The notes under the pieces: generated by a model
Databases searched by the model: none
Told to the model about the DNA's origin: nothing
The model's input: only the letters and a program-made list of their open reading frames with translations
Shown: piece after piece, positions 1 through 64,000 of the stretch
Layout: each line of letters starts with the position of its first letter
How positions within the stretch are numbered: position 1 is the stretch's first letter
Program-made: the position numbers and the translations under genes
Source: a virus
IMG/VR virus record: IMGVR_UViG_3300017917_004576
Span: 1-64,000 of that record
DNA length: 64,000 bases
Direction: 5' to 3' (one strand)

Positions 1-241
1 AAAGGTCGAAAAATATTTTTGGGATCGTAAGTCTAGTATTTTCAAGGATTTACGATTTTCTCAGTTTGAGACGCGATTCTTGGCACTGTAGCATTTTGCT
101 ACACACTGTAGCATTTTGCACAGCATTTTGCTACACCACCTTTGGGGTCGCTGTAAGTTGTTGTTGCACAAGGGTTTACGTCGAGCGGGGCGGCCCGATT
201 TCGCCGTAAGTCCTTATGGGACAAGGGTTTGCGTCGAGTTC
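1..241 (-). repeat. Regulatory cassette, copy 1 (partly outside window)
   Basis: A non-coding module that recurs at 1180-1459 and, in part, at 2157-2400. Going leftward from the stop codon of the gene at 242 it holds a G+C-rich stretch with the short palindrome CGTAAG-TC-CTTATG near 204-217, then TGTAGC repeats (85-136), then the palindrome TCTCA-GTT-TGAGA (59-71), then a hairpin-like CGTAA...TTTACG (about 28-54) and AAAAATATTTTT (10-21). Copies 2 and 3 end in a leftward promoter, so this one probably drives a leftward gene beyond position 1. Homology between copies 1 and 2 reaches almost to the stop codons of the preceding genes. Confidence 0.7.
85..136. promoter_or_regulatory. TGTAGC operator-like repeats, cassette 1
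   Basis: A full inverted repeat TGTAGC-ATTTT-GCTACA lies at 87-103. A second TGTAGCATTTTGC at 107-119 faces a GCATTTTGCTACA at 123-135. Hyphenated dyads of this kind suit a dimeric repressor or activator; an initiator protein binding iterons is the alternative. No protein in the window can be assigned to them. Confidence 0.55.
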
Positions 242-391
242 TTAGAGAATCGTACCATCCCCCCTAATGCGGTACATGATGCCACCGATACTATACAGGC
301 TAATACCCTCGCCCAAATGGCAAACAAACATAGCCGAATAACCATGAATAGCAATCAATCGTAGCAACGTATTTTCAATTTGAATGGTCAT
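242..391 (-). CDS. Small hypothetical protein (49 aa)
   Basis: An unrecognised 49-residue protein starting MTIQIENTLLRL and ending near RGDGTIL. The ATG at 389-391 lies 4 bp after the stop codon of the upstream gene (396-713) and has GGAG about 8 bp before it, so the two genes probably share one transcript. The first half is hydrophobic and the rest rich in Gly and Ile; a small membrane-associated or beta protein is possible. The stop codon abuts regulatory cassette 1. It belongs to a block of tiny leftward genes typical of early phage functions. No function is proposed. Confidence 0.55.
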   Translation of the reverse strand: MTIQIENTLLRLIAIHGYSAMFVCHLGEGISLYSIGGIMYRIRGDGTIL

Positions 392-395
392 GTGT

Positions 396-713
396 TCACT
401 CGTCTCCAATAAAGGGACTCATCTCATCATCTGCGAGGCTAGCATATTGCTCTGCGAGAGCAACCACCCTTTCGGGGGAACCGGGCTTGCCAACTGGAAA
501 ACGCATACGATCCTCACCCCCTACCATGCGGGGGTCAGTCTTTTCGATCTTACTCTTGCCAATCTTTCGCAGAGCGGAACGATTGAACTTCAATACCTTC
601 TCGCTGGTAATCGTACCACCATCAGCGGTACGCTTGTCGCAAGGGATCGCCATACCATAGAAGATACCACGAACTGTACGCTTGTATTCTTCAATGATAG
701 GAAACTTTTCCAT
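396..713 (-). CDS. Hypothetical early protein (105 aa)
   Basis: An unrecognised, mostly basic protein that starts at MEKFPIIEEYKR. I chose the ATG at 711-713 over a possible start 18 codons upstream because the upstream codons run through the purine-rich leader (AAGAAAGAGAGAAAGAAA) and towards the promoter at 740-767. The sequence mixes charged helices (SALRKIGKSKIEK) with Gly/Pro loops, and ends in an acidic helix and tail. No signal peptide or membrane segment is evident. It is first in a two-gene unit with the 49-residue gene downstream. A role in early host takeover is only inferred from its position. Confidence 0.65.
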   Translation of the reverse strand: MEKFPIIEEYKRTVRGIFYGMAIPCDKRTADGGTITSEKVLKFNRSALRKIGKSKIEKTDPRMVGGEDRMRFPVGKPGSPERVVALAEQYASLADDEMSPFIGDE

Positions 714-739
714 TTTCTTTCTCTCTTTCTTGTGTCTTG

Positions 740-783
740 ATTCTACCAAACTTTTCTGTCGCGTCAACCCCTATTAGGCGGGG
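740..783 (-). promoter_or_regulatory. Leftward sigma70-like promoter with overlapping hairpin
   Basis: On the minus strand: -35 TTGACG (762-767), 16 bp spacer, -10 TAGAAT (740-745). The segment GACAGAAAAGTTTGGTAG recurs nearly unchanged in the promoters at 942-969 and 1880-1907. Directly upstream a CCCC/GGGG hairpin (768-771 with 780-783) spans the stop codon of the preceding gene, so a compact terminator-plus-promoter junction is likely. It drives the genes at 396-713 and 242-391. Confidence 0.75.
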
Positions 784-917
784 CATGATGGATCGTCGAT
801 TTCCTCAATAACGCAGTCGCAGTGTTCCCAGCATCGAGGACACAATTCAAGGCCCGCAATGTCGGAAACGATTTCAACACCACAGCAATCCGAATAGTAA
901 ACTTCAATCTTGCTCAT
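774..917 (-). CDS. Small cysteine-rich zinc-ribbon-like protein (47 aa)
   Basis: A 47-residue protein, MSKIEVYY...DPSCPA. It has cysteines at 11, 12, 26, 29, 33, 35 and 45; the CPRC knuckle at 26-29 followed by CDC at 33-35 suggests a structural zinc site. The charged, soluble composition fits a small DNA-, RNA- or protein-binding adaptor, as is common among phage early genes. The ATG (915-917) follows a purine-rich leader (AAAGAAAGAGAGAAAAG) and its own promoter at 942-969; the stop lies inside the hairpin before the next promoter. The target is unknown. Confidence 0.7.
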   Translation of the reverse strand: MSKIEVYYSDCCGVEIVSDIAGLELCPRCWEHCDCVIEEIDDPSCPA

Positions 918-941
918 TCTTTTCTCTCTTTCTTTTCTATG

Positions 942-986
942 ATCCTACCAAACTTTTCTGTCGCCGCAACCCTCACTCTTGGGGGG
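942..986 (-). promoter_or_regulatory. Leftward promoter with overlapping hairpin
   Basis: On the minus strand: -35 TTGCGG (964-969), 16 bp spacer, -10 TAGGAT (942-947), with the shared core GACAGAAAAGTTTGGTAG. A CCC/GGG hairpin (970-972 with 981-986) sits immediately upstream, around the stop of the gene at 973-1179. It drives the zinc-ribbon gene at 774-917. Confidence 0.65.
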
Positions 987-1179
987 TCTTGGATTTTTCT
1001 TCTTCTTTCTTCTTTCTCCATTCTGCAACGAATGCAACGTAATCGTCAACCGATCCATCACGGTTGTCCCTATGGTAATCGTATCCATCATCCGAACCGT
1101 ATGGACGGTATGAGGAAGTACGGGAAGCCCGATAGGCTCGGAGGTTAGAAGCAGCACTGCGAAACTTTCTATTCATCAT
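973..1179 (-). CDS. Small basic/charged hypothetical protein (68 aa)
   Basis: A 68-residue protein whose N-terminal half is rich in Arg, Ser and Tyr (MMNRKFRSAASNLRAYRAS), followed by an acidic Asp/Tyr stretch and a C-terminal charged helix of Lys and Glu. No family is recognised; the composition suits a nucleic-acid- or polymerase-binding peptide. Two adjacent ATG codons are possible starts. The leader AAGAAAGAAAGAAAGAGAG precedes them, and the cassette promoter at 1205-1234 lies just upstream. A shorter overlapping minus-strand frame (945-1157) was rejected because it lacks these signals. Confidence 0.6.
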   Translation of the reverse strand: MMNRKFRSAASNLRAYRASRTSSYRPYGSDDGYDYHRDNRDGSVDDYVAFVAEWRKKKEEEKSKTPQE

Positions 1180-1204
1180 TCAATCTCTCTTTCTTTCTTT
1201 CTTA

Positions 1205-1234
1205 CCCTATATATATGCACTTACTGTGCCATTC
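1205..1234 (-). promoter_or_regulatory. Cassette promoter, CATATATATA type
   Basis: On the minus strand GAATGG-C-AC is followed by GTGCATATATATAGGG. The copy at 2204-2233 has the same two blocks at the same distance (GAATGG-T-AC and TCGCATATATATCTGG). CATATATA(T) would be the -10 region. No good -35 is present, which fits activator dependence on the operator repeats upstream. It drives the gene at 973-1179. Confidence 0.6.
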
Positions 1235-1319
1235 ACCAAAAAATATTTTTTTCTTCCTAAGTCCTTACGCCACAACACTTTACAACTTTCTCATTTTGAG
1301 ACGGGGGTGTGCCAAGGTG

Positions 1320-1366
1320 AGGCATTTTGCTACAGGTGACGCATTTTGCTACAGCGTTTTGCTACA
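1320..1366. promoter_or_regulatory. GCATTTTGCTACA repeats, cassette 2
   Basis: Three copies in direct orientation: 1322-1334, 1341-1353 and 1354-1366, the last with one change (GCGTTTTGCTACA). In cassettes 1 and 3 the third unit is inverted relative to some of the others, so the unit rather than the layout is conserved. Confidence 0.55.
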
Positions 1367-1459
1367 CCACCTTTGGGGTCGTCGTAAGTGCTTGAACCAT
1401 AAGGAGTTACGTCAAAAATGGCGGCCCAATTTCGCCGTAAGTCCTTACGGGACAAGGGT

Positions 1460-1666
1460 TTACGTTGAATACTTAGAAGAGATTCTTTTCATGTCCTCAC
1501 GATACCTGAACAGTAGTTCACGAGCAGACGCGCGTATACCTTCCTTCAGTATCTCACGAGCACTACCCCTCTCATGAGGGAGTCGTACTTGTGCCTCATG
1601 AAGCCATAGTCGTATGGTACTTGTTTTCATACTCTCGAACGATGATTGAAAGTAATTAGTATCCAT
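1460..1666 (-). CDS. Small hypothetical protein (68 aa)
   Basis: A 68-residue, Arg-rich and probably all-helical protein (MDTNYFQSSFESMKTS, then HEAQVRLPHERGSAREILKE). The start codon ATG (1664-1666) touches the stop codon of the upstream gene (TGAATG), with GTGGAG as ribosome site inside that gene, so the two are translationally coupled. No family is recognised. The helical C-terminal half with evenly spaced Arg and Glu could be a protein-interaction helix pair. Regulatory cassette 2 starts right after its stop codon. Confidence 0.6.
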   Translation of the reverse strand: MDTNYFQSSFESMKTSTIRLWLHEAQVRLPHERGSAREILKEGIRASARELLFRYREDMKRISSKYST

Positions 1667-1852
1667 TCAAGCATTCTCCACGATGACACTCACGACCTTG
1701 TCGGCATACATAGACCGATAGCCCACCGTCTCATCGTTCACCAGAATCAACGTTCCCTTGTTGGGAATCTCACGAACGCTAACCAGTTCACCAGTGAACG
1801 ACTCACCGGTACTGTAGACCACACTCAACCTATCGCCAACATTGTAAACCAT
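1667..1852 (-). CDS. Small beta-barrel-like hypothetical protein (61 aa)
   Basis: A 61-residue protein: MVYNVGDRLSVVYSTG, FTGELVSVREIP, GTLILVNDETVGYRSMY, VVSVIVENA. Alternating hydrophobic strands and the opening 'VGDRLSVVYSTGE.FTGELVSV' look like an SH3-like or small beta-barrel fold, which in phages often binds nucleic acid or a host enzyme. This is fold-level inference only. It has its own promoter at 1880-1907 and a purine-rich leader (AAGAAAGAAAGAGAGAAAAAG). It is followed without a gap by the 68-residue gene. Confidence 0.65.
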   Translation of the reverse strand: MVYNVGDRLSVVYSTGESFTGELVSVREIPNKGTLILVNDETVGYRSMYADKVVSVIVENA

Positions 1853-1879
1853 CTTTTTCTCTCTTTCTTTCTTTCTAGG

Positions 1880-1922
1880 ATTCTACCAAACTTTTCTTCC
1901 GCCACAACCCCCCGACTAGGGG
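1880..1922 (-). promoter_or_regulatory. Leftward promoter with overlapping hairpin
   Basis: On the minus strand: -35 TTGTGG (1902-1907), 16 bp spacer, -10 TAGAAT (1880-1885), sharing AGAAAAGTTTGGTAGAAT with the other two. A CCCC-GACTA-GGGG hairpin (1910-1913 with 1919-1922) precedes it, 3 bp from the stop of the gene at 1926-2156. Confidence 0.7.
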
Positions 1923-1925
1923 CTA

Positions 1926-2156
1926 TCACTGGATCGCATAATCATCGACCACGTAACCCATTTCATCAATCTGGATGAATCCACCATCATCGCAGAATCC
2001 TAACTCATGATTTATTTCGATCATGTTATCATTCTGACGAACCCTTTCCAGAAGATCGCTAGCAAATGCGACACGATTCACGAACGAATCGAGACGGGTA
2101 TTGTTGAGCAAATCGCACAATTCACGAACCGTATTGAGCACAATCATGTTTTCCAT
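1926..2156 (-). CDS. Hypothetical early protein (76 aa)
   Basis: An acidic protein starting MENMIVLNTVRELCDLLNNTR and ending MGYVVDDYAIQ. The N-terminal 45 residues read as two amphipathic helices, the C-terminal part as short strands with many Asp and Glu. I chose the ATG at 2154-2156 rather than one 25 codons upstream: AAGGATAGATAAG precedes it, and the upstream codons fall in the leader of the promoter at 2204-2233. No family is recognised. Acidic small proteins in early blocks may mimic DNA, but nothing here proves that. Confidence 0.65.
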   Translation of the reverse strand: MENMIVLNTVRELCDLLNNTRLDSFVNRVAFASDLLERVRQNDNMIEINHELGFCDDGGFIQIDEMGYVVDDYAIQ

Positions 2157-2203
2157 CTTATCTATCCTTTTTCTACTTGTTTCCGAAACCCCTTGTTTCG
2201 ATG

Positions 2204-2233
2204 CCAGATATATATGCGAATGTCGTACCATTC
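2204..2233 (-). promoter_or_regulatory. Cassette promoter, CATATATAT type
   Basis: Second copy of the cassette promoter: GAATGG-T-AC, then TCGCATATATATCTGG on the minus strand. It drives the gene at 1926-2156 and probably the following small genes. Confidence 0.6.
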
Positions 2234-2314
2234 GAGAAAAAAAATCAGATTTTTCGTAACCCCTTGAAAAATATAGGGTTACAGCATTCTCAATTTGAGA
2301 CGGGGGTAAGGATC

Positions 2315-2366
2315 ACTGTAGCATTTTGCGTCATACTGTAGCATTTTGCACAGCATTTTGCTACAC
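2315..2366. promoter_or_regulatory. TGTAGC operator-like repeats, cassette 3
   Basis: TGTAGCATTTTGC at 2317-2329 and 2337-2349, then the inverted unit GCATTTTGCTACA at 2353-2365. The last two units form a dyad identical to the one at 107-135 in cassette 1. Confidence 0.55.
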
Positions 2367-2479
2367 CCGCTTAGTAGGGGGGTTTTTTCATTTTCTTTTA
2401 TTTTGGCACAGATTTTGCAGAAAACCGGGGGTGGTATAAACATAGTAAGCACCAAATAAAATAAATGTACTACCTAAAC

Positions 2480-3394
2480 CTATCTATTAGCCCCATACCA
2501 TTCTATAGTTTCTTTTAATCCAGCATCAAAATCCACCTTTGGTTCCCAGTTCAGTACCTTTTTGGCTCGTGACATATCAAGAAATCTTCGTGGCTGACCA
2601 TCTGGCTGATCACTATTCCACACTATATTTCCATCGTATCCAATAAGTGCTTTTATTTTTTCTGCCAAATCTTTTATTGTTATTTCAACACCACCGCCCA
2701 AATTAATAGGCTTAGGATCAGTATCTACGCTTAAACTTTTTACTATAGCCTCAGCAGCATCATCCACATATAAAAATTCTCGTGTGGCACTTCCGCTTCC
2801 CCAACATTCCACACTACCGTTGTTATTCGCTTTTGCATCAATAAACTTTTTAATCAAGGCCGGAATAACATGACTACTGCCAGGATCAAAATTATCATTT
2901 GGCCCGTATAAATTACAAGGAACCAATACGCAACCATTTAAATTATATTGATTTTTATAAGCTTCTATCATAACATAAAGAGCTTTTTTAGCTATTCCGT
3001 ACGGAGCATTAGTTTCTTCCGGATATCCGTCCCACAAACTATCCTCATTAAAAGGAACCGGAGTATATTTAGGATAACTACAAACCGTCCCTATCTGCAC
3101 AACCTTTTGTACATCAAAAAATCTACAATTTTCAATAACATTTAATCCCATCATCATATTTTGATAAAAAAATGATCCTGGATTAATCCTATTTGCACCT
3201 ATTCCACCAACCACAGCAGCACAGTGTATCACAGCATCTGGCCGATATCTATCAAAAGCATCCTTAGTTTGCTTAGGATTGCACAAATCAAAATTTCTTG
3301 ATCTGAATGTTGAAGCATCATAACCTTGATCTTTTAGAACTTTCATAATTCTAGACCCTAAAAATCCATTGCCACCAGTAACTAAAACTTTCAT
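2480..3394 (-). CDS. fcl: GDP-L-fucose synthase (GDP-4-keto-6-deoxymannose epimerase/reductase)
   Basis: A 304-residue extended short-chain dehydrogenase that converts GDP-4-keto-6-deoxy-D-mannose to GDP-L-fucose with NADPH. The Rossmann motif TGGNGFLG is at residues 6-13. The catalytic Tyr and Lys are Y132 and K136 (YGIAK). C105 in GTVCSYP and H175 in SSHVIPAL match the proton-transfer Cys and His of the family; Thr103 stands where Ser is usual. Length is close to the normal ~310-320. AAGGAAA precedes the ATG. The partner enzyme Gmd is encoded at 5369-6361, so the phage carries the whole GDP-mannose to GDP-fucose branch, probably to modify host surface glycans or its own virion. Confidence 0.93.
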   Translation of the reverse strand: MKVLVTGGNGFLGSRIMKVLKDQGYDASTFRSRNFDLCNPKQTKDAFDRYRPDAVIHCAAVVGGIGANRINPGSFFYQNMMMGLNVIENCRFFDVQKVVQIGTVCSYPKYTPVPFNEDSLWDGYPEETNAPYGIAKKALYVMIEAYKNQYNLNGCVLVPCNLYGPNDNFDPGSSHVIPALIKKFIDAKANNNGSVECWGSGSATREFLYVDDAAEAIVKSLSVDTDPKPINLGGGVEITIKDLAEKIKALIGYDGNIVWNSDQPDGQPRRFLDMSRAKKVLNWEPKVDFDAGLKETIEWYGANR

Positions 3395-3420
3395 ATTATT
3401 TTCCTTATGCTATATGATTA

Positions 3421-3450
3421 AATAAAAAAGGGGCAACTTAATGCCCCAAT
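3421..3450 (-). terminator. Rho-independent terminator (leftward)
   Basis: A perfect 6-bp stem GGGGCA/TGCCCC (3430-3435 with 3442-3447) with loop ACTTAA. On the minus strand it is followed by a run of six T. It closes the gene at 3481-3717. On the + strand the downstream sequence AATTTTATT makes it weakly bidirectional. Confidence 0.8.
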
Positions 3451-3480
3451 TTTATTCATAATTTAATTTAGAATTTACGT

Positions 3481-3717
3481 TCAACCATTATCATTGGATG
3501 ATGCAAACGATGCGGGTATTGAGGCGTTTTTATTCTTTGGTTGACGACCTCGTGGCTTTTGAATACCAAGCTTGCGCCTTTGTCGTCGCACCATAGGAGT
3601 AGTAATACTACTATTTGTTATTTGACTCAATCGTACAGCAATCTCATCATCAGAAATAACATTAAAATTATCACGGATAAAATCCAATTCGATCTGACCC
3701 CATTTTCTATAGCTCAT
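3481..3717 (-). CDS. Small helix-turn-helix DNA-binding protein (78 aa)
   Basis: Starts MSYRKWGQIELDFIRDNF. A homeodomain-like helix-turn-helix is suggested by residues 5-50 (IELDFIRDNFNVISDDEIA, later TTPMVRRQRRKLGI), followed by a basic Lys/Arg/Gln tail (KPRGRQPKNKN) and a Ser-rich end. The same 'x-FIRDNxNxxSxxxIAxxL' pattern opens the probable small terminase at 4546. I chose the ATG at 3715-3717, preceded by GGGGAGAATAAA, over one 15 codons upstream. It faces the packaging operon across a shared promoter region, so it may repress that region; that is inference. Confidence 0.75.
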   Translation of the reverse strand: MSYRKWGQIELDFIRDNFNVISDDEIAVRLSQITNSSITTPMVRRQRRKLGIQKPRGRQPKNKNASIPASFASSNDNG

Positions 3718-3733
3718 TTTATTCTCCCCATAT

Positions 3734-3774
3734 AGTGTAAATATTGACAATGTGATGATCAACTCTATTATACT
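3734..3774. promoter_or_regulatory. Overlapping divergent promoters
   Basis: Rightward: TTGACA (3744-3749), 16 bp, TATTAT (3766-3771). Leftward: TTGATC (3757-3762 on the complement), 17 bp, TACACT (3734-3739). The two overlap, so RNA polymerase cannot use both at once. The same TTGACA-N16-TATTAT layout occurs at 15162-15189. A weaker relative of the GTGTAT late motif (GTGTAAATAT) lies at 3735-3744. Confidence 0.7.
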
Positions 3775-3807
3775 ATAGTTTTGGTTCTTTTAAGCAAGGG
3801 GCTCAAT

Positions 3808-3984
3808 ATGATTAATTTTGATTCTAATATTACCAATCTTACATCTTCGATCTTATCGGTCAAAGCATCAGGATCAATAATTGACCAAATTCAAAATGAT
3901 CTTAATTTACCAGACGGAGACGACATAACCACTCTATTAAATAATGAAGAAAAAAACAAATCAAACCATCAAAGCGGTGAGTGA
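3808..3984 (+). CDS. Small hypothetical protein (58 aa)
   Basis: A short, acidic, probably helical protein (MINFDSNITNLTSSILSV...DDITTLL). The ATG at 3808 follows AAGGGG by seven bases, a much better start than the in-frame TTG at 3781. First gene of the rightward operon behind the TTGACA promoter. It overlaps the start of the sigma-factor gene by 41 bp, so the two may be translationally coupled. The family is not recognised. Confidence 0.65.
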   Translation: MINFDSNITNLTSSILSVKASGSIIDQIQNDLNLPDGDDITTLLNNEEKNKSNHQSGE

Positions 3985-4585
3985 CGACGAATTTTTAGCC
4001 GTTTTAGATAAAATTACTAAAAGATTAGCTCACAAATTTAAATTCGGCTATCATAGCATAGAGGATATGAAACAACAAGCGGCCATATTCGCACTAGAAG
4101 GATTAAAAAATTATGATCACAAAAGGCCCCTTGAAAACTTTTTGTGGACTCATGTACGAAATCGCTTATTTAATTACAAAAGAAATAACTATCAAAGACC
4201 CGACAAACCTTGCTTAACTTGTCCGCTATATGATGCTTCTTATAAAGTTTCTAATAATCAGTGCTCTAAATTTATTGACAAAAAGGAGTGTGAGCCATAT
4301 GCTTCGTGGGCCAAACGAAATGATGCTAAAAAGAATATTGCTAAACCATCTTATTTTGAAGACTTAAATTTAGCATCATCATCTAATGGTTCTCACGAGC
4401 ATAACGAGATAGTTAATTTTCTTGACAAAAATATCCGCTCAGACTATAGAGAAAGTTATCTAAAACTAAAACACAATCAAAAAATTAACAAGTCTGATCT
4501 TAACAAACTTAAAAAACACATTATGGAAATAATGGAGGAACACAATTGGAAAACAGCAGAATTCCCAAAAAACGAGGACAACTAA
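3944..4585 (+). CDS. Phage RNA polymerase sigma factor (T4 gp55-like late sigma)
   Basis: A 213-residue protein with a sigma70 region-2 signature at about residues 25-82: LAHKFKFGYHSIEDMKQQAA, then ALEGLKNYD, then FLWTHVRNRLFNYKR. This is the part that binds the RNA polymerase clamp and melts the -10 element. Cysteines follow (CLTC, then two more before residue 125), a possible zinc insertion. No region 4 is evident, as in T4 gp55. The first ATG has no good ribosome site; GTG at 3977 is an alternative. It is probably made from the host-type promoter at 3744. Its likely targets are the GTGTAT elements upstream of the virion genes. Confidence 0.8.
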   Translation: MKKKTNQTIKAVSDDEFLAVLDKITKRLAHKFKFGYHSIEDMKQQAAIFALEGLKNYDHKRPLENFLWTHVRNRLFNYKRNNYQRPDKPCLTCPLYDASYKVSNNQCSKFIDKKECEPYASWAKRNDAKKNIAKPSYFEDLNLASSSNGSHEHNEIVNFLDKNIRSDYRESYLKLKHNQKINKSDLNKLKKHIMEIMEEHNWKTAEFPKNEDN

Positions 4586-5376
4586 GTTTAGATGAAGAAG
4601 CTTATATTCGTGAGAATGTTAATTTATTAAGCATAGATGCTATAGCCTCTAATCTTAATCGTCACGAAGGACCAATTAAACGATATATTAATGAAAATAA
4701 TTTACTAATTGATCCAGAAGACAAAGCGGCTTATGAAACTCTAAAAGATAAATTACATAGCAAAACCTTTTGGATAGAAATTACACGTCAGTTTGATGCT
4801 GACAGTGGCGAACTCCAATACTTTGAAGATACCTGGGTTGGACTAATAAAACAGTTTAGAGAAGATGTTTTACCAGCAGAAGAGTTGCAAATTAAACAAT
4901 TTATCACTATTGATATATTAATTAATCGCAGCATGAAAGAACGAAAAAGACACATTAGTGAAACTGAAAAATTACAAAAACTTGTGGATAAAGAATATGA
5001 AAAAAGCGAGGATCAAAGAGATATACCGAAACTGGCTAATCTCGAAACTCAATTGTCGTTTGCCCGCAACAGTATCGCTAATTACACTAATGAATATACC
5101 AAACTTCTTAATGAACAACAGAAAATTAGTAAAGATCTTAAAGCTACTAGGGAACAAAGAATAAAAAGAATAGAAGATGGTAAAAGTAGTTGGGTTGGTT
5201 TAATACGAATGCTAGAAGACGAAATAGTAAGAGAAAAAGAAGGCAAAGAAATGGAAATTCTTGGAATGGCAGCAACCGGAGCCAAAGAAAGAATGCAACA
5301 ATATCATACTTATCAAGACGACACTGTGGACGTACCATTACTAACACCAGAATTTATGGAAAATCACAATGAATAA
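4546..5376 (+). CDS. Probable terminase small subunit (HTH plus coiled coil)
   Basis: A 276-residue protein with an N-terminal homeodomain-like helix-turn-helix (residues 14-50: LDEEAYIRENVNLLSIDAI, then IKRYINENN), a middle helical section, and a long Lys/Glu-rich coiled coil (about 130-240). DNA-binding head plus oligomerising coiled coil is the usual plan of small terminases, and the large terminase follows four genes later. Sequence identity to a known family is not seen, so the call rests on architecture and position. The start is TTG (4546), six bases after GGAGGAA, and lies within the end of the sigma gene. Confidence 0.6.
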   Translation: MENSRIPKKRGQLSLDEEAYIRENVNLLSIDAIASNLNRHEGPIKRYINENNLLIDPEDKAAYETLKDKLHSKTFWIEITRQFDADSGELQYFEDTWVGLIKQFREDVLPAEELQIKQFITIDILINRSMKERKRHISETEKLQKLVDKEYEKSEDQRDIPKLANLETQLSFARNSIANYTNEYTKLLNEQQKISKDLKATREQRIKRIEDGKSSWVGLIRMLEDEIVREKEGKEMEILGMAATGAKERMQQYHTYQDDTVDVPLLTPEFMENHNE

Positions 5377-6361
5377 AACAGCTATAATAACAGGCATTAC
5401 TGGTCAAGATGGCAGCTATCTAGCCGAACTATTATTAGAAAAAGATTACAAAGTTGTTGGATTATATCGACGTAGTAGTTCGTACCATTTTGAAAGAATA
5501 TCCAGCATAGTAGATCATCCTAATTTAACTCTTTTGGAATTTGATCTTACAGATCCTTCCGTAATACTATCCATATTAAAACAATACGAACCAGACGAAT
5601 TCTATAACTTGGCCGCTATGAGTCATGTGGGAACCAGTTTTCACCAGCCCTCCACAACGTTTGATATTAATACCATGGGGGTTTTACATATTTTAGAGGG
5701 TATAAGAACCACATCATCTGCTACAAAATATTATCAAGCTAGCACTAGCGAAATGTTTGGTAAAAATTATAGTGTTGATAAAAATAATAACAAATATCAA
5801 GATGAAAATACTCCACTAATTCCACAAAGTCCGTATGCTGTTAGCAAAGTTGCTAGTCATAATTTGGTACGCATATATCGTGATGCTTATAATATTTTTG
5901 CTACTAGTGGCATACTATTTAATCATGAAAGTCCGCGCCGTGGTGAAAATTTTCTAACGCGAAAAGTTACCAAATATATTGGCCAATTAGTTAACAACAA
6001 AACATCAGACAATTTAAAACTTGGTAATCTTCAAGCTTACAGAGACTGGGGTCACGCTAAAGATTATGTATATGCTATGTATTTGATGCTACAGCAAGAT
6101 GTTCCTGACGACTTTGTTATTTGTACCGGTCAAACTCATAGCGTATTAAATTTTGTTATCAAATCCTTTGAGAGTGTGGATTTGGACTACAAACAATATG
6201 TAGAAATTGATCCATCATTATATCGACCAGCAGAAGTTGACTATTTATGTGGCCGATCTCTTAAAGCTCAAAAAGTACTAGGATGGATTCCATCAACTTC
6301 TTTTGATGATTTAGTTAGCGAAATGATACAAAGCGATATTAAAGTTTACGCTAATGTTTAG
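5369..6361 (+). CDS. gmd: GDP-mannose 4,6-dehydratase
   Basis: A 330-residue extended short-chain dehydrogenase that makes GDP-4-keto-6-deoxy-D-mannose from GDP-D-mannose using bound NADP. GITGQDG (residues 9-15) is the nucleotide loop, STSEMFG (125-131) holds the active-site Thr and Glu, and YAVSK (156-160) the catalytic Tyr and Lys; NHESPRRGENF (185-195) is a Gmd hallmark. Length is within the family range. It overlaps the preceding gene by 8 bp and the HNH gene by 8 bp, so it is transcribed with packaging genes, unlike its partner fcl on the other strand. Gmd genes are known from cyanophages and other large phages. Confidence 0.95.
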   Translation: MNKTAIITGITGQDGSYLAELLLEKDYKVVGLYRRSSSYHFERISSIVDHPNLTLLEFDLTDPSVILSILKQYEPDEFYNLAAMSHVGTSFHQPSTTFDINTMGVLHILEGIRTTSSATKYYQASTSEMFGKNYSVDKNNNKYQDENTPLIPQSPYAVSKVASHNLVRIYRDAYNIFATSGILFNHESPRRGENFLTRKVTKYIGQLVNNKTSDNLKLGNLQAYRDWGHAKDYVYAMYLMLQQDVPDDFVICTGQTHSVLNFVIKSFESVDLDYKQYVEIDPSLYRPAEVDYLCGRSLKAQKVLGWIPSTSFDDLVSEMIQSDIKVYANV

Positions 6362-6632
6362 AAATTATAATGATCCATTATACAAAACTTTTAGACAACA
6401 GGTTAAAAAACGAGATCAATACAAATGTCAATGGCCAGGATGTTTAGCATCCAAAAAATTACATGTTCATCATATCAAAAGATGGGTTGATAGCGTTGAT
6501 TTGAGATATAATATAAATAACGGAATCACTTTGTGTAAATTTCATCACTCTCTTATAGAAGGAAACGAAAACGCATACGAAGCAGTTTTTAGCAAATTAA
6601 TATCTGATAATAAAAAATCAAATGATAAATAA
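6354..6632 (+). CDS. HNH endonuclease
   Basis: A 92-residue single-domain HNH nuclease. Zinc knuckle C25/C30, HVHH at 37-40 with the general-base His, N56 in NNGITLC, and C61 with HH at 64-65 complete the beta-beta-alpha metal site. HNH proteins next to the large terminase are known to take part in cleavage of packaged DNA in several cos-type phages, so a packaging role is plausible. A small mobile nuclease is the alternative. The start overlaps the end of gmd. Confidence 0.88.
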   Translation: MFRNYNDPLYKTFRQQVKKRDQYKCQWPGCLASKKLHVHHIKRWVDSVDLRYNINNGITLCKFHHSLIEGNENAYEAVFSKLISDNKKSNDK

Positions 6633-7110
6633 TGAAGACTTTACGATCATAATAGATACCAGAGAGCAACAACCGTGGTCTTTTGAGGATTATGTGGTTG
6701 CTAATAAAAAATTAGATACTGGCGATTATAGCATAGAAGGTCTTCAGGACATTTTTGCTATAGAACGTAAAAAGAGCATAAATGAAATTGCTAACAATAT
6801 TATTGAACCACGGTTCAAAGATGTTGTACATAGAATGAGCCAACTTAAATATTCATTTTTCCTATTAGAATTTAGCATGAATGATGTATTAAACTATCCT
6901 ATAGGATCAAATCTACCAAAAAGAATGTGGGATAAAGTTAGAATTACTCCAGCATTTATAATGAAGAATATATTAGATTGGCAGCTTAAATACGATATTA
7001 AAGTATTATTTTGTAATAATGCATCTAATGCAGAAAAAGTAGCAGAATATATTATTAAAAGGATTTACCTCATAAACAATAAACCAAAGGAGAACCAAAA
7101 TGAAACTTGA
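6622..7110 (+). CDS. ERCC4/XPF-type nuclease
   Basis: A 162-residue protein with the XPF nuclease core: IDTREQQPW (D12, R14, E15), TGDYSIEG (G34, D35) and IERKK (E48, R49, K50). These supply the metal-binding acidic residues of the GDxnERKx3D motif. The final Asp appears replaced by Asn/Glu (KSINE), so activity should be tested. No helix-hairpin-helix tail is present, so partner proteins may give structure specificity. It is encoded between the HNH and terminase genes and may resolve branched DNA before packaging. Confidence 0.85.
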   Translation: MINNEDFTIIIDTREQQPWSFEDYVVANKKLDTGDYSIEGLQDIFAIERKKSINEIANNIIEPRFKDVVHRMSQLKYSFFLLEFSMNDVLNYPIGSNLPKRMWDKVRITPAFIMKNILDWQLKYDIKVLFCNNASNAEKVAEYIIKRIYLINNKPKENQNET

Positions 7111-7669
7111 AAATTCAGTCACCATCTATCCGCCACCGTATACTGATCAAAATAATCAATTAATTAATCCACCACCATTGGTTATGGACTATCTAGATGT
7201 TACTTATCATGACAATCCCACCAATAAGATAGTTTCCGCTACAGTTAGAAATATTCCTGGCTCATTTGTTATTGCTAATGGTATTGATTATGAAAAGCTT
7301 GGAGATGTTAATAGGTCCACACTAGAACAACTACTATATGATAGTCTCAAAGACGATACCGTAACCAAGCTCAGAAGCAAATTTCCCAAAACCTTAGAAG
7401 AATTTCCTAATGGCCCAGGAACCATATTAACAAATATGATTAGCACAATGGGAATTAAAAGTACTCCAAATTGTTCTTGCAGACGCCATGCTATAGAAAT
7501 GAACGAAAAAGGTAATGACTGGTGCGAACAAAATTTACCAACTATCCTAGGTTGGCTAAAAGAAGAAAGCGCAAAAAGAAGCTTGCCATATATTGAGTCT
7601 GTAGCATCTATGATAGTTAAAAGAGCGATAAAAACTTCTAGAAGATTAATAAAGCAATCTAATGGTTGA
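7100..7669 (+). CDS. Hypothetical packaging-operon protein with Cys motif (189 aa)
   Basis: Not recognised by name. The N-terminal part is Pro-rich (YPPPY, NPPPLV), the middle mixed, and the C-terminal third has the pattern CSCRRHAIEMNEKGNDWCEQN followed by two Lys/Arg-rich helices. The CxC...MNxxG..WC pattern looks like a small metal-binding or disulphide-stabilised element in front of a basic helix, suited to DNA contact. Strong ribosome site AAAGGAG. It overlaps both neighbours by about 10 bp and immediately precedes the large terminase, so a packaging role is likely but unproven. Confidence 0.6.
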   Translation: MKLENSVTIYPPPYTDQNNQLINPPPLVMDYLDVTYHDNPTNKIVSATVRNIPGSFVIANGIDYEKLGDVNRSTLEQLLYDSLKDDTVTKLRSKFPKTLEEFPNGPGTILTNMISTMGIKSTPNCSCRRHAIEMNEKGNDWCEQNLPTILGWLKEESAKRSLPYIESVASMIVKRAIKTSRRLIKQSNG

Positions 7670-9689
7670 TTTTAAAAGTTTTGATAATGCTTGGCTTGGA
7701 CTAGGAGACATAAGCGCTCTTAGTATTCCTAATAATCCTATGATTCATAGGACCAAGGAAGATATAGAAAATCCAGACTTGCATCTATTAAGAATTTTAA
7801 GAAATCCATATTATATAGGATCAACCTGTAAACTTATTTTTAACATAGAATTACATCCTATGCAGACTATGGTTCTACAAGAAATGTGGAATCGTCCTTT
7901 TCCTATGCTTATTGGTAGTCGTGGTTTTAGTAAAAGCTTTTTATTGGCTCTATATGCGGTACTAAAGTGTGCTTTCTATCCAGGCACCAAGGTAGTTATA
8001 GTTGGCGCCGCTTTTAGACAAAGCAAAATTATCTTTGAATATATGGAAAATATGTGGAAAAATAGTCCTATTTTAAGAAGTATATTTAATGGCAATGAAG
8101 ATGGTCCACGACGAGATGTTGATAGATGTACTATAAGACTTGGAGATAGTTGGGCTATAGCTATTCCTTTAGGTAATGGTGATAAAATTAGAGGTTTACG
8201 TGCCCATATTATTTTAGCAGATGAGTTTAGTAGTATATCTCCAGATATTTACGAGACTGTGGTGTCCGGCTTTGCTGCTGTTAGCGCTAGCCCAATTCAG
8301 AATGTTAAGGAAGAAGCTAAAAAAGCAGCTATGAAATTAGCAGGAGTGTGGAGCGAAGAACTAGATACTATTTCTAGAAGAATTAATAATCAAGCAGTGA
8401 TAAGCGGAACAGCAGACTATGGTTTCAAACATTTTGCTCAGTACTGGAAAAGATATAAGAGTATTATAGAAAGTAAAGGTGAAGAAAGAAAATTACGAGA
8501 AATTTTTAATGGAGAAATTCCACCAAATTTTAATTGGAAAGATTATAGTATTATTCGTATACCATATGAATTAATACCTAAAGGATTTATGGATGATAAA
8601 CAAGTAAGTAGAGCCAAAGCTACTATTCATGTTGGTATATATAATATGGAATATGCTGCATGTTTTGTGAATGACAGTCAAGGATTTTTTAGAAGAAGTT
8701 TGATAGAAAGTTGTGTTACAAAAGATTATCCAGCAATAACAATTGGTAATAAGCCAGTAGTTTTTGACGCTATAACTCAAGGTAATCCTAATTTACATTA
8801 TGTTTATGGTATCGATCCTGCTAGTGAACAAGATAATTTTAGTATAGTAATATTAGAAGTTCATCCGGATCATTCTAGAATAGTATATTGTTGGGCAACA
8901 AATAGAAATAATTTTAAAGAAAGACAAAAGATTGGACTAGCACAAGAATATGACTTTTATAGTTTTTGTTCTAGAAAAATTAGAGATCTTATGAAAACCT
9001 TTCCTCCTATTAGGATAGGGATGGATGCTCAAGGAGGTGGTGTTGCAATAGAAGAAGCTTTACATGATCCTGGTAAGCTTCAAGATAATGAACAACTAAT
9101 ATGGCCAATTATTGATTATGACAAAGCAAAAGATACTGATTCTCAACAAGGTCTACACATTCTGGAACTAGTGCAATTTGCAAAGGCAGATTGGACAAGT
9201 CAAGCTAATCATGGATTAAGAAAAGATCTAGAGGATAAAATATTACTATTTCCACGTTTTGATAATCTTACACTTGGTCTTGCTATGGAAAAAGAAGGAA
9301 AAAATATCTTAGACGACGATTTAAATCCATTGTATGATAGTGTTAGTGAATGCATACTAGAAATAGAAGAACTTAAAAATGAATTAACAACTATAGTTAT
9401 GACTCAAACTAGTACTGGTCCACAAGCAAGAGACAGATGGGATACTCCGGAAGTAAAATTACCAAATGGTAAAAAAGGAAGATTACGAAAAGACCGATAT
9501 AGCTCATTACTAATAGCTAATATGATAGCTAGACAATTAAATAGAATCTTACAGTCTCCAAATTATGATATTGTTGGCGGAAATAGTAAAGATCTAGTTA
9601 ATCAACAAAGCAATAAGTTATATAAAGGTCCAGAATGGTTCACATCAAACGTTAATGATGATGATATTTATCAAGGAATTTATAGATAA
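7662..9689 (+). CDS. Terminase large subunit
   Basis: A 675-residue packaging motor with ATPase and nuclease domains. Walker A is GSRGFSKS (85-92), Walker B is IILADE (D187, E188) and the coupling motif is SGTADYG from S248. The C-terminal RNase H-like nuclease has acids at D385 (GIDPASE), D455 (GMDAQGGG) and probably D559 (LYDS). The order and length match T4 gp17-like terminases, with about 65 extra residues. It docks on the portal and cuts concatemers. The start overlaps the preceding gene; the portal gene follows after 54 bp carrying a late-promoter motif. Confidence 0.95.
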   Translation: MVDFKSFDNAWLGLGDISALSIPNNPMIHRTKEDIENPDLHLLRILRNPYYIGSTCKLIFNIELHPMQTMVLQEMWNRPFPMLIGSRGFSKSFLLALYAVLKCAFYPGTKVVIVGAAFRQSKIIFEYMENMWKNSPILRSIFNGNEDGPRRDVDRCTIRLGDSWAIAIPLGNGDKIRGLRAHIILADEFSSISPDIYETVVSGFAAVSASPIQNVKEEAKKAAMKLAGVWSEELDTISRRINNQAVISGTADYGFKHFAQYWKRYKSIIESKGEERKLREIFNGEIPPNFNWKDYSIIRIPYELIPKGFMDDKQVSRAKATIHVGIYNMEYAACFVNDSQGFFRRSLIESCVTKDYPAITIGNKPVVFDAITQGNPNLHYVYGIDPASEQDNFSIVILEVHPDHSRIVYCWATNRNNFKERQKIGLAQEYDFYSFCSRKIRDLMKTFPPIRIGMDAQGGGVAIEEALHDPGKLQDNEQLIWPIIDYDKAKDTDSQQGLHILELVQFAKADWTSQANHGLRKDLEDKILLFPRFDNLTLGLAMEKEGKNILDDDLNPLYDSVSECILEIEELKNELTTIVMTQTSTGPQARDRWDTPEVKLPNGKKGRLRKDRYSSLLIANMIARQLNRILQSPNYDIVGGNSKDLVNQQSNKLYKGPEWFTSNVNDDDIYQGIYR

Positions 9690-9690
9690 A

Positions 9691-9704
9691 AGTGTATTAT
9701 TAAA
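9691..9704 (+). promoter_or_regulatory. Putative late promoter (GTGTATTAT)
   Basis: AGTGTATTATTAAA lies 40-53 bp before the portal ATG. It is one of seven GTGTAT(A/T) elements placed in or beside the larger intergenic gaps of the virion gene block, with no recognisable -35. It is a candidate binding site for the phage sigma factor. Confidence 0.55.
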
Positions 9705-9743
9705 GTAATCAAATAGCATTACTATTACATTAGAAATAAATAT

Positions 9744-11945
9744 ATGCCCAGAAAACCAAATAAAGAAGACGTTATTAAAAATGCATCATCTATAGGAGAG
9801 GATGCTTATGTCACATGGGGAGAGGATTTATCCAGCAAACAAGATGCTCTTAAAAGATCATCAGAATCTCTAGATGAGTTTACAGGAATTCAAAATTCTA
9901 CAGCAGCTTTTGGCGGTGGTAGAAGATATAGTATAGATTTTTCTAATTTAGATGGTGATACTGGTGGCCGTCCAGGATTAACCCGTAATGACTACTATGC
10001 TTTTAGGCCAGACGAAGCTGTTCCTAAAAGGATTAAACTAGTTATCCGAAGAGCAGAAGATATTTATCATCGTGTTGGTTTGGTAAAAAACGTGATTGAT
10101 CTCATGGGCGATTTTGCTGTACATGGTATTAAATTAGTTCATAAAAATAAAAGAATAGAAAGATTTTATAGACAATGGTTCAAAAAAATTAATGGCAAAG
10201 ATCGTAGCGAAAGATTTTTAAACAATCTATACAAAACAGGCAATATTGTTATTCATAAACAAACAGCCAAAATATCATTAAAAGTTACTGATAATCTATA
10301 TAAAACTATTGGATCTCCTGATCTTAATGTCAAGCAGATGGATCAATTTAAGATAGAAAAAAAAGAAATTCCTTGGAGATATACTTTTATAGATCCAGTT
10401 TATGTTGAGAGTGCTGCCGGGTCTTTATCATCATTTGTTAGTGAGAAAAGATACGAATTAATTTTACCAGCTACTTTTAGAAAAAATATTAATAGTCCAA
10501 AAACAGAAGCAGAAAAACAGATAGTATCTCTTCTTCCAGAAGCAATAGTATTAGCAGCTAAAACTAAAAGACCATATCCATTGGATCCTGAAAAGACATT
10601 AGTTTTTCATTACAAAAAAGACGATTGGCAAGCATGGGCATATCCTATGATATATGCTATTATGGATGATATTACGGTTATTGAGAAATTAAAATTAGCA
10701 GATATGGCGGCCCTAGATGGCGCTATAAGTAACATTAGAATTTTCAAATTAGGTAATCTAGAACATAAAATTGCTCCAACAAAAGCAGCAACAGCCAAAC
10801 TAGCACAAATTTTAGGAAACAATGTTGGTGGTGGTACAATGGATTTGGTTTGGGGTCCAGATATTGAATTGTTAGAAAGCAATACTAATGTTCATAATTT
10901 TCTTGGAGAAGGTAAATATACTCCTCATTTAAATGCTATCTATGCTGGTTTGGGAATTCCTCCAACACTTACTGGCACATTCGGAGCAGCAGGAACTACT
11001 AATAATTTTATTAGTCTAAAAACCTTAACACAAAGATTACAATATGGTAGAGATATGTTGGTTAAATTTTGGGAAGGCGAAATAGAAATTGTACAAAAAG
11101 CTATGGGTTTTAGGTATCCGGCTAAAATAGAATTTGATAGAATGGATCTAAGTAATGAAGATACAGAGAAGGCACTATTAATACAACTAGCAGATAGAAG
11201 TCTTATTAGTGATGAGTTATTACAGACCAAATTTGGTTTCGATCCAGATATGGAAAAATCAAGACTTAATAGAGAAAGAAAAGAAAGAGATTCCGAAAGA
11301 ATGGTACAAAAAGCTGGTCCGTGGCATGATCCTCAATTTGAAAACGCTCTTAAGAAAATATCTTTACAACTAGGAATTGTAACACCAAGTCAAGTAGGAT
11401 TAGATTTACCAAAGAAAAAACCAAGCGAAAAAACAGCATTAGAACAAAAAGCAGAACAAGTAAAGTCTCCTTTTGGAGCACCCAAGGTGGCTAACGATCC
11501 GTCCTCGGAATCGTTGCCGAAAGAAGCGGGCGAAGGTAGACCCAAACTTTCAAAAGATACTGAAAAAAGAAAAGACAGAACATTTTCGCCCCAAACCGGC
11601 GCCAAACTCCTAATATGGTCATCTTCTGCACAAGACAAGATTAGTTCTATAATTAATCCATTAATTTTAGAATATTTTGATAAGAAAAATTTAAGAAGTT
11701 TATCTAATGCCGAAAATGAAGAATTAGAGAAAATCAAAACGAACATTCTTTTTCAAACGCAACCTTTTGCTAAACTTAATGAAGATAATATAACAGAATA
11801 TTTATCAGCATCAACTAGTAATGATACTAAAACTTTTTATAATTGGTTAAATTTGGTTAAGCTAGAATTATCCAGAGAATTAACGGTTGATGAAATTAAA
11901 CAAGCTAAATCATCTTTTTACACAATGGTGTATAGTACAAAATAA
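9744..11945 (+). CDS. Portal protein
   Basis: A 733-residue protein. Portal identity rests on its position directly after the large terminase and before the prohead protease, its size, and features typical of portals: an N-terminal disordered tail, then 'NDYYAFRP', 'RVGLVKNVIDLMGDFAVHG' with an early helix, 'LYKTGNIVIHKQ' and a later stretch 'LNAIYAGLGIPPTLTG' resembling the portal crown/stem region. It forms the dodecameric ring through which DNA enters. Residues around 570-625 are a G+C-richer, Pro/Lys/Glu-rich linker that looks recently altered. The last codons contain a late-promoter motif for the next gene. Confidence 0.85.
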   Translation: MPRKPNKEDVIKNASSIGEDAYVTWGEDLSSKQDALKRSSESLDEFTGIQNSTAAFGGGRRYSIDFSNLDGDTGGRPGLTRNDYYAFRPDEAVPKRIKLVIRRAEDIYHRVGLVKNVIDLMGDFAVHGIKLVHKNKRIERFYRQWFKKINGKDRSERFLNNLYKTGNIVIHKQTAKISLKVTDNLYKTIGSPDLNVKQMDQFKIEKKEIPWRYTFIDPVYVESAAGSLSSFVSEKRYELILPATFRKNINSPKTEAEKQIVSLLPEAIVLAAKTKRPYPLDPEKTLVFHYKKDDWQAWAYPMIYAIMDDITVIEKLKLADMAALDGAISNIRIFKLGNLEHKIAPTKAATAKLAQILGNNVGGGTMDLVWGPDIELLESNTNVHNFLGEGKYTPHLNAIYAGLGIPPTLTGTFGAAGTTNNFISLKTLTQRLQYGRDMLVKFWEGEIEIVQKAMGFRYPAKIEFDRMDLSNEDTEKALLIQLADRSLISDELLQTKFGFDPDMEKSRLNRERKERDSERMVQKAGPWHDPQFENALKKISLQLGIVTPSQVGLDLPKKKPSEKTALEQKAEQVKSPFGAPKVANDPSSESLPKEAGEGRPKLSKDTEKRKDRTFSPQTGAKLLIWSSSAQDKISSIINPLILEYFDKKNLRSLSNAENEELEKIKTNILFQTQPFAKLNEDNITEYLSASTSNDTKTFYNWLNLVKLELSRELTVDEIKQAKSSFYTMVYSTK
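11928..11937 (+). promoter_or_regulatory. Putative late promoter (GTGTATAGTA)
   Basis: GTGTATAGTA sits in the last codons of the portal gene, 45 bp before the ATG of the protease/scaffold gene. Same family as 9691 and 16919. It would drive protease/scaffold, decoration and capsid genes up to the terminator at 15110. Confidence 0.5.
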
Positions 11946-11972
11946 TAATCAAATCTTTTTGAAAGGTTTATA

Positions 11973-13568
11973 ATGATAATATATCCACAAGAACAAGAAG
12001 ATGGCTTAACATCAAAAATACTAGCCTCGTCTTCTATTGCTTATGCTAGTGTTGCAGAGCCATGCTCTCTCAGATTATCATCTAAATCATTTAAAAGTTT
12101 AGCATCCTACGATGATAGTGATCTATTTTATGTTCAATCTATTCTAGTAACTTCATCATGGAATAAAAATGATGATGTGTTTGATAAGTACGAGGTATGG
12201 AACGCTAAACATACTCCAGAACACAAGCCCACAAATCTAGAGCACAACGAAAGTTTAATTGTTGGTCATATAATATCAAATTGGCCTATTACCGAAGATG
12301 GATTATTAATAGATCCAGAAACCCCGGTAGAAAATTTACCAAATAAGTTCCACATACTTACAGGCTCTGTTATATACAAGGGATTTAGCACTTCCGAACT
12401 TAGAGAGAGATCAGAAAAATTAATTAGTGAAATTCAAAATGGTACTAAGTTTGTTAGTATGGAATGCTTTTTTAAAGGTTTTGATTATGGAGTAATTAAT
12501 AAACAAACTAATGAATATAAAGTATTGAGCAGAAGTGATGAGACAGCTTATTTAACAAAATATCTTAGAGCATATGGCGGTAAAGGTGAAAATAATGATT
12601 ATAAAATTGGTAGAGTTTTAAGAAATATTACCTTTACTGGTAAAGGATTTGTTGACAAACCAGCAAACGAAGATAGTATAATTTTTAATAAGAATCTTTT
12701 TGAAGAAAATAAAAAAATTGATAATCTTCAAGAAAAAAATAACGAAAATGAAAATTTAGGTGTAATAAGTATTCGATTGAATAATCAAATGGAGAATAAT
12801 ACAATGAGTGTAGAACAAGATGTAACTGAAATCAAAAACAAATTGGTGGCTATGGAAACTTCTTGTCAAGAGGCTGTAGCTGAAGCTAACGCATCTGTTA
12901 ATTCATTAACCGAAAAAAATATTGCACTAGAATCTCAATTACAAACCCAAACTAACGAATTCACAGAAAGAGAAACTGCTATGAAAAAAGAAATCGAAGA
13001 AGTCAAAGCTTCTGCTTCAGAAGAGCTTTTAGCACTCAAAACTTCATTAGAAGCACAAATCTCAGAACTTTCAGAAGCTATTGCAATGAAAAATGAAGAG
13101 ATGAAGAAAAAAGAAGAAGAAATGAAGAAAATGAAAGCAGAACTTGATAGCGCCAACGAAACAGTCGCTGCTTATAAAACAAAAGAAGCAGAAATGGTCA
13201 AGAAAGAAAAAATGACCAAAAGAAAAGCTGCCCTTGTAGATAACGGAGTCGAAGAAGATGCTGCTTTGGCTTTTGTTGAAAAATATGAAAATATCGAAGA
13301 CGAAGCATTTGATGCTATGGCAACTCTTTTTGCTGCTATGAAGATGAAAAAAGAAGATGCTATGAAAATGAAAATGAAAGCAGAAGAAGTTGCAGAAGCA
13401 GAAGAGGTTGTTGAACCCAAAGTGAGTGCTTCTGATCTAGATAACGTTGAAACAGAAAGCGCTATTGATTTAACAGTTGGCTCAGATTCTTCTGAAGAAG
13501 AAGAAAATACCACTCGTGCAGCTCTTGTTGAGTTTGTTTACAGTAAGTTAGGCAAAAAATCCAAGTAA
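11973..13568 (+). CDS. Prohead protease fused to scaffold protein
   Basis: 531 residues in two parts. Residues 50-240 look like a herpes/HK97-type prohead serine protease: H91 in NLEHNESLIVGHI and S162 in FVSMECFF are the likely catalytic pair, with GKGFVDKPANEDSI following. Residues 280-510 are a long Lys/Glu/Met-rich coiled coil with an acidic tail, the usual scaffold design. An in-frame ATG at 12804 has a perfect GGAGAA ribosome site, so scaffold alone is probably also made, as with lambda C/Nu3. The protease end would let scaffold enter the prohead and later digest it. AAAGG precedes the first ATG. Confidence 0.85.
   Translation: MIIYPQEQEDGLTSKILASSSIAYASVAEPCSLRLSSKSFKSLASYDDSDLFYVQSILVTSSWNKNDDVFDKYEVWNAKHTPEHKPTNLEHNESLIVGHIISNWPITEDGLLIDPETPVENLPNKFHILTGSVIYKGFSTSELRERSEKLISEIQNGTKFVSMECFFKGFDYGVINKQTNEYKVLSRSDETAYLTKYLRAYGGKGENNDYKIGRVLRNITFTGKGFVDKPANEDSIIFNKNLFEENKKIDNLQEKNNENENLGVISIRLNNQMENNTMSVEQDVTEIKNKLVAMETSCQEAVAEANASVNSLTEKNIALESQLQTQTNEFTERETAMKKEIEEVKASASEELLALKTSLEAQISELSEAIAMKNEEMKKKEEEMKKMKAELDSANETVAAYKTKEAEMVKKEKMTKRKAALVDNGVEEDAALAFVEKYENIEDEAFDAMATLFAAMKMKKEDAMKMKMKAEEVAEAEEVVEPKVSASDLDNVETESAIDLTVGSDSSEEEENTTRAALVEFVYSKLGKKSK
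12791..12806 (+). promoter_or_regulatory. Internal ribosome site and start for free scaffold
   Basis: GGAGAATAATACA-ATG inside the protease/scaffold gene. The ATG (12804-12806) is codon 278, in frame. GGAGAA and the spacing match the ribosome sites of the decoration and capsid genes that follow. The product would be about 254 residues (MSVEQDVTEIKNK...KLGKKSK), i.e. exactly the coiled-coil scaffold. Confidence 0.75.
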
Positions 13569-13590
13569 ATTCTTATACGGAGAACTAAAA

Positions 13591-14049
13591 ATGGCTCTAA
13601 AACCTGATCGTATCGAACTATTAACAGATATCTCTTTTTTCATGACTACTACAGCAGAGCGCGGTGGTGTTGTTAGCGCTGTAACTTCAACAACTGGTGT
13701 TGGCGTATCTATGGATGATGCCAATGCTGTTGTTGCTTACGCCGCTGTAGCATCTGGCGCAAAGCCAGTAGGTGTTCTACTTAATGATGTTGTAAATCTT
13801 GATCTTACTCGCCAACACATTAATTGGCATAAAGACGAGATGCAGGTCGGTGGCAAAGTAACACTATTGCGCAACGGCCAAGTTACAACAAATATGTTGG
13901 TTACTGGCATCACTCCATCCGCTGGAACAGATGCTTATGTTGGTGCTAGTGGCTTGATCGGTACAAGTAGTACCAATGCTGTTAAAATTGGTCAGTTCTT
14001 AAGCGGCAAAGACACTGACGGCTATGCTAAAGTATCAGTTAACCTATAA
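13591..14049 (+). CDS. Head decoration / capsid stabilising protein
   Basis: A 152-residue, Gly/Ala/Val/Thr-rich protein without Cys. Position between scaffold and major capsid gene, its size, and the sequence GVVSAVTSTTGVGVSMDD...SGAKPVGVLLNDVVNLDL, typical of beta-rich gpD-like or cement proteins, support the call. In gpD-type proteins the segment with 'a.Ga..VGVLl.dv' is a common element. The ribosome site ACGGAGA and more C/G-ending codons than neighbouring genes indicate high expression, as needed for hundreds of copies per head. Confidence 0.75.
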   Translation: MALKPDRIELLTDISFFMTTTAERGGVVSAVTSTTGVGVSMDDANAVVAYAAVASGAKPVGVLLNDVVNLDLTRQHINWHKDEMQVGGKVTLLRNGQVTTNMLVTGITPSAGTDAYVGASGLIGTSSTNAVKIGQFLSGKDTDGYAKVSVNL

Positions 14050-14072
14050 TTTTCATACACGGAGAAATAAAT

Positions 14073-15083
14073 ATGTCAGCCAAAACTGAAAAATTTCAAC
14101 CAACTCCAGAACTTAGTGATCTACTAAAGCGTTCTGGTTCAGCTCAACGAGAGGTTGCTTTAGCAGCTAATGCCGAATTTGCAAAAGCCCTAGAACTACC
14201 TCTTCGTCAGGGTATTCTTAATGGCGATGTTCTTGATGGTATCTTTGAACCAATTCGTCTTGATCAAAGTGCCACACCAGAGTTTCCTCTTGATTTCTTA
14301 GCTCCTGGTACCGAGAAGGACTTTGTGGCCTACACAATTCCTAATCATGGCTATATTCCAGAGCGTCATGTTGAGGGTGATTATGTTATGGTTCCAACAT
14401 ACGACGTTGGCGCCAGCATTGATTATCTCTTAAAGTATGCTCGTGATGGTCGTTGGGATGTTGTTGGTCGTGCTATGGAAGTGTTAGAAGCTTCATTTGT
14501 CAAGAAGATGAATGATGATGGCTGGCACACACTATTGGCCGCTGGTGTTGATCGCAACATTGTTGTTTATGATAGTGATGCCAATGCTAGTCAGTTTACC
14601 AAGCGTCTTGTTAGTTTGATGAAGACTGTTATGAGACGTAATGGCGGTGGTAATTCAACTTCTAATAATAGAGGTATGTTAACTGATCTTTATGTTTCTC
14701 CAGAAGCTATGGAAGATATCCGTAACTGGGGCATCGATCAAGTTGATGAAATTACTCGTCGTGAAATCTATACCGCTGCTGACGGTACTCTTAATCGAGT
14801 ATTTAGTGTTAATCTTCATGATCTAGACGAATTGGGTGTTGGTCAACAATATCAACTATTCTATACATCAACTCTTGGTGCTAGTATGCCAGGAAGCGAT
14901 ACAGAAATTGTTGTTGGTCTTGATCTTCGCAAGAACGACAGTTTCGTTATGCCAATTCGTCAAGAAGTTCAAATCTTCGAAGATGAAACACTACATCGTC
15001 AGAAACGAGCAGGTTTCTACGGCTGGGCCGAACTTGGCTTTGCTGTTCTAGATAATCGTAGAGTATTAATTGGCTCACTATAA
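14073..15083 (+). CDS. Major capsid protein (HK97 fold)
   Basis: A 336-residue protein. Location after scaffold and decoration genes, the strong ACGGAGA ribosome site, the C-richer codon use and the terminator right after it all fit the most abundant virion protein. Sequence features: N-terminal helical region likely removed or rearranged on maturation, 'FLAPGTEKDFVAYTIPNHG', 'VGRAMEVLEASFVKKMNDDGW' as a probable spine helix and 'LYVSPEAMEDIRNW' in the P/A-domain region, ending 'AELGFAVLDNRRVLIGSL', a classic capsid C-terminus. No separate delta domain is obvious. Confidence 0.88.
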   Translation: MSAKTEKFQPTPELSDLLKRSGSAQREVALAANAEFAKALELPLRQGILNGDVLDGIFEPIRLDQSATPEFPLDFLAPGTEKDFVAYTIPNHGYIPERHVEGDYVMVPTYDVGASIDYLLKYARDGRWDVVGRAMEVLEASFVKKMNDDGWHTLLAAGVDRNIVVYDSDANASQFTKRLVSLMKTVMRRNGGGNSTSNNRGMLTDLYVSPEAMEDIRNWGIDQVDEITRREIYTAADGTLNRVFSVNLHDLDELGVGQQYQLFYTSTLGASMPGSDTEIVVGLDLRKNDSFVMPIRQEVQIFEDETLHRQKRAGFYGWAELGFAVLDNRRVLIGSL

Positions 15084-15109
15084 TATCTAACTTTTCACGT
15101 TAACAATTT

Positions 15110-15137
15110 AAGGGTTGGCTCTGCCAGCCCTTATTTT
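15110..15137 (+). terminator. Rho-independent terminator after capsid gene
   Basis: A ten-pair stem, AAGGGTTGGC (15110-15119) with GCCAGCCCTT (15123-15132), one G-U pair, loop TCT, then ATTTTG. It ends the protease-decoration-capsid transcript. A TGTATATATA stretch follows at 15137-15147 and resembles the late motif imperfectly. Confidence 0.85.
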
Positions 15138-15161
15138 GTATATATACTAGGACTCTATGCT

Positions 15162-15189
15162 TTGACAAACAAAGGATTTGCTTTATTAT
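15162..15189 (+). promoter_or_regulatory. Host-type promoter of the homing endonuclease gene
   Basis: TTGACA (15162-15167), 16 bp, TATTAT (15184-15189), the same layout as the promoter at 3744. It lies after the capsid terminator, so the endonuclease is transcribed on its own, probably by unmodified host polymerase. Confidence 0.75.
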
Positions 15190-15210
15190 AAGTAAACACA
15201 AGGAGAAACT

Positions 15211-16911
15211 ATGTTAGAAAATACAAAAACACTACAAAAATACGGATACTCAATAGAGTCCCTTAGCTCCGGATCAAGCAAAAAGATAGTAGTAATTTGT
15301 GATTATTGTAATAATACATTTGACAAATCCTACAAAGCTCGTAATCTTCAAAATAAAGAACTAGACAAAGATTGTTGTGTAAAATGTAAATTTAAGAAAA
15401 GAGAAGAGCTTAGTTTATTAAAGTATGGAGTTAAAAACTCGGCTCAAAGACAAGATGTAAAAGAAAAACTATCAGATTATAATATAGAAGAGCATAAAGA
15501 AAGTATTATGGATTTATTAGCTCAAAATTATAGCATAGTTTATATTAGTAAAAAACTAAATATTCCAAAAACCTCATTAACAAGATACCTAAATCTTCAA
15601 AATATCGATACTTATGGAGATTTACAAAAAAAGAAAGAAAAAACTTTTAAGGAAAAATATGGAGAAAATTATAAAGAACAATTTTTAGAGAAAAGAAAAA
15701 ATACTAACCTAATTAAATATGGACATGATAATCCATTTGCTAATGATGATATTAAAAGTAAAATTGTAGAAACTATGAGAACCAAATATGGTAAAGATCA
15801 TCATATGCAAAGCAATGAAATGAAACAAAGAGTTAAAATTACTAACTTAAATAAATATGGATGTGAAAATGTTTCTCAGTCTCCAGAGATTCAGGATAAG
15901 ATTAAAAATACTAATTTAGATAAATATGGATACTCTCATGCTACCAAACATCCTGATGTTAAAACCAAAATAGTAAACACTATGATAATTAATGGTAATG
16001 CCAGATTATTTGATGGTAAAGGAGCTTCTTTTTGGGCAGAAAAAACGGGCTATTGTTTGAGTAGATTTAATCAATTAATTAATCAGTACGGCTTCGACGT
16101 TGCTAAAAATATGTATAGAACAGACAGTTACTCAAGTTTAGAACTAAGATTTAAAAGCTTTTTAGATGAGAGTGAATTAAATTATAAGACTCATACTAGA
16201 TTAAATATTAGTGATAAAACTTATATTCCTGATTTTATAATAGATAATTTAATCATAGAAGTAGATGGACTATACTGGCATAGCGATAACTGTAGAGATG
16301 ACGATTATCACATAAATAAAAAAATATCCTATGAAAATGCTAATTATGATAGTTTGTTTTTTAGAGAAGATGAAATTAGAGATAAATTTGAGATTGTTAA
16401 AAGTATGGTATTGAATAGACTGGGAAGATCAAATAAGATATTTGCAAGAAAGTGTGATTTAGATAAAATCAATGATAAAGAAGCTGACGTTTATTTTGAA
16501 ACCAATCATTTAATGGGAAAGGGTCGTGGAACAACATATGTTTTAAGTTTTAAAGACGACATAGTAGCAGCTTTAAGACTCAAAAGAAATAAAAATAATG
16601 ATTATGAAATTAGTCGATTTTGTAACAGTAAATTTTATAGTATAACTGGTGCTTTTAGTAAACTATTAAACTTCGCCATTAAAGATAAACAACCCGATAC
16701 TATTATGACTTTTATAGACAAGAGATATGGTAGAGGTCATTATTTAAAAAATTTAGGTTTTGATTATATTCATATTTATCCTAGTTTCAGATGGACAGAT
16801 GGATTCCAAACTTTTCACAGACTAAAATTTTCCGGTAATAGTGGATACAACAACGATCTTTTTAAGATTTATGATTGTGGCCAAGCAAAATACCTATTAA
16901 AGCTAAAATAG
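15211..16911 (+). CDS. Free-standing homing endonuclease (Vsr-like EDxHD type, KYG repeats)
   Basis: A 566-residue protein. Residues 30-62 hold a four-cysteine zinc ribbon. Residues 65-265 contain several repeats ending in KYG (TNLIKYGHDNPF, TNLNKYGCENVSQSPEI, TNLDKYGYSHATKHPDV), with an HTH-like NIPKTSLTRYLNLQNI segment, likely modular DNA recognition. Then comes a Vsr-like nuclease: IPDF (D341), IEVDG (E350, D352), WHSD. A C-terminal domain FETNHLMGKGRG...DKRYGRGHYLKNLGF follows, seen in related phage endonucleases. It has its own promoter and sits between the capsid terminator and a late promoter, i.e. it looks inserted. Such genes spread by cutting alleles that lack them. Confidence 0.85.
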   Translation: MLENTKTLQKYGYSIESLSSGSSKKIVVICDYCNNTFDKSYKARNLQNKELDKDCCVKCKFKKREELSLLKYGVKNSAQRQDVKEKLSDYNIEEHKESIMDLLAQNYSIVYISKKLNIPKTSLTRYLNLQNIDTYGDLQKKKEKTFKEKYGENYKEQFLEKRKNTNLIKYGHDNPFANDDIKSKIVETMRTKYGKDHHMQSNEMKQRVKITNLNKYGCENVSQSPEIQDKIKNTNLDKYGYSHATKHPDVKTKIVNTMIINGNARLFDGKGASFWAEKTGYCLSRFNQLINQYGFDVAKNMYRTDSYSSLELRFKSFLDESELNYKTHTRLNISDKTYIPDFIIDNLIIEVDGLYWHSDNCRDDDYHINKKISYENANYDSLFFREDEIRDKFEIVKSMVLNRLGRSNKIFARKCDLDKINDKEADVYFETNHLMGKGRGTTYVLSFKDDIVAALRLKRNKNNDYEISRFCNSKFYSITGAFSKLLNFAIKDKQPDTIMTFIDKRYGRGHYLKNLGFDYIHIYPSFRWTDGFQTFHRLKFSGNSGYNNDLFKIYDCGQAKYLLKLK

Positions 16912-16918
16912 CTTTATG

Positions 16919-16928
16919 GTGTATAATA
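16919..16928 (+). promoter_or_regulatory. Putative late promoter (GTGTATAATA)
   Basis: GTGTATAATA 54 bp before the ATG of the next gene and the best match to the shared motif. It restarts late transcription downstream of the mobile endonuclease, for the baseplate/fibre genes from 16973. Confidence 0.6.
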
Positions 16929-16957
16929 ATTTTATCATTATTCTAGTATAATTACCA

Positions 16958-16972
16958 TAAGGAAAATCCTTA
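16958..16972 (+). promoter_or_regulatory. Hairpin that hides the ribosome site of the 16973 gene
   Basis: TAAGGA-AAA-TCCTTA, a perfect six-pair stem with a three-base loop, ends at the base before the ATG. The whole AAGGA ribosome site is inside the stem, so initiation may be limited or controlled. Confidence 0.5.
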
Positions 16973-17377
16973 ATGGCCGCATCAAAATACGATTTTAGTA
17001 TAGAACAAGGAAGTTCTTTTAAGCTAAGTTTGGTTTATAAAGACGATAGTGGTAATCCTATTGATCTTACAAATTGGTGTGCTAGATTAACATGGAAAAC
17101 TAATACTAATGTTACTCAAACTTTTAGCACAGAGAATATAGATTATAGTGTATATAAATTTAGTATAGAGCCGTTAATTGGTAAAATAACCCTTATGATA
17201 CCGGCTGGTACAACCAATAGTTTTCTATTTAATGCTGCAAAATATGACTTGGAATTACAAAGTGATGATGACTTATATGTTGGTGGTGGTAAATATATTA
17301 TACGATTAATATATGGCACAATTAATATTGTTAAACGCTTTAGTCAATCATCTTCGTTGTTGGAGTGCGAACCTTGA
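16973..17377 (+). CDS. Small virion protein with N-terminal baseplate-type beta domain
   Basis: 134 residues: YDFSIEQGSSFKLSLVYKD, GNPIDLTNW, then alternating strands. The same domain opens the protein at 27904 (YNFPIEKGSDFQINFIYND...NPIDLS), so the two are paralogous. The layout resembles the N-terminal beta-sandwich of baseplate upper proteins (BppU type) and similar virion domains, but this is a fold-level guess. It ends in ...ECEP and the next gene starts inside its last codons. Likely a baseplate or neck appendage attached to the fibres encoded next. Confidence 0.65.
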   Translation: MAASKYDFSIEQGSSFKLSLVYKDDSGNPIDLTNWCARLTWKTNTNVTQTFSTENIDYSVYKFSIEPLIGKITLMIPAGTTNSFLFNAAKYDLELQSDDDLYVGGGKYIIRLIYGTINIVKRFSQSSSLLECEP

Positions 17378-17601
17378 GCAATTTTACTATAGAAATTTTT
17401 GATACTAAAAATATTGTGGAAATTGAAACCACTGTTGGAAACATATTAAATAATTTAGAAATTGAAACTAGCAGTGATAGAAGCGTTGAAATAGTATCTG
17501 GATCAACAGTTGGTTTTATATCAGTATCCGATATACTTGGATTAGATGAATATTTATCTAATTTTATAGATGAATATGAAATAGACTGCGGCTCTCCCTA
17601 A
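17374..17601 (+). CDS. Small hypothetical virion protein (75 aa)
   Basis: An acidic beta-rich protein: SNFTIEIFDTKNIVEIE, TVGNILNNLEIE, then SGSTVGFISVSDILGLDEYLS. I chose the TTG at 17374, eight bases after GGAG, rather than the GTG at 17365, which lies directly on that ribosome site. The start overlaps the stop of the upstream gene. The C-terminus EIDCGSP is echoed by the next protein (IIDGGSP) and, less exactly, by 27904 (FECGIP). Probably part of the same baseplate unit; function unknown. Confidence 0.55.
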   Translation: MSNFTIEIFDTKNIVEIETTVGNILNNLEIETSSDRSVEIVSGSTVGFISVSDILGLDEYLSNFIDEYEIDCGSP

Positions 17602-17626
17602 TTATTAACAATAAGAGGTTATTATC

Positions 17627-19228
17627 ATGTCAGTACAAACGCTAATTCAAGTTCGTAGAGGCACAACAAGCGAATGGATTAATGCTAATCCAACACTAAG
17701 TGCTGGTGAATGGGGTTTAGATACATCTCTTAGAAAGTATAAAATAGGAGATGGATTAACAGCATGGAATAGCTTACCTTATGCTAGCATATTACCTAAT
17801 AGTAGCGATCTAGTAGGAACTAGCGGTATCGGTGTAAATTTTTCTGCTACAACAGGAACGCCCGTAACAGTTAGTGTTACTGGAATATTAGCTAGTCAGG
17901 TTCTTGATTTTTCTCAAGCTGTTGATAATGTTATTAATATAGAGAGTATTCAGGATATTATTGCTAGTGGCGATCATTTAACTACAGGATTTTTAAGAAA
18001 TGGTACCGGAGTAGTTATAAATTATGACGATAGTAGTAATTTTGTCAGCATTAATGTTAGTGGATACTCATTACTTAATCATACCCACTCTAGCTCTGAT
18101 ATAACGGATTTTAATGAAGCCACCCAAGACGCTATTGGAACTAATGCTGGATCAAGCGGATTTTTAAGAAATGGTAGCGGATTAGCATGGACTTATGATG
18201 ATGGCGGCGATACATTAACAATTGGCGTTACTGGTATTCCATCATCTTTAATTACAGACTTTGCTAATGCGGTAAGCGATCAAGTAGACACCACACTGTC
18301 TGCTGGAACAGGAATTGTTTTAAGTTATGATAATGGTACTAACACTTTGACAATAGATACTAGTGGATATTCATTACTAAATCATACTCATGTGTGGAGC
18401 AATATAACTGATGCTAGTAGTATTGTTACTACTGGTGAATTAGCATATCTTTCTGGTGTTGTTGCTGGTACCGCTAGCTCTGATCGTGCTGTTGTATTAG
18501 ATGGTAATAAAAATATTAATGGAATTGGTGGGATAACTACAACTGGTAATGTTACAATTGGTGGAAATCTTAATGTTCAAGGTATAACAACCACAGTAAA
18601 TAGTACCACTGTTGATATCGGTGATAATATTATACGAGTTAATACTAGTGGATTAACTACTGGTGGATTTGAAGTTTATACTGGAGTTGATTATAAACAA
18701 TTAGTTTGGAATGTATCTAATAATAGATGGGAATTTACTGGCGGCAATGTTTATACGTCTGGTGATTTTATTAGTAATAGTTTACAAGTAGCGTCTACGG
18801 GCTTGGTTACTAATCTAAATGCTGATTTATTAGATGGACAGCATGGTAGTTATTATCGAAATTTTGCTAGCTTAACAGGATTACCTGACCCAATTATTAC
18901 TGGAACATTAACTGGAGATGTTACCGGAAGTAGTAGTGTAACATTAACAGATCTTGGTAATGGAACACTAAGTATTAGCACAACATTATCTGACAATACT
19001 GTTACTAGTGCTAAAATTGTTAATGGCACTATAGTAAATGAAGATATTAATGCTAGTGCAGCTATTGCTGTGACTAAATTAGCTAGTAGTGGAATAACTT
19101 TAGGTAGCACAAATATTAATCTTGGTCAAACTAGCACAGTTATTGATGGATTAACAAGAATTAGTGGTGTTAGTGCTCTTAATCCAACTTATATATACTA
19201 TGCCATAATTGATGGTGGCTCTCCATAA
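17627..19228 (+). CDS. Tail fibre protein with Mtd-like N-terminal domain
   Basis: A 533-residue fibre. Residues 5-55 (IQVRRGTTSEWINANPTLSA, then GLDTSLRKYKIGDG) match the N-terminal domain seen in the major tropism determinant and many phage fibres, which anchors a trimer to the baseplate. Repeats follow, including 'GYSLLNHTHSSSDITDF' and 'GYSLLNHTHVWSNITD', then 'NLNADLLDGQHGSYYR', a widespread fibre motif. High Gly/Ser/Thr/Asn content fits a beta-helical shaft. It should bind or reach the host surface. AAGAGG precedes the ATG. Confidence 0.8.
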   Translation: MSVQTLIQVRRGTTSEWINANPTLSAGEWGLDTSLRKYKIGDGLTAWNSLPYASILPNSSDLVGTSGIGVNFSATTGTPVTVSVTGILASQVLDFSQAVDNVINIESIQDIIASGDHLTTGFLRNGTGVVINYDDSSNFVSINVSGYSLLNHTHSSSDITDFNEATQDAIGTNAGSSGFLRNGSGLAWTYDDGGDTLTIGVTGIPSSLITDFANAVSDQVDTTLSAGTGIVLSYDNGTNTLTIDTSGYSLLNHTHVWSNITDASSIVTTGELAYLSGVVAGTASSDRAVVLDGNKNINGIGGITTTGNVTIGGNLNVQGITTTVNSTTVDIGDNIIRVNTSGLTTGGFEVYTGVDYKQLVWNVSNNRWEFTGGNVYTSGDFISNSLQVASTGLVTNLNADLLDGQHGSYYRNFASLTGLPDPIITGTLTGDVTGSSSVTLTDLGNGTLSISTTLSDNTVTSAKIVNGTIVNEDINASAAIAVTKLASSGITLGSTNINLGQTSTVIDGLTRISGVSALNPTYIYYAIIDGGSP

Positions 19229-19259
19229 TTTATAATACTGGTAGGTTTGAGGATATTTT

Positions 19260-22139
19260 ATGCCAGTAAATGATTATATTCTACTTAGAAAAGGTTCCAG
19301 TTCGGAATGGAGTAGTGCTAATCCAGTATTAGCTAGCGGTGAACCAGGATTCGATATAACTAATAATATATTGAAAATTGGTGATGGAGTTACAACTTGG
19401 CCTAATTTAGATCCTATAGGTAGTGGTTTTATTTCTTCGCATACCGAAATTAATGTATTAAGTCAAGAACCACAAGGATTTGTTAATAGAATAGATAGCT
19501 CTATCAGTTTTAATGATAGTACTAGAACTTTTACTATTCAACCTACTGGTTCTAGTTACGATGTTTATATTGAAGGTATTAAAGTTACTAAAACTGGTAT
19601 TGAAACCGTAGTTATCGATAGTGGTACAGCATTAAATTATATTCATTTTGATACTGATACATATCAACTACAAACTAAAACTTCATTTTTTAATTTTGAT
19701 ACTGATGTTCCAATTGCTTTCATCCACTGGAATAGTGGTATTGGTCAAAGCACATTTTTTGGAGAAGAACGTCATGGTATAAGAATGGATAGTGTTACCC
19801 ACAAGTGGATCCACAATACTTTTGGTATGCAATATATTGATGGACTAAGTATCGGTAATTATGTTTTATTAGGCGATGGTAGTTCAAATAGTCATGCACA
19901 AATAAGTGTTAGTGATGGCACCCTATATCAAGAAGATATAATTATTAATATTACTGATGGAGATAATAATGTTGAATTTACTCAACAGCTATCTCCAACT
20001 GGTTATTTTCCAGTTTATTATCATAGTGGAATTACTGGTCAATGGGTAAGAGATTCTGGAACACCATATCCAGTTAAATACAATGCTACAAGAGCATTAT
20101 ACAATTCGTATTCTGGTGGAACTTGGTCAGTTATTAATGTTCCAAATAATAGATATTTTGCAATGTGGCTCGTTGCTACAAATGATATTAATGATCCTAT
20201 ATTGTCAATCATGGGACAAAGAGAAGATAGCAGTTTAGGCAGTGCGGAAAATAATAATAACTGGACTGATATTGACCTGACAAATATTCCAACAAATGAG
20301 CTACGACCATTATACAGATTAATTTTCTTAACAAATAATACTTTTACCAATACTCCCAAAAGTAGTTTGCAAAGCATATTAGATTTACGCAAGAGTATAA
20401 TTACTACAACATATGGGGTACCTCAAAATGACCACGGGGTTTTATTCGGTTTGGGGGATGATGATCATGCTCAATATGTTCATATAAATGAAGCTAGAAC
20501 GATTAGTGCTAATCATACATTTACAAATGGATTAACCATTAATAATGGACTATTATCTGCTACTAGTGGTAATTTTACATCATTAACTGTTAATAATACT
20601 GGAGTGAGTCTTAGTGGCCATACTCATAGTTCTAGTAATATAACTAATTTTAACTCTTCGGTTAGTGGCTTGGTTAACGGGATATATGCTCCGTTAACAG
20701 GAACTCTAAATCAATTTGCAAATACTACATCATCTCAATTAAGTTCGGTAATATCTGATGAGACTGGTTCTGGATTATTAGTATTTAACAATAGTCCAAC
20801 TTTTACAGGAATTCCATTAGCTCCAACAGCAACTAGTGGTACAAATACTAATCAAATAGCTAGTACCTCGTTTGTAAGAACAGAAATTAGTAATCTTGTA
20901 AATTCTGCGCCATCAACACTAGATACTTTAAATGAACTTGCGGCAGCATTAGGAAATGATGCTAATTTTAGCACAACAATCACAAATACTTTAGCTGATA
21001 AAGCAAATCTGAGTGGATCAACTTTTACTGGAAGCATTAGCGCTCCTAGCGGTAATTTTACTCAAAGTTTACAAGTTAATGGTACAGGAGTAAGTTTGAG
21101 TGGTCACTCTCATACAAATAGCGATATTACTAACTGGAATGAGGCTGTTGATGATAGAGTAAATGATTTACTAGTTGGAATTAGTGGAATTAATATTAGT
21201 TATAATGATAATAGTAATACTATTAATATAGCTTATACCGGATCGTCTGGTGGGGGTGGTGGAGGGGGCGGAGTAGTAATAAATAATTATTCTGATAATA
21301 GATTATTAACTAGTGATGGAAGTAGCACCGGAATAGATGCTGAAAGCGGATTAATATTTTTATCTAATAGTAATAAATTAGGAATTGGTACAACTGATCC
21401 TTACGGAAACTTAGGCTTGAGTAATGGTTATTTTAATAGTACTGGCGATTCTCAAAAAAGCTCTCTTACTGTTAGAAATAATACATCAAATAACAGTTCA
21501 ACAACGCTATATGCTGATGGCATTTCTGAAAAATTAGTATTACCAATTAGCGGTATTTGGAATTTTAATATTAATTTGGCTTGTTTTAGTAGCACTAATG
21601 AAGGCGCTGCTGGTTGGAATTTTAGAGGGTGTATTAAAAGAAATAGTTCCACAACATCTTTGGTTGGATCTCTTATAGAAGAAAACTTTATCGATAGTAG
21701 TCTTAATGGAGTATCTGCAACAGTAGTTGCTAATACTGGAACATATAGTTTAGATATTAATGTTAATGGCTTAAATAGTAATAATATTCTTTGGACAGCA
21801 GGAGTAGATTTGGTTCAAACTCTTTTTAGAGGATCGGCAGCAGCATCGACTCCCACCCCAACACCGTCTGTAACAGCAACACCAACCATCACAAGCACAC
21901 AAACATCAACACCCACAGTAACTCCAACCAATAGCGCAACCCAAACAATAACTCCAACGATAACTCCAACCAATAGTGCAACACCGACGACAACTCCGAC
22001 CATAACACCAACAGTTACAGCTACTACAACCAACACGCCCACAGTAACCAATACAACAACACGAACACCAACACCAACAGTTACTCCAACATCCACTCCA
22101 CCATATATGGGTGGTCAAAAGTATAACTTTATTCCATAA
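19260..22139 (+). CDS. Large tail fibre protein with Mtd-like N-terminus and Thr-Pro tail
   Basis: 959 residues. The N-terminus (LLRKGSSSEWSSANPVLASG, then FDITNNILKIGDG) is again the Mtd-like anchor. The middle has fibre repeats 'GVSLSGHTHSSSNITNF' and a module of about 110 residues (roughly 490-600) nearly identical to the start of the next protein. A Gly-rich hinge (SSGGGGGGGGVVINN) lies near residue 665. A C-terminal Thr/Pro repeat of about 85 residues is followed only by PPYMGGQKYNFIP, so the protein appears to lack a globular tip beyond the linker, or the linker itself is the tip. Confidence 0.75.
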   Translation: MPVNDYILLRKGSSSEWSSANPVLASGEPGFDITNNILKIGDGVTTWPNLDPIGSGFISSHTEINVLSQEPQGFVNRIDSSISFNDSTRTFTIQPTGSSYDVYIEGIKVTKTGIETVVIDSGTALNYIHFDTDTYQLQTKTSFFNFDTDVPIAFIHWNSGIGQSTFFGEERHGIRMDSVTHKWIHNTFGMQYIDGLSIGNYVLLGDGSSNSHAQISVSDGTLYQEDIIINITDGDNNVEFTQQLSPTGYFPVYYHSGITGQWVRDSGTPYPVKYNATRALYNSYSGGTWSVINVPNNRYFAMWLVATNDINDPILSIMGQREDSSLGSAENNNNWTDIDLTNIPTNELRPLYRLIFLTNNTFTNTPKSSLQSILDLRKSIITTTYGVPQNDHGVLFGLGDDDHAQYVHINEARTISANHTFTNGLTINNGLLSATSGNFTSLTVNNTGVSLSGHTHSSSNITNFNSSVSGLVNGIYAPLTGTLNQFANTTSSQLSSVISDETGSGLLVFNNSPTFTGIPLAPTATSGTNTNQIASTSFVRTEISNLVNSAPSTLDTLNELAAALGNDANFSTTITNTLADKANLSGSTFTGSISAPSGNFTQSLQVNGTGVSLSGHSHTNSDITNWNEAVDDRVNDLLVGISGINISYNDNSNTINIAYTGSSGGGGGGGGVVINNYSDNRLLTSDGSSTGIDAESGLIFLSNSNKLGIGTTDPYGNLGLSNGYFNSTGDSQKSSLTVRNNTSNNSSTTLYADGISEKLVLPISGIWNFNINLACFSSTNEGAAGWNFRGCIKRNSSTTSLVGSLIEENFIDSSLNGVSATVVANTGTYSLDINVNGLNSNNILWTAGVDLVQTLFRGSAAASTPTPTPSVTATPTITSTQTSTPTVTPTNSATQTITPTITPTNSATPTTTPTITPTVTATTTNTPTVTNTTTRTPTPTVTPTSTPPYMGGQKYNFIP
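20726..21060 (+). repeat. Fibre module duplicated at 22289-22630
   Basis: This stretch encodes SQLSSVISDETGSGLLVF...NQIASTSFVRTEISNLVNSA...LDTLNELAAALGNDANF, nearly the same as the segment at 22289-22630 in the adjacent fibre gene. Third-codon changes between the copies show the duplication is not very recent, while the protein is conserved. Confidence 0.8.
21848..22105 (+). repeat. Thr-Pro low-complexity repeat
   Basis: Repeated ACNCCNAC-type units encode TPTPTPS, TPTVTPTNSAT, TPTITPTNSAT and so on. A related tract lies at 29116-29337, and a very short one at 63470-63489. Such tracts make stiff extended linkers and offer DNA homology for recombination between fibre genes. Confidence 0.85.
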
Positions 22140-22150
22140 CAGAGATATTT

Positions 22151-25100
22151 ATGAGTATTAATTTTAATGATCATGATATTACTACTAGTGGAAATTTAAC
22201 TGCTAATAGCGGTAATTTTATTAGTTTAAATATTAATAATACTAGTATTAGTGGAATATTTGCCCCATTATCTGGTTCGCTTAATCAATTTGCTACTACT
22301 TCTTCATCTCAATTAGCCAGCGTTATTAGTGATGAAACAGGATCAGGATTTCTTGTTTTCTCTAATAGTCCAATCTTAACCGGTACTCCATTGGTTCCCA
22401 CAGCATCAAGTGGCACCAATACTAATCAAATTGCTAGCACAAGTTTTGTACGAACCGAAATTAGCAATTTAGTAAATTCTGCACCAAGCACTCTTGACAC
22501 ATTAAATGAACTAGCTGCTGCTTTAGGAAACGATTCTAATTTTAGTACCACAGTAACTAATAGTTTAGCTAATAAAGCTAATCTTAGCGGATCTTCTTTT
22601 ACAGGCTCAGTATCTGCACCAACAGGTAATTTTACTATTTTACAACAAAACGGAACTAATGTTAGCATTAGCGGTCATACTCATACTGGCAATGATATCT
22701 TAATAGAATACGATGACTATAATAACACCACTTTATACAAAGGATCTGATGCGGCTAAATTTTTACAACAATTAAATTGGGATGGTATAGGAGATGCTAT
22801 TGATATAGTTGGAGGAATATCAACAGATCAGATAAATAATTTCAATAGTACTGTTAGTGGATTGCTTCCAACTATAGCTAATAGCGGAGATAATAGAGTT
22901 CTTACTAGTACAGGAAGCACTGTTGGAATTAATGCTGAAAGTAATTTAACTTTTAATGGAAATTTATTGAATGTAACTGGTAGTGGAAATTTCTCTAGTG
23001 GATTAGTTATATCTAATCAAACGGCTAGTACAATAGCAAGTTTTGATAGTAATAAAAATGTTGTTTCACTAAGTACAGCAACCTATCCATCACTCACAGA
23101 GCTTAGTTATGTTAAGGGCGTAACAAGCGCTATTCAAACTCAAATTGACTCTAAAGCAGCTACTAGTACAACAGTTACCGCAGGAAGCGGATTGGCTGGT
23201 GGTGGAAGCCTTGCTGCAAATAGAACAATAGATGTTGGACAAGGCGATGGAATTAGCGTATCCGCAGACAGCATAGCTGTTGATAGCACAGTGGTAAGAA
23301 CAACTGGTGTTCAAACTATAAGTGGATCTAGAACATATACTGCTGCTGTTGTTTTTTCTAGTGGCGTTACTGTTAGCGGTAATTTTACTATGCCAAATCA
23401 GACCGCTAGCACAATAGCTGGCTACGATGCAAATAAAAATGTTTCATCGCTAAGTACAAGTACATATCCATCATTGACAGAACTTAGCTATGTTAAAGGT
23501 GTTACTAGCGCTATACAAACTCAGCTAAATGCTAAAGCATCAACATCACATAGTCATACTACTTCGGATATTAGTAATTTCAATTCTGCTGTTAGTGGAT
23601 TATTACCGACTATAGCAAATAGTGGAAACAATAGAATACTGACAAGCGATGGAACAGCTACTGGTATCAATGCTGAAAGTAATTTAATTTTTAATGATGA
23701 GACATTATTTATTGGAGATTATACTGGTGACACTGGCGGAAAAATTGTGCTATATAATGGTAATGCTGGCGACGGATTGCCATCTATTACTTTTATAGAT
23801 AATAATGGAAATCATAATTTCAAAATATATATGGATGATTCCGACAATAAAAACTATATAAAAGCTGATAATGATCATGATTTAATTATTAGTGGATCAA
23901 ACAATAATTCTATTACATTAGATAATTTTAATGGAAAAATTAATATTGTTTCTAGTGGCGTTACTATTAGTTCTAGTGGCACAAATGTTCCACTTACCAT
24001 TACTAACGATGGTACTGGTAATAGTTTTGTTGTTAATGATGTTACTGGTGATACGACACCGTTTGTTATTGATAGTTCTGGAAATGTTGGAATAGGAACA
24101 ACCACCCCAACGTTTGTAAATAATACTTACTCTGGATTACATATACACGCAGCAACCGCTACTTCATTAAAACTAACAAATACTACTACGGGACAAACAT
24201 CTACGGATGGGTTTGAGTTATTACAGGATTCTGCTGGTAATGCTTATATATGGAATCGAGAAAGTACTAATATATCTATCGGTACTTCTGGAACGTCGTG
24301 TATTATAATAACTAGTGCTGGCAACGTTGGAATAGGAACCAGCACCCCATCTGCAACATTACACCTTGTTGGTAGTGGACTATTTACTGCTGGATTAAAC
24401 CTCAGTAATCAAACGGCTAGTACCATAGCAAGTTTTGATAGTAGTAAGAATATTATATCTTTAAGTACAGTAACCTATCCTAGTCTTACAGAATTAAGTT
24501 ATGTAAAAGGTGTAACAAGTGCAATCCAAACCCAGATTGACAGTAAGAGTTCCTCAACTCATGTTCACGGTAATATAACAAATGCTGGAGCCATAGGCTC
24601 TACGGCTAATTTGCCTTTGATAACAACCACAGGGGGCGTTATTACTGTTGGTTCATTCGGCACTGCTGTCAATACTTTTTGTCAAGGAAATGATAGTAGA
24701 CTAAGTGATTCTCGCGCCCCAACAGGAGCTGCTGGTGGTGATTTAACTGGAACATATCCTAATCCTACACTAACTAATACTACGGTAGTTGCTGGAACAT
24801 ATAAAAGTGTTACAGTAGATGCTAAGGGTAGAATTACTGGTGGAACTAATCCTACAACAATATCTGGTTATGGAATTACGGACGTTGGTAATGGAACACT
24901 CACTTTGAATGTTTCTGGAACTGGTTTGAGCGGATCAGCTTCTTTTACCGCTAATCAAAGCGGTAATACTACGTTTACAGTAACTTCTAATGCCACCAGC
25001 GCAAATACTGCTTCAGCAATTGTGGCGCGTGATGCTTCTGGTAATTTTAGCGCCGGAACAATTACTGCTACATTGAGTGGCAATGCTTCTACAACATCAC

Positions 25101-26200
25101 AAACCAATTTTACTAGTTTAACTGTTAATAGTAATACTGTATTACATGCTGGAAATTATAATTCTTACTCGCCAACTTTAACAGGAACTGGAGCTAGCGG
25201 CACATGGGGAATTAGCATTTCTGGTGGATTAACAGCAACAATACCCACACTGGGATATACACTCAGTACAGCAACAATATCTTATGGTGGACAGGCTGGT
25301 CCTCAAATACTTGGACAGGGTGGTAGTGGCTCAATAATTTCATTTCATAGACCCGGTGCTTATGCTGTGAATTTTGGATTAGATACTGATAATGTATTAA
25401 AAGTTGGTGGATGGAGTATGGGCGCTGTTGCATATCCTATATTACATAGTAATAATTATAATTCTTATGCTCCTACTTTAACAGGAACTGGAGCTAGCGG
25501 CACATGGGGAATCAACATAACTGGTAGTTCTGGATCAACCTCGCAAACTAATTTTTCTAATTTAACAATTAATTCTAGTCAAGTTTTATCTGCTGGTAAT
25601 TATAATTCTTATGCTCCAACGTTAACTGGAGGCAATGCTAGTGGAACATGGGGAATCAATATAACGGGTAGTTCTGGATCAACCTCACAAACTAATTTTA
25701 CTAGTTTAACTGTTAATACTAATACTGTATTACATGCTGGAAATTATAATTCTTACTCGCCAACACTAACTGGCGGCAATGCTAGTGGAACATGGGGAAT
25801 CAATATAACCGGTAGTTCTGCGTCAACCTCGCAAACAAATTTCAATACTTTAACATTAAGTACTAGTCAAGTTTTATCTGTTGGTAATTATGCTACCAAT
25901 GCTCCTGTTTCTAGTAGAAATTTTAGAGCGTGGGGATATTATAACGGCAGTGCCGCTAATCCGATTCCTGCGATTGATGGACTAAATGTGAGTACCGCAA
26001 GTAGAACTGCTAATGGAACTTATACGGTTACTTTAGGCGTAACTTTATCTAATAGTGATTATGCTGTATTTTGTAGTTCGGGTGTTGGTAGCACAGTGGT
26101 AACAAGTAGATCAACCACAACTGTTGGTATACTAACACAAACTACCGCAGCAGTACTAACAAATACATTTTTTACTATAGGAATTGTAGATACAATATAA
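22151..26200 (+). CDS. Giant tail fibre shaft protein (1,349 aa)
   Basis: A repetitive Gly/Ser/Thr/Asn-rich fibre. Near residues 290-340, 415-465 and 750-800 it has three copies of a unit reading NQTASTIASFDSNKN, then SLSTATYPSLTELSYVKGV, then TSAIQTQ. Residues 985-1240 carry four units with TVLHAGNYNSYSPTLTGTGA and SGTWGINITG, motifs found in many long fibres. The last 110 residues (NFRAWGYYNGSAANPIPAIDGLNVS...) are non-repetitive and probably the receptor-binding tip. It starts directly with a fibre module and lacks the Mtd-like anchor of its neighbours. The next gene is a fibre chaperone. Confidence 0.8.
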   Translation: MSINFNDHDITTSGNLTANSGNFISLNINNTSISGIFAPLSGSLNQFATTSSSQLASVISDETGSGFLVFSNSPILTGTPLVPTASSGTNTNQIASTSFVRTEISNLVNSAPSTLDTLNELAAALGNDSNFSTTVTNSLANKANLSGSSFTGSVSAPTGNFTILQQNGTNVSISGHTHTGNDILIEYDDYNNTTLYKGSDAAKFLQQLNWDGIGDAIDIVGGISTDQINNFNSTVSGLLPTIANSGDNRVLTSTGSTVGINAESNLTFNGNLLNVTGSGNFSSGLVISNQTASTIASFDSNKNVVSLSTATYPSLTELSYVKGVTSAIQTQIDSKAATSTTVTAGSGLAGGGSLAANRTIDVGQGDGISVSADSIAVDSTVVRTTGVQTISGSRTYTAAVVFSSGVTVSGNFTMPNQTASTIAGYDANKNVSSLSTSTYPSLTELSYVKGVTSAIQTQLNAKASTSHSHTTSDISNFNSAVSGLLPTIANSGNNRILTSDGTATGINAESNLIFNDETLFIGDYTGDTGGKIVLYNGNAGDGLPSITFIDNNGNHNFKIYMDDSDNKNYIKADNDHDLIISGSNNNSITLDNFNGKINIVSSGVTISSSGTNVPLTITNDGTGNSFVVNDVTGDTTPFVIDSSGNVGIGTTTPTFVNNTYSGLHIHAATATSLKLTNTTTGQTSTDGFELLQDSAGNAYIWNRESTNISIGTSGTSCIIITSAGNVGIGTSTPSATLHLVGSGLFTAGLNLSNQTASTIASFDSSKNIISLSTVTYPSLTELSYVKGVTSAIQTQIDSKSSSTHVHGNITNAGAIGSTANLPLITTTGGVITVGSFGTAVNTFCQGNDSRLSDSRAPTGAAGGDLTGTYPNPTLTNTTVVAGTYKSVTVDAKGRITGGTNPTTISGYGITDVGNGTLTLNVSGTGLSGSASFTANQSGNTTFTVTSNATSANTASAIVARDASGNFSAGTITATLSGNASTTSQTNFTSLTVNSNTVLHAGNYNSYSPTLTGTGASGTWGISISGGLTATIPTLGYTLSTATISYGGQAGPQILGQGGSGSIISFHRPGAYAVNFGLDTDNVLKVGGWSMGAVAYPILHSNNYNSYAPTLTGTGASGTWGINITGSSGSTSQTNFSNLTINSSQVLSAGNYNSYAPTLTGGNASGTWGINITGSSGSTSQTNFTSLTVNTNTVLHAGNYNSYSPTLTGGNASGTWGINITGSSASTSQTNFNTLTLSTSQVLSVGNYATNAPVSSRNFRAWGYYNGSAANPIPAIDGLNVSTASRTANGTYTVTLGVTLSNSDYAVFCSSGVGSTVVTSRSTTTVGILTQTTAAVLTNTFFTIGIVDTI
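23013..24550 (+). repeat. Three-copy NQTASTIA...SYVKGVTSAIQTQ repeat
   Basis: Units start near 23013, 23390 and 24406, each about 145 bp and coding for the same approximately 48-residue segment, separated by unrelated fibre sequence. Confidence 0.75.
25106..25870 (+). repeat. Four-copy NYNSYxPTLTG...SGTWGIN repeat
   Basis: Four long direct repeats of about 130 bp near the 3' end of the fibre gene; the two most alike (about 25590-25700 and 25730-25830) are almost identical at DNA level, so unequal recombination could change fibre length. Confidence 0.8.
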
Positions 26201-26213
26201 TGAAAGGAAATTT

Positions 26214-26777
26214 ATGATTGGTTTTATATATCCATACGATGATCATGTTGCTGTTGGATCTGTTGGTAAAGATGTATCATATATTGATGCTGTAAAATCG
26301 GGGGTTCCATCCGGTGTCCCATTTTTTATTCTTACTAATGAAAATGATATGAAAGGACCACCAGATTATGATGATTTATTTTTTGAAGCACTTATAGCTG
26401 ATTTTAGCGATCCTGACGGATACGGAACCGGCATGTCATATCAAGAACTAGTACAATATAATTCTGATAATAATATTGATAATTCAATAACCATAAATGA
26501 AATCAATAAAGTTAAAAATAGAACCATGAGTATAAATATGAATAAAGCACGAAACATTTGGAAAGATAAACTACGATCAGACAGAAAACCACTACTAGAA
26601 ACTCTTGATGTTCAGTATATAAGAGCATTAGAGCGTGGACAAACAGAAACTATACAAAAAATTGTGAAGAAAAAAGAATTATTAAGAGATATTACAGATG
26701 ATCCAAGAATAGAAAATGCACAGAATACTAATGATTTAAAAGAAGTAACTATTCCAGTTAATTTTATAGAGGAGTAA
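26214..26777 (+). CDS. Tail fibre assembly chaperone
   Basis: A 187-residue protein. The C-terminal part, NKARNIWKDKLRSDRKPLLE, LDVQYIRALERGQ, then IQKIVKKKELLRDITDDPRI, closely follows the pattern of phage tail-fibre assembly chaperones (helical C-terminus with 'R.pLL..LD..y.rAle.g' and 'K..LRD.t.dp.i'). These bind the C-terminal tip of the fibre during trimerisation. It lies immediately after the giant fibre gene, where such chaperones normally are. AAAGG ribosome site. Confidence 0.8.
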   Translation: MIGFIYPYDDHVAVGSVGKDVSYIDAVKSGVPSGVPFFILTNENDMKGPPDYDDLFFEALIADFSDPDGYGTGMSYQELVQYNSDNNIDNSITINEINKVKNRTMSINMNKARNIWKDKLRSDRKPLLETLDVQYIRALERGQTETIQKIVKKKELLRDITDDPRIENAQNTNDLKEVTIPVNFIEE

Positions 26778-26781
26778 TTTT

Positions 26782-27108
26782 ATGAGTTTACCAGTATTAG
26801 CACCAGTTGAACCAAGCGTAATTCCAGCAAAAACCTACGATAAATTGTGGATTCAAGATGTGATGATTAGTGCACCTCATCCGGCCCAAGATGCCACATG
26901 CTCTGTTAGAATGGTCAAATTCGGAGTATTTGATGGAATTCCAGAAACTGAGCCGGGTAACAATGGAGTATGGATGAATATTGATGGTATTTTAACAAAA
27001 AGTTTAGAAGACAATGACCTTGCAAATATTATCCAATCACTACTATTATATATACAAAAGGTTGGTGTTGAAAAAGGTATTGTGGCACCACCAGCAAATC
27101 CAGAATAA
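26782..27108 (+). CDS. Conserved-type virion or assembly protein (108 aa)
   Basis: Not recognised by name. Residues 15-75 are beta-rich (KTYDKLWIQDVMISAPH, CSVRMVKFGVFDG), the C-terminal 35 residues helical (DLANIIQSLLLYIQKVGVEKG) with a Pro-rich end. The order beta domain, short helix, and its place in a row of small genes between fibre and connector genes suggest a minor virion or assembly factor. GAGGAG overlaps the end of the upstream gene. Confidence 0.6.
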   Translation: MSLPVLAPVEPSVIPAKTYDKLWIQDVMISAPHPAQDATCSVRMVKFGVFDGIPETEPGNNGVWMNIDGILTKSLEDNDLANIIQSLLLYIQKVGVEKGIVAPPANPE

Positions 27109-27119
27109 GGGGAAAAATT

Positions 27120-27305
27120 ATGGAATTAAGTCAAGGTGATATTCAGAATCTTATGGTTGTTATTGATATGGCTACCCAAAGAGGCGTTTTTAAGGCTAGT
27201 GATTTGGTAGCTATTGGTCAACTTTATGAAAAACTAAGTTCTATAAGTAAGAATTTAACTGAACAAAATAATAAAGTTGGATCAAATTCACCAGCTCCGG
27301 CCTGA
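27120..27305 (+). CDS. Small helical protein (61 aa)
   Basis: MELSQGDIQNLMVVIDMATQ, then FKASDLVAIGQLYEKLSSIS: two amphipathic helices and a disordered tail. Small proteins of this look (MELT..Q...I..l...a...G) are common among phage structural gene sets; the function is unknown. AAGGGG ribosome site. Confidence 0.6.
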   Translation: MELSQGDIQNLMVVIDMATQRGVFKASDLVAIGQLYEKLSSISKNLTEQNNKVGSNSPAPA

Positions 27306-27335
27306 AGCGTATTAAGCTAGTTGCTACTTATAATG

Positions 27336-27345
27336 GTGTATAAGT
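27336..27345 (+). promoter_or_regulatory. Putative late promoter (GTGTATAAGT)
   Basis: GTGTATAAGT 37 bp before the connector gene, in the 67-bp gap 27306-27372. Member of the shared motif set. Confidence 0.5.
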
Positions 27346-27372
27346 TAAATACTAACCTTCTGGGGATACTCT

Positions 27373-27891
27373 ATGAGCTGGCAGCTAGAAATACCAATTA
27401 TAGTTCGTAGTTTAATTAATGATCTTAGTGATAATCCAACATACAGCGACGAAAGAATCCAGCAACTAATAGTTGTAGCGGCTCAATACGTTACAAGAGA
27501 AGTTAATTTAAATAACGAATATAGTATTAATATTATCAATCCTGATATAATTCCTGATCCTACTCTTTTAGAAAATAAAGATGTGGATTTTATTAGTTTT
27601 ATAGCATTAAAGTCGTCTTGCTTTTTAGATCAAAGTAGTTTGCGCACACGGGCCGCTACAGAGGGCATTAGGGCTGCATTGGGACCAGCTAATATTAGTG
27701 TTGGTGGCAATGGCTCTTATCAATTTCTTTTAGAAAATGGTCCTTGTAAAATGTATGAGGACCTAAAACTTGATTATGAAATTGGTAATACTACCTTGCT
27801 ACGAGGTATTCTTAGTCCGTTTGTTGGTAATAATTTTGATCCGAGTTATTTACGATATCCTGGCGATCATGCTAGAGACCTTTATAGTTAA
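27373..27891 (+). CDS. Probable head-tail connector (adaptor) protein
   Basis: A 172-residue protein, largely helical at the N-terminus: MSWQLEIPIIVRSLINDLSD, YSDERIQQLIVVAAQYVTREV. 'ALKSSCFL...RTRAATEGIRAALGPANIS' and a C-terminal beta tail follow. Phage adaptor proteins of the gp6/gp13 type share this 'YsDe.l..li..AA.yv..ev' opening, which packs below the portal ring. The call rests on that resemblance and on size; a neck protein is the alternative. It heads the connector/neck gene row up to the tail tube gene. Confidence 0.65.
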   Translation: MSWQLEIPIIVRSLINDLSDNPTYSDERIQQLIVVAAQYVTREVNLNNEYSINIINPDIIPDPTLLENKDVDFISFIALKSSCFLDQSSLRTRAATEGIRAALGPANISVGGNGSYQFLLENGPCKMYEDLKLDYEIGNTTLLRGILSPFVGNNFDPSYLRYPGDHARDLYS

Positions 27892-27903
27892 TGGAATAAT
27901 TCT

Positions 27904-28932
27904 ATGGTAGCTGTTAATTATAATTTTCCGATAGAAAAAGGGTCTGATTTTCAGATTAATTTTATATATAATGATGAAAATAATAATCCTATTGATCTTA
28001 GTGAAAAATGTGTTATTTTTACACTATTAGGAGATGATAACACAAAACGCGTCTATTCTAGTAGAGCTTTATCAAATTATGATACTAATGGATGGAGCTT
28101 AACAGCAGATAATGCCGGCAATATTACTTTTAAACTTAGTGCAGAAGAAACATCATTATTTGATTTTGCGGTAGCTGTTTATGATTTAGATATTAAAGAT
28201 ATTAATACAATAAAACTAAAAAATGTTAGATTATCACAAGGCACTATAGATCTTATTGATAGAAATGTCGATTTATCTTCAGACTGTCCAACAAATTTAA
28301 CGAGTCTTGTTATAACATCGACGCCTATTCCAACCGGAGAGACACAGGTTCCTACGCCAACTATTACACAAGAAATTACTGATTTTTGTTTACCATATGA
28401 TTGTGGTCCACTGGACTTATTTTCAACAGTATATAGTGGTAGCGGATTAAGCATTGGTGATCTATCAACAGTAACGGGCTCCGTTATTGTTACAAATACA
28501 GGAATCATATCGAATATTGAATTAGCTATTAATAAATTAAGCCATAGTAGTCCAACAGACTTGGTTATGCTATTAGCTCCTCCAAGTGGAAATAAAATCC
28601 TATTATCTGCTAATCATAAAATACCTAATTTTAATAATAATTTTAGTTTTATGTTTAGTAATAAAGCCAATAGTGGAATATATTTGAATCATATTTCTAA
28701 TGGAGAAGTTTGTAGAATATATGATAAAACATCCATTATCAATTATAATAGTGAGTCTCTAAACAGTAGTTTTGATCATTTATTTAATTATTCTATAACC
28801 GGCGTATGGAATCTTATCATTAAAGATACAGATCCATCTGGTAGTGGAAACATCGATTCGTGGAAACTTGTTATAACATACGACAATAATATTCCCGAAA
28901 ATACAGATCCCTTCGAATGTGGAATACCATAA
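27904..28932 (+). CDS. Baseplate-type protein with proprotein-convertase P-domain
   Basis: 342 residues. Residues 1-125 are the baseplate-type beta domain also found at 16973. A Thr/Pro linker (TPIPTGETQVPTPT) follows. Residues 175-335 match the P/homo-B domain: SHSSPTDLVMLLAPPSGNKI, then FSFMFSN, then GVWNLIIKDTDPSGSGNIDSW, with the signature 'tDL...L.sP.G' and 'G.W.L...D...g..G....W.L.i'. In proteases this jelly-roll domain binds calcium and substrate; in a phage it more likely binds a surface ligand. No protease domain is attached. Confidence 0.82.
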   Translation: MVAVNYNFPIEKGSDFQINFIYNDENNNPIDLSEKCVIFTLLGDDNTKRVYSSRALSNYDTNGWSLTADNAGNITFKLSAEETSLFDFAVAVYDLDIKDINTIKLKNVRLSQGTIDLIDRNVDLSSDCPTNLTSLVITSTPIPTGETQVPTPTITQEITDFCLPYDCGPLDLFSTVYSGSGLSIGDLSTVTGSVIVTNTGIISNIELAINKLSHSSPTDLVMLLAPPSGNKILLSANHKIPNFNNNFSFMFSNKANSGIYLNHISNGEVCRIYDKTSIINYNSESLNSSFDHLFNYSITGVWNLIIKDTDPSGSGNIDSWKLVITYDNNIPENTDPFECGIP

Positions 28933-30179
28933 TGAATATAGATAAAGCTATCAATTCGAATCCTATTAATAATGGTAGAACTACTATTAATACTGGAAAT
29001 CAATTTCAAACATTAGATACTAGCAAAGATACTGACCCAGCATTAGTATCTATACAAAATCTAAACGATTTAAATTTTGATGATCCTAATTATTATTGGT
29101 TATGTTGTAATTATACTCCGCCCCCAACACCAACACCAACCAAAACACCAACACCAACACCAACAATTACTCCAACTAATAGTGTAACGCCAACTATAAC
29201 ATCAAGTGTCACGCCAACTCCTGGCGCTAGCACAACACCAACAGCTTCGATTACTGCTACAGTAACACCAACGCCCACATTAACGCCTAGCATAACCTTG
29301 ACCTCAACTGTTACTCCAACTCCAAGCCCAACAACCGCTATATCACCATTGTTCTTAGCGGCTTCTAATAATATTAGTAATGCCAGATCAACCAATGGAG
29401 CATCATGGATAGTTGGTAATTTTAGTAATTCTAGATCATGGTCCGATATAAGTTATGGTAATTCCAAGTATCTGGCAGTAGCCTATAATAGTTCTAATTA
29501 TGACACATCTAACGATGGTCTATCTTGGTCTAATAATTCATATAATATTAGCCATCCTAATAATTTATTTACAAAAACATTATATGGTAATAATACATAT
29601 TTAGTTTTTGCAAATAGTTCAACAGGATTTTATAGTAATGACGCTGCTAGTTGGAACTCTTTTGTTGTGCCTAATGCCAACTGGTCTATAGCAGCATACG
29701 GTAATGGTATTTATGTTGCTGTGGTTCCAAATTCGTCTACTTTTGTCACATCTACCGACGGTATAACATGGACACAAAGAACACTGCCCGTATCAAGAAA
29801 TTGGACAGATATGATTTATGGTGGTAATCAGTTTATATTAATTGGAACAACAACAACAACATTTTTATATAGTAGCGATGGTATCAATTGGAATAATGCA
29901 ACTTTACCAACATCAAAAGGATGGAAATCTATAGCATATGGCAATGGAGTATATGTTATACTAGCAAATAATAGTAGTACTACTGTTTATTCTAATGACG
30001 GTATAAATTGGAATATTGGTATGGGTCTCGGCTCTACTGTTACAGACATGGCATTTGGAAATAATAATTTTGTTGCAGTAGAAAATGGCACTGTTGTGGC
30101 TACATCAACAGACGGTGTAACATGGACACAACGATCTATTTCTAATAATAATTGGGAAGCTATAGTTTTTAATTCTTAA
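28932..30179 (+). CDS. Adhesin with Thr-Pro linker and Asp-box beta-propeller
   Basis: 415 residues from the ATG overlapping the upstream stop (TAATG); a start five codons upstream is possible. Residues 60-140 are a Thr/Pro linker. The rest is a beta-propeller of about six blades with repeated Asp-box-like units: SNDGLSWSN, SNDAASWNS, STDGITWTQ, SSDGINWNN, SNDGINWNI, STDGVTWTQ, alternating with 'Y(G)NgxYxxV' strands. This is the sialidase/BNR fold. Catalytic sialidase residues are not evident, so glycan binding rather than cleavage is more likely. Follows the P-domain gene. Confidence 0.8.
   Translation: MNIDKAINSNPINNGRTTINTGNQFQTLDTSKDTDPALVSIQNLNDLNFDDPNYYWLCCNYTPPPTPTPTKTPTPTPTITPTNSVTPTITSSVTPTPGASTTPTASITATVTPTPTLTPSITLTSTVTPTPSPTTAISPLFLAASNNISNARSTNGASWIVGNFSNSRSWSDISYGNSKYLAVAYNSSNYDTSNDGLSWSNNSYNISHPNNLFTKTLYGNNTYLVFANSSTGFYSNDAASWNSFVVPNANWSIAAYGNGIYVAVVPNSSTFVTSTDGITWTQRTLPVSRNWTDMIYGGNQFILIGTTTTTFLYSSDGINWNNATLPTSKGWKSIAYGNGVYVILANNSSTTVYSNDGINWNIGMGLGSTVTDMAFGNNNFVAVENGTVVATSTDGVTWTQRSISNNNWEAIVFNS
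29116..29337 (+). repeat. Thr-Pro low-complexity repeat
   Basis: CCAACACCAACACC-type units coding for TPTPTPTKTPTPTPT and longer TP/TS variants, between the N-terminal region and the propeller of the adhesin. Confidence 0.85.
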
Positions 30180-30199
30180 TAATAAAAAAGGTATCTTAT

Positions 30200-30427
30200 A
30201 TGAATTTAACATATACTGTGGACTCTATAACCTTTGCTGTTAATGTTTATGTACAAGGTAATAATACTCCAGTTATTTATCAACCAAACTGGCCAAACGG
30301 TACAGCATGGGCAAACTATAATGATGCTAATAATTGGGCTCAATTATGTATTTTATCCATAACAGATAGTACAGCACCATACGCACCAGCCGGTCCAGGA
30401 CTATCTGGAGAACCAAAACCAGTATGA
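30200..30427 (+). CDS. Small hypothetical virion protein (75 aa)
   Basis: Residues 1-35 are beta strands (NLTYTVDSITFAVNVYVQG), then a Trp-rich piece (PNWPNGTAWANYNDANNWA) and a Pro/Gly tail (APAGPGLSGEPKPV). No family named. The ribosome site (AAAAAAGG) and close packing with neighbours support that it is real. Probably a minor neck or baseplate component. Confidence 0.55.
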   Translation: MNLTYTVDSITFAVNVYVQGNNTPVIYQPNWPNGTAWANYNDANNWAQLCILSITDSTAPYAPAGPGLSGEPKPV

Positions 30428-30627
30428 TCATAACCTTATTAGATAATACTAGTAATAATAATATTATAATTAATTTTTCTAATTTCAATATAGTCAGTAT
30501 TGATAATATAGATAAAAAAATTATCATAGCAAAACAAATATTATCGCAATCAGGACCTATTACCAAGTCAATATTAAATGTTAATGATAGTATATCGCCA
30601 ACTATAACTATTAATTATTATGAGTAA
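30424..30627 (+). CDS. Small hypothetical protein (67 aa)
   Basis: Ile/Asn-rich beta protein (MIITLLDNTS...IIINFSNFNIVSI...) whose ATG overlaps the TGA of the upstream gene, and whose end overlaps the next start by 8 bp. Extreme AT content makes codon evidence weak; the tight overlaps on both sides are the main support. Confidence 0.45.
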   Translation: MIITLLDNTSNNNIIINFSNFNIVSIDNIDKKIIIAKQILSQSGPITKSILNVNDSISPTITINYYE

Positions 30628-31153
30628 TCCATTTAGTGGTATAATTTCATCAGAACTAAAGGGCTTATTTAATAATGCTATAGATGCACTGCTTGAAAAT
30701 AATGCACTATCTTTACCATGTAAAATTTTATATGATAATCAAATAGCTACAACATATTGTAATAATTGTATTTTTGATCCTATTTCATTATTATCAAGCA
30801 ATGTTTATAATGGGTCTGGTCCAATAGAATTTCCGGAGGGTGGTATTTGTCCTGTTTGTGTTGGACAAGGACAAATTAGAAGCAACAGTTCTAGTGAAAT
30901 TATATATTTAGCTTTTATTTTTGATAGTAAATATTTTTTAAATATCAACTCTAAAGTTATCAATATTCCAGATGGATCTATTCAAAGTTTATGCAATATT
31001 AGTTTATTGAGTAAAATAAAAAATGCTAATGAAATAATATTTGATAATAATTTAACTAATATTGGCCATTTTAAATATGAGAGAGCCAGCGATCCAGAAC
31101 CATTAGGCTTTGGTGATAATAGATATATTTTAACTTTGTGGAAGAAAAAATGA
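30620..31153 (+). CDS. Neck/connector protein with four-Cys zinc motif
   Basis: 177 residues. C47/C50 (YCNNCIFDP) and C77/C80 (GICPVCVGQGQI) form a treble-clef or rubredoxin-like zinc site around a loop with SSNVYNGSGPIEF. This 'CxNC...YNGxGP..F..g..CpvCxGxG' arrangement occurs in many tailed-phage neck proteins. The remainder is beta-rich, with IINIPDGSIQSLCNISLL and a C-terminal YILTLWKKK strand as in head-tail stopper proteins. It lies in the connector gene row before the tail tube. Confidence 0.65.
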   Translation: MSNPFSGIISSELKGLFNNAIDALLENNALSLPCKILYDNQIATTYCNNCIFDPISLLSSNVYNGSGPIEFPEGGICPVCVGQGQIRSNSSSEIIYLAFIFDSKYFLNINSKVINIPDGSIQSLCNISLLSKIKNANEIIFDNNLTNIGHFKYERASDPEPLGFGDNRYILTLWKKK

Positions 31154-31794
31154 AAATTTCATTAGATGTAGTAGAAAACAATAGTGAAATAATTAAATTA
31201 ATTCTTGATAATCTAAAGGATCAACTTTCTACTGCTATAAATAAAACACTGCCAAATATTACTAAAGATATTAAAAATTTAGTTAAAAATGCTTTAATAA
31301 ATGAACCAGAATATACTTCATTAAAAGCTGGTACGCTAAAAGCAGAATTTGGAATAAGCGATCCAGAATCTGTCGATAGAGTTGTAGACGCTATGACAAA
31401 CACACTAGAAGTCACACAGACGCCAATTAAAATAACTGGTAACGGTCTTAGTGGTGGTTTTATACTAACTATGATTAAAAGCGATGATATTAATGGAATT
31501 ATATATACAGATATTGCTAGTGTGAATGATAATGAAAAAGGATATTCTTTACCTTGGTTAGAATGGCTCCTATTAAAAGGAAACGAAACAATAGTACAAA
31601 ACTATAGTGTAAATTATACTAATAGTCCAAAATCTCGTAGTGGTTTAGCATTAATGGTAAAATCTAATAGTAATTGGAGAGTTCCTTCTAATTTTGTTGG
31701 AACAGAAAGCAATAACTGGACAACAAGAGCAATTAGTAAACTAGATACTGCCATAGTATCCGTAATACAAAATAATTTAGAAAATATTATATGA
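31150..31794 (+). CDS. Probable neck or tail-completion protein (214 aa)
   Basis: Starts MKISLDVVENNSEIIKLILD; the ATG overlaps the upstream TGA (ATGA), preferred over a GTG four codons upstream. The N-terminal 60 residues are helical (LSTAINKTLPNITKDIKNLV). The middle has GDP-like strands and 'YSLPWLEWLLLKGNETIVQNYSV', the end 'SRSGLALMVKSNSNWRVPSNFVGT' then helices. Phage tail-completion proteins often show 'lpWL.WLL..G....i.gy.' followed by 'SRtG.a.M....gWrVP..fag', so the call is fairly good though the exact role (tail terminator or neck) is open. Confidence 0.65.
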   Translation: MKISLDVVENNSEIIKLILDNLKDQLSTAINKTLPNITKDIKNLVKNALINEPEYTSLKAGTLKAEFGISDPESVDRVVDAMTNTLEVTQTPIKITGNGLSGGFILTMIKSDDINGIIYTDIASVNDNEKGYSLPWLEWLLLKGNETIVQNYSVNYTNSPKSRSGLALMVKSNSNWRVPSNFVGTESNNWTTRAISKLDTAIVSVIQNNLENII

Positions 31795-32717
31795 CAACAT
31801 TTCATAATATCTCATCGATATCAAATAAGAATAGAATATCTTTACTAGAAGATAATGTGAAAAGTTTTTTAGATTGGTCATTCTTACATATTGGAGGATT
31901 TGTTAATGTGGAGATACCAACAAGTGGAGTTAATGGAGGAACTTTTCATATATTAAAAAATGCTGAAGATCCATCCCTAAAAGATAAAGTATGGCAAGCT
32001 CCTCGCAAAGATTGGATTTATGAAAGTGGCGTAGTTTATGAAAGTGGAAGCCCGACAACTTTTTCTGGAATTTATCTTAATAATACATTTTTACCAGCAC
32101 CAACAGGTAGTGGAAGTTACGGATATAATGTTAATTATCCACTAGGACAAATAGTTTTTAACAATGCTGTTTCTTCTAAAAGCTCTGTTTTAGCTAGTTA
32201 TTCTTATAGATACGTACAAGTATATAAAAGTAGCGATAATGTATGGTGGAAAGAAGTACAAAAAGAAACCTATAATCCATCTAATTTTAATAAACAAGAC
32301 TATAGCATAACAGCTAATCATAGAGTTCAATTACCAGCAATTATTGTGGAACTAATTCCACGCACAATATTGGTTCCGCACCAATTGGGTACAACAGAAA
32401 ATATTATTATACAAGATGTATTTTTACATGTTTATACAGAGAATGCTAATCAAAGAAATACCCTTGTAGATATTTTAATTCATCAAAAAGACAAAACATT
32501 AAATTTATATGATGTTTCTAAAGTTATCAAAAATAATAGATATATTTTGAATAAATTTGGAAATATTAACCCTAGTGGATATAATTATCCAAATATTGTT
32601 GAGTCTTTTTCAAATTATTGGTGTACTATTAAAGATAGTTCAGTTGGAGAATTAAATAGTTTGAGTAGCTCTTTGTATAACGGTGTTGTGAGATGGTCAA
32701 TAGAAATTTTTCCATAG
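31791..32717 (+). CDS. Virion structural protein upstream of the tail tube (308 aa)
   Basis: Helical start (NRISLLEDNVKSFLDWSFLHI) then a beta-rich body with 'GYNVNYPLGQIVFNNAVSS', 'VLASYSYRYVQVYKS' and 'LPAIIVELIPRTILVPHQLG', ending in strands. The phrase 'P.G.IvF..a......V...Ys.r.v.vy' is common in phage proteins encoded just before the tail tube gene. Neck fibre or tail terminator are both possible. The ATG overlaps the upstream stop. A late promoter for the tail tube follows the gene. Confidence 0.6.
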   Translation: MTTFHNISSISNKNRISLLEDNVKSFLDWSFLHIGGFVNVEIPTSGVNGGTFHILKNAEDPSLKDKVWQAPRKDWIYESGVVYESGSPTTFSGIYLNNTFLPAPTGSGSYGYNVNYPLGQIVFNNAVSSKSSVLASYSYRYVQVYKSSDNVWWKEVQKETYNPSNFNKQDYSITANHRVQLPAIIVELIPRTILVPHQLGTTENIIIQDVFLHVYTENANQRNTLVDILIHQKDKTLNLYDVSKVIKNNRYILNKFGNINPSGYNYPNIVESFSNYWCTIKDSSVGELNSLSSSLYNGVVRWSIEIFP

Positions 32718-32730
32718 TTACATCAGAACG

Positions 32731-32740
32731 GTGTATTAAA
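32731..32740 (+). promoter_or_regulatory. Putative late promoter of the tail tube gene (GTGTATTAAA)
   Basis: GTGTATTAAA 45 bp before the tail tube ATG, the same distance as at 11928 and 60736. Confidence 0.6.
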
Positions 32741-32775
32741 ACATAAACCATATTTCATAAAACGGAGATTCTTCC

Positions 32776-33897
32776 ATGGCACGAAACAACAGAATTTTTT
32801 ATGCAACTCAAGCTATAGCTCTAAAGCCACAAAGTGATACCACAACACCTCCAACATATTTTTCAGGTGGCGCCGATGGATGGTACTATCCTCGTGGTGT
32901 TCAAAGCGCTGGTATAACAACAAATTTTGCTTTGGAACAAGTTTTCCAACTTGGTCAAATCGAACTATATGAAAACGTTGAAGACGTACCAGAAGTTGAA
33001 GTAACAATTAATAAGGTTATCGACGGAACAGCACCATTATACCTAATGTGTATGGGTGGTTCGACTGGTATTCCTGGGGCCAATGGTCAAGAATTAGTTA
33101 ATTTAGCAAACAATAGAGTAAATTTTAGACTTGGTATCTATTCAGATACTAATAGTGCCGCAACTGGTACTGTTCCAACATGGGTAGATTGTTCTGGCAT
33201 GTATCTTAGCAGCGTAAGTTTCACTATTCCTGTTGATGGTAATGCAACAGAAGACGTTACACTTGTTGGAAATAATAAATACTGGAATAGCACAAATGTT
33301 GGAGCAGCTAACGCTGGATTTTTCAGCACCCAAGCCGATGCTGGCACAATGACAGCTCCCTCTATTGGTAGACGTTATAAATTCAATAGCAGTCAAAGCG
33401 TTATTCCAACTGGAGCTGGTGGAGGTATTCCAATTCCAGAAAATCGCACTATGCCATATCTACAGAGTGTTACTGTTAGTACCGATCTTGGTCGTGAAGC
33501 TATTAATGAACTTGGCGCTATGGCCCCATACTATCGTTATGTTACATTCCCAGTTGAAGTAACTAGCGAATTCGAGGTTATTGGAGATAACGGCGATCAA
33601 GTAGAAGGTCAAGACTTTGATGGTCAGGTTGGTTGCGATGTTGTATACAAAAATCTTCAAGATAAGCCTGTGAAGATTGTTGTGTGTGGCAGCGGAGTAA
33701 ATGACTATTTAGAAATAGATCTTGGTACTAAGAATAAACTCACTAGTGTTAACTATACTGGTGGCGAAGCTGGTGGTGATAATGTTACCATCACATATAG
33801 CTATCAAACTTTCAATAAGTTTAAGGTTACAGCTAGTGGCACTTTCCAAGAAGTTAAATGGATCGATAACGCTAACGACGCTGTTGTTGGTGACTGA
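32776..33897 (+). CDS. Major tail tube protein
   Basis: A 373-residue protein. Position before the tail assembly genes and the tape measure gene, an own late promoter, the ACGGAGA ribosome site shared with decoration and capsid genes, and C-richer codons all mark a high-copy virion protein. Sequence: 'QVFQLGQIELYENVEDVPEV' and 'VTINKVIDGTAPLY' near the start, 'YLSSVSFTIPVDGNATEDVTL' in the middle and 'YLQSVTVSTDLGRE' later, a typical tube pattern of paired long strands. No sheath gene is adjacent, so the tail is probably non-contractile. Confidence 0.85.
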   Translation: MARNNRIFYATQAIALKPQSDTTTPPTYFSGGADGWYYPRGVQSAGITTNFALEQVFQLGQIELYENVEDVPEVEVTINKVIDGTAPLYLMCMGGSTGIPGANGQELVNLANNRVNFRLGIYSDTNSAATGTVPTWVDCSGMYLSSVSFTIPVDGNATEDVTLVGNNKYWNSTNVGAANAGFFSTQADAGTMTAPSIGRRYKFNSSQSVIPTGAGGGIPIPENRTMPYLQSVTVSTDLGREAINELGAMAPYYRYVTFPVEVTSEFEVIGDNGDQVEGQDFDGQVGCDVVYKNLQDKPVKIVVCGSGVNDYLEIDLGTKNKLTSVNYTGGEAGGDNVTITYSYQTFNKFKVTASGTFQEVKWIDNANDAVVGD

Positions 33898-33936
33898 TAG
33901 TAGAGGTAAAAAAGATAAAAGGATGATTCCTGGACT

Positions 33937-34086
33937 ATGGACGAATTGTTTAATATAATCGGCAAGCTGTATGTTGATATATCTAACGCTCAAAAAGTAT
34001 TAGAGATAATGAGACAGCAGCTTTCGGAAAAGGAAAACGAGATACAACGACTAAAGACTTCTCATACAGAAGGTTCGGATGAATGA
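33937..34086 (+). CDS. Small coiled-coil protein (49 aa)
   Basis: MDELFNIIGKLYVDISNAQK, then a heptad-like helix with EIMRQQLSEKENEIQRLKTS. One continuous amphipathic helix with leucine/isoleucine spacing. It lies between the tail tube gene and the next gene and overlaps the latter by 8 bp. AAAAGGATGA serves as a moderately placed ribosome site. Possibly a small tail assembly factor. Confidence 0.6.
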   Translation: MDELFNIIGKLYVDISNAQKVLEIMRQQLSEKENEIQRLKTSHTEGSDE

Positions 34087-35104
34087 TGATCTGGAATTAT
34101 TATTATATAGAATTTTTTATGGAAGTTTAATTTTTTACTATAATAATGAAAAATATGTTTTAAAATCACCAACCATACCTATTAAATACGAAGCGCAATT
34201 ATTATATAATAATATCATTAATGATGAAAAATATAATGACTGGATAAGAGAAGAAAATTTAGAAAATTTATTAATACTTTTAAGTTTATGGACAAAAGAC
34301 ACCAAAATGATTATTAAGGATTTAGATAAAAAAATAGAAAATAGCAAAGCTGACTACTATTCAAATTTTAAACTTTCTGATAAAAAAAATAGTATCAAAA
34401 AAAATCTTGATAATTATAAAAAACAATTAAATTCTATACTATCTAAAAAAGAAGAACTATATTCTAATACATTAGAGGGATATGCTAATAGTATAAAAAA
34501 TGAATATATTATTTCTCACACATTAATTCAGAACAAAGATAAAGTATTTGTTTCTAGTAAAAATGCATCTAATTATATGTTATTTAATAATATTGTTAGT
34601 GAACTTAATAAATACAGTATATCCATAACTGATTTTAAAAAATTGGCTCGCAGCCAACTATGGCGATCATATTGGAATGTTAAAAAGAATAATGTGTTCG
34701 ATGGAAACTTAACAGATGACCAGAGAACACTGATAGGTATTAGCCAAATGTACGATAGGGTATATGAGCACCCTGAATGTCCTGATGATGATATTCTAGA
34801 AGATGACGATGCTCTCGATGGATGGATGATAATACAAAAACGTAAAATAGAAAAAGATAAAAAACAACAACAAATAGATAATATGAATCCAAAACTTAAA
34901 AATGCTCAGGAAGTTTTTATAATGGCTAATAATGTTAATCAAGCAGAGGAAATTATATCATTAAACAGTCCGGAGTCGTTGAATAGAATGAAAAGCAAAA
35001 TAAGCCATGTGCAAAAATTTGGACAAACAGAAGAAAGTCAACTACCAGATGTACAGTTAGATCTAAGAAATCAACTTAACCAACAAATTAAAAACAGGAA
35101 ATAA
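34079..35104 (+). CDS. Probable tail assembly protein (341 aa)
   Basis: An all-helical, Lys/Asp/Asn-rich protein: 'IFYGSLIFYYNNEKYVLKSP' at the start, a long coiled coil about residues 70-160, 'ARSQLWRSYWNVKK' then an acidic segment (PECPDDDILEDDDALDGWMI) and a charged C-terminal tail. Genes between tail tube and tape measure usually code for tape-measure chaperones; the acidic 'PDDDILEDDDALDGW' element also recurs in such proteins of large phages. Not recognised by name. It does not seem to be linked to the next gene by a frameshift. Confidence 0.6.
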   Translation: MNDDLELLLYRIFYGSLIFYYNNEKYVLKSPTIPIKYEAQLLYNNIINDEKYNDWIREENLENLLILLSLWTKDTKMIIKDLDKKIENSKADYYSNFKLSDKKNSIKKNLDNYKKQLNSILSKKEELYSNTLEGYANSIKNEYIISHTLIQNKDKVFVSSKNASNYMLFNNIVSELNKYSISITDFKKLARSQLWRSYWNVKKNNVFDGNLTDDQRTLIGISQMYDRVYEHPECPDDDILEDDDALDGWMIIQKRKIEKDKKQQQIDNMNPKLKNAQEVFIMANNVNQAEEIISLNSPESLNRMKSKISHVQKFGQTEESQLPDVQLDLRNQLNQQIKNRK

Positions 35105-35107
35105 TAT

Positions 35108-35395
35108 ATGAATAATAGTGAACAAGAATTATTAGATAATCTATACAAAAGATTTCAAACAACTATGATAGGAGCATTGGCAAGATTTGAAGATCATTTT
35201 GGACATTTATGGGATAAAGAACCTGACGATAGTCCAATTTGGGATACTTGGGAATATACTAGGAACAGTATACTAAATAATGGAAATAAGCAAGCTCGTG
35301 CTGCTATTGATGACATTAAAAAATATTTATCAAAGAATACTATTAGTTCAAAATATACTTATAAACTTAATTTCAAAGAGGAGAATAACAAATGA
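35108..35395 (+). CDS. Small tail assembly region protein (95 aa)
   Basis: A helical protein with RFQTTMIGALARFEDHFGHLWD, then TWEYTRNSILNNGNKQARAA. The 'TMIGALARFE..FGHLWg' core looks conserved-type, with a short Trp- and His-containing motif, but I cannot name the family. It sits three bases after the upstream gene and overlaps the next by 4 bp (ATGA), so is coupled to the chaperone-like gene. Confidence 0.6.
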   Translation: MNNSEQELLDNLYKRFQTTMIGALARFEDHFGHLWDKEPDDSPIWDTWEYTRNSILNNGNKQARAAIDDIKKYLSKNTISSKYTYKLNFKEENNK

Positions 35396-36300
35396 AAACA
35401 AAAACTTTTAAGCTCGAAGTTGATGGTGTCGAAAAAGAATTTTTAGTACGAAGCCCAACCTTAGAAAATCAGAGAGAAGCTCAAAAAGTTTATAATCAAG
35501 CTTTTACAGATGCTATTAAAAGTAAAAGTGTTGTACGAGCAAAGCTAGATGATTTATTAGAAGATCAGGGCTTGTGGAATGATGAGAAACAAGCTAAGTT
35601 TACTGAACTACAAAAAGATCTGCTAGATGGAGAAAAAAGATTAGCAAAAGGTGGCTTTAGTTTAAATGAAGCCAAAGATCTTGCTATCAAGATGAAAAGC
35701 ATACGAGATGAAATAAGAGATCTTATTAGCGTAAGAACAAGTTTAGATAATCATAGCGCAGAAGGTCAAGCTGATAATAGTAGATTTAATTATTTAGTTA
35801 GTGTTTGTTTGGTGTATAATGATACTAAACAGCCTGTTTACAAAAATATGGAAGAGTATCTAAATAGCAGCACAGAAAAGGTTGCTATAATGGGCGCTCA
35901 AAATTTAGCTAATATGCTGTATGGTCTTGATAACGATTATGAAAGTAATTTACCAGAAAATAAGTTCTTAAAGAAATTTAAATTTATTGATGAAAAATTA
36001 CGACTAGTAGATAAGAAAGGCAGATTAATAGATAGAGAAGGTAGACTGATCGATGAGAGTGGTCGATTTATTGATGAAGAAGGTAATTTTGTTGATAAGT
36101 TTGGTAACAAAGTAGATAAAGATGGAGAATATTTGGTTGATAGTCAACCATTCCTTGATGAAAATGGAAATCCAATAATATTAGATGAGGAAAAACCCAA
36201 AGATGATAAGGTTGAACCATCAGTTCCAACAGAAAGCCCGGTTGTTCAAGAAGCCCAACCAGTTTCTGCATCAACTGAACAAACAGTGTCAACAACTTGA
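35392..36300 (+). CDS. Tape-measure chaperone-like protein with heptapeptide repeats (302 aa)
   Basis: The N-terminus (KTFKLEVDGVEKEFLVRSPTL, then AQKVYNQAFTDAI) resembles phage tail assembly chaperones, and helices follow to residue 195. Residues 198-260 consist of seven-residue repeats with the consensus hydrophobic-(I/V)-D-x-x-G-(R/N): LVDKKGR, LIDREGR, LIDESGR, FIDEEGN, FVDKFGN. The C-terminus is a Pro/Glu/Gln-rich tail. Chaperones coat the tape measure until the tube assembles; the tape measure gene follows 94 bp later. No slippery frameshift site was found. Confidence 0.65.
   Translation: MKTKTFKLEVDGVEKEFLVRSPTLENQREAQKVYNQAFTDAIKSKSVVRAKLDDLLEDQGLWNDEKQAKFTELQKDLLDGEKRLAKGGFSLNEAKDLAIKMKSIRDEIRDLISVRTSLDNHSAEGQADNSRFNYLVSVCLVYNDTKQPVYKNMEEYLNSSTEKVAIMGAQNLANMLYGLDNDYESNLPENKFLKKFKFIDEKLRLVDKKGRLIDREGRLIDESGRFIDEEGNFVDKFGNKVDKDGEYLVDSQPFLDENGNPIILDEEKPKDDKVEPSVPTESPVVQEAQPVSASTEQTVSTT
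35983..36173 (+). repeat. 21-bp tandem repeats (heptapeptide xIDxxGR)
   Basis: About eight in-frame 21-bp units encoding hydrophobic-(I/V)-D-x-x-G-(R/N). Diverged at DNA level but regular at protein level; the pattern would suit a beta-roll or repeated turn, perhaps metal-binding. Confidence 0.8.
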
Positions 36301-36307
36301 TAAATTA

Positions 36308-36319
36308 GTGTATATAATA
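36308..36319 (+). promoter_or_regulatory. Putative late promoter of the tape measure gene (GTGTATATAATA)
   Basis: GTGTATATAATA, 76-87 bp before the tape measure ATG and just before the hairpin at 36332. A transcript starting about 10 bp downstream would have the hairpin at its 5' end. Confidence 0.55.
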
Positions 36320-36331
36320 TTGGGTTATATT

Positions 36332-36370
36332 ATTCCCCGTTTAGAGTTTCTTCTAATCGGGGAATATTTT
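36332..36370 (+). terminator. Hairpin: terminator or 5'-leader structure of the tape measure mRNA
   Basis: A near-perfect stem: ATTCCCCG (36332-36339) pairs with CGGGGAAT (36358-36365), with TTTAGA/TCTAAT extending it inwards, followed by ATTTTTAT. It looks like a terminator for the tail assembly genes, but it also lies downstream of the late-promoter motif at 36308, so it could be an mRNA-stabilising leader. Confidence 0.7.
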
Positions 36371-36394
36371 TATCTTAATCTAGGAATTTGATTT

Positions 36395-39300
36395 ATGGCA
36401 CAAGCCTTTAATTTAACCGCACAATTAAATTTGCGTGGACCATCAAATGTTAGGCAAATAGTTTCGGATGTTAAAAAACAACTTGGTACAATTACTGGTG
36501 ATATAAAATTTAATATTGATCCATCAGCAATTAATAATACAACAAAACTTAGTAAATCATTACAACAACTAAGTTCCGACCTATCTTCTGTTTCGTCCAA
36601 CGCTACTGCGGCAGCATCTGCTATTAAAAATTTTGGTCAAAGTATAAATTCTATTAGTAATTCTTCTAATAAATTATCTTCTAATATAAATAAAACAATA
36701 AGTAGTTCTGGTAATTTAGGAACAACAGTAACAAAAACAGCAAAAAATATTTCTGTAGCACGAACAGAGATGGAAGAATTTGGTCGTCAAAGCGCATTAG
36801 CCATTCGTCGTTTTGCTGCATTTAGTGCTGTAACAGGAGTATTTTTTAGTCTTAATAGAGCAATTAATAGCGGATTGAAAAGCTTTATAGAATTTGATAA
36901 AGAATTAGTGCGATTACAGCAAGTTACTGGTCAAAGCGCCGATGGATTAAAAGGACTCCAAGATGAAATTACAAGACTATCAACTGGTCTTGGTGTTAGT
37001 TCTGATAGTTTAATTCAAGTATCATCAACATTAGCTCAGGCAGGATTAAGCGCTAGAGAAACTGAACAGGCCTTAAAAGCATTAGCATTAACAGAATTAG
37101 CGCCTAGTTTTGATGATATTAATCAAACAGTCGAAGGATCTATTGCTCTAATGAGACAGTTTGGCATAGCAGCAAAAGATTTAGAAAAAGCATTAGGTAG
37201 TGTTAATAGTGTTGCAGCAGCTTTTGCTGTTGAGTCTAGCGATATTATTGCGGCTATACAACGAACCGGTGGTGTGTTTGCAACCGCGAGTAAAGGAGTT
37301 AGCGAAGGAGCAGACGCTCTTAATGAATTTATAGCCGTGTTTACTAGTGTTCGTGCCACAACGCGTGAAAGCGCCGAAACAATCGCTACAGGTTTGAGAA
37401 CTATTTTTACACGTATTCAAAGACAAGGTACTATAGAAGCACTCAAAGAATTTGGTGTTACACTGACTGATGCCGAAGGTAAATTTGTTGGTGCATACAA
37501 GGCTGTACAGTTACTTAGCGAAGGATTAAGTAGTATAGATCCTAGAGACATAAGATTTAGCCAAATAGTTGAAGAGCTTGGTGGTTTTCGTCAAATTGGC
37601 AAAGTTATTCCATTGATTCAACAGTTTGCTACCGCACAAGATGCTTTGAGAGTGGCTCAGGCTGGTCAGGGTAGTTTGGCAGCAGATGCTGCTAAAGCAC
37701 AATTAAGTTTAGCCAATCAAATAGCTAAAGTGAGAGAAGAATTTTTAACATTAATTCGTAGTTTGGGACAAAGTGATACTTTTCAAACTTTAGCTAGAGG
37801 AGCATTAACATTTGCTAGTGGTCTTATTAAGATTACAGATGCTGTTAAAGGTGTTTTACCTTCACTTGCTATTTTAGCAGCTGGGGCTAGTTTTAGAGGA
37901 TTAAGTCAATTTACTAGCGGATTTATTGGTGGTTTGAAAAAAGTTCCAAAAGGAGGACCAGGAGCACAACAACCACAAAGCGTGGTTGGTTCTATTGGAA
38001 GAAATATTGGAAGTAGTCTTGTTGGTGCTAAAACAGAACAAGTTAGTAGAGACTTAGATCAAAATAGCGCCGCTCTAGATAAGCTTTCTGGTAAAATAGA
38101 TTCTTTGGTATCTTCAATGTCTTCTATTAATGGCTTAACATCCGGTATAACTGCATTGAATACCAACTTAGTATCTATTAATAGCGCTTTAGCATCATAT
38201 AATTCTGCATTACTAAATAATACCAATGCTTTATCTAGTAATAGTAGCTCTCTAGAGAATGTTTATGCTGCTTTAGTTAATTTAGATGCTACTTTAGATA
38301 GAAAAGATTTCGGAGGCGGTGGACCAACTACTGCTAGTGGTGGTGGTCGTATTTTGGGTTTCTCTAAAGGAGGCAGTGTTCCCGGTAGCGGAAGAGGAGA
38401 TAAAGTACCAGCATTATTAGAACCTGGCGAAGTGGTAATGAGTAATCGAGCTGTTAATAAGTATGGAAGAGGTAATTTGGTTAATATGAATAAAAGATAT
38501 TTTAAAGGAGGTATAGCCCGAGAAAAGCTTCAAACACTAGTTGAAAAAAGCAATAGTATTAAAAAATATATTAATGACACTATCAATCCAGATGATGAAG
38601 CATTAACAAAGATAGTTCCATTTCGTGTTGATCTTGATGATAATGATTTCAGAGAAATGAAACAAATCATGATAGATACTGAAAGGCAAAGACTTAGATA
38701 TTTAGAAACATATCGTGATGATCCCACAGCAAATAAACAAGTGGGACAGAGAGCCAGAAGCAGCAAAGACCCTAGAACAGTTGTTGGATTTCTTGGTCTG
38801 AAAAAACCAGAATCTCATTGGGGTCCAGGTAATGCTTTTCAACAGCATTTAATTAAAAGACTAAATATTTCACCAAGCGATATGCCCCCTAATCTTGGCA
38901 CACCACAAGAACAATTTAAAGATATTATAGACGAACATTATGCTGTTTTAGACTACCAAGACGGTGATGCTAAATTTTGGAAAGATCTAAGTTATTTTGA
39001 TACACAACCCGGAAAAATAGACATACTAAATAAACAATTTAAAAATGTAGTCAATAATAATCAACTAAAACCAAAACCAACCCCAAATTATGAACTTTTT
39101 ACTTTACCGGATACGCGAGTTTATTATCCTGAGATTGGCACAAAAGAACAATTTATGCGAGATTATGCGGCGTTTACCACAGCAGATTATGCAAAAACAC
39201 ATCTTCCAGCAGGAGCTTATTCTATTGGTGGAAAAATTCAAAAATTTGCTGGTGGAGGAGAAGCGCTACAGTCCAAGTTATCAACTATAAGAACTCTTTT

Positions 39301-42300
39301 GGGCGAATTTTATGGAGGTGATGAACAACTTATATCAAAATCAATTTCTAATTCTATGATAATTGATGAGGCTCGTGCTGATAAAATTATTGCTAACTTA
39401 GAATCATCTAGATCACAGTTGCCATTATTTAAAAAACTATTTTCAGAAAAATCGTCTTCTGTTGGTGTTTTAAATGGATTTCCAATAGCCAGGTATGGTG
39501 CTATTGGTGGTACTGAGACTATGAGATTTGATGAACTAAAAGACGAAGAAACTATTAGAGAGTTTATAAAAAGAGGAAAATTAGCAACACAAGCTTCGCG
39601 TGGTCCGGTTGGTAAACGCATAGTTTATGGTGATCAAAAAGCAGCAAGACGAAGGTTTGCGGTTGGCGGAACAGTAGAGGGCATAGCTGCTAAAGAAAAA
39701 AAATCTATTGAAACTGTAATTTTAGAACAATTATCCAGTTTTGGAGATGCTAGCGGAGTTAAAAAAATACTAGGATTAGGAGCTGGAGAAAGAGAGATTA
39801 GCTCTATATTGAATGCTAGTAATATTAGAGCCGGTAAAAACATAGAAAAAGCTATTAAATTTATAAATAGGGCGCTAGCTAAGACAGGAAAACAAGATGC
39901 TGCTAGAGAAGCAAAAGAAGCAGCCATGAGAAAAGTTGCAATTGCCGGATTATTTCCATTAGATTATAATAAAGATTTTTCAGACTGGAAGTTGGAAGAT
40001 GGTAGAGAAATTTATGGTTATGTTAGAGGATTTCAATCTAGCTTTTTACCACAAATAGAAGCTATGCAAGAGGCCAATAGAGCTACTCGTCAAAAATTTG
40101 CTGAAGATATTCAAGATACGGCAGCATTAGGCGGATTAGGTAATAGAAATATTCAGGGGCCAATTCAACCATTAGCAATAGATTTTGATGAAACACTAGC
40201 TCTTGGAACAAAAATGCTAGATGAAAATGGCGAAGAAGATTTACCAGCCTACTCTGATAGAAAAAAAGTTATGGAAAGTCTAGCCCAAGCTAGACCAACC
40301 TCACTAGCTAAAAGATTGGCCAGTATAGAACAAAAAAATCCTGGATATGTTAGGATGTTTAGTCGTATCTTAACGGCCCGTCCTCAAAGTACGGCGGATA
40401 TTATAGCATCAACTCTTAATAGGTTCGGATTACCATATTTAGAACAAGATGTTACTGGAGTTAGTCAAGGACTAGGAACAAATATAGCAAAAGCTAAAGC
40501 CGCTGATGTTGCAAGAGCCGAAAAATTAATCGATGATAATGAAAAAAATATTAGAGCAACAATGGCTGCTGGTAAAAGTACTTTTCGTTATGGTGAAGTA
40601 CCAGAGCTCAAAGGACCAGCAGAAGAAAAATTTGGACAATCTAATATTGAAGGAGGTATGCTAGAAGCAGCATTATCACAATTATTGGGCTATAATATAA
40701 ATGTTGATGCTTTACAAAGAAATAGAGCGATTGATTTTCCTAATGGCCTAGGCAGAGGCGCTCAACTTTTTGGATTACCTCCGAATATTGAAACAGAAGT
40801 AAAAAGAACTTTGGACGGAGACAGTTTTTCAAAAGCCAGAGAAGAATTTAGTAGATACTTTAAAGAAAATCCACAAGCCTTTGCTAAAGGAGGAACAGCA
40901 ACATTTGGTTCTGGAGCATTTAAATTCCCCAAAAGAATAAGTAATGCTTATGTTCGGGAAATGGAAAAATTATTAGAACAAGAACAAATGGAAAAGGTTT
41001 TTTCAACATATCCTGGTAATGAAAGAATGGTTGTGGACGAGGAGGCTGTGAAAAAAGGATATGAATCTCCTTTTACTAGAGAACTATTCATAAATTCGTT
41101 TAAGGATAAAATAAATAGAAATACAGTTTTTGAAAGAATGGGGCAATTTGCGCGAGTTATAGGATTGCCACCCACCGATCTTTTATCTGCAATACCAACT
41201 CAATTAGACTTTGGTGTTAATTATCCTGCTACAGCATTATTTAGCAAGGATCCTTCTGGCCCAGGAACCAGGGGACTACAAGGAGTGGATCTGACACCAT
41301 ATGGTTATACTGAACAAGATAAACAAGATTTATTCGGATATACTAAACTAATAGAAGAAAAAAAGAAACAAATATTAAAAACAATTAAAACTCCTGTTAC
41401 AACATATGAAGATGGTAGTTTTAGCTATGATACGGCTTTAGCAGAAAAACTAAGAGCAGAATTAGACGATTTACAAAAACAACAAAGATCTCTTATTGAT
41501 AAAAACAATGCGGCTATCAAAGCTGCAAAAGAATCCAGACTACAATCCGCAAACCAGAGTGGTCGTGGTAGCGTTGGCATAGCGACGAATCCATTTAATA
41601 CAAGTCAACGTCAAGATTATAGTATTTTGTATCATGAATTAACTCATCAACTTTTTAATAGTCTTAGAACTAAAAACGCTCAATCATTCGAAGCATACAA
41701 GGCAAAAGTTTCTAGTTTATTTAGTGGAAACAATGATGATGTGGCCGATGCTTTTGATGCTCTGGTTGGAAATACAGGATATAATAGTGCTGATGTCGCC
41801 TATGGAAGAAGTTATAAACTTAGTGGACTAAGCAGCTTGATGATAGGATCAGCCAAAGAGTCATTTGCAAAATATGTTAATAGTGATCCAGAATATATTC
41901 CAGAATTAAGAAAAACTTGGGCAGCAACTAATTCTACAACAACCGCCAAAGCTTTTAAACCACTGAATCCTAAAGTTAATGATATTTTATTAAGAGGTAA
42001 AATAAGCCAAGATGTTATAGATAAATATGAAGATAATGGTAAAGAAGAATTTTTAACAACATTAATACAAAAATTACCATTATTAGATGAAAATCTAAGC
42101 GGAGTTTTGGATAGTACTCTGGATGACCTATTGGGAGGTGCTGGAATAAGTAGACAAAAATTTGCTCTCGGTGGATTAGCAGATTCTAAAGATGCTATGT
42201 CTGGATTAATGCAAGGATTATATGGAAATAGAAATCAACAAACAGACAAAAAAGAAAAAGATTTTGGGAAAATAAGCATTACAGAAGATGGCGATATGCT

Positions 42301-45300
42301 TAGTGTTGGATATCTTAAAAATGATAGTAGATCAGGATATGTACAAGCAATGAAATATAAAGATAATCTATGGTATGTTGGATTATCAAAAGCTACTAAA
42401 GGATATGGACCAAGATTGTACGATGTGGCTATGGAGGCTGTTACTGAAAAAGGAGCTATGCTAACTTCTGACAGAAGCATGGTTAGCGCGGATGCTCAAA
42501 AGGTTTGGGCTTATTATTTTAAAAATAGAGGAGATGTTAAAAAAACACCATTAGAACCAGAAAATTGGACTAAAAATCAAGCACTAATAGACCCTAAGCT
42601 TTATGGAAGAAGAGAAACATGGCCACCAGCAACCGATCCGGCTTGGATACTACAGAGCGGCTATAGTAAGAGCCCTACCTTGCTTAATGATCCAGAACAA
42701 GTAAAAAGAAATAATAATAAAGCAAAAAAACCTATTGATTCTAGAAGCATGGCTCTATCATATTTTCAAAGAGCCGATGGCGGACCAATAAGCCGTTTTG
42801 CTGATGGTGGTTCTGTTCCGGCCTTAGTAAGTAACGGCGAAGCTTATGTGCCTCCTAAACTTGCTAAACGTATTGGTTACGGAACACTAGATCGTATGAA
42901 TCAAGCTGATAAAAATGGTATGGGGCGATTTAGTGATGGTGGAATTAGCGTATTTAAGGGACCGGGAAGTGGAACTAGCGATAGCATACCCACAAATCTA
43001 CCAGTAGGAAGTTTTATAATAAGAGAAAAGGCCACTAAAGCACTAGGTTTAAATAGTGGTGGTATTGTTGGAATAAGAAGATTTAAAGACGGTGATAAGG
43101 TTTCTTATGGAAGAAAAGACACAACTGGTATTCGGATGCCCATGCCTGATCTTGGATTTCTAAAGACAAGCGCAATATTATTAGTAGATAGCTTTAGAAC
43201 TACAGAACAAATGATAAGTAATAGCTATTCAGCCTGGCAAGAGATAGACAAAGTGGCTCCGATTTTAGCAAAGACTTTAGATAGATATTATAGTACTATC
43301 GATGCAACATTAGATGATGCTAGTTTGATGGTGCAAAGCTACCGTGCAGTAGTCGTGTCTTTGGCTAAACAAGGAAAAACAACGGCAGAAGTTGATGCTA
43401 TAATGACTCATTATATTGATGCTCTAAATAAAGCAATAGATACATATCAAAATCCTGCCCCTATAGAGTCTCCAAAATCAACAACAACATATACAGTTAC
43501 TCCACCACGCCCTCGTCGCAGAAACAGATCTTCTTTATCACCAACCCCACCTCCCGTACCCAAATCTGCCGAGCAAAAACTAGCAGCAGTAGAAAACGAA
43601 GCAATTGCTCAAAGAATAGAGTCAAAAGAAAGAATCAAATCAGAATATGACCCATTATACAGAGCAGCATCGTCCAGAGAAGATAAGCAAGCGATACAAG
43701 ATGAAGCTAGGCTAAAATTTCAAGCTGTTGATGCTACCATACAGGCCAATAAAGCTGCTCAACAACAAATAATACTACAAGAACTATTGGCTCAAAGAGC
43801 TAAAGAAGCTAATCAATCCACAGAAGAATATATATCTGGGTTACAACAAGAAATTGATACTAGATCAATCAATATTATGGAGCAAGATTTTAGCAATGTA
43901 CTAGGACCAGATGTGCCGTCCACACAAGAAGCAAGACAACAAGCACTTAGCGAGACTATTAGATCTAGAGGACTACAAGCATTTGATGTGACTGATCTAG
44001 GACAAGGCACCAATATAAAAGATATAATATCACAAATTTCCGAAACAAAAAATAAGGCCCAGGCTGCTGCCACAGCGAACGATTATTTGGCTTTGAGAGC
44101 AAGACTAGCCGGACAAAGTCTTGAGGAATATTCTCAGTCATTATCTGATCAGGCTTTAAATTTAGCTGAACAATTTAAGAATAATCTTCCTAGAGCTTTA
44201 GATAGTTTTCAAGAACAATTATTTGATGCTAAACAAAGTCTTGAAAATATAAGCGCTAGAGAAGCAAAAGGAGAATATGCTAATCAAGAAGGACAAGAGA
44301 GAAAAGCTATAGATATTTCACAACTAGAAGAAAGTATAGGAGATACTCTTGAAAATATTCTAGGAGAAAATTTTTCTGGAGATGATAGAAATAAAATATT
44401 ACAAGATATTATGGAAAAGCTAAAAAATGCTGATTCAACACAAGCTTTTAATGTTCAAAGTCTTTCCGACGCTATAAAACAAATATCAACCGATGAAGCA
44501 ATAGCTTCAAGAGCAACAGCAACAGTCGCTGCCCAAAATAAAATACAACCAAATCAAATTACAGGAGCTACAGCAGAAGCTCTAAAATCCAGAGGAGAAA
44601 CTCAACAACTATTTAAGGAAATCGATAAAATATCTGCAAAATTTAGTAAATTTGGTTTAGCTATAGGAGCTGCTGGTAGCGTTATAGCTAAATTTATAGA
44701 TGCAACAGAAAGTAGAAGTGCAGCGATGGCAGCGGCAGCAATTTCTGGTGGCACATCCACAGCTTCCACGCTAGCAGTTGGTGTTGGACAAGGTCTTCAA
44801 ACTTTAAAAGATTTATCTGATCCTAAAGGATTATTTGGTAACACTGGTATAGGAAAATTGGCTGGATCAGTATTGCCTGGTCTCAAAGAAGTATTGACCG
44901 GTCCTTTCGGAATAATTGCTGGGGCGGGGATCTCTTTAGCAGCAGCTTTTAAAGATGCTTACAATGCGGCACGAGAATTTGATAAGCAGCTAAATACTAA
45001 AACTGTTGAAAATAGTTTGAGTAAAGTTGGCACAATGTTTGATCAGTTTGGTAAAGATATGAGTCAGAAAGATTTGCTTGGAGATATCAGCAAAGAATTA
45101 AACACTGCTATATCAGCCGCTATGAAAAATATTAATATCGATGCCACTGTACCAAAAATGTTTTGGGTTAATATGATAGATGCTGCTATGGGCGGAAGCG
45201 AAGCTGCTCAACGAAGTATAGTTCTTGAAAAACAAGGAGTTGGTGCTTATTTTAATACTATTATGCCAGGAGGGAATCAGCAGTTGGAATCGTATATGTC

Positions 45301-48300
45301 CGATCTTGCTCCACAATTAGCATCCCAACAATCTGCTTCCCTAAAACCAGCTGCTGAAAACGCATTTAGATTATTTGAGCAACAATTACGAACAGGAAGT
45401 TCGTCAGATGACATAATGGATCAACTTAAAACAGCAGGAGGAGGAGTATCACAATTTGCCACAGCTATTGCTCGTTCTAATCCTATTATAGAAGAACAAA
45501 TTATTAAAACTCAAGCACGAGCAGATATAAGCGATACCGAGAAACAAAAAATTGTTGATAGTATAATTGCTAGAGAAGCAGAAAAACAAACTATACTAAA
45601 TACCACAGCAACTCTTAGACAAATAGAATTTGAAAAATTAAATAAGGGAACAGACTCATTTGTTAATAGTTTGGAAAGAATCTATAGCAATATGGAAATG
45701 AGTATAAATAAGGCTAGTTTCGATATTCAAAAACTATCAGCAAGTGCCGATCTTGCATCAGAAGCTTTGAGTGGAAATGCTAAAGCCGGACAGATTAATT
45801 TAGAAGCTATTAATGTATTACAAAATAGAAGAGCATATTCACCAGAACAACAAAATCAAGCTGTTGACTTAGCTGGATCTTTTTTTGGATCAACTAGTCC
45901 CGCTATATCATCAATACTTAATATTGGAGATAAATTAGAAAGTACTATTTTACAAACCATCAATAGAACACGCGGTGCCGAGCCAGGAGCAACCAACGAA
46001 CGAGTATTGGCCAGTATAAGATCAGCTCTTGATAGACAACTAACCGATTTACAAATACCAGATAGTCTGGTTCCATCCATTAGCAATCAAATAAGGGATG
46101 CTCTCAAAGACATATCAACACAAGGAGATCTAGATACTGTTAATTTTAATGAAATAGCAGAAAAAGTTCCGGCGCTAACCAAACAAATTGATGCTGCTAG
46201 ACGAGCACAAGAAACTGCTGTTAGAGCATTAGAGTTTTATCAATCTCAATTAAATGAGTATGCTAATGCTATGAATAGTATGGTAGAGTTGCAATTTAAT
46301 GCTAGTAAAGATTTTGCTAGAGCATCGGATATTATAAGTAGCTCATCTGATGAATTATCTAAAGCTTTTGGTAGAGAAATTAGCTTGAGAGATACTTTAA
46401 CACAGTCTTTGGGTAAAACACGAAGACAAACAGGAGGAGCAACAGATCCTGTTGATATATCTAGAAATATTACAAATTTAGAAAATTCTAGAAAAATTTT
46501 ACAAGGAGCTTCGGAGACCGCCGCAGCAAAAGGACCAGCTGCTCAAGACGAATTTAAAATCATGCAAGATAGGCTTCGCAATAATAATTTGGCATTACGA
46601 CAAAATTTCGATGCTCTAAAAAATTTAGCAGATAGTAGTGAAATAGCTAGCGCTGCATTAAATAAAATACAAGAAATTCAACAAAGAAGACAGGCCGGTG
46701 CTAATCTTATCGAAAAACTTGTAACATCTAGTCCAGAAGAAATTAATAAACTTAATAGTGCCATAGCTAGATTACAAAATAATATGATGGGAGTTGCTAA
46801 TGTTGGAACCACAAGCGAACAGCGAGGAGAGAGTCTACAAGCATTTAATATGATAGCTCCATTATTAGGAGAAGGAGCTAAACAAAATGAATTAAGAGCT
46901 AATGTGCTAGAAAGTATGTTGCTTGAAAGCGGACAGGGCGTCAACCCAATGTTTGCACAAGTTTTAGATAGTTTACGAAATCCGGAAGGTGATCCGGAGA
47001 TGCAAGAGGCTATTAGCGTCTATAAAGAAGGCGTTAATTTACAAGCTAGTGCAAATTCTAGACTTGGCGAAATTAAACAATTAATGTTGGAAAATACAGC
47101 AGATGCTGCTGCCGAGAAATTAAAAGTTGCTATGCAAGGAGTAAAGTTTACATTTGAAGAAACAGTATTAAGTGATATTAGATCAGAAATTATTAACTTA
47201 AAGAAGTTGGTTGAGAAAAGAGGACCCGCTGCTGCTGGATTAGCAAATGGCGGAATAGTTTATGCTAGTAATGGAAGAATGATTGATTTTCAATCTAAAG
47301 GCACAGATACTGTACCAGCTATGTTAACGCCAGGAGAGTTTGTTGTAAATAGAGCCTCAACAAAACGCAATCTTCCATTATTACAAAGTATAAATAAAAA
47401 TAAGGGAGGTAAAGTTAATTATTTAGCCGATGGTGGGATTGTGCCTGGTTTTGGTTGGTCAAATAGAAAAACAGAAACTGAATTACGAAGAAATAGAACA
47501 GATACCGACCTAGAGACCCAGGATAGATTTATGGTTTTTCAAGACGATAAAGATCCTACATCAAGGAATGATAATTTTAAAGAATATATTATTGGACCAG
47601 CAGTATCATATAAACAAGGACCAATCCCGGAAGAAAAAATTACAGGCGGCGAGTTGAAAAATCTCTCGGTATTGCAAAACAGTACTAGAATACATAATGA
47701 TACTCCTGGTTTTTTTCTCAAGACTATAAAAACCTTTTATTCTGGTAGTTCAGACGAATATGGGCGCACAGCACTCCCGATTGTTTTGAAATCTGACAGC
47801 TCTATATCTGAAGAATTTAGAAGAGGTCTTAAAAATATTACATTATTTCAAAAACCAGAAATAATATCAAAGCAGAAACGCTTGGTCATGCCACAAATTG
47901 AAAAATATAAAGAATATTATTCTAAATTAATTACTAAGCTAGATAATAATATTAATTTTAAAGATATTATCGAAAATACTCCAAAAGACACATCAGATGT
48001 TAGCATTAAATTAAATAATAGTACTCCGTATAATGTTGAGACTACGATAGATAATTTATCTAGTATTTCTAAAGATAAAAAATATTTATTGGATTCTAAT
48101 ATTAATGATTTTGTAAAGGATGCTCTGTATCCTTTATTTACTCCAGGATCCACAGTTCCAGCAGGATGGACAGTTAATAATAAAGACTATTCTAATAGTA
48201 AAGATTTGGCCTCTAAGATCAAACCAGAAATACTTCCAAAAGACTACGATCTGATTGATATTGTTAAAGAAAATTTAGACCGTTTAAAAAGAATAGATAT

Positions 48301-51300
48301 TAATAATCCTAGATTTTTTCAAGAAACACAAGGATCACAAAATAGAAAAGAAAATGTCAGTTTATTAAAAGATTTTTATGACGGTAAACTATTTTCGATA
48401 CAATTGGATGATTCTGTTTTAGATGGGGAAAAAGCTAAAGGTAAATCTTTACCATTAACTTTATATAATATAAATAATGAACAAGATTGGTTAGATAAAA
48501 TTAGAAATTATCAAGATGAATTAGACAAGATTGATCCGGAAATGCTTTCCAAAACCCTTCCTATCAATCCTACTAATTTTATTAGATTAGATGATAAAAT
48601 AAATAGAAGTAGTAAGATTTTTCCATGGACAGGAAAGGATTTTAATAGTATAACTAAAATTGATTCAGAAAACTTTGTAAAAGATTCAAGAGGATCTTTC
48701 TTAAAAAACCAGTATTTCGGACCCATAACAACAGAAAACCAAGGAGACGAAAAATCTGGCTTGATGTTTCCTTATAAAATAGTTTCTAAAGGAACGACAT
48801 ATGATGAGTCTATAAGAGGTTTTGATCGGCCTTTAGAAAAGTACATGGTAATATCTTCTGATACAAAAAATGAAACAGCACCCTTCGCTAATTTAACTAA
48901 ATCACTTTATATTCCCGCTACTAATTGGGATGATTTTATCATAGATCTTAAATCACAAATAGAGGCTAATCAAAAAGATCCGACTACTGGATATGATTTT
49001 AATTATGCTTTTAATCCTGTTAATTCAGATTTAAATAAATATATGTCAGCCCCTGACATTAGACAAGCGCAAGAAAACCATGCTATTGTACCATCAACAG
49101 ACGGTACTTTGAATGTAAATGATATATTTTTTAGAAATCAAGCTTATTCTGATTTTCTAAATAAAAAAGAAGCAGAAGAAGCCCAAAGTAAAGCTATAGA
49201 TAGTGCAAAGAAAAAATTTAGAGTAACACTAGAAGATACAGAAGCTTTTACAAACGCTAAAAAAGTTGGCGTTGCACGAGCACTATTTGATATTGGCAAA
49301 AAGCAACTAGGACTAACATCATCAAAACCAACTAATTTGGATGGTGTTCGCTCTGTTATATCGGAATTGAGTCAGAAAGCAACACAGTTGTCTAAAAACT
49401 TCTCTAAAGCAGCTCCAAATCAAAGAATTACTAATCCACAGTGGTTAATGAATGATGCTTATAGAGCATTTTTTGTAGAATTATATAAAGGACAATACTC
49501 TGGCAAAGACGATGATACTCCTCAATTTTTGAAAGGATTAGGATTGCCAATAGATGATGCTGATTTTGGTCCCGGAGCAAACCCTATCGATGTTCCTGGT
49601 TTTAGAGGCAAAAAAGAGTCACCATATCGAGACTATAATGCAGCCGCTTTAGGTCGAGCTCAAACTGCTATTAAAAATATTATTAATCGAGAAATAGCAA
49701 TGAAAAGCGGAACCGCTTTTGCTGGAAAATTAAGCGATGAAGATAAACAAAAACTTAAAATTAGTAGTTCAGATGCTAGAATCTATAAGGAAGGTAGTGA
49801 TACTTTTTATCAGCCGGGCGAAGATATTGTACCTAAGTCATATCAACAAGTTGCTGAAATTGGATTAAATCCAAGAAATGTATTTCCTACCGAAACTTTT
49901 AGAAGTGATAACTATTTAAATGCTTTACAGGAATTATATAAAACAGGAACGGATCAAAATGGAAATCTTGTATTCAATTATGGAGATCCGTCAGCCTTAA
50001 CAGCAGCTAAAAGTATTGATATATTAAAAAATTGGTATACAAATTATCAGGATAAATATTTAAATTTAGGAGCAGATTTTGCAGAATCTCAAGTATCCTT
50101 ACAGGACGCAGCAACACAAGCAGATCTTAATGCTTACAAAGAATCAACAGCCCAGCCAGCTCATGCTTTTTTGACAGGAAATAAATACGGAGTATTACCC
50201 GATAGTAATCGTTTATTAGATCAAATTCAACTAGAGATCAAGGAACCAATTAAGAGAGCAAGAGGTGGATTAATATATGCCTCGAATGGAACATTGGTAA
50301 ACTTTCAACCAAAAGGAACCGATACTGTTCCTGCTATGCTAACTCCTGGCGAATTTGTTGTAAATAGAGCAGCAACACAGAAAAATTTACCATTATTACA
50401 GAGTATTAACAGCGGTAAATATGCAAATGGAGGTGTTGTATATGCTCAGAATGGAGGCAGTATTAGGTCTCAAAGTTTTTCTTCAGGTGACGATGATAGC
50501 GAGACAATAAATGCTATTTATACTGTGACCAAGGCAACTCTTTCTGGAAATAATAGATTAAATCAATTAATTATTTTGACTAATGATATTATTAAAAATC
50601 TTCAAGCTCTAATAGACACTAATAGTTATCTTATTCCTATTAATAGTAATGTACAAGATCTTACTAGTTATATAAAAACAATAGATTTTTGCTGCAGAGA
50701 TTCTGTATCATCTTCTGAAGATAGACCTAAGGATGTACAGGATTCAGCACCAGAAGGATCAGGAGAACCACCACAGATACCTCGTCCAGTTTGGTTAGAT
50801 GAATTAAATAATATTCCAAAACCATCTTGGCTGCCTATTAATATGGAGCCTAATTATCCAGAGTGGTTGCCTATTATAATAGATAGACCAATTTGGCTCG
50901 ATGAGCTAACCAATTTAAATAAAACCATCACAATAGAGCCAAGTTTTGAGATTCCTATTCCATTAGAAAAATTTGGTTGTTGTAAAGATGAAACTGGTCA
51001 ATCCATAACCCCATTACCTAGATATCCAGAAGATCCTAATCAACCTATTACTCCATTACCAACAGTTAAGCCACCCATCTTTGCGGAGTCTTCGTATCAG
51101 CCTGGAGAAAAACAATTATCTGCTAAAGATTTTCCATATGATATAGATGTTCCGAAACAAATAGACATCGCTCCTGCTATGCCGTCCAGAAATAGTAGGA
51201 TGGACGATGTTGACGAAAGACTAGGCGTTAATACGCCAGAACAAAGTAGAAGATATTGGGCAGAAGAAGAACGGGCAGTAGATGACCGTAAAAGAGTAAG

Positions 51301-53155
51301 AGAAGAAACCAATACGAATAGGGCTTCAAGATCATTGGATGTTCTTAAAGGGACAGTTGGGGCAAAAGATGCTGCATATTCAACTATAGAGACTATACAA
51401 GCATTACAAGAAGGTAGAGGATTGGACGCTGCGATTGGTGGTTTATCTATGATTGAAAATATTAGTAATATTAGTCCATTAAAAATGGGACCTGTTGGTG
51501 ATATTGCTGGTATAGCGGGATCGGCGACAAACATTGCAAGGGGCATATATGAAGCTACTGGTGGAAATTTTGACAGACTACAGGAACAAGGACTTAGTGA
51601 TGCATTAAACATAGCACAAAACACATCCTCACTAGCTGGAACAACAGGATTATCAAAAAATTTAGGAATCGCTGGAGTTGTTTTACAAACTGGCAAAGAT
51701 GTTTATGAAGAGATTACTTCTACGCCAGATACTGTTGATGCTCAACAAAGAGGTATAGTAGAACGAGGTCTTTTAGCAGCTACCACAGGAAGCGGAGATG
51801 TTGGAGGATCAGATTTAGCAAAACTAGTAGGTTTTGAGCGGGATAGTTCTGCAGATATCATGGCTGCTTATTATGAGAATGTATTAAGTAAAACAGCACA
51901 AGGGGCAACGGTTGGTGGTGTTCCAGGAGCTATAGTTGGATTAAGCACAGCTACCGCTGGAGAGGTTTATAAAGCAGGATCTGGTCTTGCAAGAGATACA
52001 TCTGTCGCTAGAGAATCTCAGGCCAAAACAGATAGAATGTTAGAAGAAAGCAAAACCAAAGAATATGTAGTGGACGACCAGGGGCTTTTAACCCAAGTAG
52101 ATAAAAAATCAGATGATTGGAGTATGGGCATAGATATAAGCACAGAATCAGCTATTAAAGAAGTGGCTATACTTCAGGATAGAATACAAGAACTTGAATC
52201 TGCTCAAAATACGGGATCCTTAAGCTATGATAATCAGGATATAGCATCAGCAATATCGCTAGAACAAGAAAAACTAGGCTTAGCACAACAAAGATTACAG
52301 AATCTAGCCGTTCAACAAGTAGATCAAGAGAATTGGACATTCTCCGAGCTCGGTACAGATAGTCCAGAAGTTAAAGCTAGATTAGACGAATTTAATAGTA
52401 GATTAGCAGCAGCAATAGATCAACTTGGTTTAGACATAGTAAATAATTTGGATCAAGCCAAATTAGAACAACCTGTTACCAAAAACAAAGGAGGATTGAT
52501 TTATGCTAGTAATGGAACATTAGTTAATTTTAGACCAAAAGGAACAGATACCATACCAGCCATGTTAACTCCTGGTGAATTTGTTATAAATAGAAATTCA
52601 ACACAAAAATATAGACCAGTATTAGAAGCTATCAACAATGGTAATTACAATAGAGGCGGAATAGTTAATTATCTTAATAAGGGTGGATATATTCCAGAAT
52701 ATAAATTTATTGGTGGATTAATGGGATCTGCAGGATCTGCTATCCCATCCTTTGATTTTACTAAATATCTGAATAGTCTGGTTGGATCTATTAGTAGTAG
52801 TATAACAGAAGCTTTCGATAAAGCAGTATCTAGCCTAAAACAACCAAACAATGCTGCTGGTGGTGTATCTAATAACGGGGCCGATCTTACTAGTATTGAT
52901 AATTTTGTTAATAGATTAAATAATATTGCTAATATACTTAGTAATATTTATATACCACCACAAATTACTATAACAGGAAAACATGATGTTGTTGTCACAA
53001 TTAATGGAGATACAGTATTGAATCAATTGCGTCCGGATATAGCCGGAATAGTTATATCTGCTATTAGAGGGGCGTTTGCGGATCTTAAAGCAAAAAATCC
53101 AGAAAATAATACTATTGATTTTAATATAGATATAGATCCTAGAAGATTTACATAA
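36395..53155 (+). CDS. Giant tape measure protein with embedded enzyme-like domains (5,586 aa)
   Basis: Residues 130-490 are a classic tape measure core (TP901 type: IRRFAAFSAVTGVFFSLNRA, FIEFDKELVRLQQVTGQSAD, ATGLRTIFTRIQ). The length sets tail length; at about 1.5 angstrom per residue the ceiling is roughly 0.8 micrometre. Motifs FSKGGS, FAGGGE, FAVGGT, FAKGGT, FALGGL and FADGGS (near 655, 949, 1088, 1494, 1921, 2132) divide residues 650-2130 into cells. They contain a HAD-phosphatase-like domain (DFDET 1263-1267, LTARP near 1327, DD 1380-1381), a zinc-protease motif HELTH (1747-1751) and a GNAT-like segment (about 1965-2050). Residues 2240-3610 are helical, with hydrophobic stretches near 2755-2870. 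Three GTDT(V/I)PAMLTPGEFV modules lie at about 3615, 4622 and 5366. The C-terminus has 'ITGKHDVVVTINGDTVL'. Confidence 0.93.
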   Translation: MAQAFNLTAQLNLRGPSNVRQIVSDVKKQLGTITGDIKFNIDPSAINNTTKLSKSLQQLSSDLSSVSSNATAAASAIKNFGQSINSISNSSNKLSSNINKTISSSGNLGTTVTKTAKNISVARTEMEEFGRQSALAIRRFAAFSAVTGVFFSLNRAINSGLKSFIEFDKELVRLQQVTGQSADGLKGLQDEITRLSTGLGVSSDSLIQVSSTLAQAGLSARETEQALKALALTELAPSFDDINQTVEGSIALMRQFGIAAKDLEKALGSVNSVAAAFAVESSDIIAAIQRTGGVFATASKGVSEGADALNEFIAVFTSVRATTRESAETIATGLRTIFTRIQRQGTIEALKEFGVTLTDAEGKFVGAYKAVQLLSEGLSSIDPRDIRFSQIVEELGGFRQIGKVIPLIQQFATAQDALRVAQAGQGSLAADAAKAQLSLANQIAKVREEFLTLIRSLGQSDTFQTLARGALTFASGLIKITDAVKGVLPSLAILAAGASFRGLSQFTSGFIGGLKKVPKGGPGAQQPQSVVGSIGRNIGSSLVGAKTEQVSRDLDQNSAALDKLSGKIDSLVSSMSSINGLTSGITALNTNLVSINSALASYNSALLNNTNALSSNSSSLENVYAALVNLDATLDRKDFGGGGPTTASGGGRILGFSKGGSVPGSGRGDKVPALLEPGEVVMSNRAVNKYGRGNLVNMNKRYFKGGIAREKLQTLVEKSNSIKKYINDTINPDDEALTKIVPFRVDLDDNDFREMKQIMIDTERQRLRYLETYRDDPTANKQVGQRARSSKDPRTVVGFLGLKKPESHWGPGNAFQQHLIKRLNISPSDMPPNLGTPQEQFKDIIDEHYAVLDYQDGDAKFWKDLSYFDTQPGKIDILNKQFKNVVNNNQLKPKPTPNYELFTLPDTRVYYPEIGTKEQFMRDYAAFTTADYAKTHLPAGAYSIGGKIQKFAGGGEALQSKLSTIRTLLGEFYGGDEQLISKSISNSMIIDEARADKIIANLESSRSQLPLFKKLFSEKSSSVGVLNGFPIARYGAIGGTETMRFDELKDEETIREFIKRGKLATQASRGPVGKRIVYGDQKAARRRFAVGGTVEGIAAKEKKSIETVILEQLSSFGDASGVKKILGLGAGEREISSILNASNIRAGKNIEKAIKFINRALAKTGKQDAAREAKEAAMRKVAIAGLFPLDYNKDFSDWKLEDGREIYGYVRGFQSSFLPQIEAMQEANRATRQKFAEDIQDTAALGGLGNRNIQGPIQPLAIDFDETLALGTKMLDENGEEDLPAYSDRKKVMESLAQARPTSLAKRLASIEQKNPGYVRMFSRILTARPQSTADIIASTLNRFGLPYLEQDVTGVSQGLGTNIAKAKAADVARAEKLIDDNEKNIRATMAAGKSTFRYGEVPELKGPAEEKFGQSNIEGGMLEAALSQLLGYNINVDALQRNRAIDFPNGLGRGAQLFGLPPNIETEVKRTLDGDSFSKAREEFSRYFKENPQAFAKGGTATFGSGAFKFPKRISNAYVREMEKLLEQEQMEKVFSTYPGNERMVVDEEAVKKGYESPFTRELFINSFKDKINRNTVFERMGQFARVIGLPPTDLLSAIPTQLDFGVNYPATALFSKDPSGPGTRGLQGVDLTPYGYTEQDKQDLFGYTKLIEEKKKQILKTIKTPVTTYEDGSFSYDTALAEKLRAELDDLQKQQRSLIDKNNAAIKAAKESRLQSANQSGRGSVGIATNPFNTSQRQDYSILYHELTHQLFNSLRTKNAQSFEAYKAKVSSLFSGNNDDVADAFDALVGNTGYNSADVAYGRSYKLSGLSSLMIGSAKESFAKYVNSDPEYIPELRKTWAATNSTTTAKAFKPLNPKVNDILLRGKISQDVIDKYEDNGKEEFLTTLIQKLPLLDENLSGVLDSTLDDLLGGAGISRQKFALGGLADSKDAMSGLMQGLYGNRNQQTDKKEKDFGKISITEDGDMLSVGYLKNDSRSGYVQAMKYKDNLWYVGLSKATKGYGPRLYDVAMEAVTEKGAMLTSDRSMVSADAQKVWAYYFKNRGDVKKTPLEPENWTKNQALIDPKLYGRRETWPPATDPAWILQSGYSKSPTLLNDPEQVKRNNNKAKKPIDSRSMALSYFQRADGGPISRFADGGSVPALVSNGEAYVPPKLAKRIGYGTLDRMNQADKNGMGRFSDGGISVFKGPGSGTSDSIPTNLPVGSFIIREKATKALGLNSGGIVGIRRFKDGDKVSYGRKDTTGIRMPMPDLGFLKTSAILLVDSFRTTEQMISNSYSAWQEIDKVAPILAKTLDRYYSTIDATLDDASLMVQSYRAVVVSLAKQGKTTAEVDAIMTHYIDALNKAIDTYQNPAPIESPKSTTTYTVTPPRPRRRNRSSLSPTPPPVPKSAEQKLAAVENEAIAQRIESKERIKSEYDPLYRAASSREDKQAIQDEARLKFQAVDATIQANKAAQQQIILQELLAQRAKEANQSTEEYISGLQQEIDTRSINIMEQDFSNVLGPDVPSTQEARQQALSETIRSRGLQAFDVTDLGQGTNIKDIISQISETKNKAQAAATANDYLALRARLAGQSLEEYSQSLSDQALNLAEQFKNNLPRALDSFQEQLFDAKQSLENISAREAKGEYANQEGQERKAIDISQLEESIGDTLENILGENFSGDDRNKILQDIMEKLKNADSTQAFNVQSLSDAIKQISTDEAIASRATATVAAQNKIQPNQITGATAEALKSRGETQQLFKEIDKISAKFSKFGLAIGAAGSVIAKFIDATESRSAAMAAAAISGGTSTASTLAVGVGQGLQTLKDLSDPKGLFGNTGIGKLAGSVLPGLKEVLTGPFGIIAGAGISLAAAFKDAYNAAREFDKQLNTKTVENSLSKVGTMFDQFGKDMSQKDLLGDISKELNTAISAAMKNINIDATVPKMFWVNMIDAAMGGSEAAQRSIVLEKQGVGAYFNTIMPGGNQQLESYMSDLAPQLASQQSASLKPAAENAFRLFEQQLRTGSSSDDIMDQLKTAGGGVSQFATAIARSNPIIEEQIIKTQARADISDTEKQKIVDSIIAREAEKQTILNTTATLRQIEFEKLNKGTDSFVNSLERIYSNMEMSINKASFDIQKLSASADLASEALSGNAKAGQINLEAINVLQNRRAYSPEQQNQAVDLAGSFFGSTSPAISSILNIGDKLESTILQTINRTRGAEPGATNERVLASIRSALDRQLTDLQIPDSLVPSISNQIRDALKDISTQGDLDTVNFNEIAEKVPALTKQIDAARRAQETAVRALEFYQSQLNEYANAMNSMVELQFNASKDFARASDIISSSSDELSKAFGREISLRDTLTQSLGKTRRQTGGATDPVDISRNITNLENSRKILQGASETAAAKGPAAQDEFKIMQDRLRNNNLALRQNFDALKNLADSSEIASAALNKIQEIQQRRQAGANLIEKLVTSSPEEINKLNSAIARLQNNMMGVANVGTTSEQRGESLQAFNMIAPLLGEGAKQNELRANVLESMLLESGQGVNPMFAQVLDSLRNPEGDPEMQEAISVYKEGVNLQASANSRLGEIKQLMLENTADAAAEKLKVAMQGVKFTFEETVLSDIRSEIINLKKLVEKRGPAAAGLANGGIVYASNGRMIDFQSKGTDTVPAMLTPGEFVVNRASTKRNLPLLQSINKNKGGKVNYLADGGIVPGFGWSNRKTETELRRNRTDTDLETQDRFMVFQDDKDPTSRNDNFKEYIIGPAVSYKQGPIPEEKITGGELKNLSVLQNSTRIHNDTPGFFLKTIKTFYSGSSDEYGRTALPIVLKSDSSISEEFRRGLKNITLFQKPEIISKQKRLVMPQIEKYKEYYSKLITKLDNNINFKDIIENTPKDTSDVSIKLNNSTPYNVETTIDNLSSISKDKKYLLDSNINDFVKDALYPLFTPGSTVPAGWTVNNKDYSNSKDLASKIKPEILPKDYDLIDIVKENLDRLKRIDINNPRFFQETQGSQNRKENVSLLKDFYDGKLFSIQLDDSVLDGEKAKGKSLPLTLYNINNEQDWLDKIRNYQDELDKIDPEMLSKTLPINPTNFIRLDDKINRSSKIFPWTGKDFNSITKIDSENFVKDSRGSFLKNQYFGPITTENQGDEKSGLMFPYKIVSKGTTYDESIRGFDRPLEKYMVISSDTKNETAPFANLTKSLYIPATNWDDFIIDLKSQIEANQKDPTTGYDFNYAFNPVNSDLNKYMSAPDIRQAQENHAIVPSTDGTLNVNDIFFRNQAYSDFLNKKEAEEAQSKAIDSAKKKFRVTLEDTEAFTNAKKVGVARALFDIGKKQLGLTSSKPTNLDGVRSVISELSQKATQLSKNFSKAAPNQRITNPQWLMNDAYRAFFVELYKGQYSGKDDDTPQFLKGLGLPIDDADFGPGANPIDVPGFRGKKESPYRDYNAAALGRAQTAIKNIINREIAMKSGTAFAGKLSDEDKQKLKISSSDARIYKEGSDTFYQPGEDIVPKSYQQVAEIGLNPRNVFPTETFRSDNYLNALQELYKTGTDQNGNLVFNYGDPSALTAAKSIDILKNWYTNYQDKYLNLGADFAESQVSLQDAATQADLNAYKESTAQPAHAFLTGNKYGVLPDSNRLLDQIQLEIKEPIKRARGGLIYASNGTLVNFQPKGTDTVPAMLTPGEFVVNRAATQKNLPLLQSINSGKYANGGVVYAQNGGSIRSQSFSSGDDDSETINAIYTVTKATLSGNNRLNQLIILTNDIIKNLQALIDTNSYLIPINSNVQDLTSYIKTIDFCCRDSVSSSEDRPKDVQDSAPEGSGEPPQIPRPVWLDELNNIPKPSWLPINMEPNYPEWLPIIIDRPIWLDELTNLNKTITIEPSFEIPIPLEKFGCCKDETGQSITPLPRYPEDPNQPITPLPTVKPPIFAESSYQPGEKQLSAKDFPYDIDVPKQIDIAPAMPSRNSRMDDVDERLGVNTPEQSRRYWAEEERAVDDRKRVREETNTNRASRSLDVLKGTVGAKDAAYSTIETIQALQEGRGLDAAIGGLSMIENISNISPLKMGPVGDIAGIAGSATNIARGIYEATGGNFDRLQEQGLSDALNIAQNTSSLAGTTGLSKNLGIAGVVLQTGKDVYEEITSTPDTVDAQQRGIVERGLLAATTGSGDVGGSDLAKLVGFERDSSADIMAAYYENVLSKTAQGATVGGVPGAIVGLSTATAGEVYKAGSGLARDTSVARESQAKTDRMLEESKTKEYVVDDQGLLTQVDKKSDDWSMGIDISTESAIKEVAILQDRIQELESAQNTGSLSYDNQDIASAISLEQEKLGLAQQRLQNLAVQQVDQENWTFSELGTDSPEVKARLDEFNSRLAAAIDQLGLDIVNNLDQAKLEQPVTKNKGGLIYASNGTLVNFRPKGTDTIPAMLTPGEFVINRNSTQKYRPVLEAINNGNYNRGGIVNYLNKGGYIPEYKFIGGLMGSAGSAIPSFDFTKYLNSLVGSISSSITEAFDKAVSSLKQPNNAAGGVSNNGADLTSIDNFVNRLNNIANILSNIYIPPQITITGKHDVVVTINGDTVLNQLRPDIAGIVISAIRGAFADLKAKNPENNTIDFNIDIDPRRFT

Positions 53156-53156
53156 T

Positions 53157-56100
53157 ATGAATAAAATAACTAAAATATTTAATAATATAGGTTTTTATTG
53201 CTCTATTAATCAAAATATTATTGTTCCCAATAAAGCCATAGCAGGCTATAAATTATTAGAACAAGATAGTATTGGATATTTTATACCATATTTAATTCGA
53301 AATATAAAAGATGGATATAAATGGGAAATTGGAGTTGGTGAAGTTCAGATTGTTGATAGTTTATTAACTATTAAAAAAGTCGAAATATCTAGCTCATCAA
53401 ATAATAATAAGTCAGTAGTATTTACTGGTAATGAAAATGAATTTTATCTCTTTGTAAATAATACTAATTTTAATACTAGTTTTAATAATGTTATTCTTAA
53501 AAATGATCACTTTACTATTGATAATGTAACAAGCATTTATTTGGTAGATAATAATGATAAAAATATTGATTGTGTATTGCCTCAATCTAAAAATGCTAGA
53601 AATCTAGTTATCGATATCAAGCCCATTTCGTCTGCCCATAATGTGATTATTAGAAATCATAACGGTTCAATTTTTGAGTCAACAAAAAATTCAATCAGGC
53701 TAGTTTGCGATGGACAAACTTGGTACATATTAAATGAGAATGATCACTATGATTATGCTTCGTTATCCAATCCAAGTTTTTCTGCTCAAAGCAATCCTGG
53801 CGGGGCAGCATATTCTTTTCAATATAATGATGGATCGAATGGACTACTAGGATCAGAAGCATATTGGAGTTCTGGCGATACTAATAAGTTACTATTAGGA
53901 TCTAGCTCAGAGTCTCTGGCTCATACTGTTATACCGACTTCTGGTTCGGCAGATACAATATTTAATCAAGATTATCAAGCTAGCGATTTTATAATATATG
54001 GTAGTGGACAACCATATAGAAATTTATTTTTCAGTTATGATGGTAGAGTTGGTATTAATATTCCATCTGGATCCAGACCTCAAACTATTTTTCATGTTGT
54101 AAATTATAGTTGTAGTGAAATATTAAGACTAGAAAATAGAACCAGTTGCCAACCAGCTAAACTAACTATTTATCACAAGCCGTCATCATCACTATCTGAC
54201 AACACAGTATGTTCGATATTAAATTTAGCTGGTAAAGATTCTAATAATATTCAAACAGACTATGCTCTTATTAGAGGCTTGGCATCTAGTCCAACAAACA
54301 GACACGGTGGCTTAGTATTAAGTATTGCTTCCGGAAATAATCAACAAAATATAGTTTCTGGAGATTTAAGTAATATTAATATAGGATATGATAATAGTAA
54401 ACAACTTAATATCAGCAATAATGGAAATGTCGCATTGTCTGGTTCGAATATCAGCGCGCTCGGATTATCTTCTGTCACGATAGGAACCAATAATGCAAAT
54501 ATAGTGTGTAATAATAATAGTATAACCACAAATTTCAATACATTATTTTTGGGATCAGGATCAATAACTTCAAATGGAATTTTATCAGCTAGTAATATAT
54601 CTGCAAGCACAATAACACTACCTAATATTGCTGCTAGTAGTATATTGGCATTATCTAATAATAAAACAATAGTACCAATAAATGGCATATCTGTAAATAG
54701 TGGAAATAATGGTTTAATTTTTAATAATATTTCTGGTAATAAATTTTTAACCACAGACAGCAACAATAATGTTGTTGGCGTTTATGATACAGACGACTAT
54801 TTCTTGACAGAAAAAGATATTGTGTGGAACAAATATCAACGCAGATCATGCACAATATGTTTAAAACAAGTAATTTTTGATGATAGTATTCCATCAGAAG
54901 AATTTAGTATTGGCGATCAAGTAGAAATTATTAATGGAAATAATACTATATATAGAACTATTACCGATATGGTAATGGATCAAAATAGTATCTCAGAATT
55001 AATTCTAAATCAAAATGTAACAAGTAATAGTGTCGATAGCTTATCAGTTTTTTCCATATCAAAGGGTGGCTATTTAACAATACAAAAGAGTACCACAGAT
55101 ATAGATTCCGACTCAACATCTATTAGGCTTAGTATTAGACCTAATTTTGAAACAATTTTTAATACAGCACAAAAAAATATTGATTTTAGTATATATGGTA
55201 CGGATACCATACCGGCTTTTAAAGTATATGCTAATGTTGGCTCAAAAACACAAATATCTGGAACATATTATAATTATGCTACTGAAAATAATACAATAGC
55301 ATCCATACCAGTTAATATTGGTGGTAGCGGAATAAATAATAACTTTAGTTCTGCTAATTTTAAATATAATAGTAGTAATAATGTTTTTAGTGGTATAGTA
55401 TCATCTGTTGGAACCAATGGTATTAGTAGTCATTATGGAACATATGACCAAAATGGAAACGTTGCAGAGTGGCTAGAGCCAGATCCTATTGATTCTAATA
55501 ATTCTATTCAATATGCTGCTGGTGGATCAACAGAAACACATGATGCAATATATCTAAAAAGTATTGAACCCGCAGTTATAACTAGTGGGTATAATCATAT
55601 AGGATTTAGAATCGCCAGCGTATCCAATATAACAGATAGTTCACCAATAGGATCTATTCTAAATTTTAGTTTTCAAACAATTAACGACGCATATAACATT
55701 GCGGACACAGATAGTCTATATCTTAGGTCATCTGAAGAATCGTATGACACAGAAAATATATTCAATTTAGGATATGTTGATAGAAACTATAGAATTAGTA
55801 CATACGAAACAACTAATGCTCAATATGCTAGATATCTTAATGCTGTTGCCACAGGAATAAATTATACTAGTAGTGGATTGTATGATACTAGGATGGATAC
55901 TGAAGATAGCGGCGGTATACTTAGAAATACTAATGGTTCTTCATATTCTTATACTACAAAATTGAACATGGCTAATAAGCCAGTAAATTTTATTAGTTAT
56001 ATTAATGCTATAAAATTTGTTAATTGGCTACATAACGGAACTCCTTCTGGTATAGATTTTGCTGATAAATTAATTGATGAAATTTTGGACGATGGTGCAT

Positions 56101-56717
56101 ATAGTTTACTAAGAGAAAATAATAGTTATTTAATAACACATAATAGTAATAAGAAGTATTTCTTACCCAATATTCATCAGTGGCATAAAGCAGCATATTT
56201 TCAACCAGTACCAGCCGTACTTGTTTCTGGCAAACCGGTTGTGACCATAAATACAGACACTCCATATATTGTTGCAACAGAAAAGATAACTACTACTCAA
56301 TCTCAAAATACTAACTCAACAGTTGTTCCCAAACAACTTTTGGCGGATCTAACAGTAAGTGGTTGGCTAGTTGTTGATAAACTTATAGTGAGAGACGGAA
56401 CAATTGCTTCTTCACTGAGCGATATTGGATTTGAGCCAGAAGTACCAACTGAAGAAACTATTAGTGGACAAACAATTGTAGATGGAGATCCACCACCACA
56501 ACAAAATGAAACAGGTGGATCTAACAGCAATGTGTATTGGTCAAACTCAACAGCTTCTGTTAGAAAAGATGGAGTATATGGTGAAACAGAGCCTCCCTAT
56601 CCACCAAATGGTAATGGAGAATCATTAGATTGTGAAGACCCACTACTTATAGAGACAAATAATATTCCGTACTGGTGTAGACCAAGCGGTATATTTATAG
56701 GTCCTTATTTTTATTAA
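53157..56717 (+). CDS. Large tail-tip protein with rearranged FGE-like lectin-fold domain
   Basis: 1,186 residues. Residues 10-110 are a phage tail domain (GYKWEIGVGEVQIVDSLLTI); 190-690 are beta-rich fibre sequence. Residues about 704-821 match the second half of formylglycine-generating-enzyme-like domains (YATENNTIASIPVN, YGTYDQNGNVAEW, AAGGS, GFRIAS), and 868-1016 the first half (YRISTYETTNAQYARYLNA, LNMANKPVNFISYINAIKF, NWLHNG, FLPNIHQWHKAAYF). The usual order is reversed, as in a circular permutant. The catalytic Cys pair is absent, so it should be a binding domain of the C-type-lectin fold. Residues 640-700 resemble part of the next protein. Starts one base after the tape measure stop. 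Confidence 0.8.
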   Translation: MNKITKIFNNIGFYCSINQNIIVPNKAIAGYKLLEQDSIGYFIPYLIRNIKDGYKWEIGVGEVQIVDSLLTIKKVEISSSSNNNKSVVFTGNENEFYLFVNNTNFNTSFNNVILKNDHFTIDNVTSIYLVDNNDKNIDCVLPQSKNARNLVIDIKPISSAHNVIIRNHNGSIFESTKNSIRLVCDGQTWYILNENDHYDYASLSNPSFSAQSNPGGAAYSFQYNDGSNGLLGSEAYWSSGDTNKLLLGSSSESLAHTVIPTSGSADTIFNQDYQASDFIIYGSGQPYRNLFFSYDGRVGINIPSGSRPQTIFHVVNYSCSEILRLENRTSCQPAKLTIYHKPSSSLSDNTVCSILNLAGKDSNNIQTDYALIRGLASSPTNRHGGLVLSIASGNNQQNIVSGDLSNINIGYDNSKQLNISNNGNVALSGSNISALGLSSVTIGTNNANIVCNNNSITTNFNTLFLGSGSITSNGILSASNISASTITLPNIAASSILALSNNKTIVPINGISVNSGNNGLIFNNISGNKFLTTDSNNNVVGVYDTDDYFLTEKDIVWNKYQRRSCTICLKQVIFDDSIPSEEFSIGDQVEIINGNNTIYRTITDMVMDQNSISELILNQNVTSNSVDSLSVFSISKGGYLTIQKSTTDIDSDSTSIRLSIRPNFETIFNTAQKNIDFSIYGTDTIPAFKVYANVGSKTQISGTYYNYATENNTIASIPVNIGGSGINNNFSSANFKYNSSNNVFSGIVSSVGTNGISSHYGTYDQNGNVAEWLEPDPIDSNNSIQYAAGGSTETHDAIYLKSIEPAVITSGYNHIGFRIASVSNITDSSPIGSILNFSFQTINDAYNIADTDSLYLRSSEESYDTENIFNLGYVDRNYRISTYETTNAQYARYLNAVATGINYTSSGLYDTRMDTEDSGGILRNTNGSSYSYTTKLNMANKPVNFISYINAIKFVNWLHNGTPSGIDFADKLIDEILDDGAYSLLRENNSYLITHNSNKKYFLPNIHQWHKAAYFQPVPAVLVSGKPVVTINTDTPYIVATEKITTTQSQNTNSTVVPKQLLADLTVSGWLVVDKLIVRDGTIASSLSDIGFEPEVPTEETISGQTIVDGDPPPQQNETGGSNSNVYWSNSTASVRKDGVYGETEPPYPPNGNGESLDCEDPLLIETNNIPYWCRPSGIFIGPYFY

Positions 56718-56729
56718 TAGGAATTAAAT

Positions 56730-59306
56730 ATGTTATGGTATAATATTCTAAATCCACGTAATTGGCCTGGTGTTAATATTCAAACAGGAAATAATAAAAT
56801 AGATGGAGTATATTATAATCTATTAAGTAGCAATCATGTTAGCTTAGCAGCTAGTGGTAGTATGTTCTTAGCAGCTAATAGCGGTATAAAGTTAATTAGT
56901 AAATCTTTTGTAGATACAAGCGGTATTAGAGCAAGTACTATTTTAGCAGAAAATTTTGGTAAAATTAATGCTACCGGAGGTATTATTCCATTTTATTCTG
57001 GCGTTAATAGTGGAATAGTGATTAAAAAGGATGACTCAACACTAATAACTACTGATTATATTGTATATAATACTGGTAATTTTCTATCTTTTCCAGGAGG
57101 TTCCCCTGGATCGCTATTATATCTTGTTCCTCAATTTATACAAGATGGTGTTGTCGTCCCCACAACTAGAAAAATTGCCACATTTGACTATATCAACTTA
57201 GTGCCCGAATCAACAGATGCTGAAGGAGAAATTCTTTTTCCTGCTAGCATAAGCACAAATGTTGCTATAAAGGCTAATAGTGGTATTGTGTTAGGACCAA
57301 ATAATGATCTTGAATCTTATAAAGGATATATATTAACTCACAATGGTTCTGGTAATGTTGCTCAGTGGAAACCAGCAACATATCTAAGGGAAAATTATGA
57401 TTCACAAGTCCCATATGAGGGATTAGAAGATGTTGGTTTATCGTGGATTAGATTTCCAAGAAGACCGGTATCATTTTTATCTAATAATAGAATAGCATTT
57501 TATTTATCTGATAGAACATGGTCTCCATATCCAGCTGTCACAAGTATAGAGCAGATAATTAAGGAGTTCGGTGACGGTTTGGATACTATAAGATTAGAAA
57601 ATTTGGGTGGGGATGGAGAAGAAAGACAATATGTTTTTAGTAAATTCGCCACCACTGATATTTCTCCATTTGCAGAATCTGTTCCGACTGGCTTGGTTAT
57701 AGGTCCGTATGACTTTACAGATATTTTTGAGTCAACAGAAATTTTTGACCCTATGGAAACCGTTGGCGTCGGACAGTCCCCAACACCTGTTCCTGTTTTA
57801 ATAGTACACATGTGTCCATCTGATCCATTATTACAAAGCACATTCTTAGATCAGAATGGATTTGCTTTTTCTGTTACGAAAGGTGGCTATTTACCTATGC
57901 AGTTGTCTCCGGATGCTATAGATCCACTATTGTGTCCAGATGCTACAAATTTAACTTTTAAACCATCAACATCTAATAATATTAGTATAAGACCAAATAT
58001 TTTTACTTCATTCAATATGCTTGGAGAAAATATTGATTTCTTAATTTATGGCAAAAAAACTATTCCATATAATAATTATGTTAGTGATATATATGAACTA
58101 AATGAAAATTATATTCCTAAAGGTTTAGAACCAGCTTTTAAAGTAGACGCTAATATCGAAAATTCTGTTATAGGATCTCCATCTGGTGTTGTATTTAGTA
58201 GATATTTAGATAGAAATAAAACTATTCCATCTGGATGGAGTTTTGATGATAAAGCTAAAATTAGTATAAATACTAGTGGATCATATATTTTATCTAGTAT
58301 ACCAAGTGGAAATTCTACATTATCTACATATGCAGATTTAACAATAAGTGGACACACATATTCTACAACAATAACGACAGAAGACATATATTTAAAACCT
58401 GCACCATCTCAAGATAATACAGGAAAATATATTGCTAATGCTTTATTAACTATAGATAGTAATGGAAAAATTGTATCTAGAACACCAAGAACCAATCCAA
58501 CGGTACCATCTAGACCATTGAATGTTAGAGGGTCTGTTGGTCATTACAATGCCGGTGCCGGTAATTACGAATATTCAATTCAGTGGGATGCTCCAACAAA
58601 CGATGGAAATAGTAGTATTATTAAATATTATATTCAATTTTCATTAGACGATGGATCAACTTGGACTAACGCTCAGGATACAGCCCCAAACAGCACGGCC
58701 TATATTGATAGAGGAATATCCAATCAACAATCTTGTACTATCAAAAGTGTTGGTAGCAATATTATTTTCAGAGTAGCTGCTCAAAATAAAGTTGGTATCG
58801 GATCTTATTCCGAAGCCACATCAATATTTGTAACAAATACAACCGTACCAACTTCTCCCATATCACTATCTGGAACTAGAGAAGTTATAGATACTAATAT
58901 TTCTCAAATTAATTTATCTTGGGGCGATAGCGCCCAATTAGGACTTGGTGGAGAAGCAGCGTTTTCTGGTTATGTGATAGAAGAATCAGAAGATTATGGT
59001 AATACTTGGTACTATTATAATTTACCATCTGGAAATAATTTTATCACAGATACCGACGAGACTATAACAGGCTTATCTAGTAGAAAAGATTATTTATATA
59101 GAATTAGTGCATGGAATACCAGCGGGCCTAGCGCATATTCATTTTTATATTCTTCTGGCTTGACCATAATTGAAATTGATCCAGAAGAAGGTGAGGCTGT
59201 TATTGATAATAATACTCAAACAGCAGAAGAAATACAAGAAGCAGAAGATATCTTAGGTAATTGGGATTTTGGTGTTATTTTATTCACAGGAGTGTGTAGC
59301 ATATGA
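56730..59306 (+). CDS. Tail-tip protein with two fibronectin type III domains
   Basis: 858 residues. A beta-rich N-terminal half is followed by a segment (about 385-500) paralogous to the preceding protein: KGGYLPMQLSPDAID, then ISIRPN, NIDFLIYG, PAFKVDANI. Residues 590-704 and 707-815 are FN3 domains: VPSRPLNVRGS with YSIQWDAPTNDG, KYYIQFSLDDGSTW, FRVAAQNKVG; and TSPISLSG with INLSWGDS, YVIEESEDYGNTWY, YRISAWNTSG. FN3 pairs are common in phage tail-tip proteins and bind surface polymers. Ends in an acidic tail overlapping the next gene by 4 bp. Confidence 0.8.
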   Translation: MLWYNILNPRNWPGVNIQTGNNKIDGVYYNLLSSNHVSLAASGSMFLAANSGIKLISKSFVDTSGIRASTILAENFGKINATGGIIPFYSGVNSGIVIKKDDSTLITTDYIVYNTGNFLSFPGGSPGSLLYLVPQFIQDGVVVPTTRKIATFDYINLVPESTDAEGEILFPASISTNVAIKANSGIVLGPNNDLESYKGYILTHNGSGNVAQWKPATYLRENYDSQVPYEGLEDVGLSWIRFPRRPVSFLSNNRIAFYLSDRTWSPYPAVTSIEQIIKEFGDGLDTIRLENLGGDGEERQYVFSKFATTDISPFAESVPTGLVIGPYDFTDIFESTEIFDPMETVGVGQSPTPVPVLIVHMCPSDPLLQSTFLDQNGFAFSVTKGGYLPMQLSPDAIDPLLCPDATNLTFKPSTSNNISIRPNIFTSFNMLGENIDFLIYGKKTIPYNNYVSDIYELNENYIPKGLEPAFKVDANIENSVIGSPSGVVFSRYLDRNKTIPSGWSFDDKAKISINTSGSYILSSIPSGNSTLSTYADLTISGHTYSTTITTEDIYLKPAPSQDNTGKYIANALLTIDSNGKIVSRTPRTNPTVPSRPLNVRGSVGHYNAGAGNYEYSIQWDAPTNDGNSSIIKYYIQFSLDDGSTWTNAQDTAPNSTAYIDRGISNQQSCTIKSVGSNIIFRVAAQNKVGIGSYSEATSIFVTNTTVPTSPISLSGTREVIDTNISQINLSWGDSAQLGLGGEAAFSGYVIEESEDYGNTWYYYNLPSGNNFITDTDETITGLSSRKDYLYRISAWNTSGPSAYSFLYSSGLTIIEIDPEEGEAVIDNNTQTAEEIQEAEDILGNWDFGVILFTGVCSI

Positions 59307-59845
59307 GACTTCAACTTAAAAGAGATGAAACCGGAACAGGTTTTCCAGCACCAGATCAAATAGCTGTTGGAGAATTAGTTATAAACAGTAAAACAGGTAA
59401 ATTATATACAAAATTAGTGGATGGTTCAATTATGGAATGGATAGGACAAAAAATATGTTTTGAACCTTTACCAATTATATCATTTGAATATAATAATACT
59501 AATATATCTAATATAGATAAATTTTGTTGTGCTGGAGATAACATAATTGTTAAAGTAGATAAATTAAAAATAGAACCTTTTATTTATAATTTTGATTTTA
59601 TAGAACTAACACAAAATTCTGGATCAGAATTAATATCTATCTCTGATCCAAGATTTGAAACATATACAGAAACTGTCGATGGAATCACAAGAAATATTAG
59701 GAAAGCTGTTATTCCTATTAATTTTTCTATAAAAAATACAAACTATAATAATATTAGTATGTTCAAATTTATAGTTAGTGATTCTAATCTAACAACTATT
59801 ACTGAACAAATAATCACACTTAAATGTTTGGAAGCATCACTATGA
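59303..59845 (+). CDS. Tail-tip protein with Mtd-like N-terminus (180 aa)
   Basis: Residues 1-48 (MRLQLKRDETGTGFPAPDQI, VGELVINSKTGKLYTKLVDG) are the fibre-anchor pattern seen at 17627 and 19260. The rest is an Ig-like domain with a Cys-Cys pair (KFCCAGDNI), 'PFIYNFDFIEL' and an ending near LKCLEASL, matching the Cys-capped modules of the following genes. It overlaps its neighbours at both ends (ATGA), so the row of adsorption genes is translated in a coupled manner. Confidence 0.68.
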   Translation: MRLQLKRDETGTGFPAPDQIAVGELVINSKTGKLYTKLVDGSIMEWIGQKICFEPLPIISFEYNNTNISNIDKFCCAGDNIIVKVDKLKIEPFIYNFDFIELTQNSGSELISISDPRFETYTETVDGITRNIRKAVIPINFSIKNTNYNNISMFKFIVSDSNLTTITEQIITLKCLEASL

Positions 59846-60726
59846 TAAATATAAAGAATTTTAGTTTATCAGATGGTGAGTCTGGTATATTGCTAGTATT
59901 TCCACAAGTACCGCAATCTTTGCCAAATAAAGACATTTATATTATTGATTTTAAAGTTTCATCAGTTTTACCAACATTATCCCCACCGACTGTTTCATTT
60001 ATTCCGGAAAATCCCGCATATACAATAATAAAAAACAAAAATTTCTCACCAACTGTTAATATTAAAATAAAAGCTAATCATAATTTTGAAACACAGTCAT
60101 TGATTCAAAGTGTTATTAAAGATCAATATAATAATATTATTTATAATGATTATATTTTAGTTATATGTTCTCCAGTTTCAGAATTTAGTTTCAAAGGAAG
60201 ACTGTTGAGTTGGACAACATCAGAAGGCGTTGGTCCTAATGGTGGGTCTATTCTCAGAATGAATGATGCTAATGCTACTGCTTCTTTATTATCTGGAATG
60301 ATTGTTAAAGGGCCTGGAATACCGGAAGACAAAACAGTGTCAATTCGAAGCTTTATTCAGGGTAGTTCGACTGATATTGAATTATCAGAAAATTTAAATG
60401 TTTCGTTAAATAATTATTCTGGAACTTATATTTTTTCCAGGTCTTTGACATGTGCAAATAGTGAACAATTAATTAATAAAATTATACAAAATAATTATAC
60501 TATTCTAAATAAATCAAATAACTGGACGCAAACTTATGACGAACAAGTTATTGTGAAATTTGTTAGATTAGATCTATTGGATGATGATATTGAGGTCTTT
60601 TTACCCTTAAAAAATATTAGTGTTATAGTAGACAAAAATACAGCCGCTCCAATTCCCTCTGTTGCTGATATATATGGTGTTGGTAGAGTAATCAACTCCT
60701 CTATTTGCTTAGTAAATATTTCGTAG
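59842..60726 (+). CDS. Tail-tip beta-domain protein (294 aa)
   Basis: Starts MINIKNFSLSDGESG at the ATGA overlap, with GGAAG upstream; a start six codons earlier is less likely. Residues 30-115 form an Ig-like module ending LVICSP, 120-200 a beta domain (FKGRLLSWTTSEGVGPNGGS, LSGMIVKGPGIPED), and the C-terminal 80 residues are mixed (YDEQVIVKFVRLDLLDDDIEVF). The middle 'GsiLrMnDanATaslLsGMiVkGpGIPe' resembles short beta elements repeated in some virion proteins. Function: probable adhesin or tail-tip component. Confidence 0.55.
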   Translation: MINIKNFSLSDGESGILLVFPQVPQSLPNKDIYIIDFKVSSVLPTLSPPTVSFIPENPAYTIIKNKNFSPTVNIKIKANHNFETQSLIQSVIKDQYNNIIYNDYILVICSPVSEFSFKGRLLSWTTSEGVGPNGGSILRMNDANATASLLSGMIVKGPGIPEDKTVSIRSFIQGSSTDIELSENLNVSLNNYSGTYIFSRSLTCANSEQLINKIIQNNYTILNKSNNWTQTYDEQVIVKFVRLDLLDDDIEVFLPLKNISVIVDKNTAAPIPSVADIYGVGRVINSSICLVNIS

Positions 60727-60735
60727 ATGACTTAG

Positions 60736-60745
60736 GTGTATATTA
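60736..60745 (+). promoter_or_regulatory. Putative late promoter (GTGTATATTA)
   Basis: GTGTATATTA 45 bp before the next ATG, in the only sizeable gap of the tail-tip gene row. Confidence 0.55.
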
Positions 60746-60780
60746 CTTATAATTAAATTACTTTTAAGATATTAATTTAT

Positions 60781-61992
60781 ATGATTATTAATAATCAATT
60801 TTATATTTTTACATACGCTGGATCTGAACCATTAAACCTAATGGAAATTCCAGAGGAATTTAGCAATAATCCAATATTGTTATCACAATATAACACATTT
60901 ATACAATCTATAGACTCCATATATGGTAGTCAAAATATAAATGATAATATTCCAGTATTTTGGACTCGTAGGGTTTCTTTAACAGATTCTCTTGGAAATA
61001 ATAATATCGGTTATCAACCACACCCTGACTCAACTCTTACACAATTAGATTCAAAAGAATCTTATTATGTTATAGTAAGAAATTTGGATAGTCTACCTAT
61101 AATTGTTCCCATATTAGGAGATGCCGTAGCAGGATTCACTGATAATAGTCTAGCTCCAATTATAACAGGAATAAATAATATTTCTCTTTCAGCTAATTCT
61201 GGTAATAGTATTGTAATAAAACCAGAAATAGGACAACTTCAACAATATGAAACATATTCGTATGAGTACAAGGGCTTATCTGCAAATTGGCCAATTACCA
61301 TATCGCCAATATCCGGAATAATTAGGCCATCAACAGATAAGGCTAAATTAAGTTCAGTTTTATCTTTTTGTGCAACTTCTGGTTCCTGTTGTTCTTGTGT
61401 AATTGATCCAGATATAATTATGGGCAATATTAAAAATAGATGTCCTAACTTTAATGAGATAGATTTATATAGTACATTCGAATTAGAAATAAAACCAGTA
61501 TCTTTTAGTGGTATAACTGTTAAGAGCAATCCTATCACAATGGAGTGCAAAGACTGCTTACCAAGAGTACGCATTAATTTACAACAATATAGTCCATCTA
61601 TAGATCTTACATCCACAAACACTGTCAATGTTTCTTCTGTAATATCTAATTTGGAACCGACACAAAATTATACTTATGAATATGTTGGTATTGGTGGCAA
61701 TTGGCCAGCTATGTTTATAACACCAATTAGTGGAGTTATAACTTCTTACAGGCCAAATGAAGACTTTACACTAACATCAAGACTAACATTCTGTCCAACA
61801 ACTGGTCTTTGTCCATCTACGGATTCTTCTGTTTTAGATTATACTGTTGATCCAAAATTTATAGAATCTTATTACACATCTTTTGTTCTAAAAATTACCC
61901 CAAACACATGTACGGAGCCATATTATTTATTTCAAAACAGCAGTAGTGTATATAGCACGCCACTAACAATATATTGTAATGATTGCTTATAA
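60781..61992 (+). CDS. Cys-capped Ig-like repeat adhesin, part 1 (403 aa)
   Basis: Residues 1-130 are a mixed N-terminal domain (FYIFTYAGSEPLNLMEIPEE). Two modules of about 130 residues follow. Each has 'Y.YEY.G...NWP....PISG.I', then 'L.FC.T(S/T)G.C' and ends with CxxC (MECKDCLP and IYCNDCL). The stop codon comes exactly at the end of the second module, and the next gene continues with the third. The cysteines probably pair within or between modules in the extracellular virion. Weak ribosome site; late promoter at 60736. Confidence 0.7.
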   Translation: MIINNQFYIFTYAGSEPLNLMEIPEEFSNNPILLSQYNTFIQSIDSIYGSQNINDNIPVFWTRRVSLTDSLGNNNIGYQPHPDSTLTQLDSKESYYVIVRNLDSLPIIVPILGDAVAGFTDNSLAPIITGINNISLSANSGNSIVIKPEIGQLQQYETYSYEYKGLSANWPITISPISGIIRPSTDKAKLSSVLSFCATSGSCCSCVIDPDIIMGNIKNRCPNFNEIDLYSTFELEIKPVSFSGITVKSNPITMECKDCLPRVRINLQQYSPSIDLTSTNTVNVSSVISNLEPTQNYTYEYVGIGGNWPAMFITPISGVITSYRPNEDFTLTSRLTFCPTTGLCPSTDSSVLDYTVDPKFIESYYTSFVLKITPNTCTEPYYLFQNSSSVYSTPLTIYCNDCL

Positions 61993-62003
61993 GGTTTTTA
62001 ATT

Positions 62004-63143
62004 ATGAAAAAAAATAATAACTTTAATCTATCTATTCCAGTTAGTGGATTAATAAAAAGAGAAGATTATAGATACGATATAGTCGGACTTGGTGGGAATT
62101 GGCCCGTTATAGCGTTGCCTCCTAGCGGTTCTTTTACAGCAACAAGTAAAACTAGAAATATAGATACTACTATTATATTTTTACCCACAACAGGATCATC
62201 TCACAATCAAAACTATTTAGATTATGATCTATTAACTTGTGGGTATCAAACAGACGAAGTATTCACGAATATATCTGCCAAAGTCACTAGTTTGGGAGAT
62301 GGGTCAATTATTCAATCTCCGGTTCAACTTGTTAAATGCTCGGGATGCGTTTATCAAATGGGTGTTGATATTTCTGGATGTGGCAGTCAAAACTGCGAAA
62401 CTATTCCTAGTAAAATTACTTTAACGTCATCTAATATAGTTAGTATTACTGGGATAGCTAGTGGATTATTACCTAATGCGAAATATAATTATAGTTTTAC
62501 ATGTAATGATAGTAATTGGCCTAGCATATTAAAACCCATTAGTGGATCATTTATTGCGTCACAAGATGGAACAGAAACTATAGTTAGCAAATTAATGTTT
62601 TGCTATCCTTCCGGAAATTGTCCCAGCGGAACATCGAATTTATTACCATATACTCTTGATAGTATGGCTGAAAAAGATCTTAATAATAAAAAACTTCATA
62701 CGAACTTGACATTGAGTATACTATCGGAGTGTGGTGATTTAGCAACTAGTAAAGAGACCGCTATAGAATGCGATAATTGTCTACCGTGTGTTAGATACGC
62801 TAATATTGTTTTTAGTGGATCTCCATTAATAACGCTAGAACCAGGATGTTGTCAAGGTCAAAAATTTATGAGCGTTAATGTTAGTAATGCTATTCCTGGA
62901 GAAAAATATACTTATAATTTTGATAGTATTCCTTCTAGCGGCACACAGTTTTTAACATTTAGCCCAAGTAGTGGGGAGATTTATTTTGGGAGTGGCGGAT
63001 ATGGAAAAATAAATACTATAATGAGTACCAATCTTACTGATTATGCTCAAACTTTATTAACTGTTGAACTGATTCATACAAATACAAATATAAAGGTTCA
63101 TGACACTGTTGGATTAGCTTGCAGAAGTGATTCGTGTGATTGA
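62004..63143 (+). CDS. Cys-capped Ig-like repeat adhesin, part 2 (379 aa)
   Basis: Three more modules of the same family: 'YRYDIVGLGGNWPVIALPPSG' ending VKCSGCV, 'YNYSFTCNDSNWPSILKPISG' ending IECDNCLPC, and a diverged 'YTYNFDSIPSSGTQFLTFSPSSG' ending LACRSDSCD. The start is the ATG at 62004 behind AAGG, not the one seven codons earlier that overlaps the upstream gene. Together with 60781-61992 it forms a five-module array split between two genes at a module border. Confidence 0.7.
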   Translation: MKKNNNFNLSIPVSGLIKREDYRYDIVGLGGNWPVIALPPSGSFTATSKTRNIDTTIIFLPTTGSSHNQNYLDYDLLTCGYQTDEVFTNISAKVTSLGDGSIIQSPVQLVKCSGCVYQMGVDISGCGSQNCETIPSKITLTSSNIVSITGIASGLLPNAKYNYSFTCNDSNWPSILKPISGSFIASQDGTETIVSKLMFCYPSGNCPSGTSNLLPYTLDSMAEKDLNNKKLHTNLTLSILSECGDLATSKETAIECDNCLPCVRYANIVFSGSPLITLEPGCCQGQKFMSVNVSNAIPGEKYTYNFDSIPSSGTQFLTFSPSSGEIYFGSGGYGKINTIMSTNLTDYAQTLLTVELIHTNTNIKVHDTVGLACRSDSCD

Positions 63144-63161
63144 CCAACTAAGGACTAAGAT

Positions 63162-63500
63162 ATGACAGATATTTTTGTTTCTACAGATATTATTCCGATT
63201 CAATTAAATAATTTATTAATATGTCATGAGTATCTTGTAACCTATAAAATACACTATGCTCAAAATCAATATAATGCTAATTTAGATAAATATTCTTTTA
63301 ATTTTAGAGCAGCTAGTTCTGTTAAAAATATTTTTGTTTTACTCACCAAAGATACGAGAATTAGTAATCTATTGTTAGAGGTTAATGTTTTTGATATTAA
63401 TGAAAATAATAGTTTAACTTATAGTAATTTTATTAAGTGTCCAGATTATAATAGTTGTGATCCTCCTATACCTACTCCCACACCAACAGTAATAGTATGA
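63162..63500 (+). CDS. Short Ig-like protein ending in a Thr-Pro stub (112 aa)
   Basis: One Ig-like module (ICHEYLVTYKIHYAQ, FNFRAASSVKNIFVLLTKDT, LLLEVNVFD) ending KCPDYNSC, then PPIPTPTPTVIV and stop. The Thr-Pro stub recalls the linker that carries the propeller in the protein at 28932, but here it stops at once. Next to it lies a 20-codon remnant (63497-63559). AAGGA precedes the ATG. Confidence 0.65.
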   Translation: MTDIFVSTDIIPIQLNNLLICHEYLVTYKIHYAQNQYNANLDKYSFNFRAASSVKNIFVLLTKDTRISNLLLEVNVFDINENNSLTYSNFIKCPDYNSCDPPIPTPTPTVIV

Positions 63501-63559
63501 ATGGACAAGCATATATTAGTAATGATAGTGGAATTTCTTGGACACAAAAAAATATTTAA
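63497..63559 (+). pseudogene. Probable remnant of an Asp-box propeller (20 codons)
   Basis: An ATG overlapping the upstream TGA opens MNGQAYISNDSGISWTQKNI and stops. SNDSGISWTQ is a standard Asp-box as in the adhesin at 28932 (STDGITWTQ). Directly after a Thr-Pro stub, it looks like the stump of a linker-plus-propeller adhesin after deletion and a frame change. It could instead be a real 20-residue peptide. Confidence 0.5.
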
Positions 63560-63567
63560 TATAAAAT

Positions 63568-64000
63568 ATGGTATACAATCAATTAAATTTACAACAAGAT
63601 AATTTTACTACTCAGAGTGTTGGGAATACACCTAGGATAGTAATAAATTATAATGGAATTGATATTCATAGTATAACTGGACCAGTTCCTGTTGTTGATA
63701 TTAGTTATAGTTTTAATAATAATGGTAATGATCTAGCCGAAAGCGTAACAACAAATGTAACTCTTATTGGTAAAATTCTTAGATGGCCAGAAGGTCAAAA
63801 TATTGGTGGTGTAGATACTAATAAAGCAATGCCAGGATTTAGTGGTATTATAGCTGGTGTTAGTGGATTGAGAAAAATTTTTACAGACGAACCGTATGGT
63901 GTTCTGAAATTTAAGTGCGGCTCTTCAATATTACATGAAATAAGTGGATTAAGAGCACGAGATATACAAATTAATAATACAGAAGATAATTGGGCGCAAA
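63568..64000 (+). CDS. Tail-tip/hub structural protein, cut by window end
   Basis: Open from ATG 63568 to the window edge without a stop (at least 144 residues): MVYNQLNLQQDNFTTQSVGN, PRIVINYNGIDIHSITGP, VDISYSFNNNGNDLAESVTT, NVTLIGKIL. The run 'VTTNVTLIGKILR' followed by 'GVSGLRKIFTDEPYGVLKF' is like the N-terminal beta domain of tail hub or distal tail proteins that load on the end of the tube. The identity remains tentative without the C-terminal part. Confidence 0.55.
   Translation, partial: MVYNQLNLQQDNFTTQSVGNTPRIVINYNGIDIHSITGPVPVVDISYSFNNNGNDLAESVTTNVTLIGKILRWPEGQNIGGVDTNKAMPGFSGIIAGVSGLRKIFTDEPYGVLKFKCGSSILHEISGLRARDIQINNTEDNWAQ

What the first reader, a model, noticed from the sequence alone, without database searches (positions are those of the whole stretch)
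36395..53155. A 5,586-residue tape measure protein predicts an extremely long tail
The gene is one uninterrupted 16.8-kb frame with a clear TP901-type core. The long-tailed Thermus phages P23-45/P74-26 have tape measures of about 5,000 residues, so this is in or above that class. At 1.5 angstrom per residue the upper bound is about 0.84 micrometre, less if the inserted globular domains do not count. No sheath gene is seen near the tail tube.
Basis: partly seen in the sequence, partly recalled or inferred. Interest (0 to 1): 0.72.

Follow-up and report, generated by a model that had tools for sequence, protein, structure and literature searches.

The report
Giant tail ruler carrying swappable enzymes
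An uncultured phage has a 5,586-residue tail-ruler protein that is long mainly because blocks resembling enzymes, recently exchanged between distant phages, are strung between a repeated linker, so the ruler probably both sets a tail of about a micrometre and carries enzymes into the host.

Summary
Observation confirmed: 36395-53155 is one open frame of 5,586 codons with a TP901-type tape-measure core (TIGR01760, E 1.5e-24). Repeat-driven misassembly is unlikely (longest exact repeat 18 bp). Homologous complete frames in 24 other records run from 2,958 to 7,794 residues, so this one is not extreme in its family. No sheath or baseplate-J gene was found. About half of the protein is variable blocks between a conserved N-terminal core, an 85% helical core and a C-tail, bounded by a ~70-residue linker (6 copies). 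Block 1086-2236 holds a GNAT-like fold, HAD-like motifs and an HExxH motif; the longest relatives carry two ADP-ribosyltransferase domains in the same slot. Blocks of 3.4-3.9 kb are 92-95% identical in DNA between phages whose tape cores are 57-58% identical in protein (dS 0.2-0.3 against 1.2-1.3): recent horizontal exchange. Published cases suggest embedded enzymes count in the ruler, so 0.84-1.07 micrometre is the best prediction; 0.84 is not an upper bound. Tail length, injection and catalysis are inferred. Precedent: the RNA polymerase fused to the P23-45 tape measure. New variant of a known kind.

The parts
36395..53155 (+). Tape measure protein gene, 5,586 aa
36395..37939 (+). Core A, aa 1-515: TP901-type core, present in all relatives
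   Evidence: TIGR01760 at aa 158-497, PF10145, shared by all relatives
38330..38521 (+). Linker copy 1, aa 646-709
   Evidence: linker HMM, domain E 2e-20
38522..42808 (+). Variable cargo block 1, aa 710-2138
   Evidence: variable between relatives, exchanged as cassettes
40112..40915 (+). HAD-like phosphatase module, aa ~1240-1507 (DFDET at ~1263, LTARP, IDDN)
   Evidence: motifs conserved; relative's copy hits phrog_415 polynucleotide kinase E 5.9e-5; Foldseek weak hits to polynucleotide kinase/phosphatase and 5' nucleotidase
40916..42169 (+). Zincin-like module, aa 1508-1925, HELTH at aa 1747-1751
   Evidence: motif invariant in copies down to 42% identity; no family hit above cut-off; motif-level only
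42272..42529 (+). GNAT-like acetyltransferase core, aa ~1960-2045
   Evidence: AlphaFold model part with bbbb-a-b-a order; Foldseek to many GNAT structures, probability 0.9-1.0, E 0.01-0.1
42809..43114 (+). Two diverged linker copies, aa 2139-2184 and 2179-2240
   Evidence: linker HMM, domain E 1e-4 and 5e-3
44909..47218 (+). Core B, aa 2839-3608: conserved helical tape segment
   Evidence: AlphaFold 85% helix, most residues at pLDDT 70-93; shared by nearly all relatives
47237..47443 (+). Linker copy, aa 3615-3683
   Evidence: linker HMM E 3e-32
47444..50251 (+). Variable cargo block 2, aa 3684-4619, function unknown
   Evidence: weakly shared by part of the relatives; no family hits
50252..50473 (+). 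Linker copy, aa 4620-4693
   Evidence: linker HMM E 2e-36
50474..52477 (+). Variable cargo block 3, aa 4694-5361, function unknown
   Evidence: not shared with most relatives
52478..52699 (+). Linker copy, aa 5362-5435
   Evidence: linker HMM E 2e-35
52700..53152 (+). C-terminal tail, aa 5436-5586
   Evidence: conserved end in many relatives
32776..33897 (+). Candidate tail tube protein, 373 aa (position only)
   Evidence: syntenic in all 35 relatives; no hit in PDB, PHROGs or to the P74-26 tube protein
34079..36300 (+). Two genes directly upstream of the TMP (34079-35104, 35392-36300), candidate tail assembly factors (position only)
   Evidence: syntenic in all 35 relatives; no tail family hit

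Best explanation
The gene encodes the tape measure of a long-tailed, probably non-contractile phage. Core A (aa 1-515), the helical Core B (2839-3608) and the C-tail are a conserved scaffold in the tail tube. Between repeated ~70-residue linkers sit exchangeable cassettes (HAD-like, zincin-like and GNAT-like here; ADP-ribosyltransferases in relatives). During assembly the whole chain is measured, so each cassette lengthens the tail. On infection the chain leaves the tube with or ahead of the DNA; the cassettes refold and act early on host proteins, RNA or nucleotides, and the zincin-like module may cut them apart. Shown: frame, family, architecture, linkers, predicted helical Core B, GNAT-like fold, recent horizontal exchange of cassettes under purifying selection. 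Inferred: siphovirus morphology, tail length of about 0.84-1.07 um, injection, catalysis, cleavage.
For: TMP core. No sheath or baseplate J in 20 records. Family length range and block map. Linker only in this frame of the genome, copy number correlates with length, Spearman 0.57, p 0.004. Core B helical. GNAT-like fold, HAD-like motifs, HELTH. ART domains in relatives above cut-off. Cassettes 92-95% DNA identical where Core A is 57-58% identical in protein, dS 0.20-0.34 against 1.2-1.33, dN/dS 0.07-0.14. Literature: TM4 deletion, embedded motif counts in tail length (PMC1796659); P23-45 TMP-fused RNA polymerase (PMC10770324); lambda TMP found at the inner membrane during injection (PMC13190303).
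Against: No virion data; morphology rests on absence of sheath hits, and the tail tube was not identified by homology. Model 1 is weak (mean pLDDT 43), zincin is motif-level, many relatives lack HExxH. Blocks 3684-4619 and 4694-5361 have no assigned function. Bak10/Basilisk shows that equal TMP length need not give equal tails (PMC6145125).
Confidence: 0.62

Rival explanations
1. Only the helical scaffold measures the tail. The cassettes stay folded at the ends of the tube or are packed compactly, so the tail is short to medium (about 200-450 nm) in spite of the long protein.
For: Scaffold parts make up well under half of the chain. The volume of 3-6 copies would fit in 140-460 nm of a 3.5-4.5 nm lumen. 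Equal TMPs can give different tails (PMC6145125).
Against: TM4: removing an embedded hydrolase motif shortened the tail in proportion (PMC1796659). Thermus TMPs, with a fused RNA polymerase and the same P+G content (10.9 against 11.5%), have tails of nearly 1 um (PMC10034513, PMC10770324).
Confidence: 0.22
2. The precursor is cut before or during assembly (by the zincin-like module or a host protease, possibly at the linkers), so the mature ruler is much shorter and the cassettes travel as separate proteins or act in the producing cell.
For: HELTH in the chain; repeated linkers at cassette borders; metallopeptidases are proposed to separate domains of polyvalent proteins (PMC5512222).
Against: 14 of 24 distinct family frames have no HExxH but keep the linkers; P23-45 TMP is full-size in virions (PMC10770324); no Hint or intein domain found.
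Confidence: 0.12
3. The long frame is an assembly chimera.
For: Metagenome contig; no reads available here.
Against: Longest exact repeat 18 bp, upstream synteny in all 35 relatives; same layout in L055, 5,718 aa; cassettes are 92-96%, not 100%, identical in several records with different flanks.
Confidence: 0.02

Closest known systems
Thermus phages P23-45 / P74-26: giant TMP with a fused virion RNA polymerase (PMC10770324, PMC10034513)
   Same: About 5,000 residues, enzyme inside the tape measure, relatives with and without the enzyme, metallopeptidase annotated, no sheath.
   Different: No sequence homology; no RNA polymerase motif DFDGD here; several unlike cassettes between repeated linkers, with recent exchange.
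Mycobacteriophage TM4 and Basilisk-like tape measures with peptidoglycan hydrolase domains (PMC1796659, PMC6145125)
   Same: Enzyme domain embedded in a TP901-type tape measure; counts in tail length in TM4.
   Different: Those are single cell-wall hydrolases; the modules here are of intracellular types (GNAT, HAD, ART in relatives) and several per chain.
Polyvalent proteins of phages and conjugative elements (PMC5512222)
   Same: Unlike enzymatic domains (peptidase, GNAT, ART) in one long chain thought to be injected with the DNA.
   Different: That paper does not mention tape measures; here the carrier is the tail ruler itself.
TMP-related effectors of contractile injection systems, Sle1 and Tme (PMC13277306, PMC11126660)
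   Same: Tape-like helical part plus an exchangeable functional domain.
   Different: Effectors of sheath-bearing bacterial machines; here a phage structural gene and no sheath found.

Membership tests
TP901-type phage tail tape measure proteins | TIGR01760 / PhageMin_Tail core | tested here: met
   E 1.5e-24 and 9.5e-23, above curated cut-offs
TP901-type phage tail tape measure proteins | long gene in the tail module, after head genes and small tail genes | tested here: met
   gene order and synteny
TP901-type phage tail tape measure proteins | protein length sets tail length | not testable with these tools
   needs microscopy
Oshimavirus-type giant TMP (P23-45) | sequence homology to gp96/gp95 | tested here: not met
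   best blastp E 0.22
Oshimavirus-type giant TMP (P23-45) | N-terminal two-barrel RNA polymerase with DFDGD | tested here: not met
   no DxDGD in the window protein
Polyvalent proteins | at least two domains of unlike biochemical activity in one chain | tested here: inconclusive
   GNAT-like fold and HAD-like motifs supported, zincin motif only; two ARTs in relatives above cut-off
Polyvalent proteins | delivered into the host with the DNA | not testable with these tools
   inferred from TMP biology
Polyvalent proteins | belongs to one of the described MPTase clades or LPD domains | not tested
   reference alignments of that study were not available
TMP-related CIS effectors | encoded with a contractile sheath | tested here: not met
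   no PF04984 above cut-off; records may be fragments

The most novel reading that the evidence does not exclude
A widespread family of uncultured phages uses the tape measure as a cassette vehicle: repeated linkers serve as recombination (and perhaps processing) junctions, unlike host-modifying enzymes are gained and swapped there, and tail length, from about 0.44 to more than 1.1 um, is a by-product of the enzyme load.
Probability: 0.4. Interest if true: 0.82.

Novelty: new variant of a known kind. Interest (0 to 1): 0.62.

Why it matters
It joins two questions usually treated apart: what sets tail length, and which proteins a phage delivers first. Near-identical phages whose tape measures differ by cassettes (window and L005: 99.5% DNA identity up to residue 571, then a switch) make 'does cargo count in the ruler?' directly testable. 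A 2023 survey found mosaic signals in tape measures but could not confirm genuine recent mosaicism (PMC10684548); 92-95% identical cassettes in phages with 57-58% identical cores are such cases. The 7,794-residue relatives would predict tails of about 1.2-1.5 um, longer than the nearly 1 um of P74-26.

Tried and rejected
P+G content as a proxy for helical against globular length: rejected, because the Thermus TMPs with tails of nearly 1 um have the same content. Sequence profiles of the HAD, zincin and GNAT modules against PDB: nothing significant. Naming the tail tube by PDB, PHROGs or the P74-26 tube protein: nothing. Foldseek of Core B: no hit at E below 0.001, only generic coiled-coil and tape-measure proteins. 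INPHARED phages: Core A only 21-27% identical to SPbeta YomI and others among the rows listed, middle 2,000 residues no match. Intein or Hint domain: none in Pfam scans of the gene. Strong transmembrane segments (mean hydropathy above 1.6 over 21 residues): none. Host: the only bacterial-genome hit is a 5.3-kb contig in an alphaproteobacterial Lake Lanier bin, weak evidence. Assembly chimera: rejected.

Full report
What is there. The frame at 36395-53155 is real, uninterrupted and 5,586 residues long. Its first ~500 residues are a TP901-type tape-measure core (TIGR01760 E 1.5e-24; PF10145 E 9.5e-23). The window is the first 64 kb of a 120-kb uncultured virus record. Upstream lie terminase, portal, major head, homing endonuclease and fibre-like genes; downstream lie long tail or adhesin-like genes. 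Neither a sheath nor baseplate J was found above cut-off in this record or 19 relatives, many of them fragments.

Assembly error is unlikely. The longest exact repeat in the gene is 18 bp, codon-position composition is coding-like throughout, and four upstream genes are syntenic in all 35 relatives. A contig from a Lake Lanier bin (L080) matches at 96.7% DNA across the upstream genes into the start of the gene. Read mapping could not be done.

Family and architecture. Relatives were fetched with the N-terminal core and extended to whole genes. Besides the window, 24 complete frames (23 distinct; G025 and G028 have the same length and layout) run from 2,958 to 7,794 residues; one further frame (4,916) runs off its contig. 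A map of shared stretches shows a constant scaffold: Core A (1-515), Core B (about 2839-3608) and the C-tail. The rest is variable. A linker of ~70 residues (...GTDTVPAMLTPGEFVxNR...LPLLxxIN...GG...) occurs 6 times here (two copies diverged), 3-10 times in relatives, and in no other frame of this genome; its number correlates with protein length (Spearman 0.57, p 0.004). Core B is predicted 85% helical with helices up to ~75 residues.

The cassettes look like enzymes. In block 1086-2236 the C-terminal module has a GNAT-like fold: Foldseek returns many GNAT acetyltransferases at probability 0.9-1.0, but with E-values of only about 0.01-0.1, because the 1,151-residue model as a whole is weak (mean pLDDT 43). 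The first module carries HAD motifs, and one relative's copy hits PHROG polynucleotide kinase at 5.9e-5. The middle module keeps HELTH in copies down to 42% identity but has no family hit, so zincin is a motif-level call. In the two 7,794-residue relatives the slot after Core A holds two ADP-ribosyltransferase domains above the curated cut-off, with STS and ExE motifs. Weak nucleotidyltransferase-like hits appear in three other relatives.

The cassettes move. The window and G032 (L074) share 3,852 bp at 95% DNA identity inside the gene, although Core A is 57% and the candidate tube protein 40% identical in protein. With G036 (L075) the shared block is 3,433 bp at 92% against a 58% Core A. Synonymous divergence (dS) is 0.20-0.34 in these cassettes and 1.2-1.33 in Core A, so low divergence reflects transfer and not only constraint; dN/dS in the cassettes is 0.07-0.14, i.e. 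selection keeps the protein. Module order is changed in L061, where the zincin-like part precedes the HAD-like part. Of 17 merged breakpoints 12 lie within 20 residues of a Gly-Gly pair against 25% expected (they come from five comparisons and are not fully independent). The window and L005 are 99.5% identical in DNA up to residue 571 and then part abruptly.

Tail length. Published cases give 1.62 (Gordonia phage Hotorobo, PMC4982279), 1.75 (TM4 deletion, PMC1796659) and 1.9 A/residue (Basilisk, PBC4; PMC6145125), hence 0.84-1.07 um for 5,586 residues. TM4 shows that an embedded enzyme motif counts. P23-45 shows that a folded RNA polymerase can be part of a full-size TMP in the virion of an extremely long-tailed phage (PMC10770324). 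Bak10 is a counter-example, with a far shorter tail than Basilisk at equal TMP length (PMC6145125). Composition does not separate the cases: the Thermus TMPs have the same proline plus glycine content as this one. The volume limit is much lower (140-460 nm), so geometry alone does not force a long tail.

Mechanism. Scaffold and cassettes are probably threaded through the tube, measured together and ejected on infection, after which the enzymes act early in the host. Exit of tape measures towards the inner membrane rests on literature (PMC13190303, PMC10770324); activity of these modules is inference. Whether the linkers are cut is open: 14 of 24 distinct frames have no HExxH.

Placement. By the tests made this is a TP901-type tape measure. 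It works like the enzyme-bearing giant TMP of P23-45 and like polyvalent proteins, but it is not homologous to the former, and membership in the latter is inconclusive. New are the many-cassette linker architecture, the kinds of enzyme, the recent horizontal exchange and a family range reaching 7,794 residues. I found no report of a longer TMP, but that literature search was narrow.

Noticed in passing
G025 and G028 (loci L029, L069, L032, L076): Tape-measure frames of 7,794 aa in two records, with two ADP-ribosyltransferase domains, EF-hand-like hits and ten linker copies; at 1.5 A/residue about 1.17 um.
   Followed up: partly
window 1-2000: G+C is 46% here against about 33% in the rest of the window, with negative GC skew; could be foreign DNA or a contig-end artefact.
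   Followed up: no
window 25131 and 25719: A 45-bp exact direct repeat inside the 1,349-aa fibre-like gene 22151-26200, the longest in the window.
   Followed up: no
window 15211-16911: A homing endonuclease-like gene (phrog_3339, E 3e-62) sits between the major head gene and the fibre genes.
   Followed up: no
window 53157-56717: The gene just after the tape measure ends in an FGE-sulfatase-like domain (PF03781, E 1e-9), an unusual domain for a tail protein, possibly a receptor-binding fold.
   Followed up: no
L063, aa 1832 and 4405 of its tape measure: Two different HELTH modules in one tape measure, at both ends of the chain.
   Followed up: no
G030:C1:94330-94965 (L072): The C-terminal tape-measure match contains an in-frame TAG, so the end of that relative's protein may be truncated, read through or a sequence error.
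   Followed up: no
L065, L061, L075 cargo blocks: Weak but repeated cytidylyltransferase-like hits (PF16581, PF01467; E 0.001-0.02), perhaps a further cassette type.
   Followed up: no

What the first reader, a model, noticed from the sequence alone, without database searches (positions are those of the whole stretch)
55270..56200. FGE-sulfatase-like domain with its two halves in reversed order
Residues 704-821 hold the usual second half (YGTYDQNGNVAEW ... GFRIAS) and 868-1016 the usual first half (EYRI-type start, ETTNAQYARYLNA ... FLPNIHQWHKAAYF). The break falls exactly after KAAY(F), where FGE-like domains have a loop, so this looks like a true circular permutation in a phage adhesin. The fold is the C-type-lectin type used by tropism-switching proteins.
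Basis: partly seen in the sequence, partly recalled or inferred. Interest (0 to 1): 0.75.

Follow-up and report, generated by a model that had tools for sequence, protein, structure and literature searches.

The report
Circularly permuted FGE-type lectin-fold phage domain
A protein from an uncultivated lake virus (a tailed phage) carries a well-known lectin-type fold with its two halves in swapped order, and this rearranged version turns out to be a whole family, often several copies per virus, in many uncultivated viruses, apparently undescribed and apparently fastened at its new ends by a cysteine pair.

Summary
In ORF 53157-56717 (+, 1186 aa) the Pfam FGE-sulfatase profile matches its second half (149-254) at about residues 731-820 and its first half (20-123) at 860-1014. 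It is not a one-off: all three FGE-type domains of this 120-kb virus record have the swapped order, as do 97 of 122 non-redundant domains collected from IMG/VR; 25 have the normal order. A doubled canonical profile aligns across its own join (score 435 to 559; window family 229 to 304), the formal sign of a circular permutation. AlphaFold2 gives one compact domain (sister domain pLDDT 95, pTM 0.94; window domain 74, 0.75). Two cysteines, one at each new end, are both present or both absent in all 97 permuted domains after four misaligned rows were read by eye; this suggests a disulfide staple. One correction: the cut is not after KAAYF but about 25-35 residues later, in the loop before SSANF; the YYNYATENNT stretch belongs to the carrier scaffold, shared with the next ORF. 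No reverse transcriptase was found, so no sign of a tropism-switching retroelement. Most likely a non-enzymatic, ligand-binding virion module; ligand and virion location are untested. New variant of a known fold.

The parts
53157..56717 (+). Carrier ORF, 1186 aa, directly downstream of the 5586-aa ORF 36395-53155 (tape-measure-like by size, place and repeated motifs; inference)
55047..55358 (+). Scaffold segment (residues 631-734) shared with the FGE-free neighbouring ORF 56730-59306; includes YYNYATENNTI, which is therefore most likely not part of the FGE domain
   Evidence: blastp E 8e-11
55335..56303 (+). Whole circularly permuted FGE-type domain (about residues 727-1049)
   Evidence: family model A2, positions 2-290 of 293, E 1.2e-86; AlphaFold2
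55347..55616 (+). Segment A: canonical second half (SSANF...GTYDQNGNVAEW...GFRIAS), now first
55530..55601 (+). Stretch equivalent to the variable region of TvpA/Mtd (between AGGS and GFR), the fastest-changing part of the family
   Evidence: equivalence to the DGR variable region inferred from PMC5006420
55617..55727 (+). New internal join between the old C-terminus (GFRIAS) and old N-terminus, 37 aa between profile matches here; mostly 1-8 aa in the other members
55728..56216 (+). Segment B, profile-matched part: canonical first half (NLGYVDRNYRI..ETTNAQYARYLNA...LPNIHQWHKAAYF), now last
56217..56303 (+). Tail of segment B up to the cut (VLVSGKPVVTINTDTPYIVATEK and on), equivalent to ..GYWxYATQSxTxPTCVTAD.. 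in the family

Best explanation
The domain is a genuine circular permutant of the FGE-sulfatase (FGE-type C-type-lectin) fold. The old last strand (GFRxAS) runs by a short join into the old first strand, and the new ends sit in the loop that in canonical relatives connects ..YxLYPxxQNTITTAD.. to ..ANYN... It most likely arose by tandem duplication of a canonical domain and loss of the outer halves (inferred), once for almost all members, with one member (L085) placed apart. The two new ends stay next to each other, and many members fasten them with a pair of cysteines (disulfide inferred from linked presence). The domain is not an FGE-type enzyme. It most likely acts as a displayed ligand- or receptor-binding module: at the window locus inside a protein downstream of the tape-measure-like ORF, elsewhere at the tip of or between Thr/Pro-rich linkers (function inferred). 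Shown: order, family, predicted single fold, linked cysteines, fast-changing variable-region-like stretch, no reverse transcriptase found. Inferred: origin, disulfide, virion location, binding role.
For: Profile order (where both halves were matched, the second half precedes the first on the coding strand). 71 viral loci from one scan, almost all permuted, many with 2-4 copies; 97 permuted and 25 canonical non-redundant domains after further scans. Doubled canonical profile aligns through its join, 435 to 559 for the family and 229 to 304 for the window family. AlphaFold2 with permuted-only alignments: pLDDT 95.3 / pTM 0.94 (sister domain), 74.2 / 0.75 (window). Foldseek PDB: the best hits are FGE-family structures, about 60-123 columns each. 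Linked cysteines: 30/30 and 43/43 in 73 domains, 8 of 8 independent pairs on starred branches; in the larger set, after reading four misaligned rows by eye, no mismatch, 20 of 20 pairs on the best tree but only 5 on supported branches. Two further linked pairs tie the C-terminal tail to the domain. Order labels need only 2 changes on the tree against 23 in shuffles.
Against: No permutation-aware superposition could be run (no coordinates are returned). The window domain model is only moderate (pLDDT 74, pTM 0.75). Cysteine linkage cannot tell within-chain from between-chain bonds, and the window family itself lacks the pair. The larger tree is a quick search with many weak forks. The binding role rests on analogy with TvpA/Mtd, on sequence variability and on protein context; the canonical relatives were not shown to be less variable there.
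Confidence: 0.88

Rival explanations
1. Inter-chain completion: segments A and B of one chain do not pair with each other but with those of neighbouring chains in an oligomeric fibre, so the domain is segment-swapped rather than permuted within a chain.
For: Phage fibre proteins are often trimers (general knowledge); segment swapping is recorded for the C-type-lectin-like superfamily in collagen IV NC1 (PMC3779223). The cysteine data do not exclude it.
Against: AlphaFold2 monomer gives one closed domain at pTM 0.94; joins of mostly 1-8 aa suit a tight turn; the domain is found in many different protein contexts and copy numbers.
Confidence: 0.07
2. Two unrelated incomplete domains left by deletion in a tandem array, not folding together (degenerate remnants).
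For: A tandem array is the likely source; proteins with ABBA order (L095) and a BA domain nested in AB (L056/L106) exist.
Against: Conservation of both halves across 97 non-redundant domains, retained core motifs, confident single fold, linked cysteines between the ends.
Confidence: 0.02
3. Assembly or binning artefact, or frameshift-made order.
For: All sequences come from metagenomes; L007 shows a frame break inside segment A.
Against: The same order in dozens of contigs from many metagenomes, in one open frame, at 46-100% identity.
Confidence: 0.005
4. The domain is a target of a diversity-generating retroelement used for tropism switching.
For: FGE-type C-type-lectin fold is the fold of DGR variable proteins Mtd and TvpA (PMC5006420); the equivalent stretch is the fastest-changing part here.
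Against: No reverse transcriptase in the own record or in 19 related records, though these records may be incomplete; no template repeat was looked for.
Confidence: 0.03

Closest known systems
Pfam PF03781 FGE-sulfatase / SUMF1-like domain (SUMF2 1y4j, CarF 5aoh, PvdO 5hha, PorK, CalU17)
   Same: Both halves match the profile and half-length fold matches go to these structures; motifs YGTYDxxGNVxEW, GFRxAS, TNAQY, EWYKAAY are kept
   Different: Order of halves is swapped; no cysteines in the window domain, so no FGE-type catalytic cysteine pair
DGR variable proteins TvpA (2y3c) and phage Mtd
   Same: [quoted passage not shown] both halves of a sister domain hit TvpA weakly, in swapped order; the equivalent of the variable region is the fastest-changing stretch
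   Different: Variable-region equivalent lies early in the permuted domain instead of near the C-terminus; no reverse transcriptase found
Canonical relatives in small contigs (L076, L079, L088-L093, L255-L266) and within viral proteins (L044, L250, L251)
   Same: Same domain, up to about 50-60% identity to permuted members in the best segment
   Different: Normal order; 24 of 25 lack the cysteine pair at the loop
Circularly permuted carbohydrate-binding modules (Montanier et al. 2010, seen only as a title in the reference list of PMC4444583)
   Same: A sugar-binding domain family related to another by circular permutation
   Different: Different family

Membership tests
PF03781 FGE-sulfatase superfamily | Match above the curated cut-off | tested here: met
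   38.7 bits against cut-off 23.3 for the whole protein
PF03781 FGE-sulfatase superfamily | First half precedes second half | tested here: not met
   Order reversed; aligns through the join of a doubled profile. Hence filed as a permuted variant, not a standard member
PF03781 FGE-sulfatase superfamily | FGE-type C-type-lectin fold | tested here: inconclusive
   Confident single-domain model of the sister domain; half-length Foldseek matches to FGE-family structures at E 0.07 or worse, since Foldseek is order-dependent; no permutation-aware superposition possible
Catalytic formylglycine-generating enzyme | Active-site cysteine pair in the second half (own knowledge of human FGE) | tested here: not met
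   Window domain holds no cysteine; cysteines in the second half are rare in the family apart from the A-start position
Circular permutant of a known domain | One continuous alignment to a head-to-tail doubled profile, better than to the single profile | tested here: met
   435 to 559 and 229 to 304, alignment crosses the join
Circular permutant of a known domain | Halves pack into one domain | tested here: met
   AlphaFold2 pTM 0.94 for the sister domain, 0.75 for the window domain; prediction, not experiment
DGR variable protein | Reverse transcriptase in the genome | tested here: not met
   None in own record or 19 related records; the records may be incomplete
DGR variable protein | Template repeat with adenine-specific differences | not tested
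   Not searched for
Virion adhesin / receptor-binding protein | Located on the virion and binds a surface ligand | not testable with these tools
   Only genome context (downstream of the tape-measure-like ORF) and Thr/Pro-rich linkers point to it

The most novel reading that the evidence does not exclude
A virus-borne, circularly permuted form of the FGE-type C-type-lectin fold arose once (with one possible second case) in large uncultivated tailed phages, spread as a multi-copy stalked binding module, and repeatedly gained or lost a disulfide that rejoins its new ends; the swap moves the tether away from the original base of the fold and so changes how the binding face is presented.
Probability: 0.5. 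Interest if true: 0.72.

Novelty: new variant of a known kind. Interest (0 to 1): 0.62.

Why it matters
The FGE-type C-type-lectin fold is one of nature's main scaffolds for tolerating massive sequence variation. A permuted, widespread viral version shows that the fold survives opening in another loop, gives a natural case for studying how circular permutants evolve and are stabilised, and probably marks a class of binding proteins in uncultivated phages that order-dependent structure searches do not recognise as whole domains.

Tried and rejected
Diversity-generating retroelement: no reverse transcriptase found. Enzyme: no FGE-type cysteines. Break right after KAAYF with YYNYATENNT as its continuation: rejected because that stretch aligns with the neighbouring FGE-free ORF; a low-threshold profile alignment did place it on the FGE loop, so some doubt remains. 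Relatives in GenBank phages or plasmids: none by tblastn. Permuted copies in bacterial genomes: none in 299 genomes of one phylum except two contigs of a lake MAG that match this virus at 98-99%; beyond the 30 best loci that were fetched, this rests on the match coordinates alone. L140 looked like a permuted bacterial hit but is a tandem of canonical domains. Foldseek against viral models: nothing useful. Foldseek of the window model against the PDB: no significant match. Sequence search of the PDB with the whole window ORF: no hit. Close canonical relatives in 399 bacterial genomes of that phylum: none. Literature: seven searches of the open-access library and six papers checked gave no report of a permuted FGE or C-type-lectin domain; subscription journals are mostly not held. 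Strict single origin: the tree needs two changes because L085 groups with canonical L044.

Full report
What was checked. The ORF at 53157-56717 (+) encodes 1186 aa. Pfam PF03781 matches it in two pieces whose order is opposite to the profile: residues 860-1014 match profile 20-123, and the fragment covering the upstream part matches 149-254. A search of the whole 120-kb virus record with the same family repeats this, and finds two more FGE-type proteins on the minus strand. Read out, both are also permuted: a 430-aa protein with a Thr/Pro-rich stalk followed by the domain (L014:11831-13123), and an 841-aa protein that begins with the domain and continues in long Thr/Pro repeats (L014:7684-10209). 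The family model finds exactly these three domains, each from end to end in the permuted order.

Family. A scan of IMG/VR with the window domain gave seven relatives at 46-100% identity; six keep both halves in one frame in the permuted order and one (L007) has a frame break inside segment A. A scan with the 430-aa protein's domain gave 71 loci. Half-domain profiles show AB (second half, then first half) in almost all, with several proteins holding two to four copies. Joins between A and B are mostly 1-8 aa. After two more scans the non-redundant set holds 97 permuted and 25 canonical domains. These scans were seeded with members of the family, so the ratio is not a census. In 11 viral records searched with the Pfam profile, the second half precedes the first on the coding strand wherever both were matched as a pair. 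In 299 genomes of the phylum of the lake MAG G001, the only full-length permuted matches are on two of that MAG's contigs, which match this virus at 98-99% over the aligned length; that is a weak hint at a host or simply a binning matter. GenBank phages and PLSDB plasmids give no match.

Circular permutation proper. A canonical profile from 11 sequences aligned to the permuted family covers only one half (171 columns, score 435). When the canonical alignment is written twice head to tail, the alignment runs through the join (250 columns, score 559); for the four-sequence window family the single profile gives 151 columns and score 229, the doubled one 229 columns and score 304. AlphaFold2 with alignments of permuted sequences only gives pLDDT 95.3 and pTM 0.94 for the sister domain, and 74.2 and 0.75 for the window domain, where the low values lie mainly in the N-terminal scaffold stretch, a few loops and the C-terminal tail. 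Foldseek, which respects chain order, finds for the sister domain mainly FGE-superfamily structures (CarF, SUMF2, PorK, CalU17, TvpA, PvdO, EgtB) over about 60-123 columns each, TM about 0.1-0.25, none at E below 0.07, and nothing convincing among viral models. This is what a permuted member should look like to such a program, but it is not itself proof of the fold.

Where the cut is. Residues 631-734, including GTYYNYATENNTI, align with the neighbouring ORF 56730-59306, which has no FGE domain (E 8e-11). The domain therefore begins near SSANF (residue about 727-731) and ends near TPYIVATEK (about 1041-1049), the same loop as in the rest of the family.

Linked cysteines. In the sister domain, the cysteine in NFNNC (next to the new N-terminus) and the one in PTC (near the new C-terminus) are both present or both absent in the 73-domain set: 30 with both, 43 with neither, none with one, after two rows in which insertions had pushed the second cysteine off its column were read by eye. 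In the 97-domain set, 38 aligned rows have both and 55 neither; four rows were mismatched in the alignment, and in each the missing cysteine was found by eye close to its expected place. On the 84-row tree, built without these columns, each trait needs 15 changes and 8 of 8 independent pairs on supported branches agree, p 0.008. On the larger, quick tree 20 of 20 pairs agree but only 5 lie on supported branches. One canonical sequence, L282, has cysteines on both sides of the intact loop, which fits the two positions being neighbours. Two further pairs link the tail: a cysteine just before NSAN with one in the tail, and the cysteine of TNC near the first helix with one in the tail, 21 of 21. 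A disulfide staple at the opened loop is the simplest reading; it is inferred, and the window family lacks it.

Origin. Labels permuted/canonical need two changes on both trees, against 10.5 and 22.9 in shuffles. The extra change is L085, a permuted domain that groups with the canonical domain of L044. L085 keeps an ANY strand at its C-terminal end as well as a matching ENW at its start, as a tandem-duplication origin would leave (read by eye). L095 has a permuted domain directly followed by a canonical one. Duplication with loss of the outer halves is the likely route, but it is inference.

Function. The window protein lies downstream of a 5586-aa ORF that looks like a tape measure (size, place and repeated motifs; inference) in a record with terminase, portal and tail-fibre genes. 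The stretch equivalent to the variable region of TvpA/Mtd (PMC5006420) differs in 77% of positions between related pairs against 34% elsewhere; surface loops of canonical FGE domains may vary as much, and this was not compared. No reverse transcriptase is present in the own record or 19 related ones. I take it to be a non-enzymatic ligand-binding module shown on the virion or a virion-associated protein; ligand and location are untested.

Novelty. Searches of an open-access library found no report of a permuted FGE or C-type-lectin domain. A survey of structural outliers lists segment swapping, but no permutation, for the C-type-lectin-like superfamily (PMC3779223), and a survey of 224 jumbo phages reports finding no domain of this family in them (PMC7824862). 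It is filed as a new variant of a known kind.

Noticed in passing
L014:11831-13123 and 7684-10209 (minus strand; same virus record, outside the window): Two further permuted FGE proteins with long Thr/Pro repeats; the 841-aa one carries several hundred residues of TPT-type repeats.
   Followed up: yes
L014:13428-15374 (minus strand): 648-aa ORF whose ends look like a papain-type protease (NSWG motif), interrupted by a LAGLIDADG-bearing intein-like insert (Pfam LAGLIDADG_3).
   Followed up: no
L095 ORF 1-5307 (same contig as L044): ABBA protein: a permuted domain followed after 3 aa by a canonical domain.
   Followed up: partly
L056 / L106, residues 836-1414 of the L106 ORF: A canonical BA domain appears nested inside a permuted AB domain.
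   Followed up: no
L080-L082, ORF of 1113 aa: Permuted domain with about 300 aa inserted inside segment A (GNVEEY ... RGGSF), read by eye; the same protein has a HEMCHALGFG motif typical of zinc metalloproteases.
   Followed up: no
L007:3958-7529: Relative of the window protein broken by a frame change inside segment A; sequencing error or real break not decided.
   Followed up: no
G001 (lake Alphaproteobacteria MAG LLD_269), contigs C47 and C301: Both contigs match this virus at 98-99% over the aligned length in two distant regions; either binned virus or a host hint.
   Followed up: partly
window:36395-53155: Single ORF of 5586 aa with repeated GDKVPALLEPGEVVMSNRAV-like motifs, probably the tape measure; unusually long.
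   Followed up: no
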